The position numbers were made by a program, and so were the translations under genes. The notes below the pieces were generated by a model. That model had not been told where the DNA came from, searched no databases, and worked only from the letters and a program-made list of their open reading frames with translations. A DNA stretch of 64,000 nucleotides from Limnobacter alexandrii (GTDB lineage Bacteria; Pseudomonadota; Gammaproteobacteria; Burkholderiales; Burkholderiaceae_B), in contig NZ_SWKN01000006.1 in assembly GCF_005871185.1 (NCBI RefSeq), positions 646,014-710,013 of the forward strand. The letters are read 5' to 3'. Shown here one piece after another: positions 1 to 64,000 of this stretch (position 1 is its first letter; the number at the start of each line of letters is the position of its first letter).

Positions 1-873
1 GAACGCGACCGGGTGGTGGTGCAATCCCGTGCCATGGGTTATGTGGAAAAACTCAATGTGACGGCCACGCTGGACCCGGTCAAGCAGGGGCAAACTTTGC
101 TGACCGTGTACGTGCCCGACTGGATTGCGGCACAAGAGGAATTTTTGTCGTTGCGAAAAATGAAGGGCGATAACTTGCAGCCACTGGTGGATGCAGCCCG
201 GCAACGCATGTTGCAGGTGGGTATGAGCACAGCGCAAATACGGCAGGTGGAACAAAGCGGGCAAGTTCAGCCGCGCGTCGCCATTGTGGCACCCCGCAGC
301 GGCGTGGTCACGGAGTTGATGGTGCGCGAGGGCATGACCGTGCAACCTGGAACCACCTTGATGGAAATCAATGGGCTTTCCACGGTGTGGGTGCAGGCCG
401 AAGTGCCTGAAAGCCAGGCTGCGTATGTGCAGCCTGGGGTCACTGTGAATGCAGTTGCGCAAGCCATGCCTGGGCAGGTGTTTGAAGGCCAGGTACAAAC
501 AGTGTTGCCACAAGTGAATGCCAATTCCCGTACGGTACTGGCTCGCCTGGTGTTGAAGAATCCGGGCAACAAGTTGCTGCCCGGCATGTTTGTACAAACC
601 CGGTTTATGGACACCAGCAGGCCGCAATCCCTGATTGTGCCCTCCGAGGCTGTCATTCAGACCGGTCGCCGTGCAGTGGTGATGCTGGCTGGTGAGGATG
701 GTCGCTTCTCGCCGGTTGAAATCAAAACAGGCATTGAATTTGGTGGACAAACAGAAGTACTCGCAGGCCTGGAGGCGGGGCAGGAAGTGGTGCTGTCTGG
801 CCAGTTCCTGATTGATTCCGAAGCCAGCTTGCGTGGGCTTGAAGCGCGCCTGAATGATGGGGAACAACGATGA
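1..873 (+). CDS. cusB: CusB-like efflux RND periplasmic adaptor (5' partial)
   Basis: This is the C-terminal 290 residues of a membrane-fusion adaptor of a heavy-metal RND pump. The frame is open from base 1, so the true start lies upstream. The visible part opens with a GYVEKL..V segment and a [11 protein letters not shown] stretch, which match the barrel-sandwich region of CusB-type adaptors. The beta-barrel and membrane-proximal domains follow ([16 protein letters not shown] near the end). Adaptors of this family link the inner-membrane pump to an outer-membrane channel and, in CusB, hand over Cu(I)/Ag(I). The stop codon overlaps the cusA start (ATGA), so the two are translationally coupled. 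The N-terminal metal-binding methionines are outside the window. The copper/silver assignment rests mainly on the adjoining CusA. Confidence 0.85.
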
Positions 874-3800
874 TTGCAATGCTGATTCGCTGGTCGATCG
901 CCAATCGACTGCTGGTGCTAATCGCCACTGTAATGATCAGTGCTTGGGGCGTGGTGTCGGTGTACAAAACACCGCTGGATGCCCTGCCCGATTTGTCCGA
1001 TGTTCAGGTCATTGTGCGCACCAGTTTTCCGGGGCAGGCGCCGCAAATTGTTGAAAACCAGGTGACCTACCCGCTCACCACCACCATGTTGTCCGTGCCG
1101 GGTGCAAAGGACGTGCGAGGTTTTTCCTTTTTCGGTGACAGCTTTGTCTACATTATTTTTGAAGATGGCGTGGACTTGTACTGGGCCCGCTCACGGGTGC
1201 TGGAGTACCTGAACCAAGCGCAAAGCCAGTTGCCGGCGTCGGCAAAAAGCGTGTTGGGTCCCGATGCCACAGGCGTGGGCTGGATTTACCAATATGCCCT
1301 GCGCGACACCACGGGCAATATGGATGTGTCGCAACTGCGGGCCTTGCAAGACTGGTTTTTGCGTTATGAACTGAAAACAGTCGAGGACGTGGCCGAGGTG
1401 GCCTCGGTGGGCGGCTTTGTGAAGCAGTACCAGGTTGAGCTGGATCCGCAAAAGCTGGCGGGCTATGGCATCACGCTGGATCAGGTGATTCAGGCGATCA
1501 ATGATGCCAATCAGGAAGCGGGTGGGTCGGTCATTGAACTGGGCGAGGCCGAGTACATGGTGCGCGCCACCGGTTATCTGGAGAATCTGGAGGATTTCCG
1601 GTCTGTCCCGTTAAAGGCCAGCCTCACGGGCATCCCGGTGCAGCTGGGCGATGTGGCCCGCATACAGATTGGTCCCGAAATACGCCGTGGCATTGGTGAA
1701 CTGAATGGCAATGGCGAATCGGTGGGCGGCATTGTTGTGATGCGGTCAGGAAAAAATGCCCTGCAAACCATTGATGCCGTGAAAGCAAAGCTTGAAAGCC
1801 TGAAAGCAGGCTTGCCGCAAGGTGTTGAAGTGGTAGAGGTGTATGACCGCTCCACGCTGATTAACAATGCCATCGACAACCTCAGCTTCAAATTGCTTGA
1901 GGAATTCATTGTGGTGGCACTGGTGTGCTTTGTGTTTTTGCTGCATTTTCGCTCGGCATTTGTGGCAATTGTTTCCCTGCCCTTGGGCGTGTTGATTTCG
2001 TTCATCGTGATGCAGCAGCAGGGCGTAAATGCGAATGTGATGTCGCTGGGTGGAATTGCCATTGCCATTGGTGCCATGGTGGATGCTGCACTGGTGATGA
2101 TTGAAAATGCGCACAAGCATTTGGAACAGTGGGCACACGACAATCCAGATCAGGAGCTAAAAGGCGCCGAGCGCTGGCGCGTGATTGGTGATGCTGCCGT
2201 GGAGGTAGGGCCAGCCCTGTTTTCTTCCCTGTTGGTCATCACGCTCAGCTTTATTCCGGTGTTCACGCTGGAAGCACAAGAGGGGCGTTTGTTCTCGCCA
2301 CTGGCCTACACCAAAACCTATGCCATGGCGGCCTCTGCCGGTTTGGCGGTTACGCTGATCCCTGTTTTGATGGGGTATCTGATTCGCGGAAAAATCCCAT
2401 CTGAAAATTCAAACCCGATTAATCGAGGCTTGATTGCGGCATATCGACCTGCGCTGGATGTGGTGCTGAAGTTTCCCAAGGCTACCGTGCTTGTGGCGGT
2501 GGTGTTGCTGGGTATCAGCTTTTATCCGCTGACCAAGCTGGGCACTGAATTCATGCCCCCGCTGGACGAAGGCGATTTGCTGTACATGCCCACGGCCTTG
2601 CCCGGCTTGTCCGTGGGCAAGGCGGCTGAATTGCTGCAGCAAACCGACCGCTTGATTAAAACTTTGCCGGAAGTTGAAAGTGTGTATGGCAAGGCGGGGC
2701 GGGCAGAAACCGCCACAGACCCCGCGCCTTTGGAAATGTTTGAAACCACGATCCAATTCAAGCCCAAAGACGAATGGCGCGACGGCATGACTGCCGACAA
2801 ACTGATCGAGGAGCTGGACCAAATTGTTCGGGTACCGGGCTTAACGAATATTTGGGTGCCACCCATTCGCAACCGTATCGACATGTTGGCCACTGGTATT
2901 AAAAGCCCGGTGGGTGTGAAAGTAACCGGCCCCGACTTAAACACCATCAATGAAATTTCCGTGAAGGTTGAGAAAGCGGTGAAAAACATTGAAGGCGTGA
3001 GCAGTGCCTTTGCGGAACGGCTTACCGGTGGGCGCTACATTGATGTCGATATCAATCGCGACAAAGCGGCGCGCTACGGCATGAATATTTCCGCTATTCA
3101 GTCGATTATTTCAAGCGCAGTGGGCGGCATGAACATTGGCGAAACCGTCGAGGGGCTGGAGCGTTTTCCGATCAATGTGCGCTACCCGCGTGAACTGCGC
3201 GATTCGCTCACTCGCCTGCGTGCCTTGCCCGTGTACACCGACACGGGTCAGCGCATTGTGTTATCCGATGTAGCAAGCATTCAGATCACCGATGGCCCAC
3301 CCATGTTGCGCAGTGAAAACTCGCGGCTGGCCGGGTATGTGTACATCGACATACGGGGTCGTGATTTACGCTCTGCGGTATTGGACATGCAACAGGTGGT
3401 GGCCGAGCAGGTCAATTTGCCCGCAGGCTATTCCATTTCATGGTCGGGTCAGTTTGAGTACCTTGAACGCGCAACCGAGAAATTAAAACTGGTGGTGCCT
3501 TTCACGGTACTGATCATTTTTGTGTTGCTGTACATGACTTTCAAGCAAGTGGACGAAGCCTTGTTGATCATGGCAACCCTGCCCTTTGCACTCATTGGTG
3601 GTGCATGGCTGCTGTGGCTGCTTGACTTTAATTTGTCGGTGGCTGGTGCTGTGGGCTTCATTGCCTTGGCCGGTGTGGCGGCTGAATTCGGCGTCATCAT
3701 GCTGCTGTACCTGAATCAAAGTTGGGCCAACCGGGTCAAGCGTGGCGCAACCGAAGAAGATGATTTGCTGGATGCAATTCGCGAGGGTGCTGTGTTGCGC

Positions 3801-4004
3801 GTTCGGCCCAAGGCCATGACCGTATTGACCATTCTTGCGGGCCTGATACCCATTATGTGGGGTACGGGTACAGGAAGTGAGGTCATGCAACGCATTGCCG
3901 CACCCATGGTAGGTGGTATGGTCAGCGCACCCCTGTTGTCCATGTTCGTGATTCCTGCCGTGTTTCTGCTGATTCGGCGTGGTCAAGCCCGAAAACCTGA
4001 CTGA
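870..4004 (+). CDS. cusA: CusA-like Cu(I)/Ag(I) efflux RND pump
   Basis: The 1044 residues give a full-length inner-membrane RND trimer subunit that drives metal export with the proton gradient. The membrane segment carries [16 protein letters not shown], the CusA-type version of the HME proton-relay helix. The three methionines that bind Cu(I)/Ag(I) in E. coli CusA (M573, M623, M672) are all present at the same residue numbers, in LLYMP, LEMFE and IDMLATG. That supports monovalent copper/silver rather than the divalent Co/Zn/Cd specificity of CzcA. It overlaps cusB by four bases. No outer-membrane component follows, so cusC is probably upstream of the window or elsewhere. No terminator is obvious directly after it. 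Confidence 0.93.
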
Positions 4005-4103
4005 TTTGCTTGCTGCTGTGTAAACCCAGACCGAACTGTGACGTTGAGAAAGATGCAGCTTCAATGCAAATATCCCAACCTCACTCACAGAAGGTCACCA
4101 GCC

Positions 4104-4619
4104 ATGTTTAACCAACGCAGCAGGTCGCGTTCCCTGTCGTTCGATTCCAGTCGAAGGCAGGGTTCGTTTCTGGGCAAAGCCAGTAAATTTCTCTTTGTGT
4201 TGTTCAGCCTCATGGTCGCCACTGCACTCACCTTGTTCGGTGTGTCCTCCTGCCAGGAAAAAGCAGCAGCGCAGCAGGTGTTGTCGTATGCCTCGAAAAA
4301 CAATTGCGAGTTTCGCTTTGAAGGCGTGGGCCACACCCTGATCGAAAACCATTGTGGCAACAACGCAGGTGTGTATTTCATGACACCGCAAGGTTTGCAC
4401 ACTGCACCCTTGATTGATCCTGAGATGAGTGAACTGGTGAACCAACACGGTTGCGAAGCACCCAACCAGTGTGTATTCAATCTGGAAATGAAGCCCCGCG
4501 CAATCAGCGGTCAGTTTGACTACACCATCAACGGCAAGCAGGGTTTTTACAGTTTTGAGTGGCCACGGGACGAACAACCCCGCCTGGTTGAAAGCAGCAG
4601 TACGCCCAATAAATCCTGA
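4104..4619 (+). CDS. Unrecognised membrane-anchored or lipoprotein, 171 aa
   Basis: I do not recognise this family. From the ATG at 4104 the protein has an Arg/Ser-rich head of about 27 residues, one hydrophobic segment (about residues 29-46), and then VSSC with Cys50, which fits a lipobox. The rest is probably exported. It contains paired cysteines (NNCEF, NHCGN, HGCEAPNQC) that could form disulfides. An upstream in-frame start at 4038 would add 22 residues without a good ribosome site, so 4104 is preferred. It sits about 100 bases after cusA and may be transcribed with it. A periplasmic metal-stress role would fit the position but is speculation. Confidence 0.6.
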   Translation: MFNQRSRSRSLSFDSSRRQGSFLGKASKFLFVLFSLMVATALTLFGVSSCQEKAAAQQVLSYASKNNCEFRFEGVGHTLIENHCGNNAGVYFMTPQGLHTAPLIDPEMSELVNQHGCEAPNQCVFNLEMKPRAISGQFDYTINGKQGFYSFEWPRDEQPRLVESSSTPNKS

Positions 4620-4641
4620 TTCACAATAATTTCAAACAACG

Positions 4642-4670
4642 CCAAGAGGTCCTTTCCAAGGGCCTCTTGG
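4642..4670 (+). terminator. Hairpin terminator candidate after the cus region
   Basis: An inverted repeat of 13 paired positions (one G-U) closes on a 3-nt loop. Its outer arms are CCAAGAGG and CCTCTTGG. It lies 23 bases after the stop of the 171-aa gene and separates the cus region from the phosphonate operon. There is no T-run behind it, so it may be Rho-assisted or act as an mRNA-stabilising stem. Confidence 0.5.
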
Positions 4671-4695
4671 GATAGTTTCACGCCCCGCCCCCGGC

Positions 4696-4770
4696 TTGTT
4701 ACAGCCAGCGTCATAAAAGCTTAACGACCCATTCGTACACTTTGTGCATTGTCTACATGTCTAGATCACT
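4696..4770 (+). promoter_or_regulatory. Upstream region of phn operon; possible PhnF/Pho sites
   Basis: This is the only gap before phnF, so the operon promoter should be here. GTCTA occurs twice close to the start (4751-4755 and 4759-4763), the second inside a partial dyad GTCTAGAT. GTCTAGAC-like dyads are typical of HutC-class GntR regulators, so this could be an autoregulatory PhnF operator. Further up, GCGTCAT-AAAA-GCTTAAC (4706-4723) resembles Pho-box spacing only weakly. No clear -35/-10 pair could be assigned. Confidence 0.3.
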
Positions 4771-4773
4771 GCC

Positions 4774-5502
4774 ATGACCCTGTACGCCCTTGCCCGAGAC
4801 ACCGGTGAAGCCCTTTACTTCCAGATTGCCCGTCAACTGGAGCAGGAAGTGCTGCGCAACTACCAACCAGGTGATGGATTGCCTGCCGAGGGTGAGCTTG
4901 CCAAAAACTATGGCGTGAACAGGCACACCCTTCGCCGCGCAATTGACGAGCTGGTTGATTCTGGCTTGCTGGAGCGCCGCCACGGCAAGGGCGTGTTTGT
5001 GTTGGACACGTATCTGGATTACCAGATCGGCCAAGGCACTCGTTTCACTGAAAACCTGGCAGCGCATGGCATGCAGGCCGAAGACATTGTTCACAAGCGA
5101 CAAATCATTCCGGCGATTCACCGAGTGGCCGAGCGCTTGAACATTGCTGTGGCCGACCCCGTGGTGTGGATTGAGTCTGTGCGCACCGGCGAGGGTCGCC
5201 CCCTGTGTGTGATCTCCCATTTCCTGCCTGCCGCCAAATTCCCGAATCTCGAAAACTTGTATGAAGGCGGATCGTTGCATGCCTTGCTGAAAAAAGAGTA
5301 TGGCTGCACGCCCCGCCGCACGGAAAGCCTGGTGACCTCCGTGTTGCCACAAGGTGATGACGCGCGGCTGTTGAGCATGCCGCAAAACCGCCCCGTGCTG
5401 CGTGTGAAAAGTTTGAACCTTTGCAGTAAAACCGGCGAGCCGGTGGAATACGCAATTACGCGATTCCGCGCAGATCGCATTCAGTTACGAATCAATCCTT
5501 GA
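4774..5502 (+). CDS. phnF: GntR/HutC-family regulator of phosphonate genes
   Basis: The 242 residues match the usual length of PhnF. The N-terminal winged helix (about 10-75) reads GDGLPAEGELAKNYGVNRHTLRRAIDEL, interrupted here only for description, and is followed by the LLERRHGKGVFV wing. A UTRA ligand-binding domain (about 95-235) ends in VEYAITRFRADR. PhnF homologues repress phosphonate uptake and degradation genes and are released by a pathway ligand. The gene is first in the operon and its stop lies just before phnD, so it probably regulates its own transcript. Confidence 0.9.
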   Translation: MTLYALARDTGEALYFQIARQLEQEVLRNYQPGDGLPAEGELAKNYGVNRHTLRRAIDELVDSGLLERRHGKGVFVLDTYLDYQIGQGTRFTENLAAHGMQAEDIVHKRQIIPAIHRVAERLNIAVADPVVWIESVRTGEGRPLCVISHFLPAAKFPNLENLYEGGSLHALLKKEYGCTPRRTESLVTSVLPQGDDARLLSMPQNRPVLRVKSLNLCSKTGEPVEYAITRFRADRIQLRINP

Positions 5503-5519
5503 CCCATTCGGAGAACACC

Positions 5520-6464
5520 ATGATTTCCAAACGCAACACCCTGAAAACCTTGACTGCGCTGGCTGTTGCAGCGGCATTTGCACCCAACATTGTCATGGCG
5601 CAGGTTCAAAACGATGGCACCGCCAACAAGCCCTTGCGCGTTGTGCTGATTCCCGCCGATGGCGGCACCGAAGACGGCACCAAAAAAGACTTCCAACCCG
5701 TGTTCAGCGCGATTACCCAAGCCACCGGCATTAACTTTGACATCAAGGTAGGCCAAAGCTACTCGGCTGCAGTAGAAGCCATGTGCAGTGGTGCTGCAGA
5801 CATCGCGTTTTATGGCCCAGCCACGTATTTGCAAGCCAAGGCCCGTGATTGTGCCGAACTGTTGGCGCTTGCTGTGCGTGGCGGTGGCTCTGTGTATTAC
5901 AGCGGTATTTTTGCCCGCAAAGATGCCAATGTGAACAGCATTGCCGACATCAAAGGCAAGCGCATTGCGCTGGGTGATGTCAACAGTACCTCAAGCTTCA
6001 ATGTGCCTGTGGCCATGATGATGCAGGGCGATGTGAAGCCCTGGGCCGATGCGAAGAGTGTGAACATGGCAGGTAGCCATGCCAATGTATTGAACGCATT
6101 GAATGAGGGCTTGGCCGATGTGGGCGGTGCCTCATTCGATTCGTTTGAAAAGGCTGTCAATGCCAAGGCGATTGACCCCAACAAATTCAAGGTGGTTGCG
6201 AAGAGCACGCCCATTCCTTACCCACCACTGGCGATTCATCCCAAGGTGAATGCCGATGTGAAAGCCAAATTGCGTGCTGCCTTCGACACCGTGCATACCA
6301 TGCCTGGCATTACCAAAGACCAAATCCGTGGATACGGCGGCACCAAGGTGGATGCCTATACATCCAAAGTGAGCGAGGAAGACATGGCCAATGCGGGCAA
6401 GTTGTTTGACCTGGTGACAGAGAACGTCAAGCAAGACCTGATGGCCAAAGCCAGCAAGCGATAA
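5520..6464 (+). CDS. phnD: Phosphonate ABC transporter substrate-binding protein
   Basis: This is a periplasmic binding protein that captures phosphonates for the PhnCE importer. The ATG at 5520 has a GGAGA ribosome site and starts a classical Sec signal peptide (basic MISKRN, hydrophobic TALAVAAAFA, cleavage near VMAQ). An in-frame TTG at 5499 is less likely because it would put hydrophilic residues before the signal. The mature part shows the family signatures LIPADGGTEDGTKKDFQP and the ALGDVNSTSSFNVP loop. At 314 residues it is close to the usual PhnD length. The next gene, phnC, begins 11 bases on. Confidence 0.93.
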   Translation: MISKRNTLKTLTALAVAAAFAPNIVMAQVQNDGTANKPLRVVLIPADGGTEDGTKKDFQPVFSAITQATGINFDIKVGQSYSAAVEAMCSGAADIAFYGPATYLQAKARDCAELLALAVRGGGSVYYSGIFARKDANVNSIADIKGKRIALGDVNSTSSFNVPVAMMMQGDVKPWADAKSVNMAGSHANVLNALNEGLADVGGASFDSFEKAVNAKAIDPNKFKVVAKSTPIPYPPLAIHPKVNADVKAKLRAAFDTVHTMPGITKDQIRGYGGTKVDAYTSKVSEEDMANAGKLFDLVTENVKQDLMAKASKR

Positions 6465-6475
6465 AGGAGCACACC

Positions 6476-7279
6476 ATGATTGAGTTCAACACCATTTCCA
6501 AGCAATGGGCCGATGGCACGCATGCTTTGAGCAATGTTTCCCTGCAAGTACCCAAAGGCCAGTTTTGCATTATTTTGGGCCCCTCTGGTGCAGGCAAATC
6601 GACCTTGCTGCGTGCAGTCAACGGCTTGGTGAAACCCACACAGGGTTTCGTCAAAATTGATGGCGAGGTGTTGAACTCGAACACCGAGAAAATGCTGCGT
6701 CAACGTGTTGCGATGATTCATCAGCATTTTAATTTGTCGCCACGGTTAAGCGTGGCATCCAATGTGTTGGCAGGCATGTTGCCCAAAGTCAGCATGGCGC
6801 GTGCGCTGTCAGGCTGGTTTGAACCGGAGCAGCGCGACAAGGCTTGTGCGCTGGTTGAGCAAGTAGGCTTGAAGCCTGAGCACCTGACGCGCCGCGCTGG
6901 TGATTTGTCCGGTGGGCAGCAGCAGCGTGTGGGTATTGCCCGTGCCTTTATGCTCGACCCAGAAGTGGTGCTCGCTGATGAGCCTGTGGCCAGTCTGGAT
7001 CCTAAAATTTCAGCCGATATTCTGACCTTGATTCGGGACGCCGCACGCGAACGTGGCGCCACAGTGCTGTGCAGTTTGCACCAGGTGGACCTGGCCCGCG
7101 AGTTTGGCGACCGGATTGTGGGCATGCGAAACGGCAAGGTGGTATTTGATGGCACACCCGCTGAATTCACTGACAGCAAAGTGAGCGACCTGTACCACGG
7201 TGCCCGTTGGGAAGACAGCCCGACCGAGGACGAAGAGTTTGAAATGGCCGTGCCGGGCCTGCGTTTGGCAACCGCCTGA
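6476..7279 (+). CDS. phnC: Phosphonate ABC transporter ATP-binding protein
   Basis: This is the ATPase subunit of the phosphonate importer, 267 residues. Walker A is GPSGAGKST near residue 37, the signature motif is LSGGQQQRVGIARAF, and Walker B is VVLADEPVASLDP with the catalytic Glu. The H-loop appears as CSLHQVDLA. The start codon follows AAGGAG at ideal spacing. It lies directly between phnD and phnE, as in other phn operons. Energy from ATP drives PhnE-mediated uptake. Confidence 0.95.
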   Translation: MIEFNTISKQWADGTHALSNVSLQVPKGQFCIILGPSGAGKSTLLRAVNGLVKPTQGFVKIDGEVLNSNTEKMLRQRVAMIHQHFNLSPRLSVASNVLAGMLPKVSMARALSGWFEPEQRDKACALVEQVGLKPEHLTRRAGDLSGGQQQRVGIARAFMLDPEVVLADEPVASLDPKISADILTLIRDAARERGATVLCSLHQVDLAREFGDRIVGMRNGKVVFDGTPAEFTDSKVSDLYHGARWEDSPTEDEEFEMAVPGLRLATA

Positions 7280-7304
7280 TCAATACAATCAACAGGACAA
7301 CATC

Positions 7305-8330
7305 ATGAGCAGCAAACCCATTCCCATGCCGCCACCTGGCACGGAGCTTCGCTGGAAACTGGAAGCCCCCTACAGTTCAAAACATCTATTGATTTTGATC
7401 TGTGTGTTTGCCTTGTTGTTGGTCACAGGCCATCGCACAGAAATGGACAAAATGGTCAATATGACCAGCCAAGCCTTTGGCAATTTAATGGGCTTGAATG
7501 ACGACTCTCAAGTGGTTCGCGGTTTTTCCCGGGTGGGCGATGTGATGTGGCCGCCCATTGTGGCCACCCAGGAAGAAACCAATCGCATGCCCGATCTGGA
7601 CCGAAATAATCTGCCTGCATTTGCCTATATCGAGACGCAGGAAATCACTACACAGCGCATGAACACTGACACGCTGGAAATGGAAAGCGTGACGGAAACC
7701 CGCGAAGTACTGGTTCGACCACTGGGTTATGTGTGGGATGTGTTTGTGAAGATGATTCAAACATTAGAAATCGCATTCTGGGGCACGATTATCTCGGTGG
7801 TGCTTTCAATTCCCTTGGCCTATTTTGCAGCAGTGAATTACAGCCCCAACAAATTCACCTACACAGCAACGCGGGGTGTGATCAGTTTGTTGCGTTCCAT
7901 GCCCGAGCTGATTGTGGCGTTGTTTCTTGTGCTCGCTTACGGATTTGGGCCCATTGCCGGTGTGCTGGCTTTGGGTTTTCATGCGGCTGGTTTTTTGGGG
8001 AAGTTTTACGCGGAAGACATTGAAAATGCCGACCGAAAACCACAAGAAGCGCTAGAGGCGATTGGTTCGGGCAAGTTGAAAACACTTTGGTATGGCGTTA
8101 TTCCACAGGTGTTTCCGCAGTACATCGCTTACACCGCGTACATTCTGGACCGCAACTTGCGCATGGCCACAGTGATCGGTTTGGTGGGCGCGGGTGGCAT
8201 TGGTCAGGAATTGAAAGGCCGCTTTGATTTGTTTCAGTATGGCCATGTCATGACCATTCTGATTGCAATTTTCATCTTCGTGTTTTTGCTCGACCAGTTG
8301 TCGGCGCGTATTCGCGCCAAGCTGATCTGA
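7305..8330 (+). CDS. phnE: Phosphonate ABC transporter permease, extended N-terminus
   Basis: This is the membrane channel of the phosphonate importer. The ATG at 7305 is preceded by ACAGGA; an in-frame upstream start at 7200 would run deep into phnC and is rejected. The 341 residues exceed E. coli PhnE (about 260). The first 135 residues hold one transmembrane helix (about 26-42) followed by a hydrophilic, probably periplasmic stretch of about 90 residues. The permease core then follows with five or six helices and the coupling loop ENADRKPQEALEAIGSG that contacts PhnC. Only one permease gene is present, unlike operons with two. Confidence 0.92.
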   Translation: MSSKPIPMPPPGTELRWKLEAPYSSKHLLILICVFALLLVTGHRTEMDKMVNMTSQAFGNLMGLNDDSQVVRGFSRVGDVMWPPIVATQEETNRMPDLDRNNLPAFAYIETQEITTQRMNTDTLEMESVTETREVLVRPLGYVWDVFVKMIQTLEIAFWGTIISVVLSIPLAYFAAVNYSPNKFTYTATRGVISLLRSMPELIVALFLVLAYGFGPIAGVLALGFHAAGFLGKFYAEDIENADRKPQEALEAIGSGKLKTLWYGVIPQVFPQYIAYTAYILDRNLRMATVIGLVGAGGIGQELKGRFDLFQYGHVMTILIAIFIFVFLLDQLSARIRAKLI

Positions 8331-8342
8331 AGGGAGTTTCAA

Positions 8343-8810
8343 ATGAACAACTTTCCCCGCAGTCAGTGGTTGCGCTTGTGGCAGGCTTGCGAACCTGCAC
8401 ACATCAAGGCTTTGGCCAAACAGGTCAGCGCCGGCTGCAACATCAGCGATCTTCACATTCCAAAAGCCGGTTTGGGTTTGCTTCAGCTTCGGGACAGTGC
8501 GCTGGGCGATGCCTACTTTCTGGGTGAAATTCCAGTCACCAAATCGCATGTGCGTATTCACCATCCAGAAGGAAAAGTCGCAGAGGGTGCGGCTGTGTGC
8601 ATGGACGACCGTGTGGGTTTGACTCGCGCCATGGCCATTCTGGATGGCGTGTTGTCCGCCAAGCTTCCGGGCTGGGAGTTGGTTGAACGCAGCCTGCACA
8701 CCGGGGCAAGCCAAGTGCAGGCTGACACCGCACTTCGCCGTGCCAACCTGAGTGCAACCAAAGTTGATTTTTCGCTGCTTGGTGCACTGGAGGAAGACGA
8801 CCATGTTTGA
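8343..8810 (+). CDS. phnG: C-P lyase complex subunit PhnG
   Basis: The 155-residue cytosolic protein is one of the four subunits of the PhnG2H2I2J2 core complex. In that pathway PhnI with G, H and L makes the ribosyl triphosphate phosphonate from ATP and the phosphonate. Family features visible are the N-terminal RSQWLRLW and the segment EIPVTKSHVRI..EGKVAEGAAVCMDDR. It starts behind AGGGAG and its end overlaps phnH by 8 bases, so the two are probably made in step. Confidence 0.93.
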   Translation: MNNFPRSQWLRLWQACEPAHIKALAKQVSAGCNISDLHIPKAGLGLLQLRDSALGDAYFLGEIPVTKSHVRIHHPEGKVAEGAAVCMDDRVGLTRAMAILDGVLSAKLPGWELVERSLHTGASQVQADTALRRANLSATKVDFSLLGALEEDDHV

Positions 8811-9348
8811 TGCTTACACACCCCAGCTTCAACAACTGAACTTCAACACCCTGATGAATGCATTTGCGTACCCGGGGCGCATTCAACAACTTCAAGGCCA
8901 AAGCCCTGCCATTGAACAGGTACTAGCCACATTGATTGACGGTGAGGTCAGCCTGGCCGATCCCGATTCAATCTTGAATGGCGATGTGCGCATGCGGCTA
9001 GAGGCAAGAATGGTCGAACCAGAGCTTGCAAATTTCATTGTTTGTGTGGGCAGCAAGGTACCTGAATTTCAACCTTTGTTGGGCACGCTGGAAGAACCCG
9101 AGCATGGTGCCACCCTGATTGTTCAAGTACAGGGTTTTGATGATCACGCCCAAGGGTTAACACTTCAATTGACTGGCCCCGGCATTGAAACAACAAACAA
9201 TTTGAAAGTGCTCGAACTGAACACTGCCTGGCTGCATCGTCGGGCTTTCTGGAATGCGGCCTTCCCAACCGGTGTCGATTTTATTTTGCTCAGTGACAAG
9301 CAACTCGTGGCCTTGCCCCGCACCACTCAAATTCAAGGAGACTTCTAA
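8803..9348 (+). CDS. phnH: C-P lyase complex subunit PhnH
   Basis: This is the PhnH subunit of the C-P lyase core, 181 residues from the ATG at 8803. That start is chosen because the protein then begins MFDAYTPQLQQLNFNTLMNAFAYPG-like, as in the family (the motif is given in part), and overlaps phnG by 8 bases behind GGAGGAAG. PhnH folds like a PLP-dependent transferase but lacks a cofactor site; this is family knowledge, not visible here. Its TAA shares bases with the phnI ATG (TAATG), which indicates translational coupling. Confidence 0.93.
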   Translation: MFDAYTPQLQQLNFNTLMNAFAYPGRIQQLQGQSPAIEQVLATLIDGEVSLADPDSILNGDVRMRLEARMVEPELANFIVCVGSKVPEFQPLLGTLEEPEHGATLIVQVQGFDDHAQGLTLQLTGPGIETTNNLKVLELNTAWLHRRAFWNAAFPTGVDFILLSDKQLVALPRTTQIQGDF

Positions 9349-10466
9349 TGGGTTATGTGGCCATTAAGGGTGGTGCAAAAGCCATTGAAGGTGCCGAACT
9401 GGCTTTTGAAGCCTTGCGCACCGCAGAAGGTCAAGAGGGCACTCCGATCAGCTTGACTGCCATTGAAAACCAGTTGCGCCTGTTGACCAGCCGAATTGTG
9501 TCGGAAGGTGGTTTGTATCACCCACGGCTTGCTGCGCTGGCAATCAAACAGATGCACGGCGACACGCTGGAGGCTGCATTTGCGTTGCGTGCCTATCGCT
9601 CAACAAAACCTCGTGTGCTTGAAACCCCGGTGCAAAGCACCGGCAACATGCGGCTGATTCGCCGAATCTCCAGCGCATTCAAAGACATTCCGGGCGGACA
9701 AATGCTGGGCCCAACCACCGACTATGCGCTGCGTCTCATGCGCCTTGAACTGGTGGACGAACAAGCCGAGGTGTTTCAAGCCATGGCGCGTCGTTTTTTG
9801 AGAGAGCATGCCGCCAGCGCAAGCCTGCCTGACACCTTTCCCAAGGTGCTCGATTCGCTGCGTGTTGAGGGCCTGATCCCGTCGGTGAAAAACAACCCTG
9901 CACAAGCCTTCGACATCACACGCGAGCCTTTGGTTTTTCCCGTCAATCGTTCCGCTGCACTGGCCACCATGGCACGTGCTGAAACTGGTTCCTTGCTGGC
10001 CATGGCGTATTCGAACATGCGCGGTTATGGCGACATTCACCCCACGATTGCCGAACTGCGGGTGGGATATTTGCCGGTGATGTTGCCACACCCAGTCACT
10101 GGCGAACCCACAGAGGCGGGTGAAGTTTTAATCACCGAGTGTGAAGTGGTGGCCATGTATGAAGGTGCAGAGCCTGGCGAGTTGCCCACCTTCACCCTGG
10201 GTTACGGCGCTTGTTTGGGGCACAACGAAACCAAGGCGATTTCAATGGCCATTCTGGACCGTGCCTTGCAAAAAGGCATGCGGGACGGCCCTTCCAACCC
10301 GTCCGAGGACCCGGAGTTCGTGCTGCTCCATATTGATGGCGTGGATTCCATGGGATTTGCCAACCACTACAAAATGCCGCACTACGTCACATTCCAAAGC
10401 GACATGGACCGACTGCGCGCCACCCAGATGAAAACAAGAGGAGACCTGCACGATGCGCCACTATGA
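9348..10466 (+). CDS. phnI: C-P lyase nucleosidase subunit PhnI
   Basis: The 372 residues match PhnI, which has nucleosidase activity and, with PhnG, H and L, forms the ribosyl triphosphonate. The start MGYVAIKGGAKAIEGAE is characteristic of the family. Other conserved stretches are RRISSAFKDIPGG and the C-terminal GVDSMGFANHYKMPHYVTFQ, written here as separate pieces of one conserved block. It is coupled to phnH by TAATG and overlaps phnJ by 14 bases. Confidence 0.95.
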   Translation: MGYVAIKGGAKAIEGAELAFEALRTAEGQEGTPISLTAIENQLRLLTSRIVSEGGLYHPRLAALAIKQMHGDTLEAAFALRAYRSTKPRVLETPVQSTGNMRLIRRISSAFKDIPGGQMLGPTTDYALRLMRLELVDEQAEVFQAMARRFLREHAASASLPDTFPKVLDSLRVEGLIPSVKNNPAQAFDITREPLVFPVNRSAALATMARAETGSLLAMAYSNMRGYGDIHPTIAELRVGYLPVMLPHPVTGEPTEAGEVLITECEVVAMYEGAEPGELPTFTLGYGACLGHNETKAISMAILDRALQKGMRDGPSNPSEDPEFVLLHIDGVDSMGFANHYKMPHYVTFQSDMDRLRATQMKTRGDLHDAPL

Positions 10467-11388
10467 ACTGCCCGCGATTCAAGAGAAAGAGGCAGACAGC
10501 GACATGATTGCCGGTGCTGCCTACAACTTTGGTTTCCTGGATGAATACGCCAAGCGTGAAGTGCGCCGCACCATCCTGAAAGCGATTTCAATTCCGGGTT
10601 ACCAGACTCCTTATGCCAGCCGTGAAATGCCCATGGGCCGTGGCTTTGGCACAGGCGGATTGCAGTTGACCCTGTCCTTGATTGGGCAACACGACACACT
10701 GAAAGTGATTGACCAGGGCGCCGACGATTCTGTGAACGCCGTAAACCTGCGCCACTTTGTGGAACTGACTTGCCCCGGTGTGTCGACCACTGAGCGCACG
10801 GTGGAAGCTTCGATTATTCAATCGCGCCACCGCATCCCCGAAGTGATGTTGCGCGAGGATCAAGTATTGGTGTTGCAAGTGCCTTACCCCGACCCCTTGG
10901 TGGTGGTCGAGCCTTCAGAAGAAAAGCGCAAAACCATGCATGGCGAAGGCGATTATTCCCGACTACTCACCAAGCTTTATGAAGACATTGTGCAATTCAA
11001 CGAGATCACGATTTCGCACAGATACCCCACGAAAATCAACGGGCACTATGTGATCGACCCCAGCCCCATTCCCCGCTATGACGTGCCGCGTTTGCACCAT
11101 GCGCCCAACCTCACCTTGTTGGGTGCCGGCCGCGAGAAAAAAATATACGCAGTACCGCCCTACACCGGGGCTGTACCACTGGCTTTTGAAGATGTTCCCT
11201 TCCGCACGGAGAACTTTGTAGATGCACAAGGCAATCGGCATGCCTGCATGCGTTGCGGCTGCACCCACAGTTTTCTGGACGAAGTCATCAGCGAACAGGG
11301 CGACAGACAATTTCAGTGTTCCGACAGCGACTACTGCAATGAGCAACTCGCACTTCAGGTACAACACCCCGAGGGAGCCAGCGCATGA
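10453..11388 (+). CDS. phnJ: Radical-SAM C-P lyase PhnJ
   Basis: PhnJ breaks the carbon-phosphorus bond of ribosyl phosphonate 5'-phosphate, using an Fe4S4 cluster and SAM to give the alkane and the cyclic phosphate. The 311 residues carry the C-terminal cysteine cluster at C265, C268, C289 and C295. The first three should hold the iron-sulfur cluster and the last act as the thiyl radical site, by analogy with E. coli. Conserved GYQTPYASREMPMGRG and the DPSPIPRYD block are present. The spacing between the second and third cysteine is 20 residues here. It is the diagnostic gene for the C-P lyase pathway. Confidence 0.96.
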   Translation: MRHYELPAIQEKEADSDMIAGAAYNFGFLDEYAKREVRRTILKAISIPGYQTPYASREMPMGRGFGTGGLQLTLSLIGQHDTLKVIDQGADDSVNAVNLRHFVELTCPGVSTTERTVEASIIQSRHRIPEVMLREDQVLVLQVPYPDPLVVVEPSEEKRKTMHGEGDYSRLLTKLYEDIVQFNEITISHRYPTKINGHYVIDPSPIPRYDVPRLHHAPNLTLLGAGREKKIYAVPPYTGAVPLAFEDVPFRTENFVDAQGNRHACMRCGCTHSFLDEVISEQGDRQFQCSDSDYCNEQLALQVQHPEGASA

Positions 11389-12215
11389 AACCCATACTCA
11401 GTGTTCAGGGCTTGAGCAAAATTCATGGCCGTGGGTGTTCCAAATGCATCGAGACCACAGGCCCCGAGCAGGAGACCAACATTTGCAGCTGGTGTGGGTC
11501 GGTGGTGGCAGCGCACGATGTGAGCTTCGATCTTCACCCCGGTGAAATATTGGGCATCATGGGTGAATCGGGCAGTGGAAAATCCACTGTGGTCAAAACC
11601 CTGTTTTTTGATGAAGAACCCACCCGGGGCTCTGCCCAATTTGTTGAGCACGACCATGCCTGGAACCTGTTCGATTTGAACGCAGCACAACGACGCTGGC
11701 TGCGCAACCACCGCTTTGGCATGGTGTATCAAAATCCCCACCTGGGTTTGAATTTCAATGTGTCAGCCGGTGGCAACATTGCCGAGCGCTTGCTGATGAG
11801 CGACCTTGTGAATTACAAGGCCATTCGGGAACGTGCGCTCGATTTGCTGGCCCGCACCGAGGTGTTGGCTGATCGCATCGACGATTCGCCCAGAAAATTC
11901 TCGGGTGGCATGCAGCAGCGCGTGCAAATTGCAAAGGCCTTGGCCACGCAACCCCCCTTGCTGTTTCTCGATGAAGTTACAACCGGGCTCGATCTGTCAG
12001 TGCAAGCCCGAATTCTGGACCTGATTCTTGAAATTCAACAGGAACTGAAAACCGCCATGGTGGTGGTTACCCACGACCTCGGTGTGATTCGCCTGTTGAC
12101 CAGCCGGGCCATGGTGATGAAATACGGCCGAGTGATTGAAACCGGCCTGACCGATCAAATACTTGAAGACCCCCAGCATGCTTACACGCAGCGCCTGGTG
12201 GCTTCCGCCCTGTGA
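11385..12215 (+). CDS. phnK: C-P lyase accessory ATPase PhnK with Cys4 insert
   Basis: This ABC-type ATPase docks on the C-P lyase core and is needed for turnover; it is not a transporter subunit. Walker A is GESGSGKST, the signature is FSGGMQQRVQIAKAL, and Walker B is LLFLDEVTTGLD. Between the first strand and Walker A lies an insert with C18-X2-C21 and C34-X2-C37, which looks like a small zinc knuckle and is absent from E. coli PhnK. The start overlaps the phnJ stop (ATGA). The 276 residues slightly exceed the usual length because of the insert. Confidence 0.93.
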   Translation: MKPILSVQGLSKIHGRGCSKCIETTGPEQETNICSWCGSVVAAHDVSFDLHPGEILGIMGESGSGKSTVVKTLFFDEEPTRGSAQFVEHDHAWNLFDLNAAQRRWLRNHRFGMVYQNPHLGLNFNVSAGGNIAERLLMSDLVNYKAIRERALDLLARTEVLADRIDDSPRKFSGGMQQRVQIAKALATQPPLLFLDEVTTGLDLSVQARILDLILEIQQELKTAMVVVTHDLGVIRLLTSRAMVMKYGRVIETGLTDQILEDPQHAYTQRLVASAL

Positions 12216-12229
12216 AGGTTGCTACGCAC

Positions 12230-12940
12230 ATGAATCCAATTCTAGACATTCAAAACCTGAGCAAGCACTTCACCCTGCATGAACAGGGCACACAAATACC
12301 TTCGTGCAGCGATGTGAACCTGACTGCCACACCGGGGCAATTGACCGCGCTGGTAGGCCCCACAGGTGCAGGAAAGTCCTCCGTGCTCAAGTGCGTCTAC
12401 CGCACTTACCTGCCCAGCAGCGGCGGTATGTTTTTTACGCAAGAAGATGGCAGCACCATCGATTTAAGCGGTGCCAGCGAAAGTGAAATGCTGCGTCTTC
12501 GTGAACGCGACATTGGCTTTGTCACCCAGTTTTTGCACTGCTTGCCGCGCAAGGCTGCGCTCGACATTGTGGCGGCGCCTTTGATCAGGCAAGGCGAGAG
12601 TGCTTCGCGTGCCCAATCCGAGGCCTGCGAACTGCTCCGTGTTCTGAACGTGCCAGAGCGGCTGTGGAATGTACCCCCTGCTACATTCTCAGGTGGTGAA
12701 AAGCAGCGTGTGAATTTGGCCCGTGGCTTGATTGCCAAGCCGCGTCTGCTTTTGCTCGACGAGCCAACTGCGAGTCTTGACCCCGACACCACCGATCGCG
12801 TGGTTGATTTACTTAACAGCATCAAACAACAAGGTGTGGCCATGTTGGCCATTTTCCATCACCCGGCGCTCGTTGATCGTTTGGCCGATCGGGTGGTTGA
12901 ACTGACCATGGCGCACAACACAACGGAGTTACCCGCATGA
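12230..12940 (+). CDS. phnL: C-P lyase ATPase PhnL
   Basis: PhnL is the second ABC-type ATPase of the pathway and acts with PhnG, H and I in coupling phosphonate to the ribose C1. From the ATG at 12230 it has 236 residues. Walker A is GPTGAGKSS, the signature is FSGGEKQRVNLARGL, and Walker B is LLLLDEPTASLDP. A GTG at 12212 overlaps the phnK stop and could extend it by six residues, but GAAGG at 12214-12218 is placed for the ATG. Its stop overlaps the phnM start. Confidence 0.93.
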   Translation: MNPILDIQNLSKHFTLHEQGTQIPSCSDVNLTATPGQLTALVGPTGAGKSSVLKCVYRTYLPSSGGMFFTQEDGSTIDLSGASESEMLRLRERDIGFVTQFLHCLPRKAALDIVAAPLIRQGESASRAQSEACELLRVLNVPERLWNVPPATFSGGEKQRVNLARGLIAKPRLLLLDEPTASLDPDTTDRVVDLLNSIKQQGVAMLAIFHHPALVDRLADRVVELTMAHNTTELPA

Positions 12941-14139
12941 ACAAGCAACTTTTGACCAATGCACGTGTGGTGTTGCCACAGGGGGTGTTCAATCACCTGG
13001 CTGTGCTGATCGACAATGGCGTAATCACTGCCCTGGATCCGGATTCATCAGCGGGCGCACAAATTATCGACCTGAAAGGCGCCATGCTGATGCCTGGCTT
13101 GGTTGATTTGCATTGCGACGCACTGGAAAAGGAAGTTGAGCCCCGCCCGGGTGTGCACTTCCCAGTGAACTTTGCCTGTGCGCAGGCCGACAAGCGCAAT
13201 GCAGCTGCAGGGGTCACCACCATTTATCATTCACTGTCATTTGCCAACCACGAGCTGGGTGTGCGCAACAACCAGTTTGCCGCCGAACTGGCGCGTGCGG
13301 TCCACGCATGGCAGCAACACGCTTTGGTCGATAATCGTGTACACGCCCGATATGAAGTCACCGATGAAACTGGCGTGTCGGTGCTGACTGATTTGCTGAC
13401 TCAGGGTGATGCCCATCTGATTTCCTTCATGGACCACACACCGGGACAGGGTCAATTCAAAAGCGTCGAAGCCTATCGAAATTACCTGGGCAAAACCTAC
13501 AAAAAAAGCAACGAAGAGTTCGATGCAATTTTGCAAAACAAATTGGCAGCTGCCCAAGGTGCGACTGCCCGCATGGAAACACTGGCTGCGATCGCCAAAG
13601 CGCATGGTGTGTCGATTGCCAGTCATGATGACGACACACCCGAGAAAGTAGACATCGTGCACAGCCTGGGTGCGGTCATCTCTGAATTTCCCATCAATCT
13701 TGAAACAGCACAGGCTGCCAAGGCCAAAGGATTGGCCACCTTGTTTGGTGCACCCAATATTTTGCGTGGCAAATCACAATCGGGATCCATGCGTGCGCTT
13801 GATGCAGTCATTCACAATGTGGCTGATTGCCTGTGCGGCGATTATTCTCCGGCGGCTTTGCTACCCGCTGCGTTGGCTCTGCCTGCATTGGCAGGCATCT
13901 CGGTCAGTGAAGCCGTGGCTTTGGTCACCTTGAACCCGGCGCGTGCAGCAGGCCTGCACGATCGCGGCCAAATTGCAGTTGGAAAACGGGCCGACTTGAT
14001 TGCTGTTGCCCACCCGGACAACCTGCCGCAAGTTGAACGCGTGTGGGTGGCTGGAAAGGCCGTGTACAGCGCGCAGTTTTCCAACGTGCAACACACATTC
14101 ACCGATGCGCAGCAAAGTGCGGAGCATTCGCTTGTCTAA
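12937..14139 (+). CDS. phnM: Ribosyl triphosphonate diphosphatase PhnM
   Basis: PhnM is an amidohydrolase that removes pyrophosphate from alpha-D-ribose 1-methylphosphonate 5-triphosphate before C-P cleavage. The 400 residues show the fold's features: an N-terminal beta-sandwich, then LVDLHCDALEKEVEPRPGVHF with metal ligands, and the SHDDDTPEK motif. C-terminally ALVTLNPARAAGL and IAVGKRADLI close the amidohydrolase sandwich. It begins at the overlapping ATGA after phnL and overlaps phnN by 8 bases. Confidence 0.95.
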   Translation: MNKQLLTNARVVLPQGVFNHLAVLIDNGVITALDPDSSAGAQIIDLKGAMLMPGLVDLHCDALEKEVEPRPGVHFPVNFACAQADKRNAAAGVTTIYHSLSFANHELGVRNNQFAAELARAVHAWQQHALVDNRVHARYEVTDETGVSVLTDLLTQGDAHLISFMDHTPGQGQFKSVEAYRNYLGKTYKKSNEEFDAILQNKLAAAQGATARMETLAAIAKAHGVSIASHDDDTPEKVDIVHSLGAVISEFPINLETAQAAKAKGLATLFGAPNILRGKSQSGSMRALDAVIHNVADCLCGDYSPAALLPAALALPALAGISVSEAVALVTLNPARAAGLHDRGQIAVGKRADLIAVAHPDNLPQVERVWVAGKAVYSAQFSNVQHTFTDAQQSAEHSLV

Positions 14140-14698
14140 CCGGCTTCTTTATGTCGTCGGGCCCAGTGGCAGCGGGAAAGATTCCATCATTGCCTATGTG
14201 CGTGCGCAGTTGGCGGGCCAGGCTTTGGTGCAGTTTGCCCACCGATACATTACTCGGCCGGCAGACTCGGGTGGTGAAAATCACATTGCCTTGTCTCAGG
14301 CGGAATTCAATGCCCGCGTTCAGGCAGGCTTGTTTGCCATGCACTGGCACAGTCATGGCAACAGCTACGGCATTGGTGTCGAAATCAATCAATGGCTTAG
14401 CAAAGGAATTACAGTGGTGGTCAATGGTTCGCGAGAGTATCTGCCGAAAGCGATGCAGAACTACCCCGAACTGTTGCCTGTCACCATTGAGGTGTCGCAT
14501 GATGTATTGAAAGCGCGCCTGTTGAATCGGGGTCGTGAGACTGAGACCGAAATTGATGCTCGCTTAAGCCGCAACCGCATTTTGCAGTTGAGTCACCCGG
14601 CCTGCCTTACTGTATCCAACAACCAGAGTCTTGAGCAGGCTGGTGAGCAACTGATGAGTTTGATTGAACAATACAGCAAGGTGACCGTGTGCGAATAA
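14132..14698 (+). CDS. phnN: Ribose 1,5-bisphosphate phosphokinase PhnN
   Basis: PhnN phosphorylates ribose 1,5-bisphosphate to PRPP, returning the ribose carrier to nucleotide metabolism. The P-loop is GPSGSGKDS right at the N-terminus and the guanylate-kinase-like fold continues through RYITRPADSGGENH. A TTG at 14132 is chosen as start because GGAG lies 7 bases upstream and the product (188 aa) then has the usual length. The in-frame ATG at 14105 has no ribosome site. The start lies inside the end of phnM. Confidence 0.88.
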   Translation: MSNRLLYVVGPSGSGKDSIIAYVRAQLAGQALVQFAHRYITRPADSGGENHIALSQAEFNARVQAGLFAMHWHSHGNSYGIGVEINQWLSKGITVVVNGSREYLPKAMQNYPELLPVTIEVSHDVLKARLLNRGRETETEIDARLSRNRILQLSHPACLTVSNNQSLEQAGEQLMSLIEQYSKVTVCE

Positions 14699-15459
14699 CT
14701 TATTTGGGAACAGGGGCTGCAGGCGGTGTGCCCCGTTATGGCTGCAATTGCCCAGCCTGTGAACGTGCACAGAATAATCGGGTGTTTGTTCGCCGTCCCT
14801 GTTCGGCGCTGATCGAACATGGCGATACCCGGGTTGTGCTGGATGCAGGCCTCATGAACCTGCATGACCGCTTTCCCTTGGGCAGTTTCAATGCGATTGT
14901 GCTGACCCATTTTCATCCAGACCATGTGCAGGGCCTGTTTCATCTGCGCTGGGGTGTTTCAGGCAGCGTGCCGGTGTATTGTCCTCCCGATTCCGAGGGA
15001 TGTGCAGACCTGTTCAAGCACCCGGGCATTCTTGAATTCAAACCCCAAAGCAAGTTTGACACCTTTCAAGTCGGCTCATTGACGTTCACGCCCTTGCCCC
15101 TGATTCATTCCAAAGTCACTTTTGGCTATTTGATAGAAAGCAATGAGGGGGCACGGTTTGCCTATCTCACTGACACGGTTGGCTTGCCTCCCAAAACAAT
15201 CGAACATCTGCAACAATGCCTTTTGCACGGCATGGCCATTGATGCCACAGATCCCCCGCCAGTCAATGCCGAGGCCCCGGCAGGCAATCACAACCACTGG
15301 GACCAGGCGCTAGCCCTGATCGATCAAATCAAACCTGTGCGGGCGTGGCTTACCCACTTAAATCATCGCAGCGATACCTGGCAAATGCTGAATAACCCCA
15401 CATTGCCTCAAGGTGTTCATGTGGCTTGCGACAACGCGATCATTGAACTTCAAGCATGA
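14689..15459 (+). CDS. phnP: Cyclic ribose phosphodiesterase PhnP
   Basis: PhnP is a metallo-beta-lactamase-fold enzyme that opens 5-phospho-ribosyl 1,2-cyclic phosphate to ribose 1,5-bisphosphate, the substrate of PhnN. The metal motif HFHPDH falls at H74, H76, D78 and H79. The N-terminal YGCNCPAC cluster is the structural zinc site of the family. The start is GTG at 14689, overlapping phnN by 10 bases. The 256 residues agree with the family. The gene order N-P matches consecutive steps of the pathway. Confidence 0.93.
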   Translation: MRITYLGTGAAGGVPRYGCNCPACERAQNNRVFVRRPCSALIEHGDTRVVLDAGLMNLHDRFPLGSFNAIVLTHFHPDHVQGLFHLRWGVSGSVPVYCPPDSEGCADLFKHPGILEFKPQSKFDTFQVGSLTFTPLPLIHSKVTFGYLIESNEGARFAYLTDTVGLPPKTIEHLQQCLLHGMAIDATDPPPVNAEAPAGNHNHWDQALALIDQIKPVRAWLTHLNHRSDTWQMLNNPTLPQGVHVACDNAIIELQA

Positions 15460-16304
15460 GTCAAGCGGCAGTGTTCATTGGTCTTTCTGTGTGCATGCAT
15501 GTGGTGTGGAATCTCATGGCACGCCAGCAACCCAAAGCACGTTATGTGTTGTGGTGGGTTTTAATCGCTCACCTGGTGCTGCTTGCGCCGTGGGGCTTGT
15601 ACACACTCTTTCAGCACACCGTGTTCACGCCAGAGTTTCTCGCTTTGGCGGCCACGTCTGCAACAGCGAATGCCTTGTATTTTCTGGGATTGAAAAAAGC
15701 CTATGACCATGCACCAGTGGCTTTGGTGTATCCACTGGTGCGCGCCTCGCCCTTGCTGATTGCGCTGTGGGGACTGATTTTGTTTGATCAACAGCTTGGC
15801 CTGGCTGCGTGGGTTGGAATTGGCATCAGCGTACTTGGCCTTGCTTTACTGGCCGATACCGGGCGCGGCAGTGCCAACAAGGCCGCCTTGCCTTGGGCTT
15901 TTCTTGCCATGGTGTGTACCAGCGTCTACTCGCTCAGCGACAAGGCAGCCACGGCCCACATCGAGAGTTTCTCGGGCCTGCTTGGCTTTGTGTCTCTGGG
16001 TTATTTCGCAGCCTGGTTGGTGCTTACCCTGGAATTAAAACGCAGCACGGGTCGATGGACTCCTGCCGAGCGCCCGCCGCTGTGGATAGTTGCTGTGGGT
16101 GGTCTGTGTGTTGGCCTGGCCTATGTGCTGGTGATCGCTGCCATGCGAAGCATGCCTGCTGCAGTGGTAGTCGCCTTCACCAACGCGGGGATTGTGCTGG
16201 CCACATTGGCATCTATCTTCCTGTTCAGGGAAAACGCACACTGGAAAATGCGATTGGCGGCGGCAGCCACCATTGTCAGTGGTTTGGTGGTGTTGCGCTT
16301 CTAG
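15456..16304 (+). CDS. EamA-family transporter at the end of the phn operon
   Basis: The 282-residue protein has about ten hydrophobic helices and two EamA repeats (drug/metabolite transporter superfamily). Family landmarks are ALYFLGLKKAYDHAPVALVYPLVR in the first half and AMRSMPAAVVVAFTNAGIV in the second. Its ATG overlaps the phnP stop (ATGA), so it is part of the operon rather than a chance neighbour. EamA proteins usually export metabolites. Here it could export a product of phosphonate breakdown, or import a phosphonate, but the substrate cannot be read from sequence. It is not part of the standard C-P lyase set. Confidence 0.8.
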   Translation: MSQAAVFIGLSVCMHVVWNLMARQQPKARYVLWWVLIAHLVLLAPWGLYTLFQHTVFTPEFLALAATSATANALYFLGLKKAYDHAPVALVYPLVRASPLLIALWGLILFDQQLGLAAWVGIGISVLGLALLADTGRGSANKAALPWAFLAMVCTSVYSLSDKAATAHIESFSGLLGFVSLGYFAAWLVLTLELKRSTGRWTPAERPPLWIVAVGGLCVGLAYVLVIAAMRSMPAAVVVAFTNAGIVLATLASIFLFRENAHWKMRLAAAATIVSGLVVLRF

Positions 16305-16353
16305 TCATTTTTTTAAGCTTCAATTCAGGTGAATCAGGTACATTACTTTCATC

Positions 16354-16662
16354 ATGAAAGCCCGTGCACTCGCCTTTATCGCCCTTCTGTCCTGTTCTGC
16401 TTTTGCCTTGCCTCTGGCTGCGCATGCTGACGACGACAAACGCATTCGCCAACTGCAGCGCAGTGGCGAAATTCTCTCACTGGAAAAAATATTTGCAGCG
16501 GCACGTGCGGTCAAGCCAGGGCGGATTGTGGATGTCGATCTCGACAAAGAAGACGGCCGCTATGTCTATGAAATAGAATTGCTGGATGCGAGCGGCCGTG
16601 TCTGGGAAATGGAATTTGACGCCCGCACCGGCGAGTTGCTTCAACTTGAACAGGACGACTAA
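16354..16662 (+). CDS. Small secreted PepSY-domain protein
   Basis: The 102-residue protein has a signal peptide (hydrophobic core ALAFIALLSCSAFALPLA, cleavage near AHA) and a single PepSY domain. The core reads SLEKIFAAARAVKPGRIVDVDLDKEDGRYVYEIEL, split here as start and end of one domain, and ends in FDARTGELL. PepSY domains are thought to inhibit proteases or bind small ligands in the periplasm. The gene ends 5 bases before the response regulator start, so it is likely co-transcribed with the two-component system and may modulate the sensor. Confidence 0.82.
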   Translation: MKARALAFIALLSCSAFALPLAAHADDDKRIRQLQRSGEILSLEKIFAAARAVKPGRIVDVDLDKEDGRYVYEIELLDASGRVWEMEFDARTGELLQLEQDD

Positions 16663-16667
16663 GAACC

Positions 16668-17336
16668 ATGCGACTCTTGTTGGTGGAAGATGATCCGGTG
16701 TTGGGTGCCCAGTTGCACAAATTGCTGGGCAAGTCAGGCTATGCGGCAGACTGGGTTCAAGACGGCGCCGAAGCTGAAATTCAAGGTCGCCTGGAGCCCT
16801 ATGATCTGGTGGTTCTTGATTTGGGTTTGCCCGGCAAGCCGGGCCTGGATGTGCTCAAAAGCTGGCGAGCACAAGGCCTGAAGTTGCCGGTCATTGTATT
16901 GACCGCCAGGGGCACTTGGCAGGAAAAGGTCGAAGGCTTTAATGCCGGTGCCGATGATTATGTGCCCAAGCCTTTCCAGCCCGAAGAACTTCTCGCTCGA
17001 ATCGGCGCGGTACTCAAGCGTGCCGCAGGCAACGCGCCTGATGCATTGAATGCCAGAGGACTGGTTCTCGACGAAACCTTGCAAACTGTGCAAGTGAACG
17101 ACGAGTCGCCCCAACAGCTCACCGCCACCGAATTCCGTTTGCTGCGCTATTTCATGCTGCACCCTGGCCAACCCTTGAGCAAAACTCGCCTCACTGACCA
17201 TGTGTATGAATACGACGCCGACAAAGACAGCAATGTGATGGAGGTGTATGTGAACAGGTTGCGCAAGAAAATCGGCCCCCAATGGATACAAACCCGCAAG
17301 GGTCAGGGCTATGTGTTTGGCGAGCCCACCGAATGA
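16668..17336 (+). CDS. OmpR/PhoP-family response regulator
   Basis: The 222 residues form a receiver domain (1-115) and an OmpR winged helix (about 125-220). The phospho-acceptor is D51 in VVLDLGLPG, with the acidic pair E8/D9, T in VLTARG and K in VPKPFQ. The C-terminal part has LTATEFRLLRYF and the VNRLRKKIG recognition helix. Its stop overlaps the kinase start (ATGA), so the pair is translationally coupled. It is close to PhoP/QseB-type regulators, but the target genes are unknown. Confidence 0.93.
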   Translation: MRLLLVEDDPVLGAQLHKLLGKSGYAADWVQDGAEAEIQGRLEPYDLVVLDLGLPGKPGLDVLKSWRAQGLKLPVIVLTARGTWQEKVEGFNAGADDYVPKPFQPEELLARIGAVLKRAAGNAPDALNARGLVLDETLQTVQVNDESPQQLTATEFRLLRYFMLHPGQPLSKTRLTDHVYEYDADKDSNVMEVYVNRLRKKIGPQWIQTRKGQGYVFGEPTE

Positions 17337-18643
17337 ATTCACTTCGCAACCGGTTGTCGTTTGGCTTGATCCTCAGTTTGCTGGTGTTGCTGTTGGCGCA
17401 ATGGTGGCTTTCTTCTCGGGCCATCGAGAATTTGCTGGAGAAACAACTGCTCGATCAACTGCAGCAAGACAGCGAGGCCCTGCTTGCCGGTGTGGAGTTT
17501 GATGCGGCTGGCGTACTTGCGCTAAGTGCCACCGGTTTGGCACCCACTTATCAGCAACCTTATTCCGGTGCTTATTTTGCCTTGCAACACCAGGCTGAAG
17601 TTCGCTATTCACGTTCGCTTTGGGATGCTGATTTTAATTTGCCGAACCCCGGCGGGGCGCAGGCCTTGATCACACGGCAGACTGGGCCTGACGGTCAGTT
17701 TCTGTTGGTGCACTCGCGGCAGTACCAGAAAGACGGTCAATCGTTCTTCATTGCGATTGCGCGCGATATCACGCCGTTGCGAAAAAACCTGTTGCAGTAC
17801 CAAATGGCCAACGCTGGTTTCTCCGCGCTGTTTCTGCTGGCCCTGGTGTTGATTCAGCGCTGGATCGTTGTTAATACTTTAAAGCCGCTTAGTACGGTGC
17901 AAGCGGCCTTGGCCCGTTTGCAGCAAGGCGAAATTGCGCAACTGGAATTCAAGGGCCCCGATGAAATCAAACCGCTGGTGGATGAGCTTAACCGACTGTT
18001 GATTGCCATCGATCAGCGTTTGAAACGTTCGCGTGAAGGCATGGGCAATTTGGCACACGCCTTGAAAACCCGGCTTGCCCGGCTTTCCCAGCTCAGCGGC
18101 GAGACTGACCAAAGCGGTTTTTCCGCTGAAGTACAGGCGCTGACCCAAGAGGTTGCGCGTTTGATCGATCGCGAAACTGCACGTGTGCGGGTGGTTGGCG
18201 ATTTACGCCCCGGCCAACGCGTGAATCTCCATGAAATCCTGAGCGCGCTTGTCAACAGTTGCAAGGCCTTGTACCGCGACAAGGCCATTCAATTTACATT
18301 GCAGGTACCTGACAACACCCGCCTTCTGGGTGATCGGGAAGACTTCTTCGAGTTGTTTGGCAATCTGATCGACAACGCATCGAAATGGGCGAACTCGCAG
18401 GTCAACATTTCACTTCAGGGCAACACCCTGATTGTTGCCGATGATGGTCCTGGTTGCCCTTCCGAGAATCTGGATGCATTGACACGTCGCGGTTTTCGCG
18501 CCGATGAAAACACGCCGGGCAGTGGCTTGGGGTTGGCGATTGCACAAGACATTGCAAGCACCTACCGTGCAACACTTGAATTCAAAAACGGCAATACCGG
18601 GCTGCAAGTGTGGGTCACTTTCAAGCCCGGTGCCCTGGTTTAA
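17333..18643 (+). CDS. PhoQ-like sensor histidine kinase
   Basis: The 436-residue inner-membrane kinase starts at the ATG overlapping the regulator stop. A longer reading from 17282 lies inside the regulator and is rejected. Features in order are TM1 (about 8-26), a periplasmic sensor (about 27-155), TM2 (about 158-178), HAMP, and a dimerisation helix with H242 in NLAHALKT, a PhoQ-like H-box. The ATPase domain has an N-box NLIDNASKWA, DDGPG and GSGLGLAIAQD. The stop codon overlaps that of the convergent PepSY gene in a shared TTTAAA. The stimulus is unknown; PhoQ itself senses cations and peptides. Confidence 0.92.
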   Translation: MNSLRNRLSFGLILSLLVLLLAQWWLSSRAIENLLEKQLLDQLQQDSEALLAGVEFDAAGVLALSATGLAPTYQQPYSGAYFALQHQAEVRYSRSLWDADFNLPNPGGAQALITRQTGPDGQFLLVHSRQYQKDGQSFFIAIARDITPLRKNLLQYQMANAGFSALFLLALVLIQRWIVVNTLKPLSTVQAALARLQQGEIAQLEFKGPDEIKPLVDELNRLLIAIDQRLKRSREGMGNLAHALKTRLARLSQLSGETDQSGFSAEVQALTQEVARLIDRETARVRVVGDLRPGQRVNLHEILSALVNSCKALYRDKAIQFTLQVPDNTRLLGDREDFFELFGNLIDNASKWANSQVNISLQGNTLIVADDGPGCPSENLDALTRRGFRADENTPGSGLGLAIAQDIASTYRATLEFKNGNTGLQVWVTFKPGALV

Positions 18644-18975
18644 AACCAGTCTTTGTCCACCTTCAGTACTTTGCCGGTTTTAGCGTCAATGTCGACTTCC
18701 ACTTCACGGCCATCCGCGTTGGCCACTTCAACTTCCCATTTCCAGCCTTTGGCATAATCACGGTCGTCCAGCTCAAGTTCTGTGACAACGCCGGGCGCTT
18801 CTTTCAATGCAATTTCACGGGCCTTTTCGGCACTGATCAATCCGAAGGCTTGCACAATTTCGCTGTCTCGGCCACGGTCATCATCGGCATGTGAAATCTT
18901 CGGCAAGGCCATCGCAGTGGCGGCGAGCAAAATCAGAGCAAGGGCTGACAGTGTTGGGGTAGGGCGACGAATCAT
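18640..18975 (-). CDS. Second small secreted PepSY protein
   Basis: This 111-residue protein has a signal peptide (ALALILLAATAMALP, cleavage near SHA), an acidic DDDRGRDSE linker and one PepSY domain ending DIDAKTGKVLKVDKDW. Start 18975 has a strong AGGAG ribosome site; the longer frame upstream is not needed. It resembles the PepSY protein on the other side of the two-component system in layout (signal, DD-rich linker, SAEKAREIALKEAPG). The two flank the PhoPQ-like pair on opposite strands. Confidence 0.82.
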   Translation of the reverse strand: MIRRPTPTLSALALILLAATAMALPKISHADDDRGRDSEIVQAFGLISAEKAREIALKEAPGVVTELELDDRDYAKGWKWEVEVANADGREVEVDIDAKTGKVLKVDKDWF

Positions 18976-19060
18976 TTTGTTTCTCCTGTGTGGGTTCAAT
19001 GTGTTCCCAGTGTAGAAAAGCAAGATGAATTGAAGCTGAAAAAATAGGGTTCCCAAAAAC

Positions 19061-22000
19061 TCAATGAAGTTGCTTGTGCAACAAAGCCTGTATGTCAGAA
19101 ATTTTCGGCGGCTTGGCCAACACGGCGTCAATGTTTTCCATGGGTGCCGTCAGGGTGTCCAATTGATTGCCCCAACCCGTCAACAGGTTCACAGGGCATC
19201 GATCATTCAGGCGTTTGATCGCCTCGGCCACTTGTTTGCCGTCCATGCCGGGCATTCCGAGATCTGTGATCACGGCGTCGAACGGTGCGCCCTCGTTCAT
19301 TGCTTTGGAGAAAAGCTCAATGCCGGCAGATCCCGAACTTGCAGTTTGAACGCGGTGTCCGCAGGCGCTCAGTCCGTCCCGAAGCGCATTCAATACTTTG
19401 CTGTCGTCGTCGATCAGCAGAATATGAAAGTTGTTTGAAGAGGTGTTCGCAGGCAGTGCTTCAGTAGCCGCACGTTTTTGCCGACAGGCCGATGGCAACA
19501 ATATCCGCACGGTGGTTCCGTGTTGTTCCTCGCTGTCAATTTCAATTGAACCGCGCATGCGCTTCACAATGCCATACACCATGGCCAGGCCCAAGCCAGT
19601 GCCACGCTCGCCTTTGGTGGTGTAGAAGGGCTCCAGGCATCGCCGTCGGGTTTCTTCATTCATACCCACACCAGAATCCCGAATTTCAATCACCACCTGG
19701 TCGTGATTTCCCCTTCGCTCCAGTCGCGTGGCCAAGGCAATGGTCCCACCGTTTGGCATGGCATCCACTGCATTAAAAATCAGGTTGGTCAGTGCTTCCC
19801 GCAATTCCGATTCGGCCGCATCGATTTCTGGCACATTGTCGTCATGCTCCACAGTAAACTCAATCGATATGCCATTGCGAAGCGGAATATCGTGCCATCT
19901 CGCCCTGGTCAATTCCATGGATTGTTCGCACACAGTCCTCAAATTGACTCGGGTCAATTCAGTGCCTTCCTCCTGTCGCCTGGAAAATTGACCCATCCTG
20001 TCCACGGTTCTTGCCACATCATCAATCGCCAGTTGAATTGTTTTCAACTGTTTGATGCCGCGCTCGCTCAAATTGGTCTCGGAACCCAGCAGGGCGTCGG
20101 TGTACAGCGCCACGGGTGAAATTGCATTGTTGATGTCGTGCGCAATACCACCGGCCATTTCTGCCAGTGCCCTTAAACGCTCCTGCTGCAGCACCAGCTG
20201 TTGGGTGCGTTGCAAATTCTCGTAAGCCTCTTGAAGTTCTTGAAGCAACTCGGTTTGCGCCAGCGCCAGCGCCACGTGCTCTGCAAGCTGCCTCAAGAAG
20301 TCCAGTTCATCATCTGAAAACGAATTCAAACCCTTGCGCGCTGTGGTGATGATACCCAGCACTTTTTTGTCTTTCATCAAGGGCGCAATCACCATGCTGT
20401 CCAGCCCGGCCAGTTCATGCATGCCTTCGCCCGTCAGGCACAAGCTGCCGCCCAAATCGGGTTGGTAAACGAATTCGCCCCGCAAGGCGCGGTCCAGGTG
20501 CACTCCTTTGGCAGGAATGCTCGCGTGCAGGAAAAATCCGATCTTGTTGGCGGCCTCCTCTGTGGCATTGCCGAACGATCTGAATGAAATGGTTTTGTCC
20601 GGCTCTGAATAAGATGCGGTCAAACAGAAGTCTGCAGGCAACTCGATTTCAATGCTGTTGGTGACTACTTGGTAAATGCTGTCCAGGTCATGACGGTTGC
20701 CAATTGCACGCGTAATTTCGTTAAGCAGGTTCATGCGCGCCAATTGCGCGGTGCTTCGGCGTTCAGATTCCCGGATGTAGGTCATTTCGGTCATGCCACC
20801 GATCATCCGAATGCCTTTCCCAAACTCGTCACGAATAATATAGCCGCGGTCCAGAACATCCAGCCAGTGGCCGTCTACATGCGCGAAGCGATATTCCTCC
20901 TGCCAGTTCTCAACATCTGAATTGATGGCTGCAAATATGCTTTTGACTGCGCGGTCACGATCCTCTGGGTGTATCCGGTTGATCCAGGAGTCGTTGTTGG
21001 GTTCAATCTTGCTGCGATCAAATCCAAACAGTTTCTCGAATCCCTCATTCCACCAAATTTCGTCCGAGATGATGTTCCAGTCCCAGATGCAATCCCGGGC
21101 AGCGCTGGCAAGCAAACGGAATCGTTCCGAGCCTTCCTTCAAAGCCGCTTCAGCCTGCTTTCGTTCGGTGATATCCCGTTCAATGGCCACCCAGTGGGTG
21201 TACCACCCGTTCTCATCAGCCACCGGAACAATCTCCAGTTCAAGCCAAAACATTTCACCACTCTTGGTGTAGTTGATGAGTTCTTCACGAACTGGTTTCC
21301 AGTCCTTTAAAGCTTGACGAATGCGGCCCAATGCATCCCGCTGCGTTCGTTCACCTTGCAAGATCCGGGGCGTTTTTCCGATGGCTTCCTCGCGTGTGTA
21401 GCCTGTTCGGCGCACGAATGCGTCATTGACATAGAGTATTTTCGGACCATCGCCATCAATTGGTTCGGCCTCGGTGATCAGCACAATGTCGTTGAGCCGC
21501 TCCACGCAGGTTTCAAGCAGCTTCAGGCGTTCTGAGTTGCGTGCACGCTCTTCCGCAAACAGCAGATTCTCAAATGCAAAAGACAAACTTTTGGACACTG
21601 TTTTCAGAAGTTGCCGAACTTCATTGGTGAAAAAATGTATGCCCGCTCCGAATAGCACCAAGCTTGCCCGCAGTTTGCCCTGCGCATGAATCGGCAATAT
21701 CGCAAACGATTCAAGCCCCTCTTCAATGGCTTGTTTGTGCCACATTCTGGCCTGGGGTTCTTCAGCCACATTCTGGCAAATGTGCATTCTTCCCGCCCGC
21801 AAACGCTCTACCAGTTCATGGTCGCGAGGCAGGGTGGTGGTCTTCATGATCTGGCTTACAAACTCTTGCTGGGAACCGTCCGACGCCGTGACCTTGAGGT
21901 CGCTTAAGTCTTTGCCAAATTCACAAACCCAGGCCAGCGGAAGACCACCCAGTGAACAGAACACACTGCACACTTGTTGCAGCAGTTTCTCGGGTTTGTC

Positions 22001-24040
22001 CAGGCTGCTTGTAATTTCATTCACACGGTGCTGGGCTTCCAGCAGGCGGTTCATGTGCATCAGGGTCAGTACGGCCAGTTTGGTGTCGGTGATGTCCTGA
22101 AACGCACCTTGAACCCGCACAATCTCGTTTTTTTCATTGCGTACCGCTTCACCCACCACGCGTGCCCAAATGCGTTTTCCGCTCTCGGATCGCATTTCCG
22201 GCTCCAGTTCAAAAGGCAGACCCTCGGTTGAACAGCGGTGAAGGGCAGCCTCCACTATTTTTTTCCATTTGCCGTGGTAATGGCGCAGGGCATCGTCATA
22301 ACTGCTGGGCAGCCTGCCTTTGGCAATATCAAGGATGCCAAAGATTTCTTCTGACCAATAAAGCTTGGGCACCGGTCCCAGATCAATCGCCCACGCGCCA
22401 AGTTTTGCCAGGCGACCGCCAATTCGCTGAAGGGCCTCATTGCGTTTCAGTCGGTCTTCGGATTTGCGTCTTTCGGTGACATCGCGCTGTATGGATGCAA
22501 AATAGGGCACCTCACCTTGTGCGCTCAGCACTGGCACAATGTCCATTTCAAGCCAATGTGGTTTCCCGCTTTTGCCGTAATTAATCAGTTCAACATGTAC
22601 AGGTTGACCGGTGGACAAGGCCTGTCGAACTTTTTCCAACTCAGCCTTGTCGGTTTCGGGTCCCTGCAACAGGCGTGGGCTTTTGCCAATCACCTCATCG
22701 CGGGTGTAGCCAGTCACCTTCTCGAAAGCGGCGTTCACATACACAATCCGGGGACCTGGGGCGTCTATCGGCGTAGCCTCGGTAATCATGACAATGTCAT
22801 TCAGGCGTTCAACACAGGCACCCAGTAAATCCATGCGTTGCGGGTCAAGCCTGGTTTCATTTTGGTCAAGTAATTCCGTGTGTATATGCCTCTCGGGCAG
22901 CACCGTTGTTGCAGGCTTGGTGTTTTGGCCTTGGCGTGTCGGCAGAATCAAGGTGAACACAGCGCCCTTGTCAGGCGCAGACTCCGCTGAAATGTGGCCT
23001 CCATGTCTTTCGATGATGCGTTTTACATTGGCCAAGCCCATGCCGTGGCCTTCAAAATCGTGGGCGTTGTGTAGCCGGTGGAAAGGTTTGAACAGTCCAT
23101 CAGCCCTGTCAGGGTCAAAGCCGGCACCGTTGTCGGTTACCTTGATTTCCACCAGGTCCCGCGCGACATTGGCTTGTACAGAAATGCTGGGTTGTTCCCT
23201 AATCTGACTGAATTTCAACGCGTTCGACAAGAGATTGACGAACACCTGTTCCAGCAAAGACTCATCACCCTCGATGTCTGGCAATTTGGCAATGCTCCAG
23301 TCCGCTTGTCGAAGTCCCTCAGCCGACTCGACCTGTGCCCTGGCTTTTTCAACCACCTCGTTCAACACCACCTGATTGAACTTCAAATCGCCCGAGCCCA
23401 ATCGTGCAAAGGCCAACAGGTCGGACACAAGTTGACCCCCACGCGCACTGGCCTCATTGATGCGCAGCAGGTAACGCTGTTCCTGTTCATCCAGTTTGCT
23501 GTTGGCCCGGCGCGTCAGGCTGCCTGCAAAGCCCTGGATGATGTGGCAAAGCGAGTTCAGATCGTGCGCAACGCGCCCGGCGAAATGGTCCAGTTCATGA
23601 TTCATTTCCAGCAAGCGGGCGTTGCTGGTTGAAAGTTCGTGAATCAAACCGGTGTTCTGACGCTTCAATTTGCGTATCTCAATGGCCCGGTTGACCACTG
23701 GCATCAGCTCACTCACCTTGAATGGTTTCAGGATGTAATCCAGCACCCCAAGCTTCATCGCATCCACTGCGGTTTTGATGCTGCCGTGCCCGGTCATCAG
23801 CACCGCGCTCAGGTCTGGGTCCAATTGGCGCGCACGCTGCACCAGCTCAATGCCATCCATGTCGGGAAGTCGCAGATCGGTGAGCAACACATCAAAGCTT
23901 TGACTTTTCAAGTGCTCAAGGGCTGGGTCTGGTTCGGAAAACCCTTTGACATCGAATCCCGCTTCCTGCAGCAGTGAGCACAACGCCTCAAGTTGGGGTT
24001 TTTCATCATCCACGACGATTATTCGGAACTGCTCGAGCAT
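19061..24040 (-). CDS. Giant hybrid sensor with two kinase and two receiver modules
   Basis: The 1659-residue protein has no transmembrane segment and is probably cytosolic. Order: receiver 1 (D55 in LLTDLRLPD); kinase 1 with H159 in VAHDLNS and an ATPase domain ending GHGMGLANV; PAS (about 400-525); a second PAS (about 540-660); GAF (about 680-820); PAS (about 835-960); PAS (about 970-1090); GAF (about 1110-1260); kinase 2 with H1301 in IAHDINN and GTGLGLAMVYG; receiver 2 (D1593 in VITDLGMPG). PAS 1 and PAS 3 look like LOV domains but have Pro (P455, P891) where the flavin-binding Cys would be. Such a layout could receive one phosphorylation signal and send another. Partners and stimulus are unknown. 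Confidence 0.88.
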   Translation of the reverse strand: MLEQFRIIVVDDEKPQLEALCSLLQEAGFDVKGFSEPDPALEHLKSQSFDVLLTDLRLPDMDGIELVQRARQLDPDLSAVLMTGHGSIKTAVDAMKLGVLDYILKPFKVSELMPVVNRAIEIRKLKRQNTGLIHELSTSNARLLEMNHELDHFAGRVAHDLNSLCHIIQGFAGSLTRRANSKLDEQEQRYLLRINEASARGGQLVSDLLAFARLGSGDLKFNQVVLNEVVEKARAQVESAEGLRQADWSIAKLPDIEGDESLLEQVFVNLLSNALKFSQIREQPSISVQANVARDLVEIKVTDNGAGFDPDRADGLFKPFHRLHNAHDFEGHGMGLANVKRIIERHGGHISAESAPDKGAVFTLILPTRQGQNTKPATTVLPERHIHTELLDQNETRLDPQRMDLLGACVERLNDIVMITEATPIDAPGPRIVYVNAAFEKVTGYTRDEVIGKSPRLLQGPETDKAELEKVRQALSTGQPVHVELINYGKSGKPHWLEMDIVPVLSAQGEVPYFASIQRDVTERRKSEDRLKRNEALQRIGGRLAKLGAWAIDLGPVPKLYWSEEIFGILDIAKGRLPSSYDDALRHYHGKWKKIVEAALHRCSTEGLPFELEPEMRSESGKRIWARVVGEAVRNEKNEIVRVQGAFQDITDTKLAVLTLMHMNRLLEAQHRVNEITSSLDKPEKLLQQVCSVFCSLGGLPLAWVCEFGKDLSDLKVTASDGSQQEFVSQIMKTTTLPRDHELVERLRAGRMHICQNVAEEPQARMWHKQAIEEGLESFAILPIHAQGKLRASLVLFGAGIHFFTNEVRQLLKTVSKSLSFAFENLLFAEERARNSERLKLLETCVERLNDIVLITEAEPIDGDGPKILYVNDAFVRRTGYTREEAIGKTPRILQGERTQRDALGRIRQALKDWKPVREELINYTKSGEMFWLELEIVPVADENGWYTHWVAIERDITERKQAEAALKEGSERFRLLASAARDCIWDWNIISDEIWWNEGFEKLFGFDRSKIEPNNDSWINRIHPEDRDRAVKSIFAAINSDVENWQEEYRFAHVDGHWLDVLDRGYIIRDEFGKGIRMIGGMTEMTYIRESERRSTAQLARMNLLNEITRAIGNRHDLDSIYQVVTNSIEIELPADFCLTASYSEPDKTISFRSFGNATEEAANKIGFFLHASIPAKGVHLDRALRGEFVYQPDLGGSLCLTGEGMHELAGLDSMVIAPLMKDKKVLGIITTARKGLNSFSDDELDFLRQLAEHVALALAQTELLQELQEAYENLQRTQQLVLQQERLRALAEMAGGIAHDINNAISPVALYTDALLGSETNLSERGIKQLKTIQLAIDDVARTVDRMGQFSRRQEEGTELTRVNLRTVCEQSMELTRARWHDIPLRNGISIEFTVEHDDNVPEIDAAESELREALTNLIFNAVDAMPNGGTIALATRLERRGNHDQVVIEIRDSGVGMNEETRRRCLEPFYTTKGERGTGLGLAMVYGIVKRMRGSIEIDSEEQHGTTVRILLPSACRQKRAATEALPANTSSNNFHILLIDDDSKVLNALRDGLSACGHRVQTASSGSAGIELFSKAMNEGAPFDAVITDLGMPGMDGKQVAEAIKRLNDRCPVNLLTGWGNQLDTLTAPMENIDAVLAKPPKISDIQALLHKQLH

Positions 24041-24114
24041 CTAAAACTCCGGTCGCCGGCTTGGTTGAGCGTATTCGCTGATTACAATGTCTCACAATTA
24101 CTGGATTTCCTTGA

Positions 24115-24990
24115 ATGAATCAATCCCCCCTTTTGAGAAACGCTTCATTGGCGTTTCCATTCGTACTGATCTGGACCAGCGCGTTTCCTGCCGCGAAAAT
24201 TGGTTTGATCGACAGCCCACCCCTGTTGTTTTTGACCTTGCGGTTTTTAGTGGCCGGCGCTTTGATGCTGGCCTGGGCCCGCTGGCGGGGCACCTTGCGC
24301 AAGTTGACCTTGCAAGAGTTGGGCGTGTTGAGCGCCCTGGGTTTGCTAAACCATGCGCTCTATTTGGGCTTGAGCTGGACCGGCATGGGTAGCCTGTCTT
24401 CGGGTTTGTCTACCATCCTTATTAGTGCAAACCCTATCGTGGTTGCTGTGCTGTCATCGTTCTTGTTGCGTGAACCCCTCACGCGCCAAAAGGTGTTGGG
24501 TTTGGCCCTGGGCTTTTTGGGTGTGGCTTTCATTGTTCGCAACAGAATCGGGTCCAGCACAGACACGCTCGAAGGTTTCTTGCTGGTGTTGGCGGCTTTG
24601 CTGACCTTGGCCTTTGGTACTATGCTGTACAAAAAATGGCCTGTGCGCACCGACATCGTGACTGGAACCGGCTTTCAGATCATTCTCAGCGGCCTCCTGT
24701 TGTTGCCTGTGGCGCTGTTCATGGAGGACTGGTCCGCAATTGTCTGGACCCCATCATTTGCCGGGGCATTTGTATGGTTGGTGCTGGTGGTGTCCATTAC
24801 CGGCTATCAGCTTTGGTTTAACCTGCTCGAGCGTGGCAGCGCGAGCGCAGCCAGCGTCTGGTTCTTCCTGACGCCGCCGCTTGGGCTTCTGGCTGGCGCA
24901 TGGTTGCTGGATGAACCACTGAACTGGATCGATTTCATCGGCATTGTGCCCGTGGTCTTGGGCATTGTGTTGGTGACCCGGGCCCGTTAG
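24115..24990 (+). CDS. EamA-family transporter
   Basis: The 291-residue inner-membrane protein has about ten helices and two EamA domains. Landmarks are LIWTSAFPAAKIGLI at the start, NHALYLGLSWTGMGSLSSG and ISANPIVVAVLSSFLLREPLT in the first repeat, and WFFLTPPLGLLAGAWLLDEPL in the second. It is a drug/metabolite exporter homologue of unknown substrate and is not closely similar to the one in the phosphonate operon. It stands alone, divergent from the giant sensor; the 74-base gap between them should hold both promoters. Confidence 0.85.
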   Translation: MNQSPLLRNASLAFPFVLIWTSAFPAAKIGLIDSPPLLFLTLRFLVAGALMLAWARWRGTLRKLTLQELGVLSALGLLNHALYLGLSWTGMGSLSSGLSTILISANPIVVAVLSSFLLREPLTRQKVLGLALGFLGVAFIVRNRIGSSTDTLEGFLLVLAALLTLAFGTMLYKKWPVRTDIVTGTGFQIILSGLLLLPVALFMEDWSAIVWTPSFAGAFVWLVLVVSITGYQLWFNLLERGSASAASVWFFLTPPLGLLAGAWLLDEPLNWIDFIGIVPVVLGIVLVTRAR

Positions 24991-25000
24991 CAACACCACA

Positions 25001-25029
25001 AAAAAAGGCGAACCACGCAGGCTCGCCAA
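25001..25029 (-). terminator. Intrinsic terminator of the fasciclin gene
   Basis: Read on the minus strand, an 8-bp stem with one mismatch (GGCGAGCC / GGTTCGCC) is followed by TTTTTT. It lies about 60 bases past the stop of the fasciclin gene. A second hairpin (25056-25062 with 25072-25078, GACGGGC/GCCCGTC) sits between it and the stop. Both could also slow plus-strand transcription leaving the EamA gene. Confidence 0.65.
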
Positions 25030-25090
25030 AACAGCAATTTAAGGGTGGAGATGAGGACGGGCTTGCTGAGGGCCCGTCAGGAAATCAAAT

Positions 25091-25657
25091 TCAGGAGTTG
25101 GGCAACAATACGCTGTCGACCACGTGGATCACACCATTGGATTGCGTCACATTGGCAATCGTTACCTCGGCAGTGCCGCCCTTCTCATCAACCAAGACCA
25201 CTTTGTCGCCTTGCAATTTGGCACCCAGCGATGCACCCGACGCTGTTTTCAAGGTGGCCATGCCGCCAGCCTGAATAATCTTGTTGCTCAAATCGGCAGC
25301 CGTAATTTTGCCGGGCACCACGTGGTAGGTCAGTACGCCTTGCAAAGCTGACTTGTTTTCTGGCTGCAGCAATGTATCCACAGTGCCGCTTGGCAGTGCG
25401 GCAAAGGCATCATTGGTCGGCGCAAATACGGTGAAGGGGCCTTTGCCTTTCAGGGTGTCCACCAAACCTGCGGCCTGTACGGCAGTCACCAGGGTGGTGT
25501 GGTCTTTTGAATTGACAGCGTTATCAACAATGTCTTTGCTTGGCAGCATGGGGGCACCGCCCACCATGATTTCGGCGTGGGCAGGCAGACTAAAAGCGGC
25601 CGCTGAAACTGCAATAGAACCAATCAGGCCTGCTGTCGTAAATTTGGATTTCAACAT
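25091..25657 (-). CDS. Secreted fasciclin (FAS1) domain protein
   Basis: The 188 residues are a signal peptide (MLKSKFTTAGL to SLPAHA) plus one FAS1 domain. The family boxes are present: LVTAVQAAGLVDTLKGKGPFTVFAPTNDAFAALP (first box, seen as one block), then VLTYHVVPGKI, and the C-terminal SNGVIHVVDSVLLP. FAS1 proteins mediate adhesion or matrix contacts at the cell surface. Start 25657 follows GGAGGTAG on the minus strand. The 126-base gap to the histidine phosphatase upstream shows nothing else I could assign. Confidence 0.93.
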   Translation of the reverse strand: MLKSKFTTAGLIGSIAVSAAAFSLPAHAEIMVGGAPMLPSKDIVDNAVNSKDHTTLVTAVQAAGLVDTLKGKGPFTVFAPTNDAFAALPSGTVDTLLQPENKSALQGVLTYHVVPGKITAADLSNKIIQAGGMATLKTASGASLGAKLQGDKVVLVDEKGGTAEVTIANVTQSNGVIHVVDSVLLPNS

Positions 25658-25783
25658 GTTAACTACCTCCAGTTGGAATTTCGAGCTACAAGATTTTCCA
25701 AACGTCCCGGCTGTTGAACCGAAATCGTTAACTGTTCGAGGCAGTTGCACCTGTGAAGTTCATCGTTTACAGGTTAAGTTTTG

Positions 25784-26350
25784 TTAAGGCATTTGAATCC
25801 GACCGACTACGTTTACTTCGCCCTGGGGTGTGAACCGGAACAACACAACCTCTCCCGAATTCGGATAAACGCCGGTCAAGGCGGTTGTATTGACCTGATG
25901 AGTAACATAGAGCACTTTGTCGCTTGGCTTGAGCATGGCCAAGTGGTTTTTCAATGCCTCAGTTTGCGCTGTGCTGCTACCTCGTCCCTGAAAAAATGAA
26001 TTCAAGGCAGGCAAAGCTTGCACCTTGCCCAGCCTCAATTCTTGTGCGGTGTCTAAACACCGGCACCATTGGCTGGAGTACACAGCAGTCAGTTCAATCC
26101 CTCGGCTTCGTATGGCTGCTCCCAATGCGCTTGCTTCCTGCCGACCCGTTTCGTTCAAGTTACGTTGTGTGTTGCATTGCCCAAGCCGGAAATTTTCAGG
26201 GTCGCCAAAGCCTGGCGCGGTGGCGTGCCGCATGATTGCGTGAACGCCGGGCTGCTTCCAGACATTCCAGACATCGGGTTCGGTGTGCCCCAAAGTTGGA
26301 AATACAATCAAAGGAAGAAGAAAAAGAAGTTGAGTAATTCGATACCACAT
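25784..26350 (-). CDS. Exported histidine phosphatase family protein
   Basis: The 188-residue protein begins with a hydrophobic export signal (residues about 5-21, ending near GHTEP). The mature part has the phosphohistidine motif IMRHATAPG, the NLNETGRQEA helix and VYSSQWCRCLDTA, and the second catalytic His in LYVTHQVN. This matches the RHG/SixA-like branch of the histidine phosphatase superfamily, in a periplasmic or secreted form. The natural substrate is unknown. It may be co-transcribed with the fasciclin gene downstream. Confidence 0.85.
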   Translation of the reverse strand: MWYRITQLLFLLPLIVFPTLGHTEPDVWNVWKQPGVHAIMRHATAPGFGDPENFRLGQCNTQRNLNETGRQEASALGAAIRSRGIELTAVYSSQWCRCLDTAQELRLGKVQALPALNSFFQGRGSSTAQTEALKNHLAMLKPSDKVLYVTHQVNTTALTGVYPNSGEVVLFRFTPQGEVNVVGRIQMP

Positions 26351-26389
26351 GAATTCACCCTGCAGGGCCCGTTTGCTGGCCCTTAAAAC

Positions 26390-26417
26390 AAAAAAGCCAG
26401 TTTACACTGGCTTTTTT
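26390..26417. terminator. Bidirectional intrinsic terminator
   Basis: A near-perfect hairpin, AAAAAGCCAGT/ACTGGCTTTTT with a 4-nt loop, has an A-run on one side and a T-run on the other, so it can stop transcription both ways. It sits 22 bases past the terC-like stop on the minus strand and directly before the histidine phosphatase gene. It separates the two transcripts. Confidence 0.85.
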
Positions 26418-26438
26418 GCAAATCACTACCTGGCTTTG

Positions 26439-27212
26439 TCAAGCAGCACTGGCTTTGGACCGTGCAATTTCCTCAAGCCGTTGACGCTTGGCCTTGGAAC
26501 GCAGGTTCAGCAATTCAACCAGCAGAGAGAAGCCCATGGCGCTGTACAGGTAAGCCTTCGGCACATGCTGGCCAAAGCTTTCTGCAACCAGCAGCATACC
26601 CACCATCATCAGGAAGGCCAGTGCCAATACCTTTACCGAGGTGTGTGCTTCAACAAACTCGCCAATCGACTTGGCAAACAGCATCATGACACCCACAGCC
26701 ACCATCACCGCAGCAATCATCACTTCAATGTCGTCGGCCATACCCACGGCGGTAATCACGGAGTCCAAACTGAACACGATGTCCAGAATACCGATCTGGA
26801 TGATGGAGTACCAAAACAGCTTGGCACCGGTTTTCTGGATTGCAGCGCCAGCTTCCAGCTCTTCTTCAACCTGGTGCGGCGCTTCCACTTCCAGGTAAAT
26901 TTCCTTGGAGGCCTTCCACAGCAGAAACAGCCCCCCGAAGAAGAGTACCAAGTCTCGCCCGGTGATCGATTTGCCCGCGATGTCGAACAGGGGTTCGGTC
27001 AATCCGATAATCCAGGACAGCGAGAACAACAGGCCTACACGTGTGGCCATGGCAAACATCAAACCGAATTGGCGCACGCGGTCACGAATGTCGGCTGGCA
27101 GCTTCGAGACCAGCACGGTAATGAACACAATGTTGTCAATACCCAGCACAATTTCCAACGCCGTCAAGATCGCAAAAGCGATCCAAACGTTTGGATCCAT
27201 TAATAATTCCAT
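26439..27212 (-). CDS. TerC-family integral membrane protein
   Basis: The 257 residues show the TerC fold of seven or more helices with the two acidic motifs ALEIVLGIDNIVFI (near residue 20) and DIVFSLDSVITAVG (near 145). These motifs are thought to bind divalent metal such as Mn(II) or Ca(II). The family includes Alx/MeeF-type manganese exporters and tellurite-resistance TerC. The cytosolic loop between the two halves is acidic (EAPHQVEEELEAG). No yybP-ykoY manganese riboswitch is visible in the 69 bases upstream. The likely role is metal export, perhaps for loading of secreted proteins. Confidence 0.88.
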   Translation of the reverse strand: MELLMDPNVWIAFAILTALEIVLGIDNIVFITVLVSKLPADIRDRVRQFGLMFAMATRVGLLFSLSWIIGLTEPLFDIAGKSITGRDLVLFFGGLFLLWKASKEIYLEVEAPHQVEEELEAGAAIQKTGAKLFWYSIIQIGILDIVFSLDSVITAVGMADDIEVMIAAVMVAVGVMMLFAKSIGEFVEAHTSVKVLALAFLMMVGMLLVAESFGQHVPKAYLYSAMGFSLLVELLNLRSKAKRQRLEEIARSKASAA

Positions 27213-27262
27213 AAAACACCCCGTTTTTTAGTCAATTTTCAACAGCCCGCTATTTTGCACCA

Positions 27263-27292
27263 CATTTCGTATCGTGGGTGATCATTTCGTAT
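27263..27292 (-). repeat. Two 10-bp direct repeats upstream of the TerC gene
   Basis: CATTTCGTAT occurs at 27263-27272 and again at 27283-27292, exactly 20 bp apart (two helical turns). The pair lies 51-80 bases before the TerC start and overlaps the last codons of the hybrid kinase. It could be a tandem operator for a regulator of the TerC gene, but the overlap with coding sequence makes chance possible. Confidence 0.35.
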
Positions 27293-30200
27293 TCTGACTG
27301 CTTATTGCCAAGCGATTTAACAACAAATTGAATTGAATCGGTTTGGCAAAATGGTAGTTAAAGCCCGCTTCCACAGCCCTCTCGATGTCGCTGTCAAACG
27401 CATATCCCGTCAAGGCAGCGATTTCACAGTGCTGATTCGGGCCGCTTGAACTCCGGATCTTCTCCACAACCTCATAACCCGACATTTTCGGCATATCAAT
27501 ATCAAGCAATACAAAATCATAGGGCTCGGTCATCGCTTTGTTCAAGGCTTCCCTGCCGTCTCTGGCCACTTCCACCATGTGAGCGTCTTTTTGCAGGAAG
27601 GTCTGAATCAGCTTGATGTTCAGCGGTGTGTCATCCGCCACCAAAACCCGCAGGGGACGAATTGGCAAGATGCGTTCCTGGCTCTGATTGTCCAGCTGGT
27701 GCTCGCGTTTCAGGGTGACCGAGAACATCACCTGTGTGCCCTGCCCGGGCTCGGATTCCAGTTGAATTTCTCCGCCCATGGCCTGAACCAGGCTTTTGAC
27801 AATCGACAAGCCCAGGCCCGTACCACCGAAGCGGTTCTCCCGGTCGGTGTGCACCTGAGAGAATGGCCTGAAAAGAAGGGCTTGTTTGTCTTTGGGGATT
27901 CCAAGGCCGGTATCACTGACTTCGAATGTGAGCAGGTCTTCGTCAGGATTCAAGGGTGTATTGCTGACCGATAAGCTCACTTTGCCGTGAGAAGTGAACT
28001 TGATCGCGTTAGATAGCAAATTCTGGAGTATTTGGCGCAAGCGGCCCATGTCGCCAGAATATATCTGGTGTTCGCCCAGTTTGTTGTGCAACTCAAACTT
28101 CACGCCCTTGGATTCGCAGGTCAGGCGTGGCAACTCGGTGCTGCCTTTGAGCAATTGCTCCATCAAAAATGGAGAATCTACCAACTTCACCATGCCCGAC
28201 TCAAGTTTTGAGAAGTCAAGAATGTCGTTCAGAATGGCTGACAAGGTCTCCGAAGATTGCACCAAATAACCCGCTTGCTCCTTCAGTTCGCCGGACGGCA
28301 GGTCCATTTCGAGAAGGCGGGCAAAACCCATAATGCCGTTCAGGGGCGTGCGAATCTCATGGCTCATGGTGGCCAGGAAACGGCTTTTTTCAGCATTGGC
28401 ATCCTTTTCTGCCTTGGCCGCAATCGCTGTTTCGCGCAGCCTGCTTTCCAGTTCCAGTTGCACAGTTCTGTCCAGGTGCGTACCCACCACGCGTGTGGGC
28501 AAGCCAGCTTCGTCCCGCACTATCAATGCCTTGGCTAGAATATGCACCCAGTGGCCGTTTTTGTGGGCCATGCAGAATTCCGCCTCATACGAGTCTTTCT
28601 CCGGGTTTTCCAGTGCATCGGTCAGTGTTTTTCTGGCAACTTCCAGATCATCTGGTGCGGTGAGTCGCTCCCAGGTGCTGAAATGGTTTTCAAGTTCATG
28701 GTCTTCATAGCCCAGCAAACGCTTCCAGCTTGGCGAGAAATACACTTTGTTGGTCGCCACTTCCCAATCCCACAGGCCATCGTGCGAGCCTTCCATGGCC
28801 AACTTGAAACGTTCTTCACTCTCAGCAAGGCTGTTTCGTATCAATCGCTCTTCGGTGACGTCTTTGCACATCAAGATGATGCCACCGCGGTGCCCGTCGG
28901 GTTTCAGCCAGGGTTCAATTGCCCAGTCCAGCCACACCGTATGTCCGTTGGGGTCTGTCCAGGGGTCTGAGGTGGCCGACAGGCTTTCTCCAGCCAGGCC
29001 GGCCTTGTGCGCCTGCCGCCAGCGCTCATGCAGGTTGGGTACTACCTCATAATGATTTTTACCCACCAGGCTGCCTTTGTGGCCATGTGCAAAGGTTTGT
29101 ATCCAGCGCGAGGACGCCGCCACATAGTTCATGTCGGTGTCGAACATTGCAATCGGCAGGGGTGCCTGAACAATCAGGGCCTCCACCACCCAGTAGCTTT
29201 CTTTGGCCGATTTCAAGGCTTTCTCAAGCGAATGGCTCTTCTCGGACAATCCCCGCGTTAAATCCAGAATGTCCCTTGAAATGGGCTGCAACTCCGTGGG
29301 CAATGCCTGCATGGACTGCTCAAGTTCTTTGCCTTGCGGATCGTTTTTGCGAACAAGGTCAAGGTAAGCGCTCGCTTTGGCAGACAGGCTGCGTCCCAGG
29401 GCCAAGACCAGCAACAGCGTTGCCACGGTACCGATAATCAAGGCCACAATTGCGCCAATCAAGGCTTTCGAAATGGGAGAAGAAACTGCGTCCACGGGTG
29501 TCACGGTGGCCGAAATCCAGCCCAGGTCGCGTGTTTGTTCACTGTTGTTGGGCGCAAAGGCAACCAGGTAGTCGTTGCCGTCACTCAGGGTTTCGATTGA
29601 CCAGTTGCGCTCGCCTGCCACGGCTTTCTGAAAACCAGCCATGGCTGTCCAGGCGGTGCTGTCTTGAAAGTCGGCCAAATCAAGTCGGTTGCCCATTCTC
29701 AAAGAGCCGTCTTTGGCCAGAATCACTGTGGGTGCAGACGGGTTGATGGTGTTGAATACATCCTGTTCGATTTCAGAAATGAAATACTTCCAGTCCAGGT
29801 GAATACCAATGACACCAATGATTTCATCGTCGCGATCGCGCAAGGGAGTCGTGAAATCAATGAACTGGTATTTTTCTTCTGCACGGGCGGGTAGCAAAGC
29901 GGCCAGCAAAGCGGCCTCATGCACGTCCATAATCGCGGGCTCAACAAGGCCGCGTTTGAACCAAGGGCGTGCAGCCACGCTTTTCCCCACCAACAAATTG
30001 TCCAGTGCAGCAAGCACGGTCCCGTCCGGGGCGGCCACACCAATCCACAAATAGCCCGGTGTGTGGGTACGCATGATACTGAGAAGCTTTGTTTGTTCCT
30101 CGGCGGAGAAATTGCCCAACGATTGCTCAATTCGACTGGTGTAGACCAGGTCCCGCAAGTGCTCGTTAAGGTGGCGATCTACCGATTGCGCAATTTGCTC

Positions 30201-30359
30201 GGTTTGCGCCATGGCGTTCAGGCCCGCCTGATTAATTGTGTTGTTTCTTAGCACCCAGTGCGCAGTAAACGCCACTGGTATGGACAGCAAAAACAGAGCA
30301 ATCAAACTACCAACGATCAGGCGGCTGGTAAAACTCGCCCGAATATTGAAATTAAGCAT
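27282..30359 (-). CDS. dCACHE-PAS-PAS hybrid sensor histidine kinase
   Basis: The 1025-residue inner-membrane protein begins with TM1 (about 13-34). A periplasmic double-CACHE ligand domain (about 40-290) has VAARPWFKRGL and GVIGIHLDW, followed by TM2 (about 300-325). In the cytosol are a PAS domain (about 390-510), a second PAS/PAC of the PAS_3 type (about 515-640), a dimerisation domain with H667 in MSHEIRTPLNG, an ATPase domain ending GTGLGLSIV, and a receiver with D953 in VLLDIDMP. CACHE domains usually sense small organic acids or amino acids. No partner DNA-binding regulator or Hpt protein is adjacent, so the output is unknown. Confidence 0.92.
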   Translation of the reverse strand: MLNFNIRASFTSRLIVGSLIALFLLSIPVAFTAHWVLRNNTINQAGLNAMAQTEQIAQSVDRHLNEHLRDLVYTSRIEQSLGNFSAEEQTKLLSIMRTHTPGYLWIGVAAPDGTVLAALDNLLVGKSVAARPWFKRGLVEPAIMDVHEAALLAALLPARAEEKYQFIDFTTPLRDRDDEIIGVIGIHLDWKYFISEIEQDVFNTINPSAPTVILAKDGSLRMGNRLDLADFQDSTAWTAMAGFQKAVAGERNWSIETLSDGNDYLVAFAPNNSEQTRDLGWISATVTPVDAVSSPISKALIGAIVALIIGTVATLLLVLALGRSLSAKASAYLDLVRKNDPQGKELEQSMQALPTELQPISRDILDLTRGLSEKSHSLEKALKSAKESYWVVEALIVQAPLPIAMFDTDMNYVAASSRWIQTFAHGHKGSLVGKNHYEVVPNLHERWRQAHKAGLAGESLSATSDPWTDPNGHTVWLDWAIEPWLKPDGHRGGIILMCKDVTEERLIRNSLAESEERFKLAMEGSHDGLWDWEVATNKVYFSPSWKRLLGYEDHELENHFSTWERLTAPDDLEVARKTLTDALENPEKDSYEAEFCMAHKNGHWVHILAKALIVRDEAGLPTRVVGTHLDRTVQLELESRLRETAIAAKAEKDANAEKSRFLATMSHEIRTPLNGIMGFARLLEMDLPSGELKEQAGYLVQSSETLSAILNDILDFSKLESGMVKLVDSPFLMEQLLKGSTELPRLTCESKGVKFELHNKLGEHQIYSGDMGRLRQILQNLLSNAIKFTSHGKVSLSVSNTPLNPDEDLLTFEVSDTGLGIPKDKQALLFRPFSQVHTDRENRFGGTGLGLSIVKSLVQAMGGEIQLESEPGQGTQVMFSVTLKREHQLDNQSQERILPIRPLRVLVADDTPLNIKLIQTFLQKDAHMVEVARDGREALNKAMTEPYDFVLLDIDMPKMSGYEVVEKIRSSSGPNQHCEIAALTGYAFDSDIERAVEAGFNYHFAKPIQFNLLLNRLAISSQNTK

Positions 30360-30491
30360 GGGAATGAAGGTGCGGGAATTGTGGATGAATCACTGTAACT
30401 CACTGAGTGGTAACGCTCAATCTGAAAACCGGGCATAAATGTTTCTTATTTACAGCATGTACTTAGCAAGGTTCATATTTCGCAGTTAGCA

Positions 30492-31058
30492 TTGGGCTGC
30501 CCTTTGGCCCTTCTTCACCGGATCCTGTCAACCTTGGACACCTCAAACCTGTTAATACGCGCCGTGGGTGCACTGGCCTTTGCCCTCAGCATCGCCGGGT
30601 TTTGTGTCATCTCCGAGCGTTTAACCAAGCTGCTGTTTGCCGTGTCGTCGCTGGCCTGGGGTGCGCAGTACTACTTGCTGGGTGTAAACACCGGCTTTTT
30701 CATCATGTTGCTGACCGGGGTGCGGCAAGCAGTCACTATTTATGCCGACGTCATGGGGCGAGGCCTTCGCCTGTGCCTTGTTGCGGGGTTTTCAGCAATC
30801 GCCCTGCTGATTGCCTACTTCACGTGGCAGGGTTGGCTGGCCAGTTCATTGCCCCTTCTTGCCACTTTGCTCGGTACTTGGGCACTTTTCATGATGGGCA
30901 ATGTGGGCATGCGAAAGGCCACCTTGGTCACGAATATGCTTTGGGCTGTACATGGCTACCTGTTTGACTCTTGGGAGCTGTGCCTGACCATGATCGTGAT
31001 CACGGTGGCCAATCTGTATGGCTTGTATCGTTTGCGCGGAGCTACGGTGGTGCCGTGA
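30492..31058 (+). CDS. YgjV-like inner membrane protein
   Basis: This hydrophobic protein has five or six helices and resembles the YgjV family of bacterial inner-membrane proteins (LLFAVSSLAWGAQYYLLG, VRQAVTIYADVMG, WAVHGYLFDSW). The function of that family is not established. The start is uncertain: TTG at 30492 gives 188 residues, a later TTG near 30534 would give a shorter protein, and neither has a strong ribosome site. It is divergent from the hybrid kinase, with 132 bases of AT-rich sequence between them that should hold both promoters. Confidence 0.65.
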   Translation: MGCPLALLHRILSTLDTSNLLIRAVGALAFALSIAGFCVISERLTKLLFAVSSLAWGAQYYLLGVNTGFFIMLLTGVRQAVTIYADVMGRGLRLCLVAGFSAIALLIAYFTWQGWLASSLPLLATLLGTWALFMMGNVGMRKATLVTNMLWAVHGYLFDSWELCLTMIVITVANLYGLYRLRGATVVP

Positions 31059-31362
31059 AATGGAGAAAAGCGGGTGACTCAAGGACACAGGGGGAGCAAG
31101 TGTGCTGTGCTGTTTTGCCGGCTTTGCAAGGCTTCCCGGCGGATTCGCAGCGCGGGGCGGTTCCGCAAGGAACCGATGCGAAGACGCCAAAGCGTTTCGC
31201 ATGCCCCAAGCCAGAAGCATCAAGCCGGAATAAGAAGCATTGCTTAGGCAAGATTGCACGGCACACTTGCTTCACCGTACGTCCAGAGTGCAACGCTACT
31301 CAGCATTTCCCTGCTAAAATGCAGCCTGTTTTCAAACCTTTGCATCATATAGAGGCCCCGCG
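31059..31362 (+). other. Structured leader or intergenic region before metH
   Basis: No gene is seen in these 304 bases. The middle part is rich in inverted repeats. A 7-bp stem closes on a GCAA tetraloop (31158-31175). A second stem pairs ATGCGAA (31176-31182) with TTCGCAT (31196-31202) and continues inside with ACGC/GCGT. TTCGCA also occurs upstream at 31144-31149 and could pair with the same TGCGAA, so two mutually exclusive folds are possible. GGGG (31154-31157) and CCCC (31204-31207) could close the whole as a junction. This looks like an RNA leader, but no known riboswitch consensus (SAH, SAM, cobalamin) was matched. It could also be a terminator of the preceding gene. Confidence 0.4.
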
Positions 31363-34300
31363 ATGAACACGCGCCCCGCTTCTTCGCCTGCCGAGCACAA
31401 CACGCTTGTTGTCAACGGCGCCGCAGTCGAAGCCCAACTCCGTGAACTTCTTTCCAAACGCATCCTGATTCTGGACGGTGCAACCGGCACCATGATTCAG
31501 CAGTACAAGCTCACGGAAGCCCAATACCGGGGCGAGCGTTTCGCTGATTTTCACCGCGACATCAAGGGCAACAACGAGTTGTTGGTGCTTACCCAGCCCG
31601 CCATCATGACCGAGATTCATGAGCAGTACCTGGCCGCTGGCGCTGACATTCTGGAAACCAACACCTTTGGTGCCACCACCGTGGCCCAGGCCGACTACGA
31701 GATGGAACACCTCGTAGACGAAATGAACCGCGAAGCGGCTCGCCTGTGCAAAGCTGCCTGTGTGAAATATTCCACCCCCGACAAACCGCGCTTTGCAGCC
31801 GGTGCCTTGGGCCCAACACCCAAAACCGCCTCCATCAGTCCCGATGTGAACGACCCCGGTGCGCGCAACATCACCTTCGATGAACTGGTGGCCACCTATT
31901 ACCAGCAAACCAAAGGTTTGGTGGAAGGCGGCGTCGACCTGCTGCTGGTCGAAACCATTTTCGACACGCTGAACGCCAAAGCCGCACTGTTCGCCATCGA
32001 CCAGTATTTCGAAGATTCCGGCAACAAATTGCCCATCATGATTTCGGGAACGGTCACTGACGCCTCTGGCCGCGTGTTGTCAGGCCAAACCGTGGAAGCC
32101 TTCTGGAATTCCGTGCGCCATGCCAAGCCCATCACCATCGGCTTGAACTGTGCGCTGGGTGCCTCGCTGATGCGCCCCTATGTGGCTGAACTGTCCAAAA
32201 TTTGCGACGTGCCAATTTGCGTGTACCCCAACGCCGGTTTGCCCAACCCCATGAGCGACACTGGTTTCGATGAAACACCGGAAATCACCTCCAGCTTGGT
32301 GAAGGAGTTTGCTGCATCTGGCTTTTTGAACGTGGCCGGTGGTTGCTGTGGCACCACGCCCGATCACATTGCCGCCATTGCCAAGGCACTGGAAAACCAA
32401 AAGCCGCGCGTTATTCCCACCGTGGAGCCCAAGTGCCGTTTGTCTGGCCTGGAGCCCTTGAACATTGACGACAGCAGCCTGTTCATCAACGTGGGCGAGC
32501 GAACCAACGTCACGGGTTCCAAAGCATTTGCCCGCATGATCCTGAACGAGCAGTACGACGAGGCGCTCAGCGTGGCGCGTCAGCAGGTTGAAAACGGCGC
32601 GCAAATTGTGGATGTGAACATGGACGAAGCCATGCTCGACTCCAAAGCCGCCATGGTGAAGTTCCTGAACCTCATGGCATCCGAGCCTGACATTTCACGC
32701 GTGCCTGTCATGATCGACTCCTCCAAATGGGAAGTGATTGAGGCCGGCTTGAAGTGCGTTCAGGGCAAGGCGGTGGTCAACTCCATTTCCATGAAAGAGG
32801 GCGTTGATGAATTCAAACGCCAAGCCAAACTTTGCAAGCGCTATGGTGCAGCCGTCATCGTCATGGCCTTTGATGAAAAAGGTCAGGCCGACACCTACGC
32901 CCGCAAAATTGAAATTTGCGAACGTGCCTACAACATTCTTGTGAATGAAGTCGGCTTCCCTGCTGAAGACATTATTTTCGACCCGAACATTTTCGCAATC
33001 GCCACTGGCATTGAGGAACACGACAACTACGGCAACGACTTTATCGAGGCCACAGGCTGGATCAAGAAAAATTTGCCGCACGCCAAAATTTCCGGCGGTG
33101 TATCCAATGTGTCATTCAGTTTCCGCGGTAACGAACCCGCGCGTGAAGCCATTCACACGGTGTTCCTTTACCACGCCATTAAAAACGGCATGACCATGGG
33201 CATTGTGAACGCTGGCATGATGGGCGTTTACGATGAACTGGAACCCGAGCTGAAAGCCCGTGTGGAAGACATTGTGCTGAATCGCCAGCCCAATCTTCCA
33301 GCCAACGACCCCGACTTCGGCAAAACTGCGACCGAGAGAATGATTGAATTCGCAGGCACCCTGAAAGCGGGCGGCAAAAAGCTGGAAGAAAACCTGGAGT
33401 GGCGCAACCAGCCTGTGCAAAAGCGCCTGGCCCACGCACTGGTGCACGGCATTACCAACTTCATTGTTGAAGACACCGAAGAATGCCGCGCCGAAATTGC
33501 GGCCAAAGGTGGCCGCCCAATCAATGTGATTGAAGGCCCGCTGATGGACGGCATGAACGTGGTCGGCGATCTGTTCGGCGCTGGCAAAATGTTCCTGCCG
33601 CAAGTGGTAAAAAGTGCCCGCGTGATGAAGCAAGCGGTGGCGCATCTTATTCCCTACATCGAGGAAGAGAAAAAGCAACTGGTTGCAGCCGGTGGCGACG
33701 CCAAAGCCAAAGGCAAAATTTTGATCGCCACCGTGAAAGGTGATGTTCACGACATTGGCAAAAACATTGTCACGGTTGTTCTTCAGTGCAACAACTTTGA
33801 AGTTGAAAACATGGGCGTGATGGTGCCCGCCGAGCAAATTCTCGCCAAGGCCAAAGAAATCAATGCCGACATCATTGGTTTGTCAGGCCTTATTACACCT
33901 TCACTCGAAGAAATGGCGTATGTGGCCAGCGAAATGCAACGCGACCCCTATTTCCGCGACCGTGGCATTCCATTGTTGATTGGTGGTGCCACCACCAGCC
34001 GTGTGCACACTGCTGTGAAAATAGCTCCACACTACGATGGCCCCACGGTGTATGTGTCAGACGCCAGTCGCTCGGTCGGCGTGGCCTCGAATTTGTTGTC
34101 TGATGAATCGGCCGACACTTTCAAGGCCGAGTTGAAAACCGAATACGAACGTGTGCGTGAACAGCATGCCAACAAAAAGGCGCAACCGCTCATCAGCATC
34201 GAAGCCGCTCGCGCCAACAAACAGAAAATCGATTGGGCCAACTACACACCGCCCAAGCCGAAATTCATTGGCAAACGTTACTTCAAAAATTACGATTTGG

Positions 34301-35160
34301 CCGATATTGCGCAGTACATTGACTGGACTCCGTTCTTTCAAACCTGGGACCTACACGGTGGTTACCCCCGCGTGCTTGAAGACGAGCTTGTGGGTGAAGC
34401 CGCCCGCAAAGTGTTTGAAGACGGCCAGGCCATGCTGAAAAAGTGCATTGAAGGGCGCTGGCTGCAAGCCAATGCGGCGGTGGCGTTTTACCCAGCCAAT
34501 ACGGTGGGCGATGATCACATCGAAGTGTATGCCGATGACACCCGCAGCAAGGTTCTGTTTACCTACAGCCCCCTGCGTCAACAGGGTGAAAAACGCGAGG
34601 GTATTCCGAACAAATCACTGGCCGACTTCATTGCGCCCAAAGGTGAGGGTGCCGACTACATTGGCATGTTCGCAGTAACCGCTGGTTTGGGTGTGGAGAA
34701 AAAGGAAAAAGAATTTCAGGCTGCACACGACGACTACAGCAGCATCATGTTCAAGGCAATTGCCGACCGCATGGCCGAAGCCTTTGCAGAATGTTTGCAC
34801 CAACGTGTTCGCAAAGACTTGTGGGGCTATGTGGCTGATGAAGCACTGAGCAATGAAGAACTGATTGCCGAGAAGTATCAGGGTATTCGCCCCGCACCGG
34901 GTTACCCCGCCTGTCCTGAGCACACCATCAAGCGAAGCATGTTTGAGGTGATGCAGTGCGAAGAAATTGGCATGACCCTGACTGAAAGCCTGGCCATGAA
35001 CCCGGCGGCCAGTGTCAGCGGATTTTATTTCGCCAATCCTGAAAGCGACTATTTCAATGTGGGGCAAATTGGACCAGATCAGTTCAAGGCTTTGCAAGAC
35101 TATTCCGGTAGGGATGAGGTTGATTTGAGAAGGGCATTGGCCGCCACCTTGAGTAGTTGA
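31363..35160 (+). CDS. metH: Cobalamin-dependent methionine synthase, single chain
   Basis: MetH transfers a methyl group from methyltetrahydrofolate to homocysteine through cobalamin. All four modules lie in one 1265-residue chain. The homocysteine domain has zinc cysteines C263, C328 and C329. The folate domain has [12 protein letters not shown]. The cobalamin cap and Rossmann domain carry the DVHDIG motif with lower-ligand H796. The C-terminal SAM reactivation domain includes [12 protein letters not shown]. The order and the residues match E. coli MetH with a short N-terminal extension. Many related bacteria split this enzyme into two genes; here it is intact. Confidence 0.97.
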
Positions 35161-35179
35161 TACGCAGGGGAAGTCATTG

Positions 35180-35220
35180 GGAATCGCGGCACGTATGGAA
35201 CTGAACCGCGTCGTGATTCC
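35180..35220. repeat. Inverted repeat after metH
   Basis: GGAATCGCG (35180-35188) and CGTGATTCC (35212-35220) form an imperfect stem (8 of 9) with a 23-base loop, in the 99-base gap between metH and the first T3SS gene. There is no T-run. It could end metH transcription or be an operator for the secretion operon. No promoter could be assigned in the rest of the gap. Confidence 0.3.
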
Positions 35221-35259
35221 ACTTAATTGCACTAGGAATTAAACGGTGTCCTTCCCAGC

Positions 35260-36576
35260 ATGTCAACCATTCACAGAATTCCATCTTTATCACCTGCTCA
35301 CAGCCTCAACGAAGCAGCAGCAGATGCGCAAGCCGTGCGAACTCAGGCAGGCTTGGCTGTAAATCCAACGCATGGTCGACTGAAGACTGATAGTAAATCA
35401 CGCAGTCATCTGAATTCGAGCAGCCCTCACGAACTTGATCGTACCCATGCGTTGCAGGCACACATGTGGAGGCACTTCAATATCGATCGCCTGCGTAGCC
35501 TTTATCGAAGCATGCGGGATGTCAGCGATCGTTCACTCGAAGATCAGACGGACCTTTTGTTCCAGAAATTTGTTCAAATGCGGTCGTCAGACCGCGGCTC
35601 TTGCGATGCGTTCGAGTCTCTGATTTTCTCGATCGAAGAGGATCCTTCCAAGCAATATGTGATCGCGGTGAGTGCACTGGACAGTCTTTACAAAGACCCA
35701 GATGCCACGCGTCCTAATTCCCTGAAAAGTTTTTATCTCAAGCAACTCAAGTCTTTGGCCCTGTCTCTGTATGAAAAAAAGGGTCTCAGCGTAAAGGCAG
35801 GGTTGAACAGCGCCAAAGCAATTGAGTCAGCACTGGAAATTTCGGGCGTACAGGTTACCAAGCGTGATATGAGAAATTTGTATCGTGAGTCGCTTATTGA
35901 TCAAACAAAGCCTTCCGGATTGGTCGAAAAGCTGCTTGAAAAATATAAACCCGAAGAATTCCGCGTGATAGTGAAAGCCCTAGTAAATGCTGTCAGTGAA
36001 GACTTATCAAGTGCCGCTTGCAGTGACACATTGAGGGTAGCGAGCGCGCTCCAAAGCATGAAAATCGCCTCACATATTTTTGGTGTTCTGCGAGCTTTTG
36101 AAAAGGGAATAGCACAGGTAAATCATCGAGCGAAACAACTTGTGTCTTCGCCTGTGTCGTTCCCCAGTAAAGGCAGCGCTACCAACAGTGATGCCTTTGC
36201 TAACATGATATTGAACATGGCAGTGCCTCCCTACGCTTTCAAAAAGTCTTGGCAAAACCTGGCAACTGACCTGCTGAGACTTACAGGAGTTCCCCCCTCT
36301 AGAGAGTTAATTAAAGGGGTGCTTGTTCAAAAACATCTTCTTGAGCAGTATCAGGATGTCAGTCCTGGTTCAGTTGGTATGGCCTATATGTCCTTAGTCA
36401 AAAAGACAGTGTCCGAGCTACCAGCTGATGTATTCAATGGCACTTCCAAGCCTGCAGTGGTTACTGCGGAAATCAAACCAGAGCAGATCGCTGCTGTGAA
36501 TCGATATTACTGGATAGACTACATTCAGGATATGTATCAGGGGCGGGATTTGAAACCAGATTGGGTTCCATGCTGA
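35260..36576 (+). CDS. sctW: T3SS gatekeeper, SctW (YopN/InvE/HrpJ family)
   Basis: The 438-residue protein has an unstructured Ser/Asn-rich N-terminus (about 1-60) suited to secretion and chaperone binding, then an all-helical body. The C-terminal half ends in a TyeA-like region (FNGTSKPAVV..YYWIDYIQDMYQ). SctW proteins hold back effector secretion until translocators are out. Length suggests a YopN-TyeA fusion, as in InvE. Sequence similarity is weak by eye; the call also rests on position as first gene ahead of sctV, the usual place in Ysc and Inv systems. G+C is visibly lower than in metH. Confidence 0.7.
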   Translation: MSTIHRIPSLSPAHSLNEAAADAQAVRTQAGLAVNPTHGRLKTDSKSRSHLNSSSPHELDRTHALQAHMWRHFNIDRLRSLYRSMRDVSDRSLEDQTDLLFQKFVQMRSSDRGSCDAFESLIFSIEEDPSKQYVIAVSALDSLYKDPDATRPNSLKSFYLKQLKSLALSLYEKKGLSVKAGLNSAKAIESALEISGVQVTKRDMRNLYRESLIDQTKPSGLVEKLLEKYKPEEFRVIVKALVNAVSEDLSSAACSDTLRVASALQSMKIASHIFGVLRAFEKGIAQVNHRAKQLVSSPVSFPSKGSATNSDAFANMILNMAVPPYAFKKSWQNLATDLLRLTGVPPSRELIKGVLVQKHLLEQYQDVSPGSVGMAYMSLVKKTVSELPADVFNGTSKPAVVTAEIKPEQIAAVNRYYWIDYIQDMYQGRDLKPDWVPC

Positions 36577-36587
36577 GGACTATTTAA

Positions 36588-37001
36588 ATGGCCATTCAAT
36601 CGAAAGGCACCGATAGGATTGGCCTAGCGCACAGTCCAAATACTGTTACCTTCGAGCTATCCAGAACAGGCGGGCCCACGTGGGCAGCGAAATCGGAAAG
36701 GTATAGTCCAACCGAAATTACTGCAGCCAATCAGAGTGGGCTTTATAGTCAAACAAATGCCTTTGATTATCAGATCAGTCTGAAGTTTTCCGGTCTCTTG
36801 AAGACGTCTGAAGCAAGTCAGCATCGTCTACGAACGGAGTGTATTGCCGCAATTTTGCATTGGGTTGATGAAAGCCATTTGAATTCAGGCTCTACGGATT
36901 TTTCTTTCGAACAGCTTGCTCAAGTCCGACAAATACTAGACGCTGAACTTGTGCAATCTCAGTTGTGGTTATCCAAATTAAGAGGCACAGATGAGCAATA
37001 A
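36588..37001 (+). CDS. Unknown T3SS-locus protein in the SctX position
   Basis: I do not recognise this 137-residue protein. It is hydrophilic in the first 55 residues and helical after that, with a C-terminal run of charged and hydrophobic residues (EQLAQVRQILDAELVQSQLWLSK). It starts 11 bases after sctW and overlaps the next small gene by 11 bases. In Yersinia-type systems the small export-gate proteins YscX (122 aa, secreted) and its partner YscY lie between the gatekeeper and SctV, so a similar role is possible. That is inferred from position and size only. Confidence 0.5.
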   Translation: MAIQSKGTDRIGLAHSPNTVTFELSRTGGPTWAAKSERYSPTEITAANQSGLYSQTNAFDYQISLKFSGLLKTSEASQHRLRTECIAAILHWVDESHLNSGSTDFSFEQLAQVRQILDAELVQSQLWLSKLRGTDEQ

Positions 37002-37290
37002 CTTGTCGGCAGCCGATACTTTGCCATCTTGGGCTATTGATTTGTTGAAGGGCCTTGTGATCAAGAAAATGATGCTTCGCCAAGATTCCGACGCATTGCT
37101 GTTGTGTGGTTTTCTGCTTGCTTTGGGTCAAAAAGACGATCAGCTTGATATTCTCTTTTCAGTCGCCAGACTCAACAAGGGTGAGCCACTGAGTGCAGAA
37201 TCCAAACAGCGGTTCGCTGTACAAATGCCCAAAGATGTATCCGAGATGATGCAGGCCCGATGCTTGCATCTCAGTTCGAGGTCCTCATGA
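36991..37290 (+). CDS. Small helical T3SS protein in the SctY position
   Basis: The 99-residue protein is predicted all-helical, with a TPR-like run SDALLLCGFLLALGQKDDQ in the middle. It overlaps the preceding gene by 11 bases and its stop overlaps the sctV start (ATGA). A small TPR-like chaperone next to sctV is what YscY is in Yersinia, where it binds YscX and SctV. I cannot confirm homology by eye. Alternatively it could be a chaperone for the translocators, none of which has another visible chaperone in this window. Confidence 0.5.
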   Translation: MSNNLSAADTLPSWAIDLLKGLVIKKMMLRQDSDALLLCGFLLALGQKDDQLDILFSVARLNKGEPLSAESKQRFAVQMPKDVSEMMQARCLHLSSRSS

Positions 37291-39377
37291 AAAGCTCTGT
37301 GGATGTGGCTAATTTAACCCTTGGCCGTTTTGCCCAACGAGGTGAGTTGGTCACTGCAGTCATGCTGCTGGCCATTGTGCTGGTCATGATTTTGCCAATA
37401 CCTACGCTGGTTCTCGACGTGTTGATCGGTTTCAGCATTTCTGTATCTGCCCTGCTGCTGATCATCGCGATCTACTTGCCATCACCTCTGGCCTTCTCTT
37501 CCTTCCCATCGGTACTGCTGTTTACCACACTGCTTCGTTTGGCCATTTCAGTTTCCACCACACGACAAATTTTGCTCGAAGCAGACGGTGGTCACGTCAT
37601 TGATGTTTTTGGTGGATTTGTTGCAGGCGGTAACCTGGTTGTCGGGATGGTCATTTTTTTCATCATCACTGTGGTGAACTTTTTAGTAGTGACCAAAGGC
37701 AGTGAGCGTGTTGCTGAGGTGGCAGCCCGCTTTACGCTTGACGGAATGCCCGGAAAACAAATGTCTATTGACAGCGATCTCAGGGCTGGCTTGATTGATC
37801 AACGCGAAGCCAAGCGTCGCCGAACGGTTCTTGAAAAAGAAAGTCAGCTGTTCGGCGCTATGGACGGCGCTATGAAGTTCGTTAAAGGCGACGCAATAGC
37901 CGGTATTGTCATTATTTTTGTGAATTTGCTGGGTGGGCTCACTGTCGGCGTACTTCAACACGATATGAGCTTCTCCGAGGCGGGTAGGGTATTTTCCATT
38001 CTGTCTATTGGTGATGGTTTGGTCGCCCAGATTCCATCCTTGCTGGTCTCTGTTGCGGCAGGCATGACAATCACCCGTGTTTCCCAGTCAGATGATACGG
38101 TGTCTAGTCTGGGTCGTGACTTGGTAACGCAGTTGGCTGGTCAGCCAAAAGCAACAATTACGGCAGGACTTTTAATTGCCGTGCTTGGTTTGATTCCCGG
38201 CATGCCCTTTGGTGTATTTGGGTTGATCGCAGCGGTGTTGGTCGGATTTTCATGGTTACAGCTCCGACAGAGTAACCGTCCTGAAGAGGACAACGATGCG
38301 CCGCGCCTCCAGGATCAGGCTGATCTTGGACCAATGACTGCAAATCAAGATATTCATGACCTCGATGGTTTTACCCAGTTCAAGGCGATACATATTGACC
38401 TGGTGGGTTTTGATTCAGATGATTTGATTGCTGTTTATTCAAAGGCAGCAAGGCAAGCCAGGAATAATCTCATCTCTTCTTTGGGGGTTGCACTGCCCTA
38501 TTTTTCAACCCGAGTGGTGAATTCTACAGAGCCTTGTCGGATTGATTTATATCTTTATAACGTACCAACCTTTAGTCATTTGGTAAGCCCACAGCTTTTA
38601 TGTGTACGCGAGGCTTCTTCTCGTCTTACAGCGCTGCAACTTGATTTCGAGCGCGAAAAAGATCCGATTACAGGCTTTGAGCGATGCTGGGTTGATCGAT
38701 CCGATTCCAGGTCCTTGCTTGATTTGGGTCTAACTGTGTGGGATGACAGTACAGTATTCGTTCAGCGGGTTGAAGACACATTGAGAAAGAATATTCATAT
38801 GCTTTTTGGTTTGCAGGAGGTGTCGCAGATCATGACGGCCTTGCAGTCTGATCAGCCCGAGTTACTTAAAGAGCTTGAGCGGATGATTCCTGTCAGTCGA
38901 GTGGCAGAAGTAATGCAGCGCATCGTTTCTGAAAACATTTCCATCCGAAATATGAGAAGTATTTTGCAAACTTTGATCGAGTGGGCACCAAAAGAACGCG
39001 AGGTGATCATGCTCGTTGAGCAGGTAAGGGTGGGTCTGCGGCATCAAATTTGTCATCAACTTGCACGCAACGGTGTCTTGTACGCAATTTTACTGGATGA
39101 GAGTTACGAAGAATCAATCCGAATGGCAGTGCGTCAAACCTCTTCCGGGAATTTCCTGTCGCTCGATCCGGTGACCAGTGAGGACTTTCTTCAAAAGGTA
39201 GGCAAGGCAGTCGAGAATACTCAGGATGTTGCAGCGCCAGTGTTAGTTGTGCCACTTGATATTCGCCGTTATATCCGGAAGTTGGTTGAAAAAGACCACT
39301 TCAATTTGTCGGTCATGTCATTTAATGAGGTGTTGCCTGAACTTTCAGTCCAGACTGTGTCACTAATAGAGGAGTAG
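37287..39377 (+). CDS. sctV: T3SS export-gate protein SctV
   Basis: The 696-residue inner-membrane protein forms the nonameric export gate. The N-terminal half has about eight helices with the conserved cytosolic FHIPEP-type loop (GTKGSERVAEVAARFTLDGMPGKQM spans it; only its start and end are needed for recognition). The C-terminal cytosolic domain (about 350-696) makes the substrate-binding ring. ATG 37287 overlaps the previous stop and has GAGG upstream, so it is preferred to 37260. It is the most conserved marker of the locus. Confidence 0.97.
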   Translation: MKSSVDVANLTLGRFAQRGELVTAVMLLAIVLVMILPIPTLVLDVLIGFSISVSALLLIIAIYLPSPLAFSSFPSVLLFTTLLRLAISVSTTRQILLEADGGHVIDVFGGFVAGGNLVVGMVIFFIITVVNFLVVTKGSERVAEVAARFTLDGMPGKQMSIDSDLRAGLIDQREAKRRRTVLEKESQLFGAMDGAMKFVKGDAIAGIVIIFVNLLGGLTVGVLQHDMSFSEAGRVFSILSIGDGLVAQIPSLLVSVAAGMTITRVSQSDDTVSSLGRDLVTQLAGQPKATITAGLLIAVLGLIPGMPFGVFGLIAAVLVGFSWLQLRQSNRPEEDNDAPRLQDQADLGPMTANQDIHDLDGFTQFKAIHIDLVGFDSDDLIAVYSKAARQARNNLISSLGVALPYFSTRVVNSTEPCRIDLYLYNVPTFSHLVSPQLLCVREASSRLTALQLDFEREKDPITGFERCWVDRSDSRSLLDLGLTVWDDSTVFVQRVEDTLRKNIHMLFGLQEVSQIMTALQSDQPELLKELERMIPVSRVAEVMQRIVSENISIRNMRSILQTLIEWAPKEREVIMLVEQVRVGLRHQICHQLARNGVLYAILLDESYEESIRMAVRQTSSGNFLSLDPVTSEDFLQKVGKAVENTQDVAAPVLVVPLDIRRYIRKLVEKDHFNLSVMSFNEVLPELSVQTVSLIEE

Positions 39378-39399
39378 AAAGGAATTCTGGAGCTATAAA

Positions 39400-40422
39400 A
39401 TGGTCTTTGTCAGAGTACACACAGGTATTCATCAGGGGGCTGAAGTAGAAATGACTGACAGCTTCACCATAGAAGCCGCAAGTGACTCTTCTTCTGATCT
39501 ACCTAGCAAAGCCATGCTGAGCATCATTGACGCTGGCGGTCCGTTGCATTTAAGTTTTACGCGTAACGATCAAGATTGGTACTGCAATTCACACGCCGAT
39601 ACCAAGGTACTTATTTGCGACGAAGGTGGTCAGCCGCTCGAAAATCGGCCATTGATATTCCCATGTTTTATATCTGTTCGAAATAATCTCTTTTCTCTGG
39701 TTACATGTACTGCTACACCATTCAACGTTCCGTCAGGTGTCAGTCAATTTTTGGCGTGTGCAGCCTCCTTGCTGGAGGCAATGCCCGGTGAATCTCTCGG
39801 CGCCCCAACAGGCTCTGCTAGATCAGTTTCGGCTGCAGCCGGAATTCTGACTCCAGTCAATGCTCTGGCATTCTTAGGTTTGGCTTTGGCGCTTGGAATT
39901 GGTGCCCTCGGCGCGCTTTTCATGCCACAGCCAGGTATGACCAATGAAATAAAAGATCCCAAACCAAACCCAGTTCGGGTCGTTCGGGCAAACGTCAGTG
40001 CTCTAGAAAATACTCATACGTCTTTGATGGATTCAGCTCAAAAAGAAGATGTGGCGAAGAACTGGATTCTTGCAAGTCTCGAACAATTTGAGCTGGCTGA
40101 GGCGATCAGTGTAAAAGCACTGCCAGGGCAGTTGCATTTGAGCGGCGAACTCAACACCCGTCAAATTAAAACTTTTGAAAAGGTACTTTTAGATTTCGAA
40201 AAACTGAGCCATGACATTTTATTCACGGCATCCATTCGTGAGCGAAAACCCGCTCTGCCTTTCAAAATTAAAGAGATGTCGACCGGAAGCAATGGCTGGA
40301 TCGTGACTGACTCGGGTGTACAAGTGTTTGTTGGAGGTGAGCACAAAGGATATCGGCTTGTTTCACTTAGTCAAAAGCGTATTCAGTTCACGGGCCCAGA
40401 CTCAATCGACCTGTCGCTTTAA
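39400..40422 (+). CDS. sctD: T3SS inner-membrane ring protein SctD
   Basis: The 340-residue protein has a cytosolic FHA-like N-terminal domain (about 1-110), a single transmembrane helix (about 150-172, rich in Leu/Gly/Ala) and a periplasmic part with ring-building repeats (about 195-330). That is the SctD (YscD/PrgH) layout. Similarity by residue is low, as is usual for SctD, so the call rests on topology, size and position between sctV and sctN. Finding sctD in this place rather than beside sctC is uncommon among the families I know. Confidence 0.75.
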   Translation: MVFVRVHTGIHQGAEVEMTDSFTIEAASDSSSDLPSKAMLSIIDAGGPLHLSFTRNDQDWYCNSHADTKVLICDEGGQPLENRPLIFPCFISVRNNLFSLVTCTATPFNVPSGVSQFLACAASLLEAMPGESLGAPTGSARSVSAAAGILTPVNALAFLGLALALGIGALGALFMPQPGMTNEIKDPKPNPVRVVRANVSALENTHTSLMDSAQKEDVAKNWILASLEQFELAEAISVKALPGQLHLSGELNTRQIKTFEKVLLDFEKLSHDILFTASIRERKPALPFKIKEMSTGSNGWIVTDSGVQVFVGGEHKGYRLVSLSQKRIQFTGPDSIDLSL

Positions 40423-40430
40423 GCAACAAT

Positions 40431-41783
40431 ATGACCCCATCCGACCTCACATTTGCGCATGAAGCTCAGGTACGACAGGCCCTCGATGCCTTGATATTGT
40501 TTCAGACGCAGTCCAGCGTCAGCCGTGTCACCGGTTTGATTATCGAAACAGAAATGCCTGAATGCCAGTTGGGTCAACTTTGTCGGCTTGAAACACCTGG
40601 GCGTTCTCATGAAATTCTTGCTGAAGTTGTCGGGTTTACCGAGGGTGCTGTCCAACTGGCTGCGTTGGAAGACTGTACCGGTTTGTCTACCAAGACACGG
40701 ATCACCCCTTATCGCCAGCAGCACACACTGATTGTTGGTGATTGCTTACTCGGGTGTGTGCTGGATGGTTATGGTCGAGACTATCAGAGTCGCCGATTCA
40801 TTATTCCGCCAGATGAGTCTGGGACGTCTCAAGTCAATGTACTGAGCAATCAGCAAAGCGCGCTGGATCGTCCTCCAATCAAGGAAGTGGTTCCAACAGG
40901 GGTTAGGGCAATTGATTCAGCACTGACAATTGGCAAGGGCCAGCGGTTGGGGATATTCGCGCCTGCGGGTTGTGGCAAAACCACCTTGCTTGCAAGTCTT
41001 GCTCGTCAGATGCAGGCAGATGTCATCGTGCTGGCTTTGATCGGAGAACGCGGTCGGGAGTTGAACGAGTTTCTTGAACGCGAGCTATCAGCAAGTTATA
41101 GAAGCAAGTGCGTGGTGGTGTGCGCCACATCCGACAAAACCAGCATGGAGCGAGCGCGGGCGGCCCATACCGCAAGCGCCATTGCCCAAGCTTTTTGTGA
41201 TGCCGGTAAAGACGTTGTTCTCATGGTTGATTCTCTTACTCGATTTGCACGTGCATTTCGGGAGCTCGGTCTCGCAAAAGGAGAGTCACCTGCACGTAGC
41301 GGCTTCCCTCCCTCGGTATTTGCAGAGCTTCCAAAGCTGATTGAGAGAGCCGGGATGAGCAAGTCAGGAAGCATCACAGCCCTATATACGGTTTTGATGG
41401 AAGATGGTGATGGTCAATCCGATGTGATTGCGGAAGAAGCTCGCTCTCTTCTGGATGGTCATATTGTATTGAGTCGTACATTGTCTGAACGAGGGCACTT
41501 TCCGGCAATTGATGTTGTTCAAAGTCTCTCGCGAGTAATGACTCATGTCGTCGATCCGTCGCATGCAAAACAAGCCGCCAATATCCGGAAATGGCTGGCC
41601 TTGTTAAATGAAGTGGAGCTACTGGTTCGTCTAAATGAATACGAAAAAGGCAGTGATGTCGAAGTCGACCTTGCCCTAAGCAAAAAGCAAGAAATTATTG
41701 ATTTTCTCGTACAAGACTCAAAAACACCTTCTGATTGGACTGCGACGCAAGCCGCGCTAGAAAAAATTTCCATGGGGGTGTAA
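40431..41783 (+). CDS. sctN: T3SS ATPase SctN
   Basis: The 450-residue F1-type ATPase unfolds substrates and detaches chaperones at the base of the apparatus. Walker A is APAGCGKTT with K183, followed by LIGERGRE and the ATPase signature region DSLTRFARAFRELGLAKGE, given here as two separate landmarks. The DCCC-like N-terminal beta-barrel and C-terminal helical domain are also present. It is clearly a SctN and not the flagellar FliI on neighbourhood: no flagellar gene is present, and sctO to sctU follow. The stop overlaps the sctO start (TAATG). Confidence 0.95.
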   Translation: MTPSDLTFAHEAQVRQALDALILFQTQSSVSRVTGLIIETEMPECQLGQLCRLETPGRSHEILAEVVGFTEGAVQLAALEDCTGLSTKTRITPYRQQHTLIVGDCLLGCVLDGYGRDYQSRRFIIPPDESGTSQVNVLSNQQSALDRPPIKEVVPTGVRAIDSALTIGKGQRLGIFAPAGCGKTTLLASLARQMQADVIVLALIGERGRELNEFLERELSASYRSKCVVVCATSDKTSMERARAAHTASAIAQAFCDAGKDVVLMVDSLTRFARAFRELGLAKGESPARSGFPPSVFAELPKLIERAGMSKSGSITALYTVLMEDGDGQSDVIAEEARSLLDGHIVLSRTLSERGHFPAIDVVQSLSRVMTHVVDPSHAKQAANIRKWLALLNEVELLVRLNEYEKGSDVEVDLALSKKQEIIDFLVQDSKTPSDWTATQAALEKISMGV

Positions 41784-42223
41784 TGAAATACAAAGAACTG
41801 TTTCTACTCAAGCAAATCAAGGCGAGACGTCTTGAGCGCCAAAAAAAAGAGCTCGTACGCCAGTCTGATATTGTTCACTCTCTTGTCGAAGAGTTGGAGC
41901 AGGCACATTTTGAAGAGGAGAAAACCCAGGCCGCTTGGCGTGATGTCAGGGCAGTAAGGCTGAAAAGTCTGCTTTCCACCAAAAAGCTTTTACCTGAAAT
42001 CGAAAGTGAATATCGTGTCGAGCTTAAATGGAAAAAATCATGGCTTGATCAGATTCAGCACACAAAGCAAACGCATGAATTGCTACAAGCAGCAGAAAGC
42101 AAGCGAGCTGCAGATTTTCAGCGAGTCAATCTTCTTCTCAAGGAGAGTGAAAAATTCGAGTCTCTGTGCAGCACAGTCATGAAATCAGAACTGCGTCGAG
42201 AACTTAAAAGATCTGAGGGTTAA
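41783..42223 (+). CDS. sctO: T3SS stalk protein SctO
   Basis: The 146-residue protein is highly charged and predicted to be one long two-helix coiled coil (RARRLERQKKELVRQ type heptads from about 10 to 130). SctO (YscO/InvI, FliJ-like) is the central stalk that couples SctN to SctV. The ATG at 41783 overlaps the sctN stop; the longer reading from 41735 lies inside sctN. The call rests on length, coiled-coil character and position after sctN. Confidence 0.8.
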   Translation: MKYKELFLLKQIKARRLERQKKELVRQSDIVHSLVEELEQAHFEEEKTQAAWRDVRAVRLKSLLSTKKLLPEIESEYRVELKWKKSWLDQIQHTKQTHELLQAAESKRAADFQRVNLLLKESEKFESLCSTVMKSELRRELKRSEG

Positions 42224-42275
42224 CTTAATCCTTCAGGGGGAATTTCAAGTCGTTTACCAATGTCATAGTGAAGCC

Positions 42276-42893
42276 ATGAATCAGTCCAACAAAACCCCAC
42301 CTGTTCTTTACTCCGCCGCTGAAATGCGTCATCGTGATCATCTGCGTGAACGCAGTCAGCAGCGGTCAATTGATAACAAACAACTCCGGAAAAGCTTCTC
42401 TGACATTCGGGATGTAGATGATTTTCGCAAAGCCTTGGTTTGTGAGATTGAAGATGAATTCCAGCCTGTGGGTAAGCTTCCAATCCAGAGCGACAAGGCT
42501 GCACAACTGTCATGGATGAGTGGTAATCAAAATGAAGGAAATCCCGAGGAGGAACACCAAAGCAGAGGGCGCTGGATAACCGAATCTGAAGCTGAGCGAC
42601 AGACAGGGCACATCATGGTCGCAACGACGGAGCGGAGTGAGTCTCTTCAATACCTATCTCAGGAAATTGGCTCGATGAATTCCGATTGGCAACAATTTGA
42701 GCTTGAAACCAAAACGGTGGGCAAGTTGAACTTTGCTTTCAAGCGAGATGAGCGCGGGCTCTGTTTGAAACTTTCTGCACAAGAAAAGACAGTTAACGAG
42801 ATTCTGAAAATGAACTGGGAAGCGATCAGTAAAGACCTCTCAAAGGCGATGGGACTTAACGTTAGGCTGTTAGGCAGCGCCGAGAATGATTGA
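42276..42893 (+). CDS. sctP: Putative T3SS needle-length regulator SctP
   Basis: The 205 residues have a disordered polar N-terminal half and a compact C-terminal part (about 130-205) with the beta-rich pattern LNFAFKRDERGLCLKLSA, which resembles the FliK/SctP substrate-switch domain. SctP (YscP/InvJ/Spa32) measures needle length and triggers the change from needle to translocator export. At 205 residues it would predict a rather short needle if the ruler model holds. It lies between sctO and sctQ, the usual place, and overlaps sctQ by 8 bases. Confidence 0.65.
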   Translation: MNQSNKTPPVLYSAAEMRHRDHLRERSQQRSIDNKQLRKSFSDIRDVDDFRKALVCEIEDEFQPVGKLPIQSDKAAQLSWMSGNQNEGNPEEEHQSRGRWITESEAERQTGHIMVATTERSESLQYLSQEIGSMNSDWQQFELETKTVGKLNFAFKRDERGLCLKLSAQEKTVNEILKMNWEAISKDLSKAMGLNVRLLGSAEND

Positions 42894-43932
42894 GCCATTT
42901 CAACTAAGGCGCGTTGACACTGAAGGCAGATTAAAACGCCATCAAGAGATTTTCTTTGATCTAAAATCTCCTCACCATGAGCAGCTACTTGAAGTTCGCT
43001 TGTTTCCATCTCAGCAGGCTGCAAGCTTCTCAGAAAGCCGTCATCTTTCGGAAGACACTGTAAAGATATTCGGTGCGGATTGGTCAATTCAATTCAGTCA
43101 TTTTGAGTCGATCGCTGAGGCTTGGTTTGGCGTTTCGCTAAGCGAGTATGAAGGCGTGTTGAAGGAATGGATTTTCGATCTTATTCCTATTTGTCTGCAG
43201 CAGGACTTTGAACTTCATGCAATCTCAATTGGTCGACTTGAGCAGAATGTTCAGTCTGAGTACCTCAGTCATCGATATCTCCTTCAATGCTTGGTGGGTC
43301 AGTCTCTTATCGGACAGTCCTTAATCGAGGTGAATATAGACAATGCCACCACTGCAGCAGCGCTTGCTGCTGCCCTCGATTTTGTTTCATTTCCGAATCA
43401 GCCGAAAATCAAAGCCGCGGGGCAATCACTGATACCTACAAGTATTCCTCCCATGATTCTTCACATCGATGTGGGTTCATTCAACCCTTTTAATTCGAAT
43501 CAGTCTCTGCTCATGTCCAGTTTGACTGAGGGATCCGTCTGGATTCTTGATCATGTGAATTTTAATGCCCAAGGTCTATTTGAGCGGTGCTTGGGTTCAG
43601 CTCGAGTTTCAATTGACCTTAATCTTGAAAGTACCCAATTTGGAGTGATTTCGATGTTGTTTGATGAAGAAAATTCCCAAGATTTATCCTTGATAAAAGA
43701 TTGCCTTTCGATAGAACAGCACGTCGTAGTTCGCGCTGGCTCTCTGACGCTGACACTGGAGCAGATCAGTCGACTTCGTCGTGGAGAACTGATTGTATTG
43801 CCACACTGTGATTTCCCGATGGTTCGCTTGATGAATGGCGATATAGAAATCGGTCGAGGCGAAATGGTGGAATGTGACGGCAAGCCAGCAATTCAGATTG
43901 TGGACATTTATCAAAGAGGCTCGCCTTTATGA
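42886..43932 (+). CDS. sctQ: T3SS cytosolic sorting-platform protein SctQ
   Basis: The 348-residue protein is the core of the cytosolic sorting platform. The C-terminal SpoA domain (about 275-345) is clear: LTLEQISRLRRGELIVL..GDIEIGRGEMV. An upstream SpoA-like region is weaker. It binds SctK above and SctL below. Its stop overlaps the sctR start (ATGA). An internal in-frame ATG (M257, at 43654) has its own GGAG and could make a SpoA-only product; see the separate entry. Confidence 0.88.
   Translation: MIEPFQLRRVDTEGRLKRHQEIFFDLKSPHHEQLLEVRLFPSQQAASFSESRHLSEDTVKIFGADWSIQFSHFESIAEAWFGVSLSEYEGVLKEWIFDLIPICLQQDFELHAISIGRLEQNVQSEYLSHRYLLQCLVGQSLIGQSLIEVNIDNATTAAALAAALDFVSFPNQPKIKAAGQSLIPTSIPPMILHIDVGSFNPFNSNQSLLMSSLTEGSVWILDHVNFNAQGLFERCLGSARVSIDLNLESTQFGVISMLFDEENSQDLSLIKDCLSIEQHVVVRAGSLTLTLEQISRLRRGELIVLPHCDFPMVRLMNGDIEIGRGEMVECDGKPAIQIVDIYQRGSPL
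43654..43932 (+). CDS. Predicted internal product SctQ-C
   Basis: An in-frame ATG at 43654 has GGAG at 43642-43645 (8-base spacing), better than most start sites in this locus. The product would be 92 residues and consist almost only of the SpoA domain. In Yersinia YscQ, Shigella Spa33 and Salmonella SsaQ/SpaO an internally translated C-terminal fragment of about this size is known and is needed for, or supports, the sorting platform. That such a site exists at the same place is seen here; that it is used is inferred. Confidence 0.55.
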   Translation: MLFDEENSQDLSLIKDCLSIEQHVVVRAGSLTLTLEQISRLRRGELIVLPHCDFPMVRLMNGDIEIGRGEMVECDGKPAIQIVDIYQRGSPL

Positions 43933-44591
43933 ATCAGTTTGATCCTGTTTCACTGGCGCTTTTTCTGGCTTTAATGTCTGTGGTGCCGCTATTGATTGTT
44001 TCTTGCACCGCATTCCTGAAGATTTCCACTGTTTTACTCTTGGTTCGCAATGTATTGGGTGTGCAGCAGATTCCTCCCAACTTGGCTATATACGGTATTG
44101 CATTGGTTATCTCGGTTTTCGTCATGATGCCCACTCTTAGAGATTCATTTTCGAGAGTCGAAATGGACATGGAAAATCTGCCTAGTTCCAGCCAAGTGTT
44201 AGAACAGTCTGCTGACTTCCTCGAGCCATTTCGTGTATTCATGAATCGTTTTGCGCGTGAGGAGCAGAAGGAAGCTTTTTATCAGGCGGCTTTAGCTGGC
44301 AGCGCTTCAGCCGAGAACAAGCAGGAGGTTGTACCCAATATTACTCGTAATGATTACCTGGTTGTGGTACCCGCCTTTATCACCTCTGAGTTGACCGCTG
44401 CTTTTGAAATAGGCTTTATGCTGGCTTTGCCGTTCGTCATCATTGATCTTGTAGTTTCAAATATTTTATTGGCTCTGGGAATGATGATGGTCTCGCCCAA
44501 CTCAATTGCGCTTCCATTGAAATTATTACTTTTCATTTCGGTGGATGGCTGGAGTCGCCTATTGCATGGCATCGTTTTGGGGTACCAATGA
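43929..44591 (+). CDS. sctR: T3SS export apparatus protein SctR
   Basis: The 220-residue FliP/SctR-family membrane protein is the main subunit of the core export complex. Conserved blocks are SCTAFLKISTVLLLVRNVLG, ending with the QQIPPN stretch, and LPFVIIDLVVSNILLALGMMM; both are split by helices. The C-terminus has DGWSRLLHGI. It is coupled to sctQ and sctS by overlapping ATGA junctions. Confidence 0.96.
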   Translation: MNQFDPVSLALFLALMSVVPLLIVSCTAFLKISTVLLLVRNVLGVQQIPPNLAIYGIALVISVFVMMPTLRDSFSRVEMDMENLPSSSQVLEQSADFLEPFRVFMNRFAREEQKEAFYQAALAGSASAENKQEVVPNITRNDYLVVVPAFITSELTAAFEIGFMLALPFVIIDLVVSNILLALGMMMVSPNSIALPLKLLLFISVDGWSRLLHGIVLGYQ

Positions 44592-44857
44592 TAGAAGGTT
44601 TTATCACCCTGTTTCAGAAAGCACTTATCCTCACAGCCCTGATTTCCATGCCCTCCATTCTGGCAGCCACCTTGGTGGGTACTTTGATTGCGTTTGTACA
44701 GGCGGTATTGCAATTGCAAGAGCAAACACTGCCCTTCGCATTGAAGTTGATCGTCATTTCTGTCGTACTGGTTGTTAGCGCAGGTTGGATCGGTTCGGAA
44801 ATGTTTGTATTCACCGAGTACATTTTTGATCAGATAGCAGTGGATCGCTCCAAATGA
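44588..44857 (+). CDS. sctS: T3SS export apparatus protein SctS
   Basis: The 89-residue protein has two transmembrane helices (about 12-40 and 52-76), as in the FliQ/SctS family, with the family's LVGTLIAFVQAVLQLQEQTLPF loop between them (a conserved block). It completes the R5S4T1 core export gate together with SctR and SctT. Overlapping ATGA junctions on both sides keep it in step with its partners. Confidence 0.95.
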   Translation: MIEGFITLFQKALILTALISMPSILAATLVGTLIAFVQAVLQLQEQTLPFALKLIVISVVLVVSAGWIGSEMFVFTEYIFDQIAVDRSK

Positions 44858-45657
44858 ACGCGATTGTTGACGCAAAGCAGTGGGGAATTTTTTTTCAGGA
44901 GTTCACCCGAATACTTCTTTTGTATGCACCTCGCGCCTTCTTGGCATTTGCTTTCGTTCCACTACTGTCTACCAAAATTGTTTCTACTTACGTAAGAAAT
45001 GCGCTGGTGGTTTCCATGGTGATCATTCCTGTTTCCCTGCAATATGATCAGGTGGTGTCAATTGAGTACTCGGTCGCCAACTATATAACCTTGATCATCA
45101 AGGAATGTATTCTCGGGGTCTTCATTGGGCTCCTGATGGCTCTCCCATTCTGGGTCATGGACATGATGGGAACCATGATTGACAACGTACGGGGAGCCAC
45201 ATTTGCGTCAATTTTCAATCCCGGTACGCAAAGTGAAGATTTGGTATTCAGCCAGTTTCTGATTCTCGCCGGTGGGGTGTTTATTCTTCAGGCGGGTTAT
45301 TTTGCCTTCATGTCCAAATGGCTTATTTCCACCTATTTCGTATTTCCAGTTTGGTCTATGTCTCCCGAATCGACTCTTTACAGTGTGGGTGAGTTAATTC
45401 GTGCTTTCTCCCATGTGTTGCTGATTGCAGTCTTGGTAGTCAGCCCGGTAGTTTTTGCTGTGCTGATTGTTGATTTCATTTTCGCACTGCTAAGTGCCTA
45501 TGTGCCCAATTTACAGGTTTACAACTTGATTTTTGGATTGAAATCTGTGGTTGCGATTCTAATTGTGGCTTTGTATGCCTACTTTCTTTTTCATTATTCC
45601 GATGAGTATTTTCGTGTACACACTGACTTTATGGCTCGCTTGATTCCGAGTCGCTGA
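44854..45657 (+). CDS. sctT: T3SS export apparatus protein SctT
   Basis: The 267-residue FliR/SctT-family protein has about six helices and provides the single SctT subunit of the core export gate. Typical segments are APRAFLAFAFVPLLS, IGLLMALPFWVMDMMGTMID and VVSPVVFAVLIVDFIFALLSAYVPNLQVYNL, which spans the conserved PNLQVY motif. It overlaps sctS by 4 bases and ends 16 bases before sctU. Confidence 0.95.
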   Translation: MNAIVDAKQWGIFFQEFTRILLLYAPRAFLAFAFVPLLSTKIVSTYVRNALVVSMVIIPVSLQYDQVVSIEYSVANYITLIIKECILGVFIGLLMALPFWVMDMMGTMIDNVRGATFASIFNPGTQSEDLVFSQFLILAGGVFILQAGYFAFMSKWLISTYFVFPVWSMSPESTLYSVGELIRAFSHVLLIAVLVVSPVVFAVLIVDFIFALLSAYVPNLQVYNLIFGLKSVVAILIVALYAYFLFHYSDEYFRVHTDFMARLIPSR

Positions 45658-45673
45658 CGGTGGAGTCTGATCA

Positions 45674-46759
45674 ATGAGTGACAACAAAACCGAAGAGCCA
45701 ACGCAAAAAAAACTTGATGACGCGCGCAAGAAAGGTCAGGTTGCGTCTTCAAAAGACGTTGTTCACGTATGGGTTCTTTTCTTCGGACTCTCGGTTGTTC
45801 TAAGTGATCTTTTCAATACTGCGGAGCGAATTCTTGCTGTGTTCGACAGGGCTTTTGATTTGATGAATGCGAAAGGTCCCCGTTTTCTTGGTGCCATGGC
45901 AACTGAGACCTTGAAAGATATTACTTTGATTAGCTTGCCTTATCTGGTCATCGCCATCCTTTCAATCTTGCTAGGCACGTTTTTTCAAACCCGTTTCCTG
46001 GTTAGCTTTGAATCAATCAAACCCTCATTCAAGAAGTTTGATGTGGTTAGTAATGTAAAGAATATGTTTAATGCAAAATCCCTTGTACAAATTATTTTGG
46101 GGATTTTCAAAATCGTTGTTGTAGGTACTGTGAGTATTCTTGTATTCAAGTCTTACGCTAACGACTTTATGCACATGCCCGCGTTGACAGTTGATCAGCT
46201 CTGGCCTTTCATCGCTCAGGTTTTGCGGATTGTCTTTTACAGTAGTTTTGTGATGTTTGTTGTTCTTGCTCTCATGGATTATGTCATTGTGCTTTGGAAT
46301 CATATGAAGCAAATGCGAATGTCCAAACAGGAGGTGAAGCAAGAATACAAAGATCAAGAAGGTGATCCGTACATTAAATCACAGCGCAAACAGGAAGGTC
46401 GCCGTTTGATCGACTCAAATCCTGCCCACCTGGTAAGGCGTAGCGCAGCGGTGGTGACAAACCCAACACATATCGCAATATGTTTGGCTTACGATCCGCA
46501 AGAACACAGCGTACCTTTCGTTTTGGCTATACGAGATGGAATTGAGGCTCAAGACATGATGAAACTTGCTCGTGAAATGGGCGTTCCGGTCATTCGCCAC
46601 ATACCATTTGCAAGAGGTATTTATCGAAATGGGCTAGAAATGAGTTACGTACCAAGTGAGTACATCAAGCTGTCTGCGCTGATCATCCGATCAGTAATGA
46701 AATGGACGAAACTCAGCGAGACAGAAAAGAACTCCCGTTCAGATTGGGTAATTGAATAG
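45674..46759 (+). CDS. sctU: T3SS autocleaving switch protein SctU
   Basis: The 361-residue protein has an N-terminal DDARKKGQVASSKD amphipathic start, four transmembrane helices (about 28-225) and a cytosolic domain. The self-cleavage motif NPTH is at residues 263-266, the same numbers as in Yersinia YscU, with cleavage expected after N263. SctU switches export from needle to translocators. It is the last gene of the plus-strand apparatus operon, and no terminator is seen in the 27 bases before the convergent sctC stop. Confidence 0.96.
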   Translation: MSDNKTEEPTQKKLDDARKKGQVASSKDVVHVWVLFFGLSVVLSDLFNTAERILAVFDRAFDLMNAKGPRFLGAMATETLKDITLISLPYLVIAILSILLGTFFQTRFLVSFESIKPSFKKFDVVSNVKNMFNAKSLVQIILGIFKIVVVGTVSILVFKSYANDFMHMPALTVDQLWPFIAQVLRIVFYSSFVMFVVLALMDYVIVLWNHMKQMRMSKQEVKQEYKDQEGDPYIKSQRKQEGRRLIDSNPAHLVRRSAAVVTNPTHIAICLAYDPQEHSVPFVLAIRDGIEAQDMMKLAREMGVPVIRHIPFARGIYRNGLEMSYVPSEYIKLSALIIRSVMKWTKLSETEKNSRSDWVIE

Positions 46760-46786
46760 AACTTAATTCGGCAACGCTGTTTATTT

Positions 46787-48529
46787 TTATCTGGATGATG
46801 CGTCCAGCTCTCGGCTCATTTTCAGTGATTGTGAGTCGGGTGAAGTTATAGAAAAGCTGACTGGCGAATTTTTTGGGGTGTGCTTGATAGGTGCAGCGGG
46901 TACTCTGAGAGATGGTGCGAAAAGAAGCTTGTCACTAGATTGACTATGTGCATTCTCAACAATTCGGGGCGTAATCATGAACAGACGCTTGCGTTGAATA
47001 TTGTTTTTGAATTCACTGGTGAATGCTTTGCCTATCAACGGAATGCTAGACAGAAACGGAACCCTTGAAGATGTTTGATTGCTGCTTTCAACGTTATAGC
47101 CACCAATCAATAGCGATTGCCCTTCCCGTATTACAGCTTGTGTGCTGATATTTGTTTTTCGAACCAAGGGCAAATCGTTGGTTGAATTAATCGTATCTAA
47201 GGTACCGTCTTCAATATCCAGAATCAACTGAATCCGCTTGTTTCCGTTTTCTTCAATGACTCTGGGGGTTACCCTCAGCGTGGTCCCCGCTGTTACTGGA
47301 ACGAGATTGGCTACCCGCTCCCCGCTGACCCTGCTGAAGAAGGTTTCTGTCAGGTCGAGAAAAGCGCCAAGATTGTTCACTGTAAGAATACGAGGGCTGG
47401 CCAGTACCTTGGCTTCACCATCCTGTTCCAATGCTCGAATCCGGGCATTGAATCCCTGGATATTGTTGACGACAGCAGAACCGTTTTTACCTAGTCCCAC
47501 ATCTGTACCGTTGCCCGGCTGTGTGCTGGCGTTAAAAGAGAAATATTCACTTCCGTATGCCAGGGCGCTACTGAACTCATCAAGTCGATTGAGCTCCACT
47601 TCCATGATAGATGCTTCAATTTCAATCAGCGCACTCGGAGTATCCAGCTCTGCCAATAGTTTTTCATAGTAAGTGAACCTGCTTGGATGATCACGAATAA
47701 TTATTGCATTCAGTCTTGGATCGGATTCAACAAGGGCTGTACCGGAAATTCGGGATCCAGAATTTTTTCCTTTATCGTTACTCATGTCAGCTGAGATGAC
47801 TCCGTCTTGTGAGTCAGCCATACTTAATGCGCCCGGCACCGGGCTGGCCATGAGGGGAACCGCTTTCTCATTTTCGTGTGTTGTTTTACCCGATCCGATG
47901 GTACGTTGCAAAATACTGGCTACGCCGGGGGTGATAATTTCCCTGTCTCTGTATCTAACAACCCGATCTTCAACTGCTGCGTGTTTTAATCGATAGATGA
48001 AGGTCTGGGTTTGCAAGCCACTACCCAATTGCTGGAGCTGTTTGCCGATCGATTCTACATAGGCACTTGGGCCAGAGACGATGACTGTATTGTTGTTGTC
48101 GATGCTGCCCCAACCAAATTTTGGATCCAGCAGTTTTACTTCCGTGAGTGCTTTTTTCAGCGATTCAGCTGCGCCGTCGGGTACTGAGAATGCGCGCACC
48201 ACAAAATCGGCTGAGTCCGCAATATGCAGAGCACTGCCTTGTACAAACCATGAAAACCCGTGACTGGATGCCAGTTCATCTAGAAAACGTACCGCGGTGT
48301 CGCCTTCAATACGTCCATGAACAGGCTTTCGAAGTGGTGTATGCATATTCACTTGAAGTCCAAACCGCTTCGCGAAAGTCTGGATGATCTGCTGGACGCT
48401 TTCCCCTTCGCCCATATATTTATAAGGTCTTTGCAACGGCGCATTACTTTTTTCAATACCTTCTGCGAATGACGTTATCGCAATCAAGGAGAGAATTAGT
48501 GTTGCCAGGGCTTTACGGTTGGTTTTCAC
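46787..48529 (-). CDS. sctC: T3SS outer-membrane secretin SctC
   Basis: The 580-residue protein starts with a signal peptide (MKTNRKALATLILSLIAITSF, cleavage near AEG). It has N0 and N1 periplasmic domains (about 45-190), an N3-like domain with ESDPRLNAIIIRDHPSR (about 265-335) and a secretin beta-barrel domain (about 340-530) with VPVTAGTTLRVTPRVIEE and VPFLSSIPLIGKAF. A polar tail follows that may bind a pilotin, but no pilotin gene is seen here. It is the last gene of the minus-strand operon. Confidence 0.94.
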   Translation of the reverse strand: MKTNRKALATLILSLIAITSFAEGIEKSNAPLQRPYKYMGEGESVQQIIQTFAKRFGLQVNMHTPLRKPVHGRIEGDTAVRFLDELASSHGFSWFVQGSALHIADSADFVVRAFSVPDGAAESLKKALTEVKLLDPKFGWGSIDNNNTVIVSGPSAYVESIGKQLQQLGSGLQTQTFIYRLKHAAVEDRVVRYRDREIITPGVASILQRTIGSGKTTHENEKAVPLMASPVPGALSMADSQDGVISADMSNDKGKNSGSRISGTALVESDPRLNAIIIRDHPSRFTYYEKLLAELDTPSALIEIEASIMEVELNRLDEFSSALAYGSEYFSFNASTQPGNGTDVGLGKNGSAVVNNIQGFNARIRALEQDGEAKVLASPRILTVNNLGAFLDLTETFFSRVSGERVANLVPVTAGTTLRVTPRVIEENGNKRIQLILDIEDGTLDTINSTNDLPLVRKTNISTQAVIREGQSLLIGGYNVESSNQTSSRVPFLSSIPLIGKAFTSEFKNNIQRKRLFMITPRIVENAHSQSSDKLLFAPSLRVPAAPIKHTPKNSPVSFSITSPDSQSLKMSRELDASSR

Positions 48530-48543
48530 GCGACTGCCCTAAT

Positions 48544-48774
48544 TCAGGCTGACTTCTGAAGAATGCCCTTCAAGGCATCGCTAAGCTCTTTCACGATACT
48601 GCTTTGCACCTGAACACTGAGTGACCATTTGTTCAAATTCATCTGCATCTCCAGTAGGTTCTCTGTGTTTGTTGATCCCTTGCTCAAAGTGTTTTGAAGC
48701 CGGCTTTCATTGGTTCGAATAACCTGGCCTACCTTGGCTTCAATACCATCCAGACCGAATGCGGAATTAATCAT
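48544..48774 (-). CDS. sctF: T3SS needle subunit SctF
   Basis: The 76-residue protein has the needle-subunit size and a C-terminal helix (NKWSLSVQVQSS..VKELSDALKGILQKSA). It lines up well with the end of YscF (NKW...SS.IV...KDL..GILQKFP) as I remember it. SctF polymerises into the extracellular needle. It lies between sctC and sctL with its own ribosome site; high expression would be expected. The needle position beside the secretin differs from Ysc order, where sctF lies between sctE and sctG. Confidence 0.85.
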   Translation of the reverse strand: MINSAFGLDGIEAKVGQVIRTNESRLQNTLSKGSTNTENLLEMQMNLNKWSLSVQVQSSIVKELSDALKGILQKSA

Positions 48775-48786
48775 GTCTCACTCCTA

Positions 48787-49452
48787 TTAAAATTGCGGTT
48801 GATCAAATAAAGTTTCTGGGTTGTCTGATTTTTGCTGAAGTATGTGGGCAATACTTTCCACTGCAAAGGAATAGTCAATCATCGTGCCCCCACCCCTCTT
48901 GGCCTTTAGGCGAACACGCCCCGATTCCAAGGAGTTACTGGTTTCAATTGCAATATGATCTAAGTGCAGATGAGAAGTCTTCAGGTTCCGAATATAGTCC
49001 TCGACATATTGAAGATCTGCTGTGTTGCATTCTATTGCGTAATAAACACCTTCAATAAGGCTGCTTTTAACTTGATTTAAAAGGCTCTCGATTTGAGATT
49101 TCAGGGGCAATGAAACAGTTAATTTTTTCCATGCAATCTCTATAATTGCCGCACAGTGTTCAATAATTCTTTGCTCATACATCTGTTGTTGGACTGTCAA
49201 TTTTTCAAGGTTGAAACTAAGTTCTTCAAGGCAATCAGCCTGTGTTTTTACCACCGTCTGCCTGCAGATCATTTCAATTTCCTGCTGGGCGTCCTCTAGC
49301 ATTTGGACACAAGTTCCACGAGTGGACTCAAGCTGATTTACCGCTGTTTGAAGTAACTCGAGTTCGACTGCGGAGTAAGCTGACTTCTTTATCAGTTGTG
49401 GTGGCAGTTCAATGATCCGTAATCCGATAGGATTCAATTTAGAAGTGCTCAT
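48787..49452 (-). CDS. sctL: T3SS stator protein SctL
   Basis: The 221-residue soluble protein has a long central coiled coil (about 25-110) and a C-terminal globular domain with VRLKAKRGGGTMIDYS, as in the SctL/FliH family. It anchors and restrains the SctN ATPase and links it to SctQ. It overlaps sctK by 14 bases. The call uses size, domain pattern and position after sctK. Confidence 0.82.
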   Translation of the reverse strand: MSTSKLNPIGLRIIELPPQLIKKSAYSAVELELLQTAVNQLESTRGTCVQMLEDAQQEIEMICRQTVVKTQADCLEELSFNLEKLTVQQQMYEQRIIEHCAAIIEIAWKKLTVSLPLKSQIESLLNQVKSSLIEGVYYAIECNTADLQYVEDYIRNLKTSHLHLDHIAIETSNSLESGRVRLKAKRGGGTMIDYSFAVESIAHILQQKSDNPETLFDQPQF

Positions 49453-50011
49453 TTTCTATTTCTCTGATGGTCCCGAGTAGCCGAATTGGGTCCACTTCTT
49501 TGATGTCTGGCGGTAAATCGAGAATGAGGTTGGCAAGTCTGGAAGAATAGGTTTTAAGCGCCCTGGCTAACAGTTCTCTTCCTAGCAGAGTTGGATTGTT
49601 ACCAAAACATGCAGGCGAACAAAGCCAGTCGGCCTGTAGGGGTTTTGTCCGGATTAAAGCAAGGGCACTGTATAAATAATCCTGCTCTTTTAGATACCGT
49701 GACTGCCACATTGTGTGGACGCTGATAGCAGGGAGTGCATTCCCCAATCGCATAAGTCCTAAGATGAAAATAGTACGAGTGTTGTTGGGTTGCGCCTCGT
49801 TGTAAGAGTCTAGTGCGTAGTTCTCCCAAATTTGTCTGCACGCTCTGATTGAGAGGTCGCTGCAATTTGGAGACCATTCATTCTGTTGCGCACTACGCAC
49901 GTGAAAATGGAAATAAGGCCATTTCCGGTTACCTGGGTGGACAGGAAGCTCCAGTTTCCGCGGTACAAGTGCGTGCAAAACTGATGATGCAGTTCCGTTC
50001 AACGCGTCCAT
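49439..50011 (-). CDS. sctK: T3SS sorting-platform adaptor SctK
   Basis: The 190-residue protein is mainly helical and lies exactly between sctJ and sctL, as in the Ysc order J-K-L. SctK (YscK/OrgA/MxiK) links the SctQ pods to the inner-membrane ring. Conservation in this family is weak and I assign it by position, length and the OrgA-like LGRELLARALKTYSSRLANLIL segment, read as helix only. The start at 50011 overlaps the sctJ end by 13 bases. Confidence 0.7.
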   Translation of the reverse strand: MDALNGTASSVLHALVPRKLELPVHPGNRKWPYFHFHVRSAQQNEWSPNCSDLSIRACRQIWENYALDSYNEAQPNNTRTIFILGLMRLGNALPAISVHTMWQSRYLKEQDYLYSALALIRTKPLQADWLCSPACFGNNPTLLGRELLARALKTYSSRLANLILDLPPDIKEVDPIRLLGTIREIENEHF

Positions 50012-50868
50012 CCTTTGACCTTCCTCGTCAAAAATGCGAGACGGTTAATCCATGATCTTGGAAATGGCACTGAGGCGCCTTTGATTGATTCGGGTGTTTC
50101 CACATCGGGGTTGCCTTTTAGCAGTGCCCAGTATTGAAATATCAGATAGGAAAACGAAACTATCAGGATGATTACTAATGAAATCAGCGTAAAAAGTAGC
50201 CAACCTAGTTTTGTTGCTGAGTTTTTTTCGACTATAAAACCACCGAGACGCTCAAATTCAACAGACCTTGCGTCGCTTTCCTGAGACGGGATCATGACCA
50301 CACTGATGTTCTCCAAAGAGCTTGAGTCAAGTCCAGGAATGCTATTTTTGACCATCTGTTTAATGCGGGTAATGATCGATGTGAGATCGACCCTAGGCGA
50401 ATGCTTGATGAATACAGCCGCACTGGAAGGCTTGATGGGTTCTCCCGGCGCGGTACGTTCTGGTAGAACCACATGTACTCTCGCATTGATTACGCCATCA
50501 ATAAAAGAGAGCGTGTTTTCAAGTTCCTGAGAAAGCGCGAATATATAGCGTGCCCTTTCTTCCATGGGTGAGGAGATAAGTCCGTCTTTCTTGAAGACAT
50601 CACCTAGCCGGTCATGCTGCCGTCGCGGCAACCCCTCATTGTTCAGATGATTCAGAGATATGGATATTTGATCTTGAGGAACAAGAATCTGCAGACCTGT
50701 TTTTGTCGTGATTTTGGTGGCGTCAATGCCCTTGTCCAGAAGTGTTGACAGTACCTTATTGGCTTCGCGTTCTTCCAGGCCGTTTAAGAGTTCTACCCTG
50801 CTGGTGCAGCCAAGCAACATTGCTGTCAAAAGTCCCACCCAAATAAGCTGCATAAAGGATCTCAACAT
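49999..50868 (-). CDS. sctJ: T3SS inner-ring lipoprotein SctJ
   Basis: The 289-residue lipoprotein has a lipobox LLGC with Cys21. Two periplasmic ring domains follow: YscJ-type VELLNGLEEREANKVLS..LLDKGIDATK and INARVHVVLPERTAPGEP, each quoted in part. A C-terminal transmembrane helix spans about 225-250 with a short cytosolic tail. With SctD it forms the inner-membrane double ring. It is well conserved and leaves no doubt that the minus-strand genes belong to the same apparatus. Confidence 0.95.
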   Translation of the reverse strand: MLRSFMQLIWVGLLTAMLLGCTSRVELLNGLEEREANKVLSTLLDKGIDATKITTKTGLQILVPQDQISISLNHLNNEGLPRRQHDRLGDVFKKDGLISSPMEERARYIFALSQELENTLSFIDGVINARVHVVLPERTAPGEPIKPSSAAVFIKHSPRVDLTSIITRIKQMVKNSIPGLDSSSLENISVVMIPSQESDARSVEFERLGGFIVEKNSATKLGWLLFTLISLVIILIVSFSYLIFQYWALLKGNPDVETPESIKGASVPFPRSWINRLAFLTRKVKGWTR

Positions 50869-50879
50869 TACTCTGCCTG

Positions 50880-51269
50880 TTATTGAAGATGGGTTAACTG
50901 ATCCAGGTTCTTGGTAGATTTACTGACCATCTCCCCCATCATCTGTGTTTCTATGCTGAGTTGAGTCAATTGCAGTTGCATCTGCAAAAGGTCGGCCGTG
51001 TTGTTTGTGTTCGCGTGATTCTTAGCCAATTCCCCCATCGCATCTACCCTGTTTTTCAAGTGATCAGATGCATTGTCGAGCGATGCGGACAGATTGGTAA
51101 ATACGCCAAACTGGTTGCCTGTAATCGCATCAGTACTCAATTTTTCCGGTTCAGCAAATAGTGTGGCCTGAAAGTCATGAATATCTACCTGAGAAGGTGG
51201 GACCACGGTGGCCTGAAGACCCCAGTCGGCAGGGCCCAATACAGGGGGTGGAGTCGCTATAAGAGTCAC
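50880..51269 (-). CDS. sctI: T3SS inner rod protein SctI
   Basis: The 129-residue protein ends in the amphipathic rod helix LLQMQLQLTQLSIETQM..MVSKSTKNLDQLTHLQ, which matches the SctI (YscI/PrgJ) C-terminus in length and pattern. The N-terminal 80 residues are variable. SctI joins the export gate to the needle. It is the first gene of the minus-strand operon I-J-K-L-F-C, and the 199-base gap upstream should hold its promoter and that of the divergent secreted-protein block. Confidence 0.82.
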   Translation of the reverse strand: MTLIATPPPVLGPADWGLQATVVPPSQVDIHDFQATLFAEPEKLSTDAITGNQFGVFTNLSASLDNASDHLKNRVDAMGELAKNHANTNNTADLLQMQLQLTQLSIETQMMGEMVSKSTKNLDQLTHLQ

Positions 51270-51468
51270 TTTTGCCTCGCTTTTCTAGTATTTGTTTACT
51301 CTTTATCTAAGTGTCCCCACCTGCTTGACAGTTCCTCGCTCATATTGCGAATTTTTTTTTCGAACAAGTGAACTTCCGGGTGCTTGTTGTTTACCTAAAA
51401 AATACGAGGAGCAATAAAGGTTGAACTGAAGTTCGCTTCTTGTCTTTCACCTAATCAAAGGGGGATTT
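51270..51468. promoter_or_regulatory. Divergent promoter region between sctI and the secreted-protein block
   Basis: This 199-base gap is AT-rich and separates two divergent transcripts, so both promoters should lie here. GGGGG before the plus-strand start at 51469 serves as ribosome site (AAAGGGGGATTT). I could not place -35/-10 boxes or a HrpL, HrpB or sigma-54 element with any confidence. Confidence 0.4.
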
Positions 51469-52146
51469 ATGGCAGTTCAAGAGTTAAGTACCAGTTCACA
51501 CCTGGTTGAATCGCAGGCATATGCCTTTGAGTTCAATCAGGCAAGTCAATCGCTGCGTATCACGGAAAAGGGGAATTCGAATCTTTCTTTTTTGGTATGG
51601 GGCGACCCTCATCAGACTGTGCAGGTTAAAAATCAGCAGGGTGCATGGGAAAACCATGGAAGCCTACGTCATGACGATTTTTATACAAATCGCTCTTATG
51701 TTCTTGAGGACGGCACAAAGGTTGAAATGAAAACTGTGCCTGGACAGGGGGCATTTGCAGACGGTAAGGCGACTTTCACCAACGAGGTAATCATCACAAG
51801 TCCAGATGGAAAATTTGCCGTTCATGTGACTGGACTTTATCGAGATCATGAATTGGCGCAGGGACGCTCTGGCGAAATGAGAGTGAGGATTCTTCTGGAC
51901 GAAACCCAGCAGGCGAGAAAACTTGATGCTGATCACTCAGACGGATGGACTTTTTTACTGAATGACGGCGCTCTCGATTTGTTCATTCCTGAAAAATACG
52001 CGAGTGTTTCGGAACACCTCAAAGCAATTGGGGGGGGCTCCCTTATGCCTGGAATAGACCTGGTTGATTTGCAAGTTGGTATGCAGGATCAATACGCAAA
52101 TACAGAGCAAAACAACCAAAAGAACAAGGAGGCAAACAACCGTTGA
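51469..52146 (+). CDS. DUF1521/MIIA-like T3SS-associated protein with GDPH motif
   Basis: The 225-residue protein has no signal peptide. Residues about 15-190 resemble the DUF1521 / metal-ion-inducible autocleavage (MIIA) domain of rhizobial effector NopE. The family's cleavage motif GD-PH is present at G45-D46-P47-H48 (VWGDPHQT), then YVLEDGTKVEMKT, TFTNEVIITSPDG and a VHVTGL strand. In NopE, Ca2+ triggers cleavage between D and P. The last 35 residues are Gln/Asn-rich. Its place first in the block before the translocators suggests secretion by this T3SS. VWD domains also have GDPH, so this needs a profile search; I judge MIIA more likely from the following strands. Confidence 0.65.
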   Translation: MAVQELSTSSHLVESQAYAFEFNQASQSLRITEKGNSNLSFLVWGDPHQTVQVKNQQGAWENHGSLRHDDFYTNRSYVLEDGTKVEMKTVPGQGAFADGKATFTNEVIITSPDGKFAVHVTGLYRDHELAQGRSGEMRVRILLDETQQARKLDADHSDGWTFLLNDGALDLFIPEKYASVSEHLKAIGGGSLMPGIDLVDLQVGMQDQYANTEQNNQKNKEANNR

Positions 52147-52220
52147 AGCAGGGCAGTTGCAAGTGAGTTTAATAACGTTTCACTTAATTGATGAACCAAT
52201 TTTAAAGGATGGAATTGAAC

Positions 52221-52817
52221 ATGGCCAATATTGATACAAACTTCAAAACTGGAAGTTACCAGCATGAACTGGCAAGCCTGACCCTATCAACTACCTCGGG
52301 ATTTCGATCTGGAGACATTTTTGATCAATTCGCAATTTTCTTTGCGCAGCGATATGGCGAGGTGAAGAATGAAGCGGGCGCTTTGATGGAAAAAGCAGAA
52401 GCTCACCGTCGATTGAATCAGGCCAAGAAGGATGCGTTGAATTCACTGACAGCCACCGGTGAGAAAGGAAGGTTTGAGACAAGTAAGGAGGCAGCTGCAC
52501 CGGCATTGACTGTACTGGATACTATTATCAGCGACAAAAGCGGTCGTTTCTCTAAAGAACAAATCGACATGGCGACGAGTCTAAAAAGTTCCATCACTGA
52601 TGACAGCATTTTGGGGGCCTCGGAAAAAGCGAATTTCGATACCCTGGTGAATAGATACTACAGCGTTGATGGTAACGGCGAAGCCGTGATGGATGATGCA
52701 ATTCTCAACATGATGATCCAATCCATCATGGGCGATATCTCCAACCTTTCCAATGCGATGAGTGGCACCGTGAAGAAGAAGGACGACACTGAAGGCGCTG
52801 TGATCAGAAATTTCTAA
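52221..52817 (+). CDS. Unknown helical protein, likely T3SS-exported
   Basis: I do not recognise this 198-residue protein. It has a Ser/Thr-rich start, a helical middle (LMEKAEAHRRLNQAKKDALN), a Gly/Asp segment with YYSVDGNGEAVMDDAI that resembles an EF-hand-like loop, and a C-terminal amphipathic helix (IMGDISNLSNAMSGTVKK). ATG 52221 is taken over 52209 because AAAGGA is spaced for it. It lies between the MIIA-like protein and the translocators, and an intrinsic terminator follows its stop. A needle-tip or filament (EspA/SseB-type) role would suit the position, but no homology is claimed. Confidence 0.6.
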   Translation: MANIDTNFKTGSYQHELASLTLSTTSGFRSGDIFDQFAIFFAQRYGEVKNEAGALMEKAEAHRRLNQAKKDALNSLTATGEKGRFETSKEAAAPALTVLDTIISDKSGRFSKEQIDMATSLKSSITDDSILGASEKANFDTLVNRYYSVDGNGEAVMDDAILNMMIQSIMGDISNLSNAMSGTVKKKDDTEGAVIRNF

Positions 52818-52834
52818 AAACGCATGATGATGAG

Positions 52835-52860
52835 CCCGGCTTCGTGCCGGGTTTCTTTTT
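52835..52860 (+). terminator. Intrinsic terminator inside the secreted-protein operon
   Basis: CCCGGC (52835-52840) pairs with GCCGGG (52846-52851) around a 5-nt loop, followed by TTTCTTTTT. It ends only 10 bases before the sctE start and overlaps its ribosome site region. It would stop most transcripts after the unknown gene at 52221 and let a fraction read through into sctE and sctB. Confidence 0.75.
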
Positions 52861-52869
52861 GGAGTTGCT

Positions 52870-54066
52870 ATGGTTGATTCAATACCAAGTCAAATTGTTC
52901 CTGCTGGAACGTCAGTTGTACAGCCTCCCACTTTGGTTTCTGCTGGTGAAAGTCCACTGGATTTCTTGGCGGAATATCTGTTTGGCGCACCCCGCGGTGA
53001 AGCTGCTCCTTCGCATTTGGCGGCTCTACCTGCAGATGAAAAGTCGCAGCAAGCGATGGCGGCTGCACGTGAATTTCTTGACACGATTTTGGAAGATGAT
53101 GAGTTCGCACATCTCGTGTTATCCGCGATTCTGGGTCGCTCTGCCGCTGACAAGGCACTTGAGGCAGCCAATACAACAAGCGGCGTAAAAAAATCAGTTG
53201 AATTGAATCAACTTCGGGAAATCGTAAAACGAGCAAAAGCCGAGGCAAAGGCACAGGCTGGTGGAATTCTAGCGAAAATTTTCAAGTGGATTGCGATTAT
53301 TATTGCTGCAATTGGCGCTGCATTTGCCGTGATTGCAAGTGGGGGCGCTGCCACACCGGTAGTAGCCTGCCTTGTTGCAGGACTCGTATTGGCTCTTTGG
53401 GATATGGGGGCTGAAATTGCAAGTGAAATTACTGGAGACCCAGCCAAGGGCTTCGCTTGGGCAATGGGCGAAATGATGGCCGGTGTGGTTAAGGCATTTG
53501 GCGGCTCTGAAGAGGAAGTTGAAAAGGCTCGGGATTTGGGTGGAATGATCCTGGCGATTGTCATCCAAACCACTATTGGCCTGGTAGGTGTGACTGCCTT
53601 AATGAAAGGCTTAAGTAAGGGTGCAGAAAATGCCGCCCGTGCAGGGGTTGCTGCAAATGCGGTAGATGATGCAACAAAAGCTGGCGCCAATGCGGGTGCT
53701 AATGGTGCAAGTGCAGGGGCCAATACAACTGATGAGTCTATCCAGAAAATAACCGAACTCGTTAGGCGGATTATGGTTACTACGGAGGTGGCAGAATCGG
53801 TATCCATGATGGGCAACGGAGCAAGCACTATTCATTTGGCTGTGTTGCAAGAGAAAGTTGCGCAAGCGCAGGCAGATGAGTTGGAGGCCAATGCACTCTT
53901 GAAAATGATCCTAGATTTCTTTGAAACAAAGAAGGAGGAGTTGGAGGAGGAGATCAAGAAACTTCAAGAAGGTATTACAGGTGCTGGGAAGGTGAAGGAA
54001 TCCAAGGATTCTGCTGTTGCAGAAATCATTGAAAACTGGTCACGGCCTGCATTCATCGCTGCATGA
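52870..54066 (+). CDS. sctE: T3SS major translocator-like protein SctE
   Basis: The 398-residue protein has the YopB/SipB/EspD layout. A polar N-terminus leads into two hydrophobic hairpin regions: about 136-182 (KIFKWIAIIIAAIGAAFAV and a second Val/Ala/Leu-rich stretch) and about 222-246 (GMILAIVIQTTIGLVGVTAL). Between them lies the amphipathic SEITGDPAKGFAWAMGEMM. The C-terminus is a coiled coil (about 325-380, EEEIKKLQEG). Such proteins insert into the host membrane to form the pore. The Gly/Ala/Asn-rich stretch about 258-282 is low complexity. Similarity is structural rather than residue by residue. Confidence 0.78.
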   Translation: MVDSIPSQIVPAGTSVVQPPTLVSAGESPLDFLAEYLFGAPRGEAAPSHLAALPADEKSQQAMAAAREFLDTILEDDEFAHLVLSAILGRSAADKALEAANTTSGVKKSVELNQLREIVKRAKAEAKAQAGGILAKIFKWIAIIIAAIGAAFAVIASGGAATPVVACLVAGLVLALWDMGAEIASEITGDPAKGFAWAMGEMMAGVVKAFGGSEEEVEKARDLGGMILAIVIQTTIGLVGVTALMKGLSKGAENAARAGVAANAVDDATKAGANAGANGASAGANTTDESIQKITELVRRIMVTTEVAESVSMMGNGASTIHLAVLQEKVAQAQADELEANALLKMILDFFETKKEELEEEIKKLQEGITGAGKVKESKDSAVAEIIENWSRPAFIAA

Positions 54067-54079
54067 TAAGGGGGACGAA

Positions 54080-54742
54080 ATGAGTAACAGTGTTGTAACT
54101 GGAAACAGTGAGTTCTTTGCATGGCAGAAGGCCGATGTTGAGCGTCAATTGAATGGCTTGTTGCATGGTGACTTCTGGAGTGAATTGCGTTTGTTGTTTG
54201 CTAAATCTGCAGCCACTGAAAGTATACACGGGACGCAGTCCAGGCTAAAGGGCGGAGAAATGGCAGCCGACAGGTTCAATCTCGGAATGAAGCAGGCCGA
54301 CGAGATTCGAAGCGCTGCCGCAAAGAGGTTAGCAGGCGCGATTGTAAGCGCGGTGATTGAAGCTGGAGCTGGTGTCGGGGGTATCATGCATGCGCGATCA
54401 ATCGTGAAAGATGCCAAGGATTTTTCAGCTTCACTGGTAGGCAAGAAACCAGACGAAATTGCAAGGCTTACACAAGAGCGTGGTGTGAAAGACCAGGCCA
54501 AATTGATGATGCTTAACTTCGCATGGCAGAACCTTGCTCCCGCTCTTGGTAAGCTGGCTCAGGCCCCCGCTGAATATTCTGCATCGATCGATGATGCACA
54601 AGGAAAAGAGTTACAGGCGGCAGAGCAGTTCCTCGATTCTGTGTTGGACGAATTGAGCAAAATGGAAAGCCATGCACAAGACACAGCTCGTTCAAGTAGT
54701 TCGGCACTGGGAGAGGTTCGCTTGCCTCAAATTCAAATTTAA
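54080..54742 (+). CDS. sctB: T3SS minor translocator-like protein SctB
   Basis: The 220-residue protein follows sctE after 13 bases behind AAGGGGGA. The longer reading from 54017 lies inside sctE. It has a helical N-terminus, one moderately hydrophobic Ala/Gly-rich helix (about 83-104, AIVSAVIEAGAGVGGI) and a C-terminal helical region with heptads (about 175-210). This agrees with SctB proteins (YopD/SipC/EspB), which pair with SctE in the host-membrane pore. Call mainly by position and layout. No translocator chaperone (SycD/LcrH type) is seen nearby. Confidence 0.7.
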   Translation: MSNSVVTGNSEFFAWQKADVERQLNGLLHGDFWSELRLLFAKSAATESIHGTQSRLKGGEMAADRFNLGMKQADEIRSAAAKRLAGAIVSAVIEAGAGVGGIMHARSIVKDAKDFSASLVGKKPDEIARLTQERGVKDQAKLMMLNFAWQNLAPALGKLAQAPAEYSASIDDAQGKELQAAEQFLDSVLDELSKMESHAQDTARSSSSALGEVRLPQIQI

Positions 54743-54762
54743 AAGAAAAAACCGGTGAGTGA

Positions 54763-54788
54763 AAAAGGCACCCCGAAGGGTGCCTTTT
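54763..54788. terminator. Strong intrinsic terminator closing the T3SS block
   Basis: GGCACCC (54767-54773) pairs with GGGTGCC (54778-54784) around a CGAA tetraloop, extended by AAAA and TTTT on the two sides. It lies 20 bases after the sctB stop and 43 bases from the convergent stop of the retention-module gene, so it can serve both directions. It marks a clean end of the secretion locus. Confidence 0.88.
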
Positions 54789-54830
54789 CACTTTGCCGGG
54801 GGGTCGGAGCCCCAGGCAATACTACAAAGC

Positions 54831-56510
54831 TTAGATGGGCAGACTGTCCGTGGGCAGCGCGCTGGTCAGTGCATCCAGTGGGCTTGCACCAGAGGAGATC
54901 GGCAGGCTGGAAGGATCCAGCAGGCTGGTCAGGGAGTCCAGAGGCGTTCCTGTGGAGGGGAAGCTTGGCAAGCCACCACCAGCGCCGCCACCTGCTGCCA
55001 GATCGGTCAGGATGCTGGGGTCGAGCAGCTCGGTCACCATGTCCAGGGGGGTACCTGTGGAAGGAATACCGGGCAGTCCACCTGCACCGCCACCAGCCAA
55101 GGCATCAGTCAGGATGCTGGGGTCGAGCAGTTCGGTAACCATGTCCAGGGGGGTGCCTGTGGAAGGAATGCCGGGCAGTCCGCCTGCACCGCCACCCGCC
55201 AAGGCATCAGTCAGGATGCTGGGGTCGAGCAGGGCTGTAACCTGATCCAAGGGTGTGCCGGTTTCAGGGAAGCTTGGCAAACCGCCGCCGCCACCGCCGG
55301 CCAACGCGTCAGTGACTGGGCCGAGTACTGCGTCCAAAGGTGTACCTGTGGGGCCACCTGCGCCACCACCGTCACCGCCTGGCAGGGGCAGGCCACCTGA
55401 CAAAGCTGCGATCAGAGGATCGGTTACCGGGGTCAGTGCGTCGAAAGCCTGATTCAGGCCATCAGCCACAGGCTGTGACACCATGGGCAATGCGTCGGTG
55501 GCTGTGGCCAAGCCGTCAAATAAGGGAGCTGCTGCATCAAATCCTTGAGTCAAGCCGTCGTTCAAGGGGGCAAGCGCGGGGTCAAGCTGACCAACCACTT
55601 GTGCCAGGCCGTCGGCCAGTTGTGGTGTCACCATGCTCAGCCCACCACCCAGTTGCTCTGCAACTACGCGCAGGTTTACTGGCAAGGTGTCGGCAGCGGC
55701 TGTTACCAAGCCATCTTCGTTGCCAGCCAATACGTCAACCACCGGGGAAAGCGCTTCTTCAACCGCTTCGGTAATTGGTGTTACGTTTTCATCCAGAGAG
55801 TCTGTCACTGGTGCAAGGCCGGTCAGTGCATCGCTCAAGGTGTCGTTCACGGGCGTAAGTGCGGGCTCGAGTGCATCGGTAATTGGTGCTGTTTCTTCCA
55901 GCACTGGGTCGAGAGCCTCAGTCACAGGTGCCAAGGCACCGACGGGGGCATCCACAACTGTTGTTACAGGTGAAAGTGCGTCCAGGGTTTCTTCAAGTGC
56001 TGGTGAAGCTGGGCCTGCTGCATCGGTCACTGGCTCGAGTGCGCCTGCGGCTGCTTCGCCAGATCCGCCACCTGAAGCACCACCACCTGCGCCGCCGTCG
56101 TTGTCATCGCTGCCTAGCACGAATGCTGCACCAGCAGCAGCGGCCAGTGGGCCAGCCAAACCGCCTGCAGCCAAACCTGCGCCGAACAGGCCGAACATGC
56201 CGCCTGCGCCGGTTACTGCAACAGTTTCGCCTTCGGTCAATAATTCGAATTCGCCTTCGGCTACTTCAAATTCCGCACCGTTTTCGCCTTCTTTCAATGT
56301 GGCCACGGCGTTGGATTGCAAAATTCCTTCGGTGGCTGTTTGACCGTCTGCTCCGGGGAACTCGATGTAGGCAGAGCCTTCGGCACTGGTGGTGACAGTG
56401 TCACCAGCAGAAATGATGTCGCCTTCTTTAAGAAGGACCTGTTCTCCGTCGGGACGGGTTACAGAAACCTCGCCCAACACGCTTTTGATGATTCCAGTGA
56501 TATTAGCCAC
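54831..56510 (-). CDS. Compact retention-module protein with PLD/Gly-rich repeats
   Basis: The 559 residues begin with a retention module (about 1-100) of the type found at the N-terminus of giant type I-secreted adhesins such as LapA and BapA: GIIKSVLGEVSVTRPDGE, LKEGDIISAGDTV, EFPGADGQTATEG. A Gly/Ala-rich hydrophobic segment follows (about 100-135), then an acidic Gly linker. Residues 155-390 carry repeats of the form (A/S)PVT(D/E)(A/S)LDP. Four to five 34-residue repeats (GTPLDMVTELLDPSILTDALAGG type) make up the end. There is no Sec signal and no obvious RTX or type I secretion tail. It has about a tenth of the length of usual members. The gene is convergent with sctB. Confidence 0.8.
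   Translation of the reverse strand: MANITGIIKSVLGEVSVTRPDGEQVLLKEGDIISAGDTVTTSAEGSAYIEFPGADGQTATEGILQSNAVATLKEGENGAEFEVAEGEFELLTEGETVAVTGAGGMFGLFGAGLAAGGLAGPLAAAAGAAFVLGSDDNDGGAGGGASGGGSGEAAAGALEPVTDAAGPASPALEETLDALSPVTTVVDAPVGALAPVTEALDPVLEETAPITDALEPALTPVNDTLSDALTGLAPVTDSLDENVTPITEAVEEALSPVVDVLAGNEDGLVTAAADTLPVNLRVVAEQLGGGLSMVTPQLADGLAQVVGQLDPALAPLNDGLTQGFDAAAPLFDGLATATDALPMVSQPVADGLNQAFDALTPVTDPLIAALSGGLPLPGGDGGGAGGPTGTPLDAVLGPVTDALAGGGGGGLPSFPETGTPLDQVTALLDPSILTDALAGGGAGGLPGIPSTGTPLDMVTELLDPSILTDALAGGGAGGLPGIPSTGTPLDMVTELLDPSILTDLAAGGGAGGGLPSFPSTGTPLDSLTSLLDPSSLPISSGASPLDALTSALPTDSLPI
54931..55341 (-). repeat. 102-bp in-frame tandem repeats
   Basis: Four consecutive units encode 34-residue repeats in the retention-module protein. 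Phase markers ACCATGTCC at 55036 and 55138 and the diverged ACCTGATCC at 55240 are exactly 102 bases apart; the first unit is 105 bases through one extra Gly codon. The two central units are nearly identical, a sign of recent duplication. Copy number may vary between strains. Confidence 0.9.
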
Positions 56511-56762
56511 AGTGCATTCTCCGACAATGGTGTGTTCATTTAAAAGTTCGGCAAAAGTTTCGCCTTGTGAGAGTTTTACTGGCCGTAATCAGGAAATGGA
56601 TGTGAATATTTCCTAATAATTAACAATGTTTAACAAAATTTGTAGGTTTTATACTGACAAATCCTGATTGGCCGCATGTAAAGCACTCTTGGGGAAAGCC
56701 GATTGAACTTTATTCGTTGTAGTTCAGCCAGTTAGTGTAACTCTTTCGGGGGGTAATTTGCA
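56511..56762. other. AT-rich gap upstream of the retention-module gene
   Basis: These 252 bases hold no gene that I can support. The part 56610-56670 is strongly AT-rich and should contain the minus-strand promoter of the retention-module gene. No terminator was recognised for the acyl-CoA dehydrogenase operon that ends at 56763. Confidence 0.4.
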
Positions 56763-57893
56763 TCACCATGCCAACTGCCGTATGGCCAGTTCTTTCATGA
56801 TTTCCTCAGCACCACCGCCAATGCACATCACTTTCACCTCCCGGTAAATCCGTTCAGTTGAGCTTCCCCGCATAAAACCCATGCCACCCAGTATTTGTAC
56901 AGCGTCATTTGCGCAATGTTGCAGGGTTTGAGTGGACTGGTTTTTCAGCAGGCAAATGTCGGCGACCAGTGCTTCGTTGATGTCACCTTGATCAATGCGT
57001 GCAATGGTTTCATCGAACCAGGCCTCAGTGGCGCGAATTTTCATGCGCATGTCGGCCAGTTTGTGGGCGATCACTTGGTGTTCGATCAGGCGCTTGCCAA
57101 AGGTTTGACGGTTTTGTGCCCAGTCCAGTGCTTCGTTCAGGCACACCTTGGAGAAACCGATACAAGCACCAGCCAACATGAGGCGTTCGGTGTTGAAGTT
57201 TTCCATGATGATGCGGAAACCTTTGCCTTCTTTGCCCACCAAATAGCTTGCAGGAACTTCCACATTGTCGAAGTAGATGCTGGCGGTGTCGCTCATCCAC
57301 CAGCCGGTTTTCTTCAGGGGGCTGCGCGTAAGGCCGTTGGCCTGGCCGGGCACCATGAGAACAGAAATACCGCGTGCACCGGGCTCGCCAGTGCGAACTG
57401 CCACGGTAAGCCAATCTGCACGTACGCCGCTGGTGATAAATACCTTTTCACCGTTGATTCGATAGTGGGGTACGCCGTCTTTTTGAAACAGCTCGGCTTT
57501 GGTTTTCAGGTTGGCCACATCCGATCCACCCGAGGGTTCGGTAATGGCCAAGGCACTGATGGCCTCACCTTTTAATACATCGGGCGCGATCATTTGCACC
57601 AGTTCTTCACGGCCGTGGTTCAACAGTGGAGGCAAACCGATATTGTGACTGAACAGGCCAGCCAGCAAGCCGCCACTGCCGGCAGAGCACACCAGATTGG
57701 ACAGCTTCAAGCGATCCGCCAGGGTGCATTCAAATCCGCCGACTTCTTCTGGATAGCCCAAACCGAGCAGGCCCAGTTCGCCAGCTTGTTGGTAAAGTTC
57801 TCGAGGGAACTCTCCGGCTTCATCCCACTCGTTGATGTGGGGTTTGATTTGTTCATTTACGAATCGCTCAACGGAGCGGAAGAAATCGTCCAT
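56763..57893 (-). CDS. Acyl-CoA dehydrogenase, last gene of the Atu-type operon
   Basis: The 376-residue FAD enzyme introduces a 2,3 double bond into an acyl-CoA. Family blocks are ALAITEPSGGSDVANLKTKA, INGEKVFITSG, and the C-terminal AVQILGGMGFMRGSSTERIYRE (each a landmark quoted in part). Start 57893 has AAGGA on the minus strand; the reading from 58037 would add 48 residues overlapping the carboxylase gene and is rejected. It is distinct from the dehydrogenase at 59832 and may act on a later intermediate, as AtuE is thought to. It lies 12 bases after the biotin carboxylase gene. Confidence 0.88.
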   Translation of the reverse strand: MDDFFRSVERFVNEQIKPHINEWDEAGEFPRELYQQAGELGLLGLGYPEEVGGFECTLADRLKLSNLVCSAGSGGLLAGLFSHNIGLPPLLNHGREELVQMIAPDVLKGEAISALAITEPSGGSDVANLKTKAELFQKDGVPHYRINGEKVFITSGVRADWLTVAVRTGEPGARGISVLMVPGQANGLTRSPLKKTGWWMSDTASIYFDNVEVPASYLVGKEGKGFRIIMENFNTERLMLAGACIGFSKVCLNEALDWAQNRQTFGKRLIEHQVIAHKLADMRMKIRATEAWFDETIARIDQGDINEALVADICLLKNQSTQTLQHCANDAVQILGGMGFMRGSSTERIYREVKVMCIGGGAEEIMKELAIRQLAW

Positions 57894-57904
57894 GGCGTGT
57901 GTCC

Positions 57905-59839
57905 TTATTGGGCAGGCTTCAACTGAACCATGAGTTGTTTCAATTTCATTTGATCGCCTACATTCACATGTACTGCCTCGACCACGGCAGCTGATTTCAC
58001 TGTAATGCGATGCTCCATTTTCATGGCCTCCAGGCACACCAACACCGCGCCGGCTTCAAGCTGTTGACCAGGCTGAACCAGTACTTGTGTGATTTTGCCG
58101 TTCATGGGGCTGGTGATGTTGGGCTGGAATACACCTTCACCCAGTGCGGAGGCGCTGAGCAGGGTTTCATCCTCGACCAATACGGCTTGCGGGTTCAGCC
58201 AGCTTTTGACCCAAACGCCTTGATTGCTGGCAAGTAAGGTGCAGCGTTGAATTTGCGATTGCGCAATGTGGATTGTTTCGTCGCCGAGTCCATTGATGGT
58301 GTAGGCGTTGCTGCCCTGGGTCACTTGAAGCAACAGCGTTTTACCCTTGACCTTGAGCTTCAAGGGACGCACCAGCGCGCGTGTGCTGGAGAAGTTGTTC
58401 AACGGCCCGGGCCAGGTACGCGAGTTGCTGTTTTGCTCGAACGCAATATATGCAGCAGCCACTGCAATTTCATGCTGAAACACTTGGGGTGCAAGCAAGG
58501 CATCGGCGTGCGTGGCCAGAAAACCTGTGCCAAACTCGCCACCCTGAAACACTGGGTGGCTGGCAATGCGTTGCAGGTAAAGTGCATTGTGTTCAAAGCC
58601 GACAAGTACGGTTCTGTTGAGTGAGTCGGCCAGCTTTTCGCAGGCAGCCAAGCGATTGTCGGCATGCACAATGACTTTGGCCAACAGGCTGTCGTACCAG
58701 GGGCTGACTTCACCGCCCACTTGCAGAGCGTGGTCGCAGCGGCTGTTGGGGTCGGGCTGCCAGGCCAGGACTGGTCCGGTTTGCGGCATGAAGTCGCGTG
58801 CTGGGTCTTCTGCGCACAAGCGACCTTGAATGGCATGGCCTGTGAACGTGATTTGCTCTTGTTGCAGGCTAAGTTGTTCGCCCGATGCAATGCGCAATTG
58901 CCACTGCACCAAATCAATTCCCGTGATTGCTTCGGTGACGCCGTGCTCAACCTGCAAACGGGTGTTCATTTCAATGAAGTAAAAGTTGCCTTGGGTGTCG
59001 AGCAAAAATTCAACCGTGCCTGCGCCCACATAGCCGGTGGCATGCACCAGTTTCAGTGCCGCTTCACCCATGCGTGCGCGAAGTTCAGGGCTCACTGCGG
59101 GGCTGGGTGCTTCTTCGACAATTTTTTGGTGGCGGCGCTGCACTGAGCAATCGCGCTCGCCCAAATGCACGGCGTGACCATGAGTATCAGCCAACACCTG
59201 AATTTCAATGTGGCGCGGGTTGATGATGGCTTTTTCAAGCATGACCCGGTCGTCGTTGAACGCGTTCTTTGCTTCGAGTTGGGCAGAGTGCAGTTGCGAT
59301 GCAAACTCGGATTCATTCAGTACCAGGCGCATGCCACGCCCACCACCACCTGCCAGGGCTTTGATCATGACCGGGTAGCCGATGCGCAGCGCCGCGGCCA
59401 TCAGGTCGCTTACGTTTGCGTTGGGTTCGCTAAAACCCGGTATGCAGGGCAAGCCTGCCTGCTGTGCAATTTCTTTGGCTCGGGCTTTGTCGGCCATGTA
59501 GGCAATGGCCTGGGGGGTGGGGCCAACCAGGGTAATTCCCGCGTCCGCGCAGGCTTGTGCAAAGGCGGGGCTTTCCGATACAAAACCGTAACCAGGGTGT
59601 ATGGCATCTGCACCGGCTTGCAGGGCCGCTTCAATCAGCTTGTCGATTCGCAAATAAGATTCAAGCGAGGGTGCGGGGCCAATGCAGTAAGCTTCGTCGG
59701 CTTCTTGCACATGCATGGCTTTTTCATCGGCCTCGGAATACACGGCGACCGTTGCAATACCCATGGGCTTGGCCGCGCGCAATATTCTGCGCGCAATTTC
59801 ATTGCGGTTGGCAACCAGCAGTTTCTTGATTCTAGGCAT
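57905..59839 (-). CDS. atuF: Acyl-CoA carboxylase alpha subunit (biotin carboxylase + BCCP), AtuF-like
   Basis: The 644-residue protein carries a biotin carboxylase domain (about 1-445) with the ATP-grasp glycine loop GGGGRGMRLV, CSVQRRHQKIVEEAP and EMNTRLQVEHGVTE. A linker domain and a C-terminal biotinyl domain follow, with CLEAMKMEH (biotin on the Lys). It carboxylates an acyl-CoA with the beta subunit at 61034. Next to a citronellyl-CoA dehydrogenase-like gene, geranyl-CoA is the most likely substrate. Methylcrotonyl- or propionyl-CoA carboxylase is the alternative. It overlaps the dehydrogenase gene by 8 bases. Confidence 0.85.
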   Translation of the reverse strand: MPRIKKLLVANRNEIARRILRAAKPMGIATVAVYSEADEKAMHVQEADEAYCIGPAPSLESYLRIDKLIEAALQAGADAIHPGYGFVSESPAFAQACADAGITLVGPTPQAIAYMADKARAKEIAQQAGLPCIPGFSEPNANVSDLMAAALRIGYPVMIKALAGGGGRGMRLVLNESEFASQLHSAQLEAKNAFNDDRVMLEKAIINPRHIEIQVLADTHGHAVHLGERDCSVQRRHQKIVEEAPSPAVSPELRARMGEAALKLVHATGYVGAGTVEFLLDTQGNFYFIEMNTRLQVEHGVTEAITGIDLVQWQLRIASGEQLSLQQEQITFTGHAIQGRLCAEDPARDFMPQTGPVLAWQPDPNSRCDHALQVGGEVSPWYDSLLAKVIVHADNRLAACEKLADSLNRTVLVGFEHNALYLQRIASHPVFQGGEFGTGFLATHADALLAPQVFQHEIAVAAAYIAFEQNSNSRTWPGPLNNFSSTRALVRPLKLKVKGKTLLLQVTQGSNAYTINGLGDETIHIAQSQIQRCTLLASNQGVWVKSWLNPQAVLVEDETLLSASALGEGVFQPNITSPMNGKITQVLVQPGQQLEAGAVLVCLEAMKMEHRITVKSAAVVEAVHVNVGDQMKLKQLMVQLKPAQ

Positions 59840-60995
59840 TCTTTTTCTTGCCCGGCAAAATACCCATGAACTTGCAGATGATGCCCAGCATCACCTCGTC
59901 TGCACCACCACCAATGGAAATGAGGCGACCATCGCGGTACAACTGCGAGGCCGGGTTTTCCCAAGTGAAGCCCATACCACCCCAGAATTGCAGGCATTTG
60001 TCGGCCACTTCACGCACCAGTCGGCCGCTTTTGAGTTTGCACATGCTGGCCAGTTCAGTGACTTCGCCACCGGCCACATATTCTTCAGTGGCCTGCCACA
60101 CCAAGGCACGCAAAGCTTCAATTTCGGTTTTCAATTCAGCCAGGGTGAAGTGCACTACTTGTTGGTCCAGCACGGTGCTGCCGAATAACTGGCGCTGGCG
60201 TGTGTAATTGATGGTTTCATTCACCACATGCATCATGCCTTCGATGCTGTTGGCCGCGCCCCAAAGGCGCTCTTCCTGAAACTGGATCATTTGGTACATG
60301 AAGCCCGCACCTTCCATGCCGATCAGGTTGCGTTGGGGTACGCGCACATTGTCGAAGTGGATCAGGCCGGTGTCGGAAGCCCACATGCCGATTTTGTGAA
60401 TCTTCTTCTCGATCGTAATGCCCGGGGTTTTCATCGGCACAATAATCAGCGATTTGTTCTGGTGCGGTTTGCCTTCGCTGGTGTTGGCCAGCAGGCAGAT
60501 CCAGTCGGCTTGCAAGCTGTTGGTGATCCACATTTTGCTGCCATTGATGATGTAGTCGCTGCCGTCTTTTTTGGCGGTGGTTTTTACACCGGCTACATCA
60601 GAACCCGCACCGGGTTCGGACACGCCAATACACGCCACCATGTCACCCGCAACTGCAGGAGCCAGAAATTCACGGCGCAGTTCGTCGCTGCCGAACCGCG
60701 CCAAAGCGGGCGTGGCCATGTCGGTTTGAACGCCGATGGCCATGGGTATGCCGCCACAATGAATTTTTCCCAAAGCTTGCGCCGCCACCACGGAATAGCT
60801 GTAGTCCAAACCCATGCCGCCAAACTCTTCCGGTTTGGTTAGGCCAAGCAAGCCAAGATTACCCATCTTTTTGAACAGTTCGTGGGCGGGAAACATTTGT
60901 TCTTGTTCCCAGGTGGCCACGTGTGGATTGATCTCGTTTTCCACAAATCGTTCGATGGTGCGTTGTAGTTCTTTGTGTTCCTGGCTTAGTCTCAC
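59832..60995 (-). CDS. atuD: Citronellyl-CoA dehydrogenase-like acyl-CoA dehydrogenase
   Basis: The 387-residue dehydrogenase resembles Pseudomonas AtuD, with IPMAIGVQTDMATPALARFGS, IGVSEPGAGSDVAGVKTTA and MWITNSLQADW as separate landmarks, and MYQMIQFQEERLW. AtuD oxidises cis-citronellyl-CoA to cis-geranyl-CoA, the substrate of the geranyl-CoA carboxylase encoded on both sides. It is coupled to atuF by an 8-base overlap, and AGGAGG precedes its start. A branched or medium-chain acyl-CoA substrate cannot be excluded from sequence. Confidence 0.85.
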   Translation of the reverse strand: MRLSQEHKELQRTIERFVENEINPHVATWEQEQMFPAHELFKKMGNLGLLGLTKPEEFGGMGLDYSYSVVAAQALGKIHCGGIPMAIGVQTDMATPALARFGSDELRREFLAPAVAGDMVACIGVSEPGAGSDVAGVKTTAKKDGSDYIINGSKMWITNSLQADWICLLANTSEGKPHQNKSLIIVPMKTPGITIEKKIHKIGMWASDTGLIHFDNVRVPQRNLIGMEGAGFMYQMIQFQEERLWGAANSIEGMMHVVNETINYTRQRQLFGSTVLDQQVVHFTLAELKTEIEALRALVWQATEEYVAGGEVTELASMCKLKSGRLVREVADKCLQFWGGMGFTWENPASQLYRDGRLISIGGGADEVMLGIICKFMGILPGKKKNA

Positions 60996-61033
60996 TGCAC
61001 TTCCTCCTCGTTATTGGGTACTACTGATACGCA

Positions 61034-62662
61034 TTAGGGGCGGGCCACGCCAAATTGCATGGGCTGCACACTGCGCTCTTGTTGCAGGCAGGTGATTAGC
61101 GCAAGCGCCAATACCTGCCGGGTGTCTCTGGGATCGATCACGCCGTCATCCAGCAGCAGACCGCTGGTGTGAAATGCGCTGGTTTGCGACTCAAACGTGT
61201 CGATGATTTGTTTTTTCATGTTTTCAAGCATGAATTCGGGTACTTCAATGCCTTTGCGGGCTGCGCTGGCCTGCATGACGGTGGCCATGGTGCCCGCTGC
61301 CTGCTCGGCACCCATCACCGCTGTTTTGCTGTTGGGCCAGGCAAACACAAAGCGTGGTCCAAATGCGCGACCACACATGCCATAGTTGCCAGCACCAAAA
61401 CTGGCACCACACAACACCGTGATTTGCGGCACGGTGGCGTTGCTCACGGCTTGAATCATTTTTGAGCCGTGCTTGATGATGCCGCCCTGCTCGGCTTCCT
61501 TGCCCACCATGTAACCCGTGGTGTTTTGCAGATAGATGATTGGCGTTTTGGTTTGGCAGCAACTTTGAATGAAGTGTGTGGCTTTGGTGGCACCTGCGGT
61601 GTCGATTGGGCCCAGGTTGCTGATGATGCCGATTGAAACACCCATCAGTTTGGCGTATCCGCACAGGGTGGCTGAACCGTAGTTGGCTTTGAATTCCAGA
61701 AAATCGGAGTCGTCCACGATGCGTGCAATGACCTCACGCATGTCGACCGGGGTTTTGATGTCGGCAGGCATGACACCCAATAATTCTTCGGCCGGATAGC
61801 GGGGTGCGGGCGCGTTGGCATCCAAAGCAGGAAGAACATTGCGGTTGCTGTTGTTCCAGTCGATTTTTGCCATCACTTCGCGGGCCAGCGCAATGGCATG
61901 GCGGTCGTCGTCGGCGATGTAGTCGCCAAGGCCTGAGATGGAACAGTGCATATCTGCACCGCCCAATTCTTCATCAGTGGCGATTTCACCGGTGGCGGCC
62001 TTCAACAAAGGGGGGCCAGCGAGAAAGGCGCGCGCACGTTCACGCACCATGATGACCACGTCGCTTAAACCGGGAATGTACGCGCCACCCGCCGTGGATG
62101 AACCGTGCAGCACATTGACCACAGGCAAGCCCGCAGCGCTCAATTTGGCCAAACGGTAGAAGTTGCCGCCGCCCAGAATGAAATGCTCGACCTTGTACTT
62201 CAGCAGGTTGGCCCCGGCGGATTCGCCCAAATTAATAAAAGGCAGTTTGTTTTCCAGCGCAATGTCTTGGGCCCTTTGCATTTTCTCAATGCCCATGGCT
62301 TGCAAAGCGCCTGCCTCAATGCCGGAATCGCTGGCCACGACCATGCACAAGGTATTGGCCACATAGCCCAAGCCAGCAATGATGCCGCCGCCTGGAATGC
62401 TTTTCTCGGCTTTTTGGCCGTCTTGCATGTACCCGGCCAATGTGCTGAGTTCCAGAAAAGGGGAGCCTGAATCGAGCAGCAATGCCACTCGGTCACGCGG
62501 CAGCAGTTGCCCCCGTTTTGCAAACGAGGGAGCCGCTTTGGCCGATGCGTCGCGGGTGCGTTGTTCCAATGCCCGAAGTTCATTCAGGGCCGTTTCCATG
62601 TTGGCTTTGTTGAGTTCAAACTCGGCCGAGTTTGTGGCAACGGCGGTTTCTAAAATTGGCAT
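61034..62662 (-). CDS. atuC: Acyl-CoA carboxylase beta subunit, AtuC-like
   Basis: This is the carboxyltransferase subunit, 542 residues from MPILETAV at 62662. The reading from 62737 runs through the operator and is rejected. Family blocks are AKRGQLLPRDRVALLLD, GSSTAGGAYIPGLSDVVIMV, AGPPLLKAATGEIATDEELGGADMH and NTTGYMVGKEAEQGGIIKHG, listed as four conserved pieces. It transfers carboxyl from biotin on the alpha subunit to geranyl-CoA or a related 3-methyl-branched enoyl-CoA. A CAAAC-N4-GTTTG palindrome lies 28 bases upstream, so it has its own regulated promoter. Confidence 0.88.
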   Translation of the reverse strand: MPILETAVATNSAEFELNKANMETALNELRALEQRTRDASAKAAPSFAKRGQLLPRDRVALLLDSGSPFLELSTLAGYMQDGQKAEKSIPGGGIIAGLGYVANTLCMVVASDSGIEAGALQAMGIEKMQRAQDIALENKLPFINLGESAGANLLKYKVEHFILGGGNFYRLAKLSAAGLPVVNVLHGSSTAGGAYIPGLSDVVIMVRERARAFLAGPPLLKAATGEIATDEELGGADMHCSISGLGDYIADDDRHAIALAREVMAKIDWNNSNRNVLPALDANAPAPRYPAEELLGVMPADIKTPVDMREVIARIVDDSDFLEFKANYGSATLCGYAKLMGVSIGIISNLGPIDTAGATKATHFIQSCCQTKTPIIYLQNTTGYMVGKEAEQGGIIKHGSKMIQAVSNATVPQITVLCGASFGAGNYGMCGRAFGPRFVFAWPNSKTAVMGAEQAAGTMATVMQASAARKGIEVPEFMLENMKKQIIDTFESQTSAFHTSGLLLDDGVIDPRDTRQVLALALITCLQQERSVQPMQFGVARP

Positions 62663-62689
62663 TGAATTCTGTGCTCTTGGTGTAATAAA

Positions 62690-62713
62690 AAAATCAAACG
62701 TTTGTTTGATTTT
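62690..62713. promoter_or_regulatory. TetR-type operator before the carboxyltransferase gene
   Basis: Two perfect 10-base arms, AAAATCAAAC and GTTTGATTTT, flank a 4-base spacer. The core CAAAC-N4-GTTTG matches the PsrA-type consensus of TetR-family acyl-CoA or fatty-acid regulators. It lies between the SDR gene and the carboxyltransferase start. Confidence 0.75.
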
Positions 62714-62758
62714 GAGGGTGAGGCTTGGGTGTGTCAAGCCTTATGCATGAACTGCGGC

Positions 62759-63676
62759 TTATTTCTTTTGTTGGGCTGCGCGTGCCGCATCGCGACGTTG
62801 GATCACCTCGGGCACGCCACCCAGATGAAAGCTGTTGAATGCCGGGTTGGGTTTGCCAGTGCCCACTTGCCAGATACGGCGGGCGTTGGGCGCTGCGCCG
62901 TCAATTCGAATGCAAGAACCGGAAATGAAAGAGGCTGCCGGGCTGCACAAGAAAACCAGTGCGCCAGACACCTCGGCTTCCAGACCCAAGCGCTGCAGCG
63001 GAATTGTTTTGTCCAGTTGCATGATGGTTTGCTTCATGGGTTCGGGGTAAGTGTCCATGCCGCTGGAGGCAATGAAGCCCGGCGCAACCGCATTCACTCG
63101 CACGGGTGCCCACTCATTGGATGCTGTTTCCGAGAAGTTCAACATGCCCGCACGTGCCGCACCAGAGTGCCCCATGCCGGGCATGCCGTTCCACATGTCG
63201 GCAATGATGTTGGTGATGGACATGTCTGCTTCGCCGAGGTGCAACATCATGTACTGGTTGAACACTTCGCGGGCCATGAGAAAACCGCCTGTGAGGTTGT
63301 TGCGCACCACGGTTTCGAACCCTTTGCCGCTGATCATGTTCAAGGGCGATGGAAATTGCCCGCCAGCGTTGTTGATCAGGTGGTTGATTTTGCCGTGGGT
63401 TGCCAACACATCCGCCACGGTTTCCTTCACGCGTTCTTCTTCACGAATGTCGCAACTGTGCAGGGAAATTTTCACGGAACAGGTTTGCTCGATTTCCGCT
63501 TTCACGGTTTCCAGCTTTTCCATTTTTCGGCCAACCAAGGCGAGGTTGGCACCCAGGCTGGCAAGTTCATGCGCGGTACAGCGCCCAATGCCTGAACCAC
63601 CGCCGGTGACCAGCACGGTTTGTCCAGCGAAAAGGTTGGGGCGAAACACGGATTGGAAGCTGTTCAAGAGGGTCAC
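62759..63676 (-). CDS. atuB: Short-chain dehydrogenase/reductase, AtuB-like
   Basis: The 305-residue SDR has the cofactor motif TGGGSGIG near residue 25, NNAGGQFPSPL and an unusual catalytic region GMPGMGHSGAARAGM, in which the Tyr of YxxxK is replaced (His/Ser-Gly-Ala-Ala-Arg). The start SVFRPNLFAGQTVLVTGGGSGIG matches AtuB of Pseudomonas as I recall it. AtuB is thought to act in citronellol/citronellal oxidation or a later step; its role is not firmly known. The start is GTG at 63676 or TTG at 63667, with AGG closer to ideal spacing for the latter. An operator lies 22 bases upstream. Confidence 0.8.
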   Translation of the reverse strand: MTLLNSFQSVFRPNLFAGQTVLVTGGGSGIGRCTAHELASLGANLALVGRKMEKLETVKAEIEQTCSVKISLHSCDIREEERVKETVADVLATHGKINHLINNAGGQFPSPLNMISGKGFETVVRNNLTGGFLMAREVFNQYMMLHLGEADMSITNIIADMWNGMPGMGHSGAARAGMLNFSETASNEWAPVRVNAVAPGFIASSGMDTYPEPMKQTIMQLDKTIPLQRLGLEAEVSGALVFLCSPAASFISGSCIRIDGAAPNARRIWQVGTGKPNPAFNSFHLGGVPEVIQRRDAARAAQQKK

Positions 63677-63698
63677 CTGTGAATTGTGCGTGTTAATT

Positions 63699-63718
63699 AT
63701 TCAAACGATCGTTTGAAT
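63699..63718. promoter_or_regulatory. TetR-type operator before the SDR gene
   Basis: This 20-base perfect palindrome has arms ATTCAAAC and GTTTGAAT around GATC. It shares the CAAAC-N4-GTTTG core with the site at 62690 and lies just upstream of the first gene of the operon. The same regulator should bind both. The regulator gene is not in the window. Confidence 0.78.
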
Positions 63719-63788
63719 TTAACCACGCTTTTCGAGATTGTGCTTTCACACAATCCAATTCACAGGTCTTTTTTTTGAACCCATTTAC

Positions 63789-64000
63789 TTATTGGTTGCC
63801 GGCATCTGCCAAACGGATGGTGTCTGTTTTGCTGAACATTTGATCTGCGAATGCAATGGTGTGGGTGTTCAGTGCGCGCGAGCTGTCATGTTCGGGGTCG
63901 CGGCTTGAGAAATCGGTTCGAATTGACTTTACGCGCCTGTACACCACGTCGAAGTGCTCAGGCATTACTTTCTGTACATAGGCCAAGCCGACCAGGTCGG
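63789..64000 (-). CDS. Unidentified protein, C-terminal fragment
   Basis: The minus-strand frame is open to the window edge, so only the last 69 residues are visible; the beginning lies beyond 64000. The fragment (VGLAYVQKVMPEHFDVVYRR, then ALNTHTIAFADQMFSK) has no motif that I can name. It ends 70 bases before the operator at 63699, on the same strand as the Atu-type operon, and could belong to the same regulon. Confidence 0.5.
   Translation of the reverse strand, partial: DLVGLAYVQKVMPEHFDVVYRRVKSIRTDFSSRDPEHDSSRALNTHTIAFADQMFSKTDTIRLADAGNQ

What the first reader, a model, noticed from the sequence alone, without database searches (positions are those of the whole stretch)
51469..52146. 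Putative self-cleaving (MIIA/DUF1521) protein linked to the T3SS
Seen: GDPH at residues 45-48, followed by VLEDGTKVEMKT and VHVTGL segments that look like DUF1521. Known: NopE-type effectors cleave themselves between Asp and Pro of GD-PHVD when Ca2+ is present. Here the fifth residue is Gln in place of Val, and the gene opens the secreted-protein block. A calcium-triggered self-cleaving substrate upstream of translocators would be a new context.
Basis: partly seen in the sequence, partly recalled or inferred. Interest (0 to 1): 0.75.

Follow-up and report, generated by a model that had tools for sequence, protein, structure and literature searches.

The report
Divergent self-cleaving-type secreted protein gene
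A gene inside a bacterial injection-machine cluster encodes a far-diverged relative of proteins that cut themselves when they meet calcium; it keeps the cutting site but has a rebuilt loop beside it, so whether and how it still cuts is open.

Summary
The 225-aa protein at 51469-52146 (+) carries WGDPH at 44-48. A profile of 80 DUF1521 (MIIA) domains built without it finds it at E=2.3e-20 among 326 window ORFs (next 0.85): 67.4 bits, against at most 25.3 for 2000 shuffles that keep WGDPH. Pfam alone just misses its cut-off (22.7 of 23.6 bits). It is the first + strand gene after SctI, ahead of a SseC-type translocator, with the GC of the T3SS island.

T3SS-linked DUF1521 is not a new context: VIC_001052 of Vibrio coralliilyticus is one (PMC6506597). 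Here 32 of 80 fetched DUF1521 loci hold type III export genes, 28 of them not flagellar, and one same-genus genome has a canonical copy in its T3SS cluster. The change is larger than Val to Gln: the loop from GDPH to the invariant Phe has 22 residues against 10-14 in 80 relatives, and the usual V-[D/E/N] after GDPH is gone. Self-cleavage is plausible; NopE-like Ca2+ gating is doubtful. Kinship of DUF1521 with VWD is only a lead.

The parts
51469..52146 (+). divergent DUF1521 (MIIA-type) protein, 225 aa, 25.0 kDa
51598..51612 (+). codons for WGDPH (residues 44-48); expected break between D46 and P47
   Evidence: cleavage itself inferred from the family
51613..51678 (+). codons for the rebuilt 22-residue loop (residues 49-70) between GDPH and F71
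50880..51269 (-). SctI inner rod (Pfam T3SS_basalb_I above cut-off), divergent neighbour
52209..52817 (+). 202-aa ORF without a family match, next gene downstream
52870..54066 (+). SctE translocator, SseC family (Pfam above cut-off)
54017..54742 (+). weak SctB-like ORF (17.6 bits, cut-off 37)
48544..48774 (-). SctF needle (Pfam above cut-off)
46787..48529 (-). SctC secretin (NCBIfam above cut-off)
37260..39377 (+). SctV export gate (NCBIfam above cut-off)
40431..41783 (+). SctN ATPase (strong match; subfamily cut-off met, equivalog cut-off not)

Best explanation
The gene encodes a DUF1521-domain protein that is most likely exported by the neighbouring type III secretion system. Shown: membership in the DUF1521 superfamily, an intact WGDPH site, and a place in the T3SS gene cluster. 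Inferred: it leaves the cell unfolded through the injectisome, folds outside, and the bond D46-P47 breaks by itself to give pieces of about 5.1 and 19.9 kDa. Inferred from the rebuilt loop after GDPH: the calcium switch known from NopE1 and VIC_001052 is weakened, altered or replaced, so cleavage may be slow, may need another ion, or may go on without one. My split: DUF1521 superfamily 0.97; T3SS substrate 0.75; self-cleaving under some condition 0.55; gated by low-micromolar Ca2+ as VIC_001052 is, 0.3.
For: Profile of 80 relatives: 67.4 bits, E=2.3e-20; shuffles at most 25.3 bits; hhalign with P0001 removed from the profile, 98.8%, E=1.2e-16, 140 columns. The one plasmid record found by tblastn is an annotated DUF1521 protein, the next annotated gene to a secretin-family gene of a T3SS cluster. 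Kept: W44-H48, D70, F71, L79, D81-K84, G122, D153, D158, G159. Surroundings: SctV, R, C, J above NCBIfam cut-offs; S, F, I, E above Pfam cut-offs; N, T, U strong but below equivalog cut-offs; W, D, Q, B weak. Family link: 28 of 80 loci have non-flagellar type III export genes in the fetched flank (20 classed as injectisome by the script, 2 mixed, 6 undecided); SctC over the cut-off in 20 of 34 non-Chloroflexi genomes checked, against 2 of 199 phylum genomes apart from the window's own. G014 of the same genus has a canonical DUF1521 gene in its T3SS cluster. Loop: 22 residues against 10-14; next residue V68/I7/M4/L1 of 80 against Q; the one after D/E/N in 72 of 80 against T.
Against: No experiment. 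No close relative: 0 of 59 other genomes; an 8-row profile that includes this protein rang only in the own genome among 369 of the class. So nothing shows that GDPH is under selection here, and it could be a remnant. Longest end branch of the tree (2.68, median 0.12). No tool here tests a T3SS signal. DUF1521 is no fixed part of the T3SS: of 11 genus genomes with SctC over the cut-off only this one and G014 have it, and 14 of 34 non-Chloroflexi genomes with DUF1521 had no SctC over the cut-off. The loop still holds three acids, equal to the family median of 3 (range 0-7), so Ca2+ binding is not excluded; the Ca2+ sites of VIC_001052 are not mapped (PMC6506597); L085, T3SS-linked, has no acid in this loop.
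Confidence: 0.5

Rival explanations
1. It works just like NopE1 and VIC_001052: unfolded without calcium, folds on binding Ca2+ and cuts between D46 and P47; the lengthened loop makes no difference.
For: The scissile motif, W44, the DGTK block and several conserved Asp residues are kept; the loop's acid count equals the family median; the published Ca2+ sites are not assigned to this loop (PMC6506597).
Against: V-[D/E/N] after GDPH lost, loop nearly doubled, three positions with usual D/E/N are Gln 16, 24 and 57. Residues 18-180 have 23 acidic and 15 basic residues, against 31-38 acidic in six of eight relatives listed; two or three others (L098, L105, L085) are as little acidic.
Confidence: 0.25
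2. GDPH is a remnant or is kept for folding only; the protein is a T3SS substrate that no longer cuts itself.
For: Very long branch, rebuilt loop right after the scissile bond, no relatives to show selection.
Against: W-G-D-P-H is intact in a protein with about a quarter identity to its family.
Confidence: 0.2
3. It is not exported but acts inside the cell, for example as a partner of the next gene products.
For: No secretion test; the next gene has no family match.
Against: NopE1 and NopE2 are T3SS-secreted (PMC6506597); the family goes with injectisomes.
Confidence: 0.05
4. It is a VWD domain or another GDPH fold and only looks like DUF1521.
For: The DUF1521 profile meets FCGBP VWD repeats as its best PDB sequence hit (E=1.1e-5 for the whole chain); VWF and MUC5AC chains stand at ranks 46 and 50 of the Foldseek list for this protein.
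Against: Pfam: DUF1521 and no VWD. hhalign: 12% to VWD, 98.8% to DUF1521. The two Foldseek matches are not significant (E 0.57 and 0.60, query TM 0.25 and 0.22).
Confidence: 0.03

Closest known systems
VIC_001052 of Vibrio coralliilyticus (MIIA domain, PMC6506597)
   Same: DUF1521 domain with GDPH; gene inside a T3SS cluster
   Different: 370 aa with a highly acidic domain and proven Ca2+-induced folding and cleavage; the window protein is little more than the domain, with a lengthened loop that lacks the usual residues after GDPH.
NopE1 and NopE2 of Bradyrhizobium (T3SS-secreted, PMC6506597, PMC9185962)
   Same: DUF1521 domain with GDPH; T3SS link
   Different: published cleavage motif is GD-PHV (PMC9185962, passage); here GDPHQT. 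Not compared directly; the NopE-like rows used were L018, L036 and L029.
DUF1521 protein of Bosea vestrisii plasmid NZ_CP126308.1 (WP_284173160.1)
   Same: best tblastn match (33.9% over residues 43-147, E=2e-3), beside T3SS genes
   Different: canonical GDPHVDKDGDGKNDFDF loop and a long N-terminal region
Eukaryotic VWD domains with GDPH (FCGBP, MUC2; PMC10880436)
   Same: GDPH cleaved between Asp and Pro without a protease; the DUF1521 family shares a run like W-GDPH-x-DG-FDF-T-L with them
   Different: no significant match for this protein; the match of the two families falls to 2% probability once GDPH is masked

Membership tests
DUF1521 / MIIA (PF07481) | whole-protein score at Pfam's curated cut-off | tested here: not met
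   22.7 bits, cut-off 23.6, E=1.1e-4
DUF1521 / MIIA (PF07481) | significant match to a profile of family members | tested here: met
   67.4 bits, E=2.3e-20, profile of 80 relatives without it; shuffles at most 25.3 bits; hhalign 98.8%. The relatives were fetched by similarity to this protein.
DUF1521 / MIIA (PF07481) | GDPH cleavage site | tested here: met
   residues 45-48
DUF1521 / MIIA (PF07481) | hydrophobic residue then D/E/N after GDPH, loop of 10-14 residues to the invariant Phe | tested here: not met
   Q-T and 22 residues
DUF1521 / MIIA (PF07481) | metal-induced folding and autocleavage | not testable with these tools
   needs purified protein
T3SS-secreted protein | gene in or with a T3SS cluster | tested here: met
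T3SS-secreted protein | export that depends on the T3SS | not testable with these tools
   no signal predictor or secretome on hand
VWD domain (PF00094) | profile match | tested here: not met
   no VWD match at E<=1; 12% by hhalign
VWD domain (PF00094) | VWD fold | tested here: inconclusive
   Foldseek: nothing at E<=0.001 for either model; VWF and MUC5AC at ranks 46 and 50 of 726 for this protein; no VWD chain among the 50 of 617 shown for the canonical domain; VIA-align could not be run

The most novel reading that the evidence does not exclude
DUF1521 and the eukaryotic VWD domain share descent and the same protease-free Asp-Pro cleavage, and the window protein is a T3SS-exported form in which that cleavage has been freed from the calcium switch by a new loop.
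Probability: 0.12. Interest if true: 0.75.

Novelty: new variant of a known kind. Interest (0 to 1): 0.42.

Why it matters
DUF1521 proteins sense calcium by folding and then cut themselves. A natural member with an intact cutting site but a rebuilt neighbouring loop would show whether the cut and the calcium switch can be separated. The wider survey ties the family to type III export (injectisomes, and flagellar operons in some Anaerolineae), which suggests a role for its many members that lie away from such genes.

Tried and rejected
A frameshift as the cause of the odd loop was rejected: the other two frames of that stretch give no canonical loop.

VWD: tested by Pfam, PDB sequence searches, hhalign with controls (87% with P0001 removed; 2.2% with GDPH masked in both; score 37.7 against at most 30.3 in 40 column shuffles that keep GDPH), a VWD search in 249 phylum genomes that rang nowhere, controls included, and so proves no absence, and Foldseek. 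Not established. Searches used A4, which holds P0001 as a row, so I rely.

A Pfam survey of 112 neighbour proteins from 19 of the 48 DUF1521 loci without type III genes nearby (112 of the 140 proteins listed) showed no common partner in the 25 of 160 families displayed; the top ones occur in 4 proteins each. Weak PF07481 hits L004, L010, L011, L021, L022 and L023 were not used as members; L004, L010 and L011 hold no GDPH ORF. That the G014 copy lies among translocators is not supported: four genes next to it match no Pfam family at E<=0.01. The promoter and terminator scan of 51200-52300 gave nothing above shuffles. The script labels also call L041 and L084 flagellar, from a FliA-like match alone; I do not count these. 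Organism: not named; probably the order of certain beta-proteobacteria, since G270 (same order) has a contig as long as the record of L105, an uncultured beta proteobacterium (35294 bases), with the same DUF1521 ORF length and the same T3SS scores.

Full report
What is there. The window holds one T3SS cluster from about 35260 to 54742. SctV, SctR, SctC and SctJ pass NCBIfam cut-offs; SctS, the needle SctF (48544-48774, -), SctI and the SseC-family SctE pass Pfam cut-offs; SctN, SctT and SctU match strongly but below their equivalog cut-offs; SctW, SctD, SctQ, SctB and an SctL-like ORF match weakly. ORFs at 36588, 36991, 41735, 42276, 49439 and 52209 have no significant match. The gene of the finding is the first on the + strand after SctI, followed by the unmatched 202-aa ORF and then SctE. 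Its GC (46.3%) is that of the island (46.6%), below the window (51.9%).

Is it DUF1521? Pfam alone is not enough: 22.7 bits against a cut-off of 23.6, while shuffled copies that keep WGDPH reach 25.3 bits with a related profile. The case rests on three other results. A profile of 80 DUF1521 domains without this protein gives 67.4 bits, E=2.3e-20, with the next of 326 window ORFs at 0.85. hhalign against 58 relatives without it gives 98.8% over 140 columns. The one plasmid record found by tblastn is an annotated DUF1521 protein (E=2e-3). A caution: the 80 relatives were fetched with patterns derived in part from this protein and confirmed by similarity to it; 93 of 190 stretches passed and 80 were kept. 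The patterns required W-GDPH or the L-x-DGTK block, so the invariance of these among the 80 is partly selected. All 59 members of A4, this protein included, match Pfam DUF1521 at E<=1.

What is different. In the 80 relatives the residue after GDPH is V (68), I (7), M (4) or L (1), the next is D (55), E (13), N (4) or another (8), and 10-14 residues lead to the invariant Phe. Here they are Q and T, and 22 residues lead to F71. Among 38 relatives thinned at 70% identity, positions with mostly D/N, E/D and D/E/N align to Q16, Q24 and Q57, while D70, F71, L79, D81-K84, G122, D153, D158 and G159 are kept. Against this reading: the loop's number of acids, three, is the family median (range 0-7), and L085, a T3SS-linked member from a Paraburkholderia MAG, has none. 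The protein has the longest end branch of the tree, 2.68 against a median of 0.12; its place is unsure.

Is the context new? No. PMC6506597 (parts 1-4 of 6 read) describes VIC_001052 as a MIIA protein in a T3SS gene cluster, with two Ca2+ sites of low-micromolar affinity, disorder without Ca2+, and no cleavage in D116A. Here 32 of 80 fetched loci hold a type III export gene in the fetched flank of at most 10 kb (the same number at a laxer limit). Four of these are flagellar operons of Anaerolineae. Of the other 28 the script classed 20 as injectisome, 2 as mixed and left 6 undecided; in 13 of the 28 the nearest such gene is within 1.6 kb. For 44 loci (43 of the 48 without such a gene, plus L100 with one SctU-like gene 7 kb away) I asked whether the genome has SctC over the cut-off: 20 of 34 non-Chloroflexi (19 of 33 without L100) and 0 of 10 Chloroflexi do, against 3 of 200 phylum genomes, the window's own among them; Fisher p=7e-18 for 20/34 against 2/199, overstated because many of these genomes are related. 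So 14 of 34 have DUF1521 but no SctC over the cut-off. Within the genus, SctC passes in 11 of 16 genomes, but DUF1521 is found only in this genome and in G014, plus one weak GDPH-less match in G002: it is no fixed part of the machine.

The same-genus loci. I fetched T3SS stretches of 10 other genus genomes. In five (G014, G010, G006, G008, G012) the T3SS lies beside the same repeat protein and acyl-CoA dehydrogenase genes as in the window, in G003 beside the carboxylase gene; in the other four this was not seen in the stretch held. Gene order differs and shared T3SS proteins are 24-49% identical, so the window T3SS looks like another lineage at the same site. In G014 a canonical DUF1521 gene (WGDPHVDLNNDG) ends the block that follows an SctI-like gene; the four genes between have no Pfam match.

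How it may work. Passages in PMC10602570 and PMC9185962 say that the Asp-Pro bond of GDPH is cut, that Asp to Asn or Ala stops NopE1 while Glu does not, and that a wild-type MIIA fusion was cleaved prematurely during production. For VWD domains PMC10880436 (passages and section 10) proposes, from simulation, attack of the Asp side chain on its own carbonyl, helped by a cis Gly-Asp bond. By analogy the bond D46-P47 here would give 5.1 and 19.9 kDa. AF2 gives a confident fold for a canonical domain (mean pLDDT 88.7) and a fair one for this protein (71.8), with nearly the same order of strands (one extra at 138-143 here); within residues 1-170 the block 61-70, in the lengthened loop, is the least certain (59).

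VWD. The DUF1521 profile picks FCGBP with its VWD repeats as its best PDB sequence (E=1.1e-5 for the chain, best single repeat 7.8). hhalign gives 94% with A4, which holds this protein, and 87% without it, above 40 column shuffles, but 2% with GDPH masked. Foldseek finds nothing at E<=0.001 for either model; VWF and MUC5AC stand at ranks 46 and 50 for this protein, no VWD chain among the 50 shown for the canonical one. The second aligner was not available. Common descent is a lead, not a result. In the listings of four paper searches (searches show 25 of 603 and 25 of 422 papers) I saw no title or abstract that joins DUF1521 or NopE with VWD; PMC10880436 has no word beginning with NopE or bacteri. 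Most subscription papers are not held.

Verdict. A real, far-diverged DUF1521 protein of a T3SS cluster with an intact scissile motif and a rebuilt loop. The context is known in kind; the loop is what is new.

Noticed in passing
L099 120-1055, L104 9629-10555, L108 5420-6364, L109 4007-4969: In four Anaerolineae-type Chloroflexi loci a DUF1521 gene with WGDPHVD stands about 1.6-1.7 kb ahead of MotB-FliM-FliN-FliP-FliQ-FliR-FlhB genes: a self-cleaving-type domain in a flagellar region. Other Chloroflexi loci checked show no flagellar gene nearby.
   Followed up: partly
L022 1183-2229: A proteobacterial protein with WGDPHF, a weak DUF1521 hit (E=0.0013), lies beside an FlhB-like reading frame.
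   Followed up: no
window 35260-54742 and L012, L130-L133, L135: Different T3SS lineages (24-49% identity, other gene order) seem to occupy the same chromosomal place in the genus.
   Followed up: partly
window 54831-56510 (-): Repeat-rich 559-aa protein with a weak match to a LapA-type retention module, found beside the T3SS in 5 of 10 other genus genomes fetched.
   Followed up: no
L054, L065, L079, L031, L038, L058, L091: DUF1521 genes in Acanthopleuribacter-type Acidobacteriota and in Endozoicomonadaceae-type genomes, several named after animal hosts, form their own branches.
   Followed up: no
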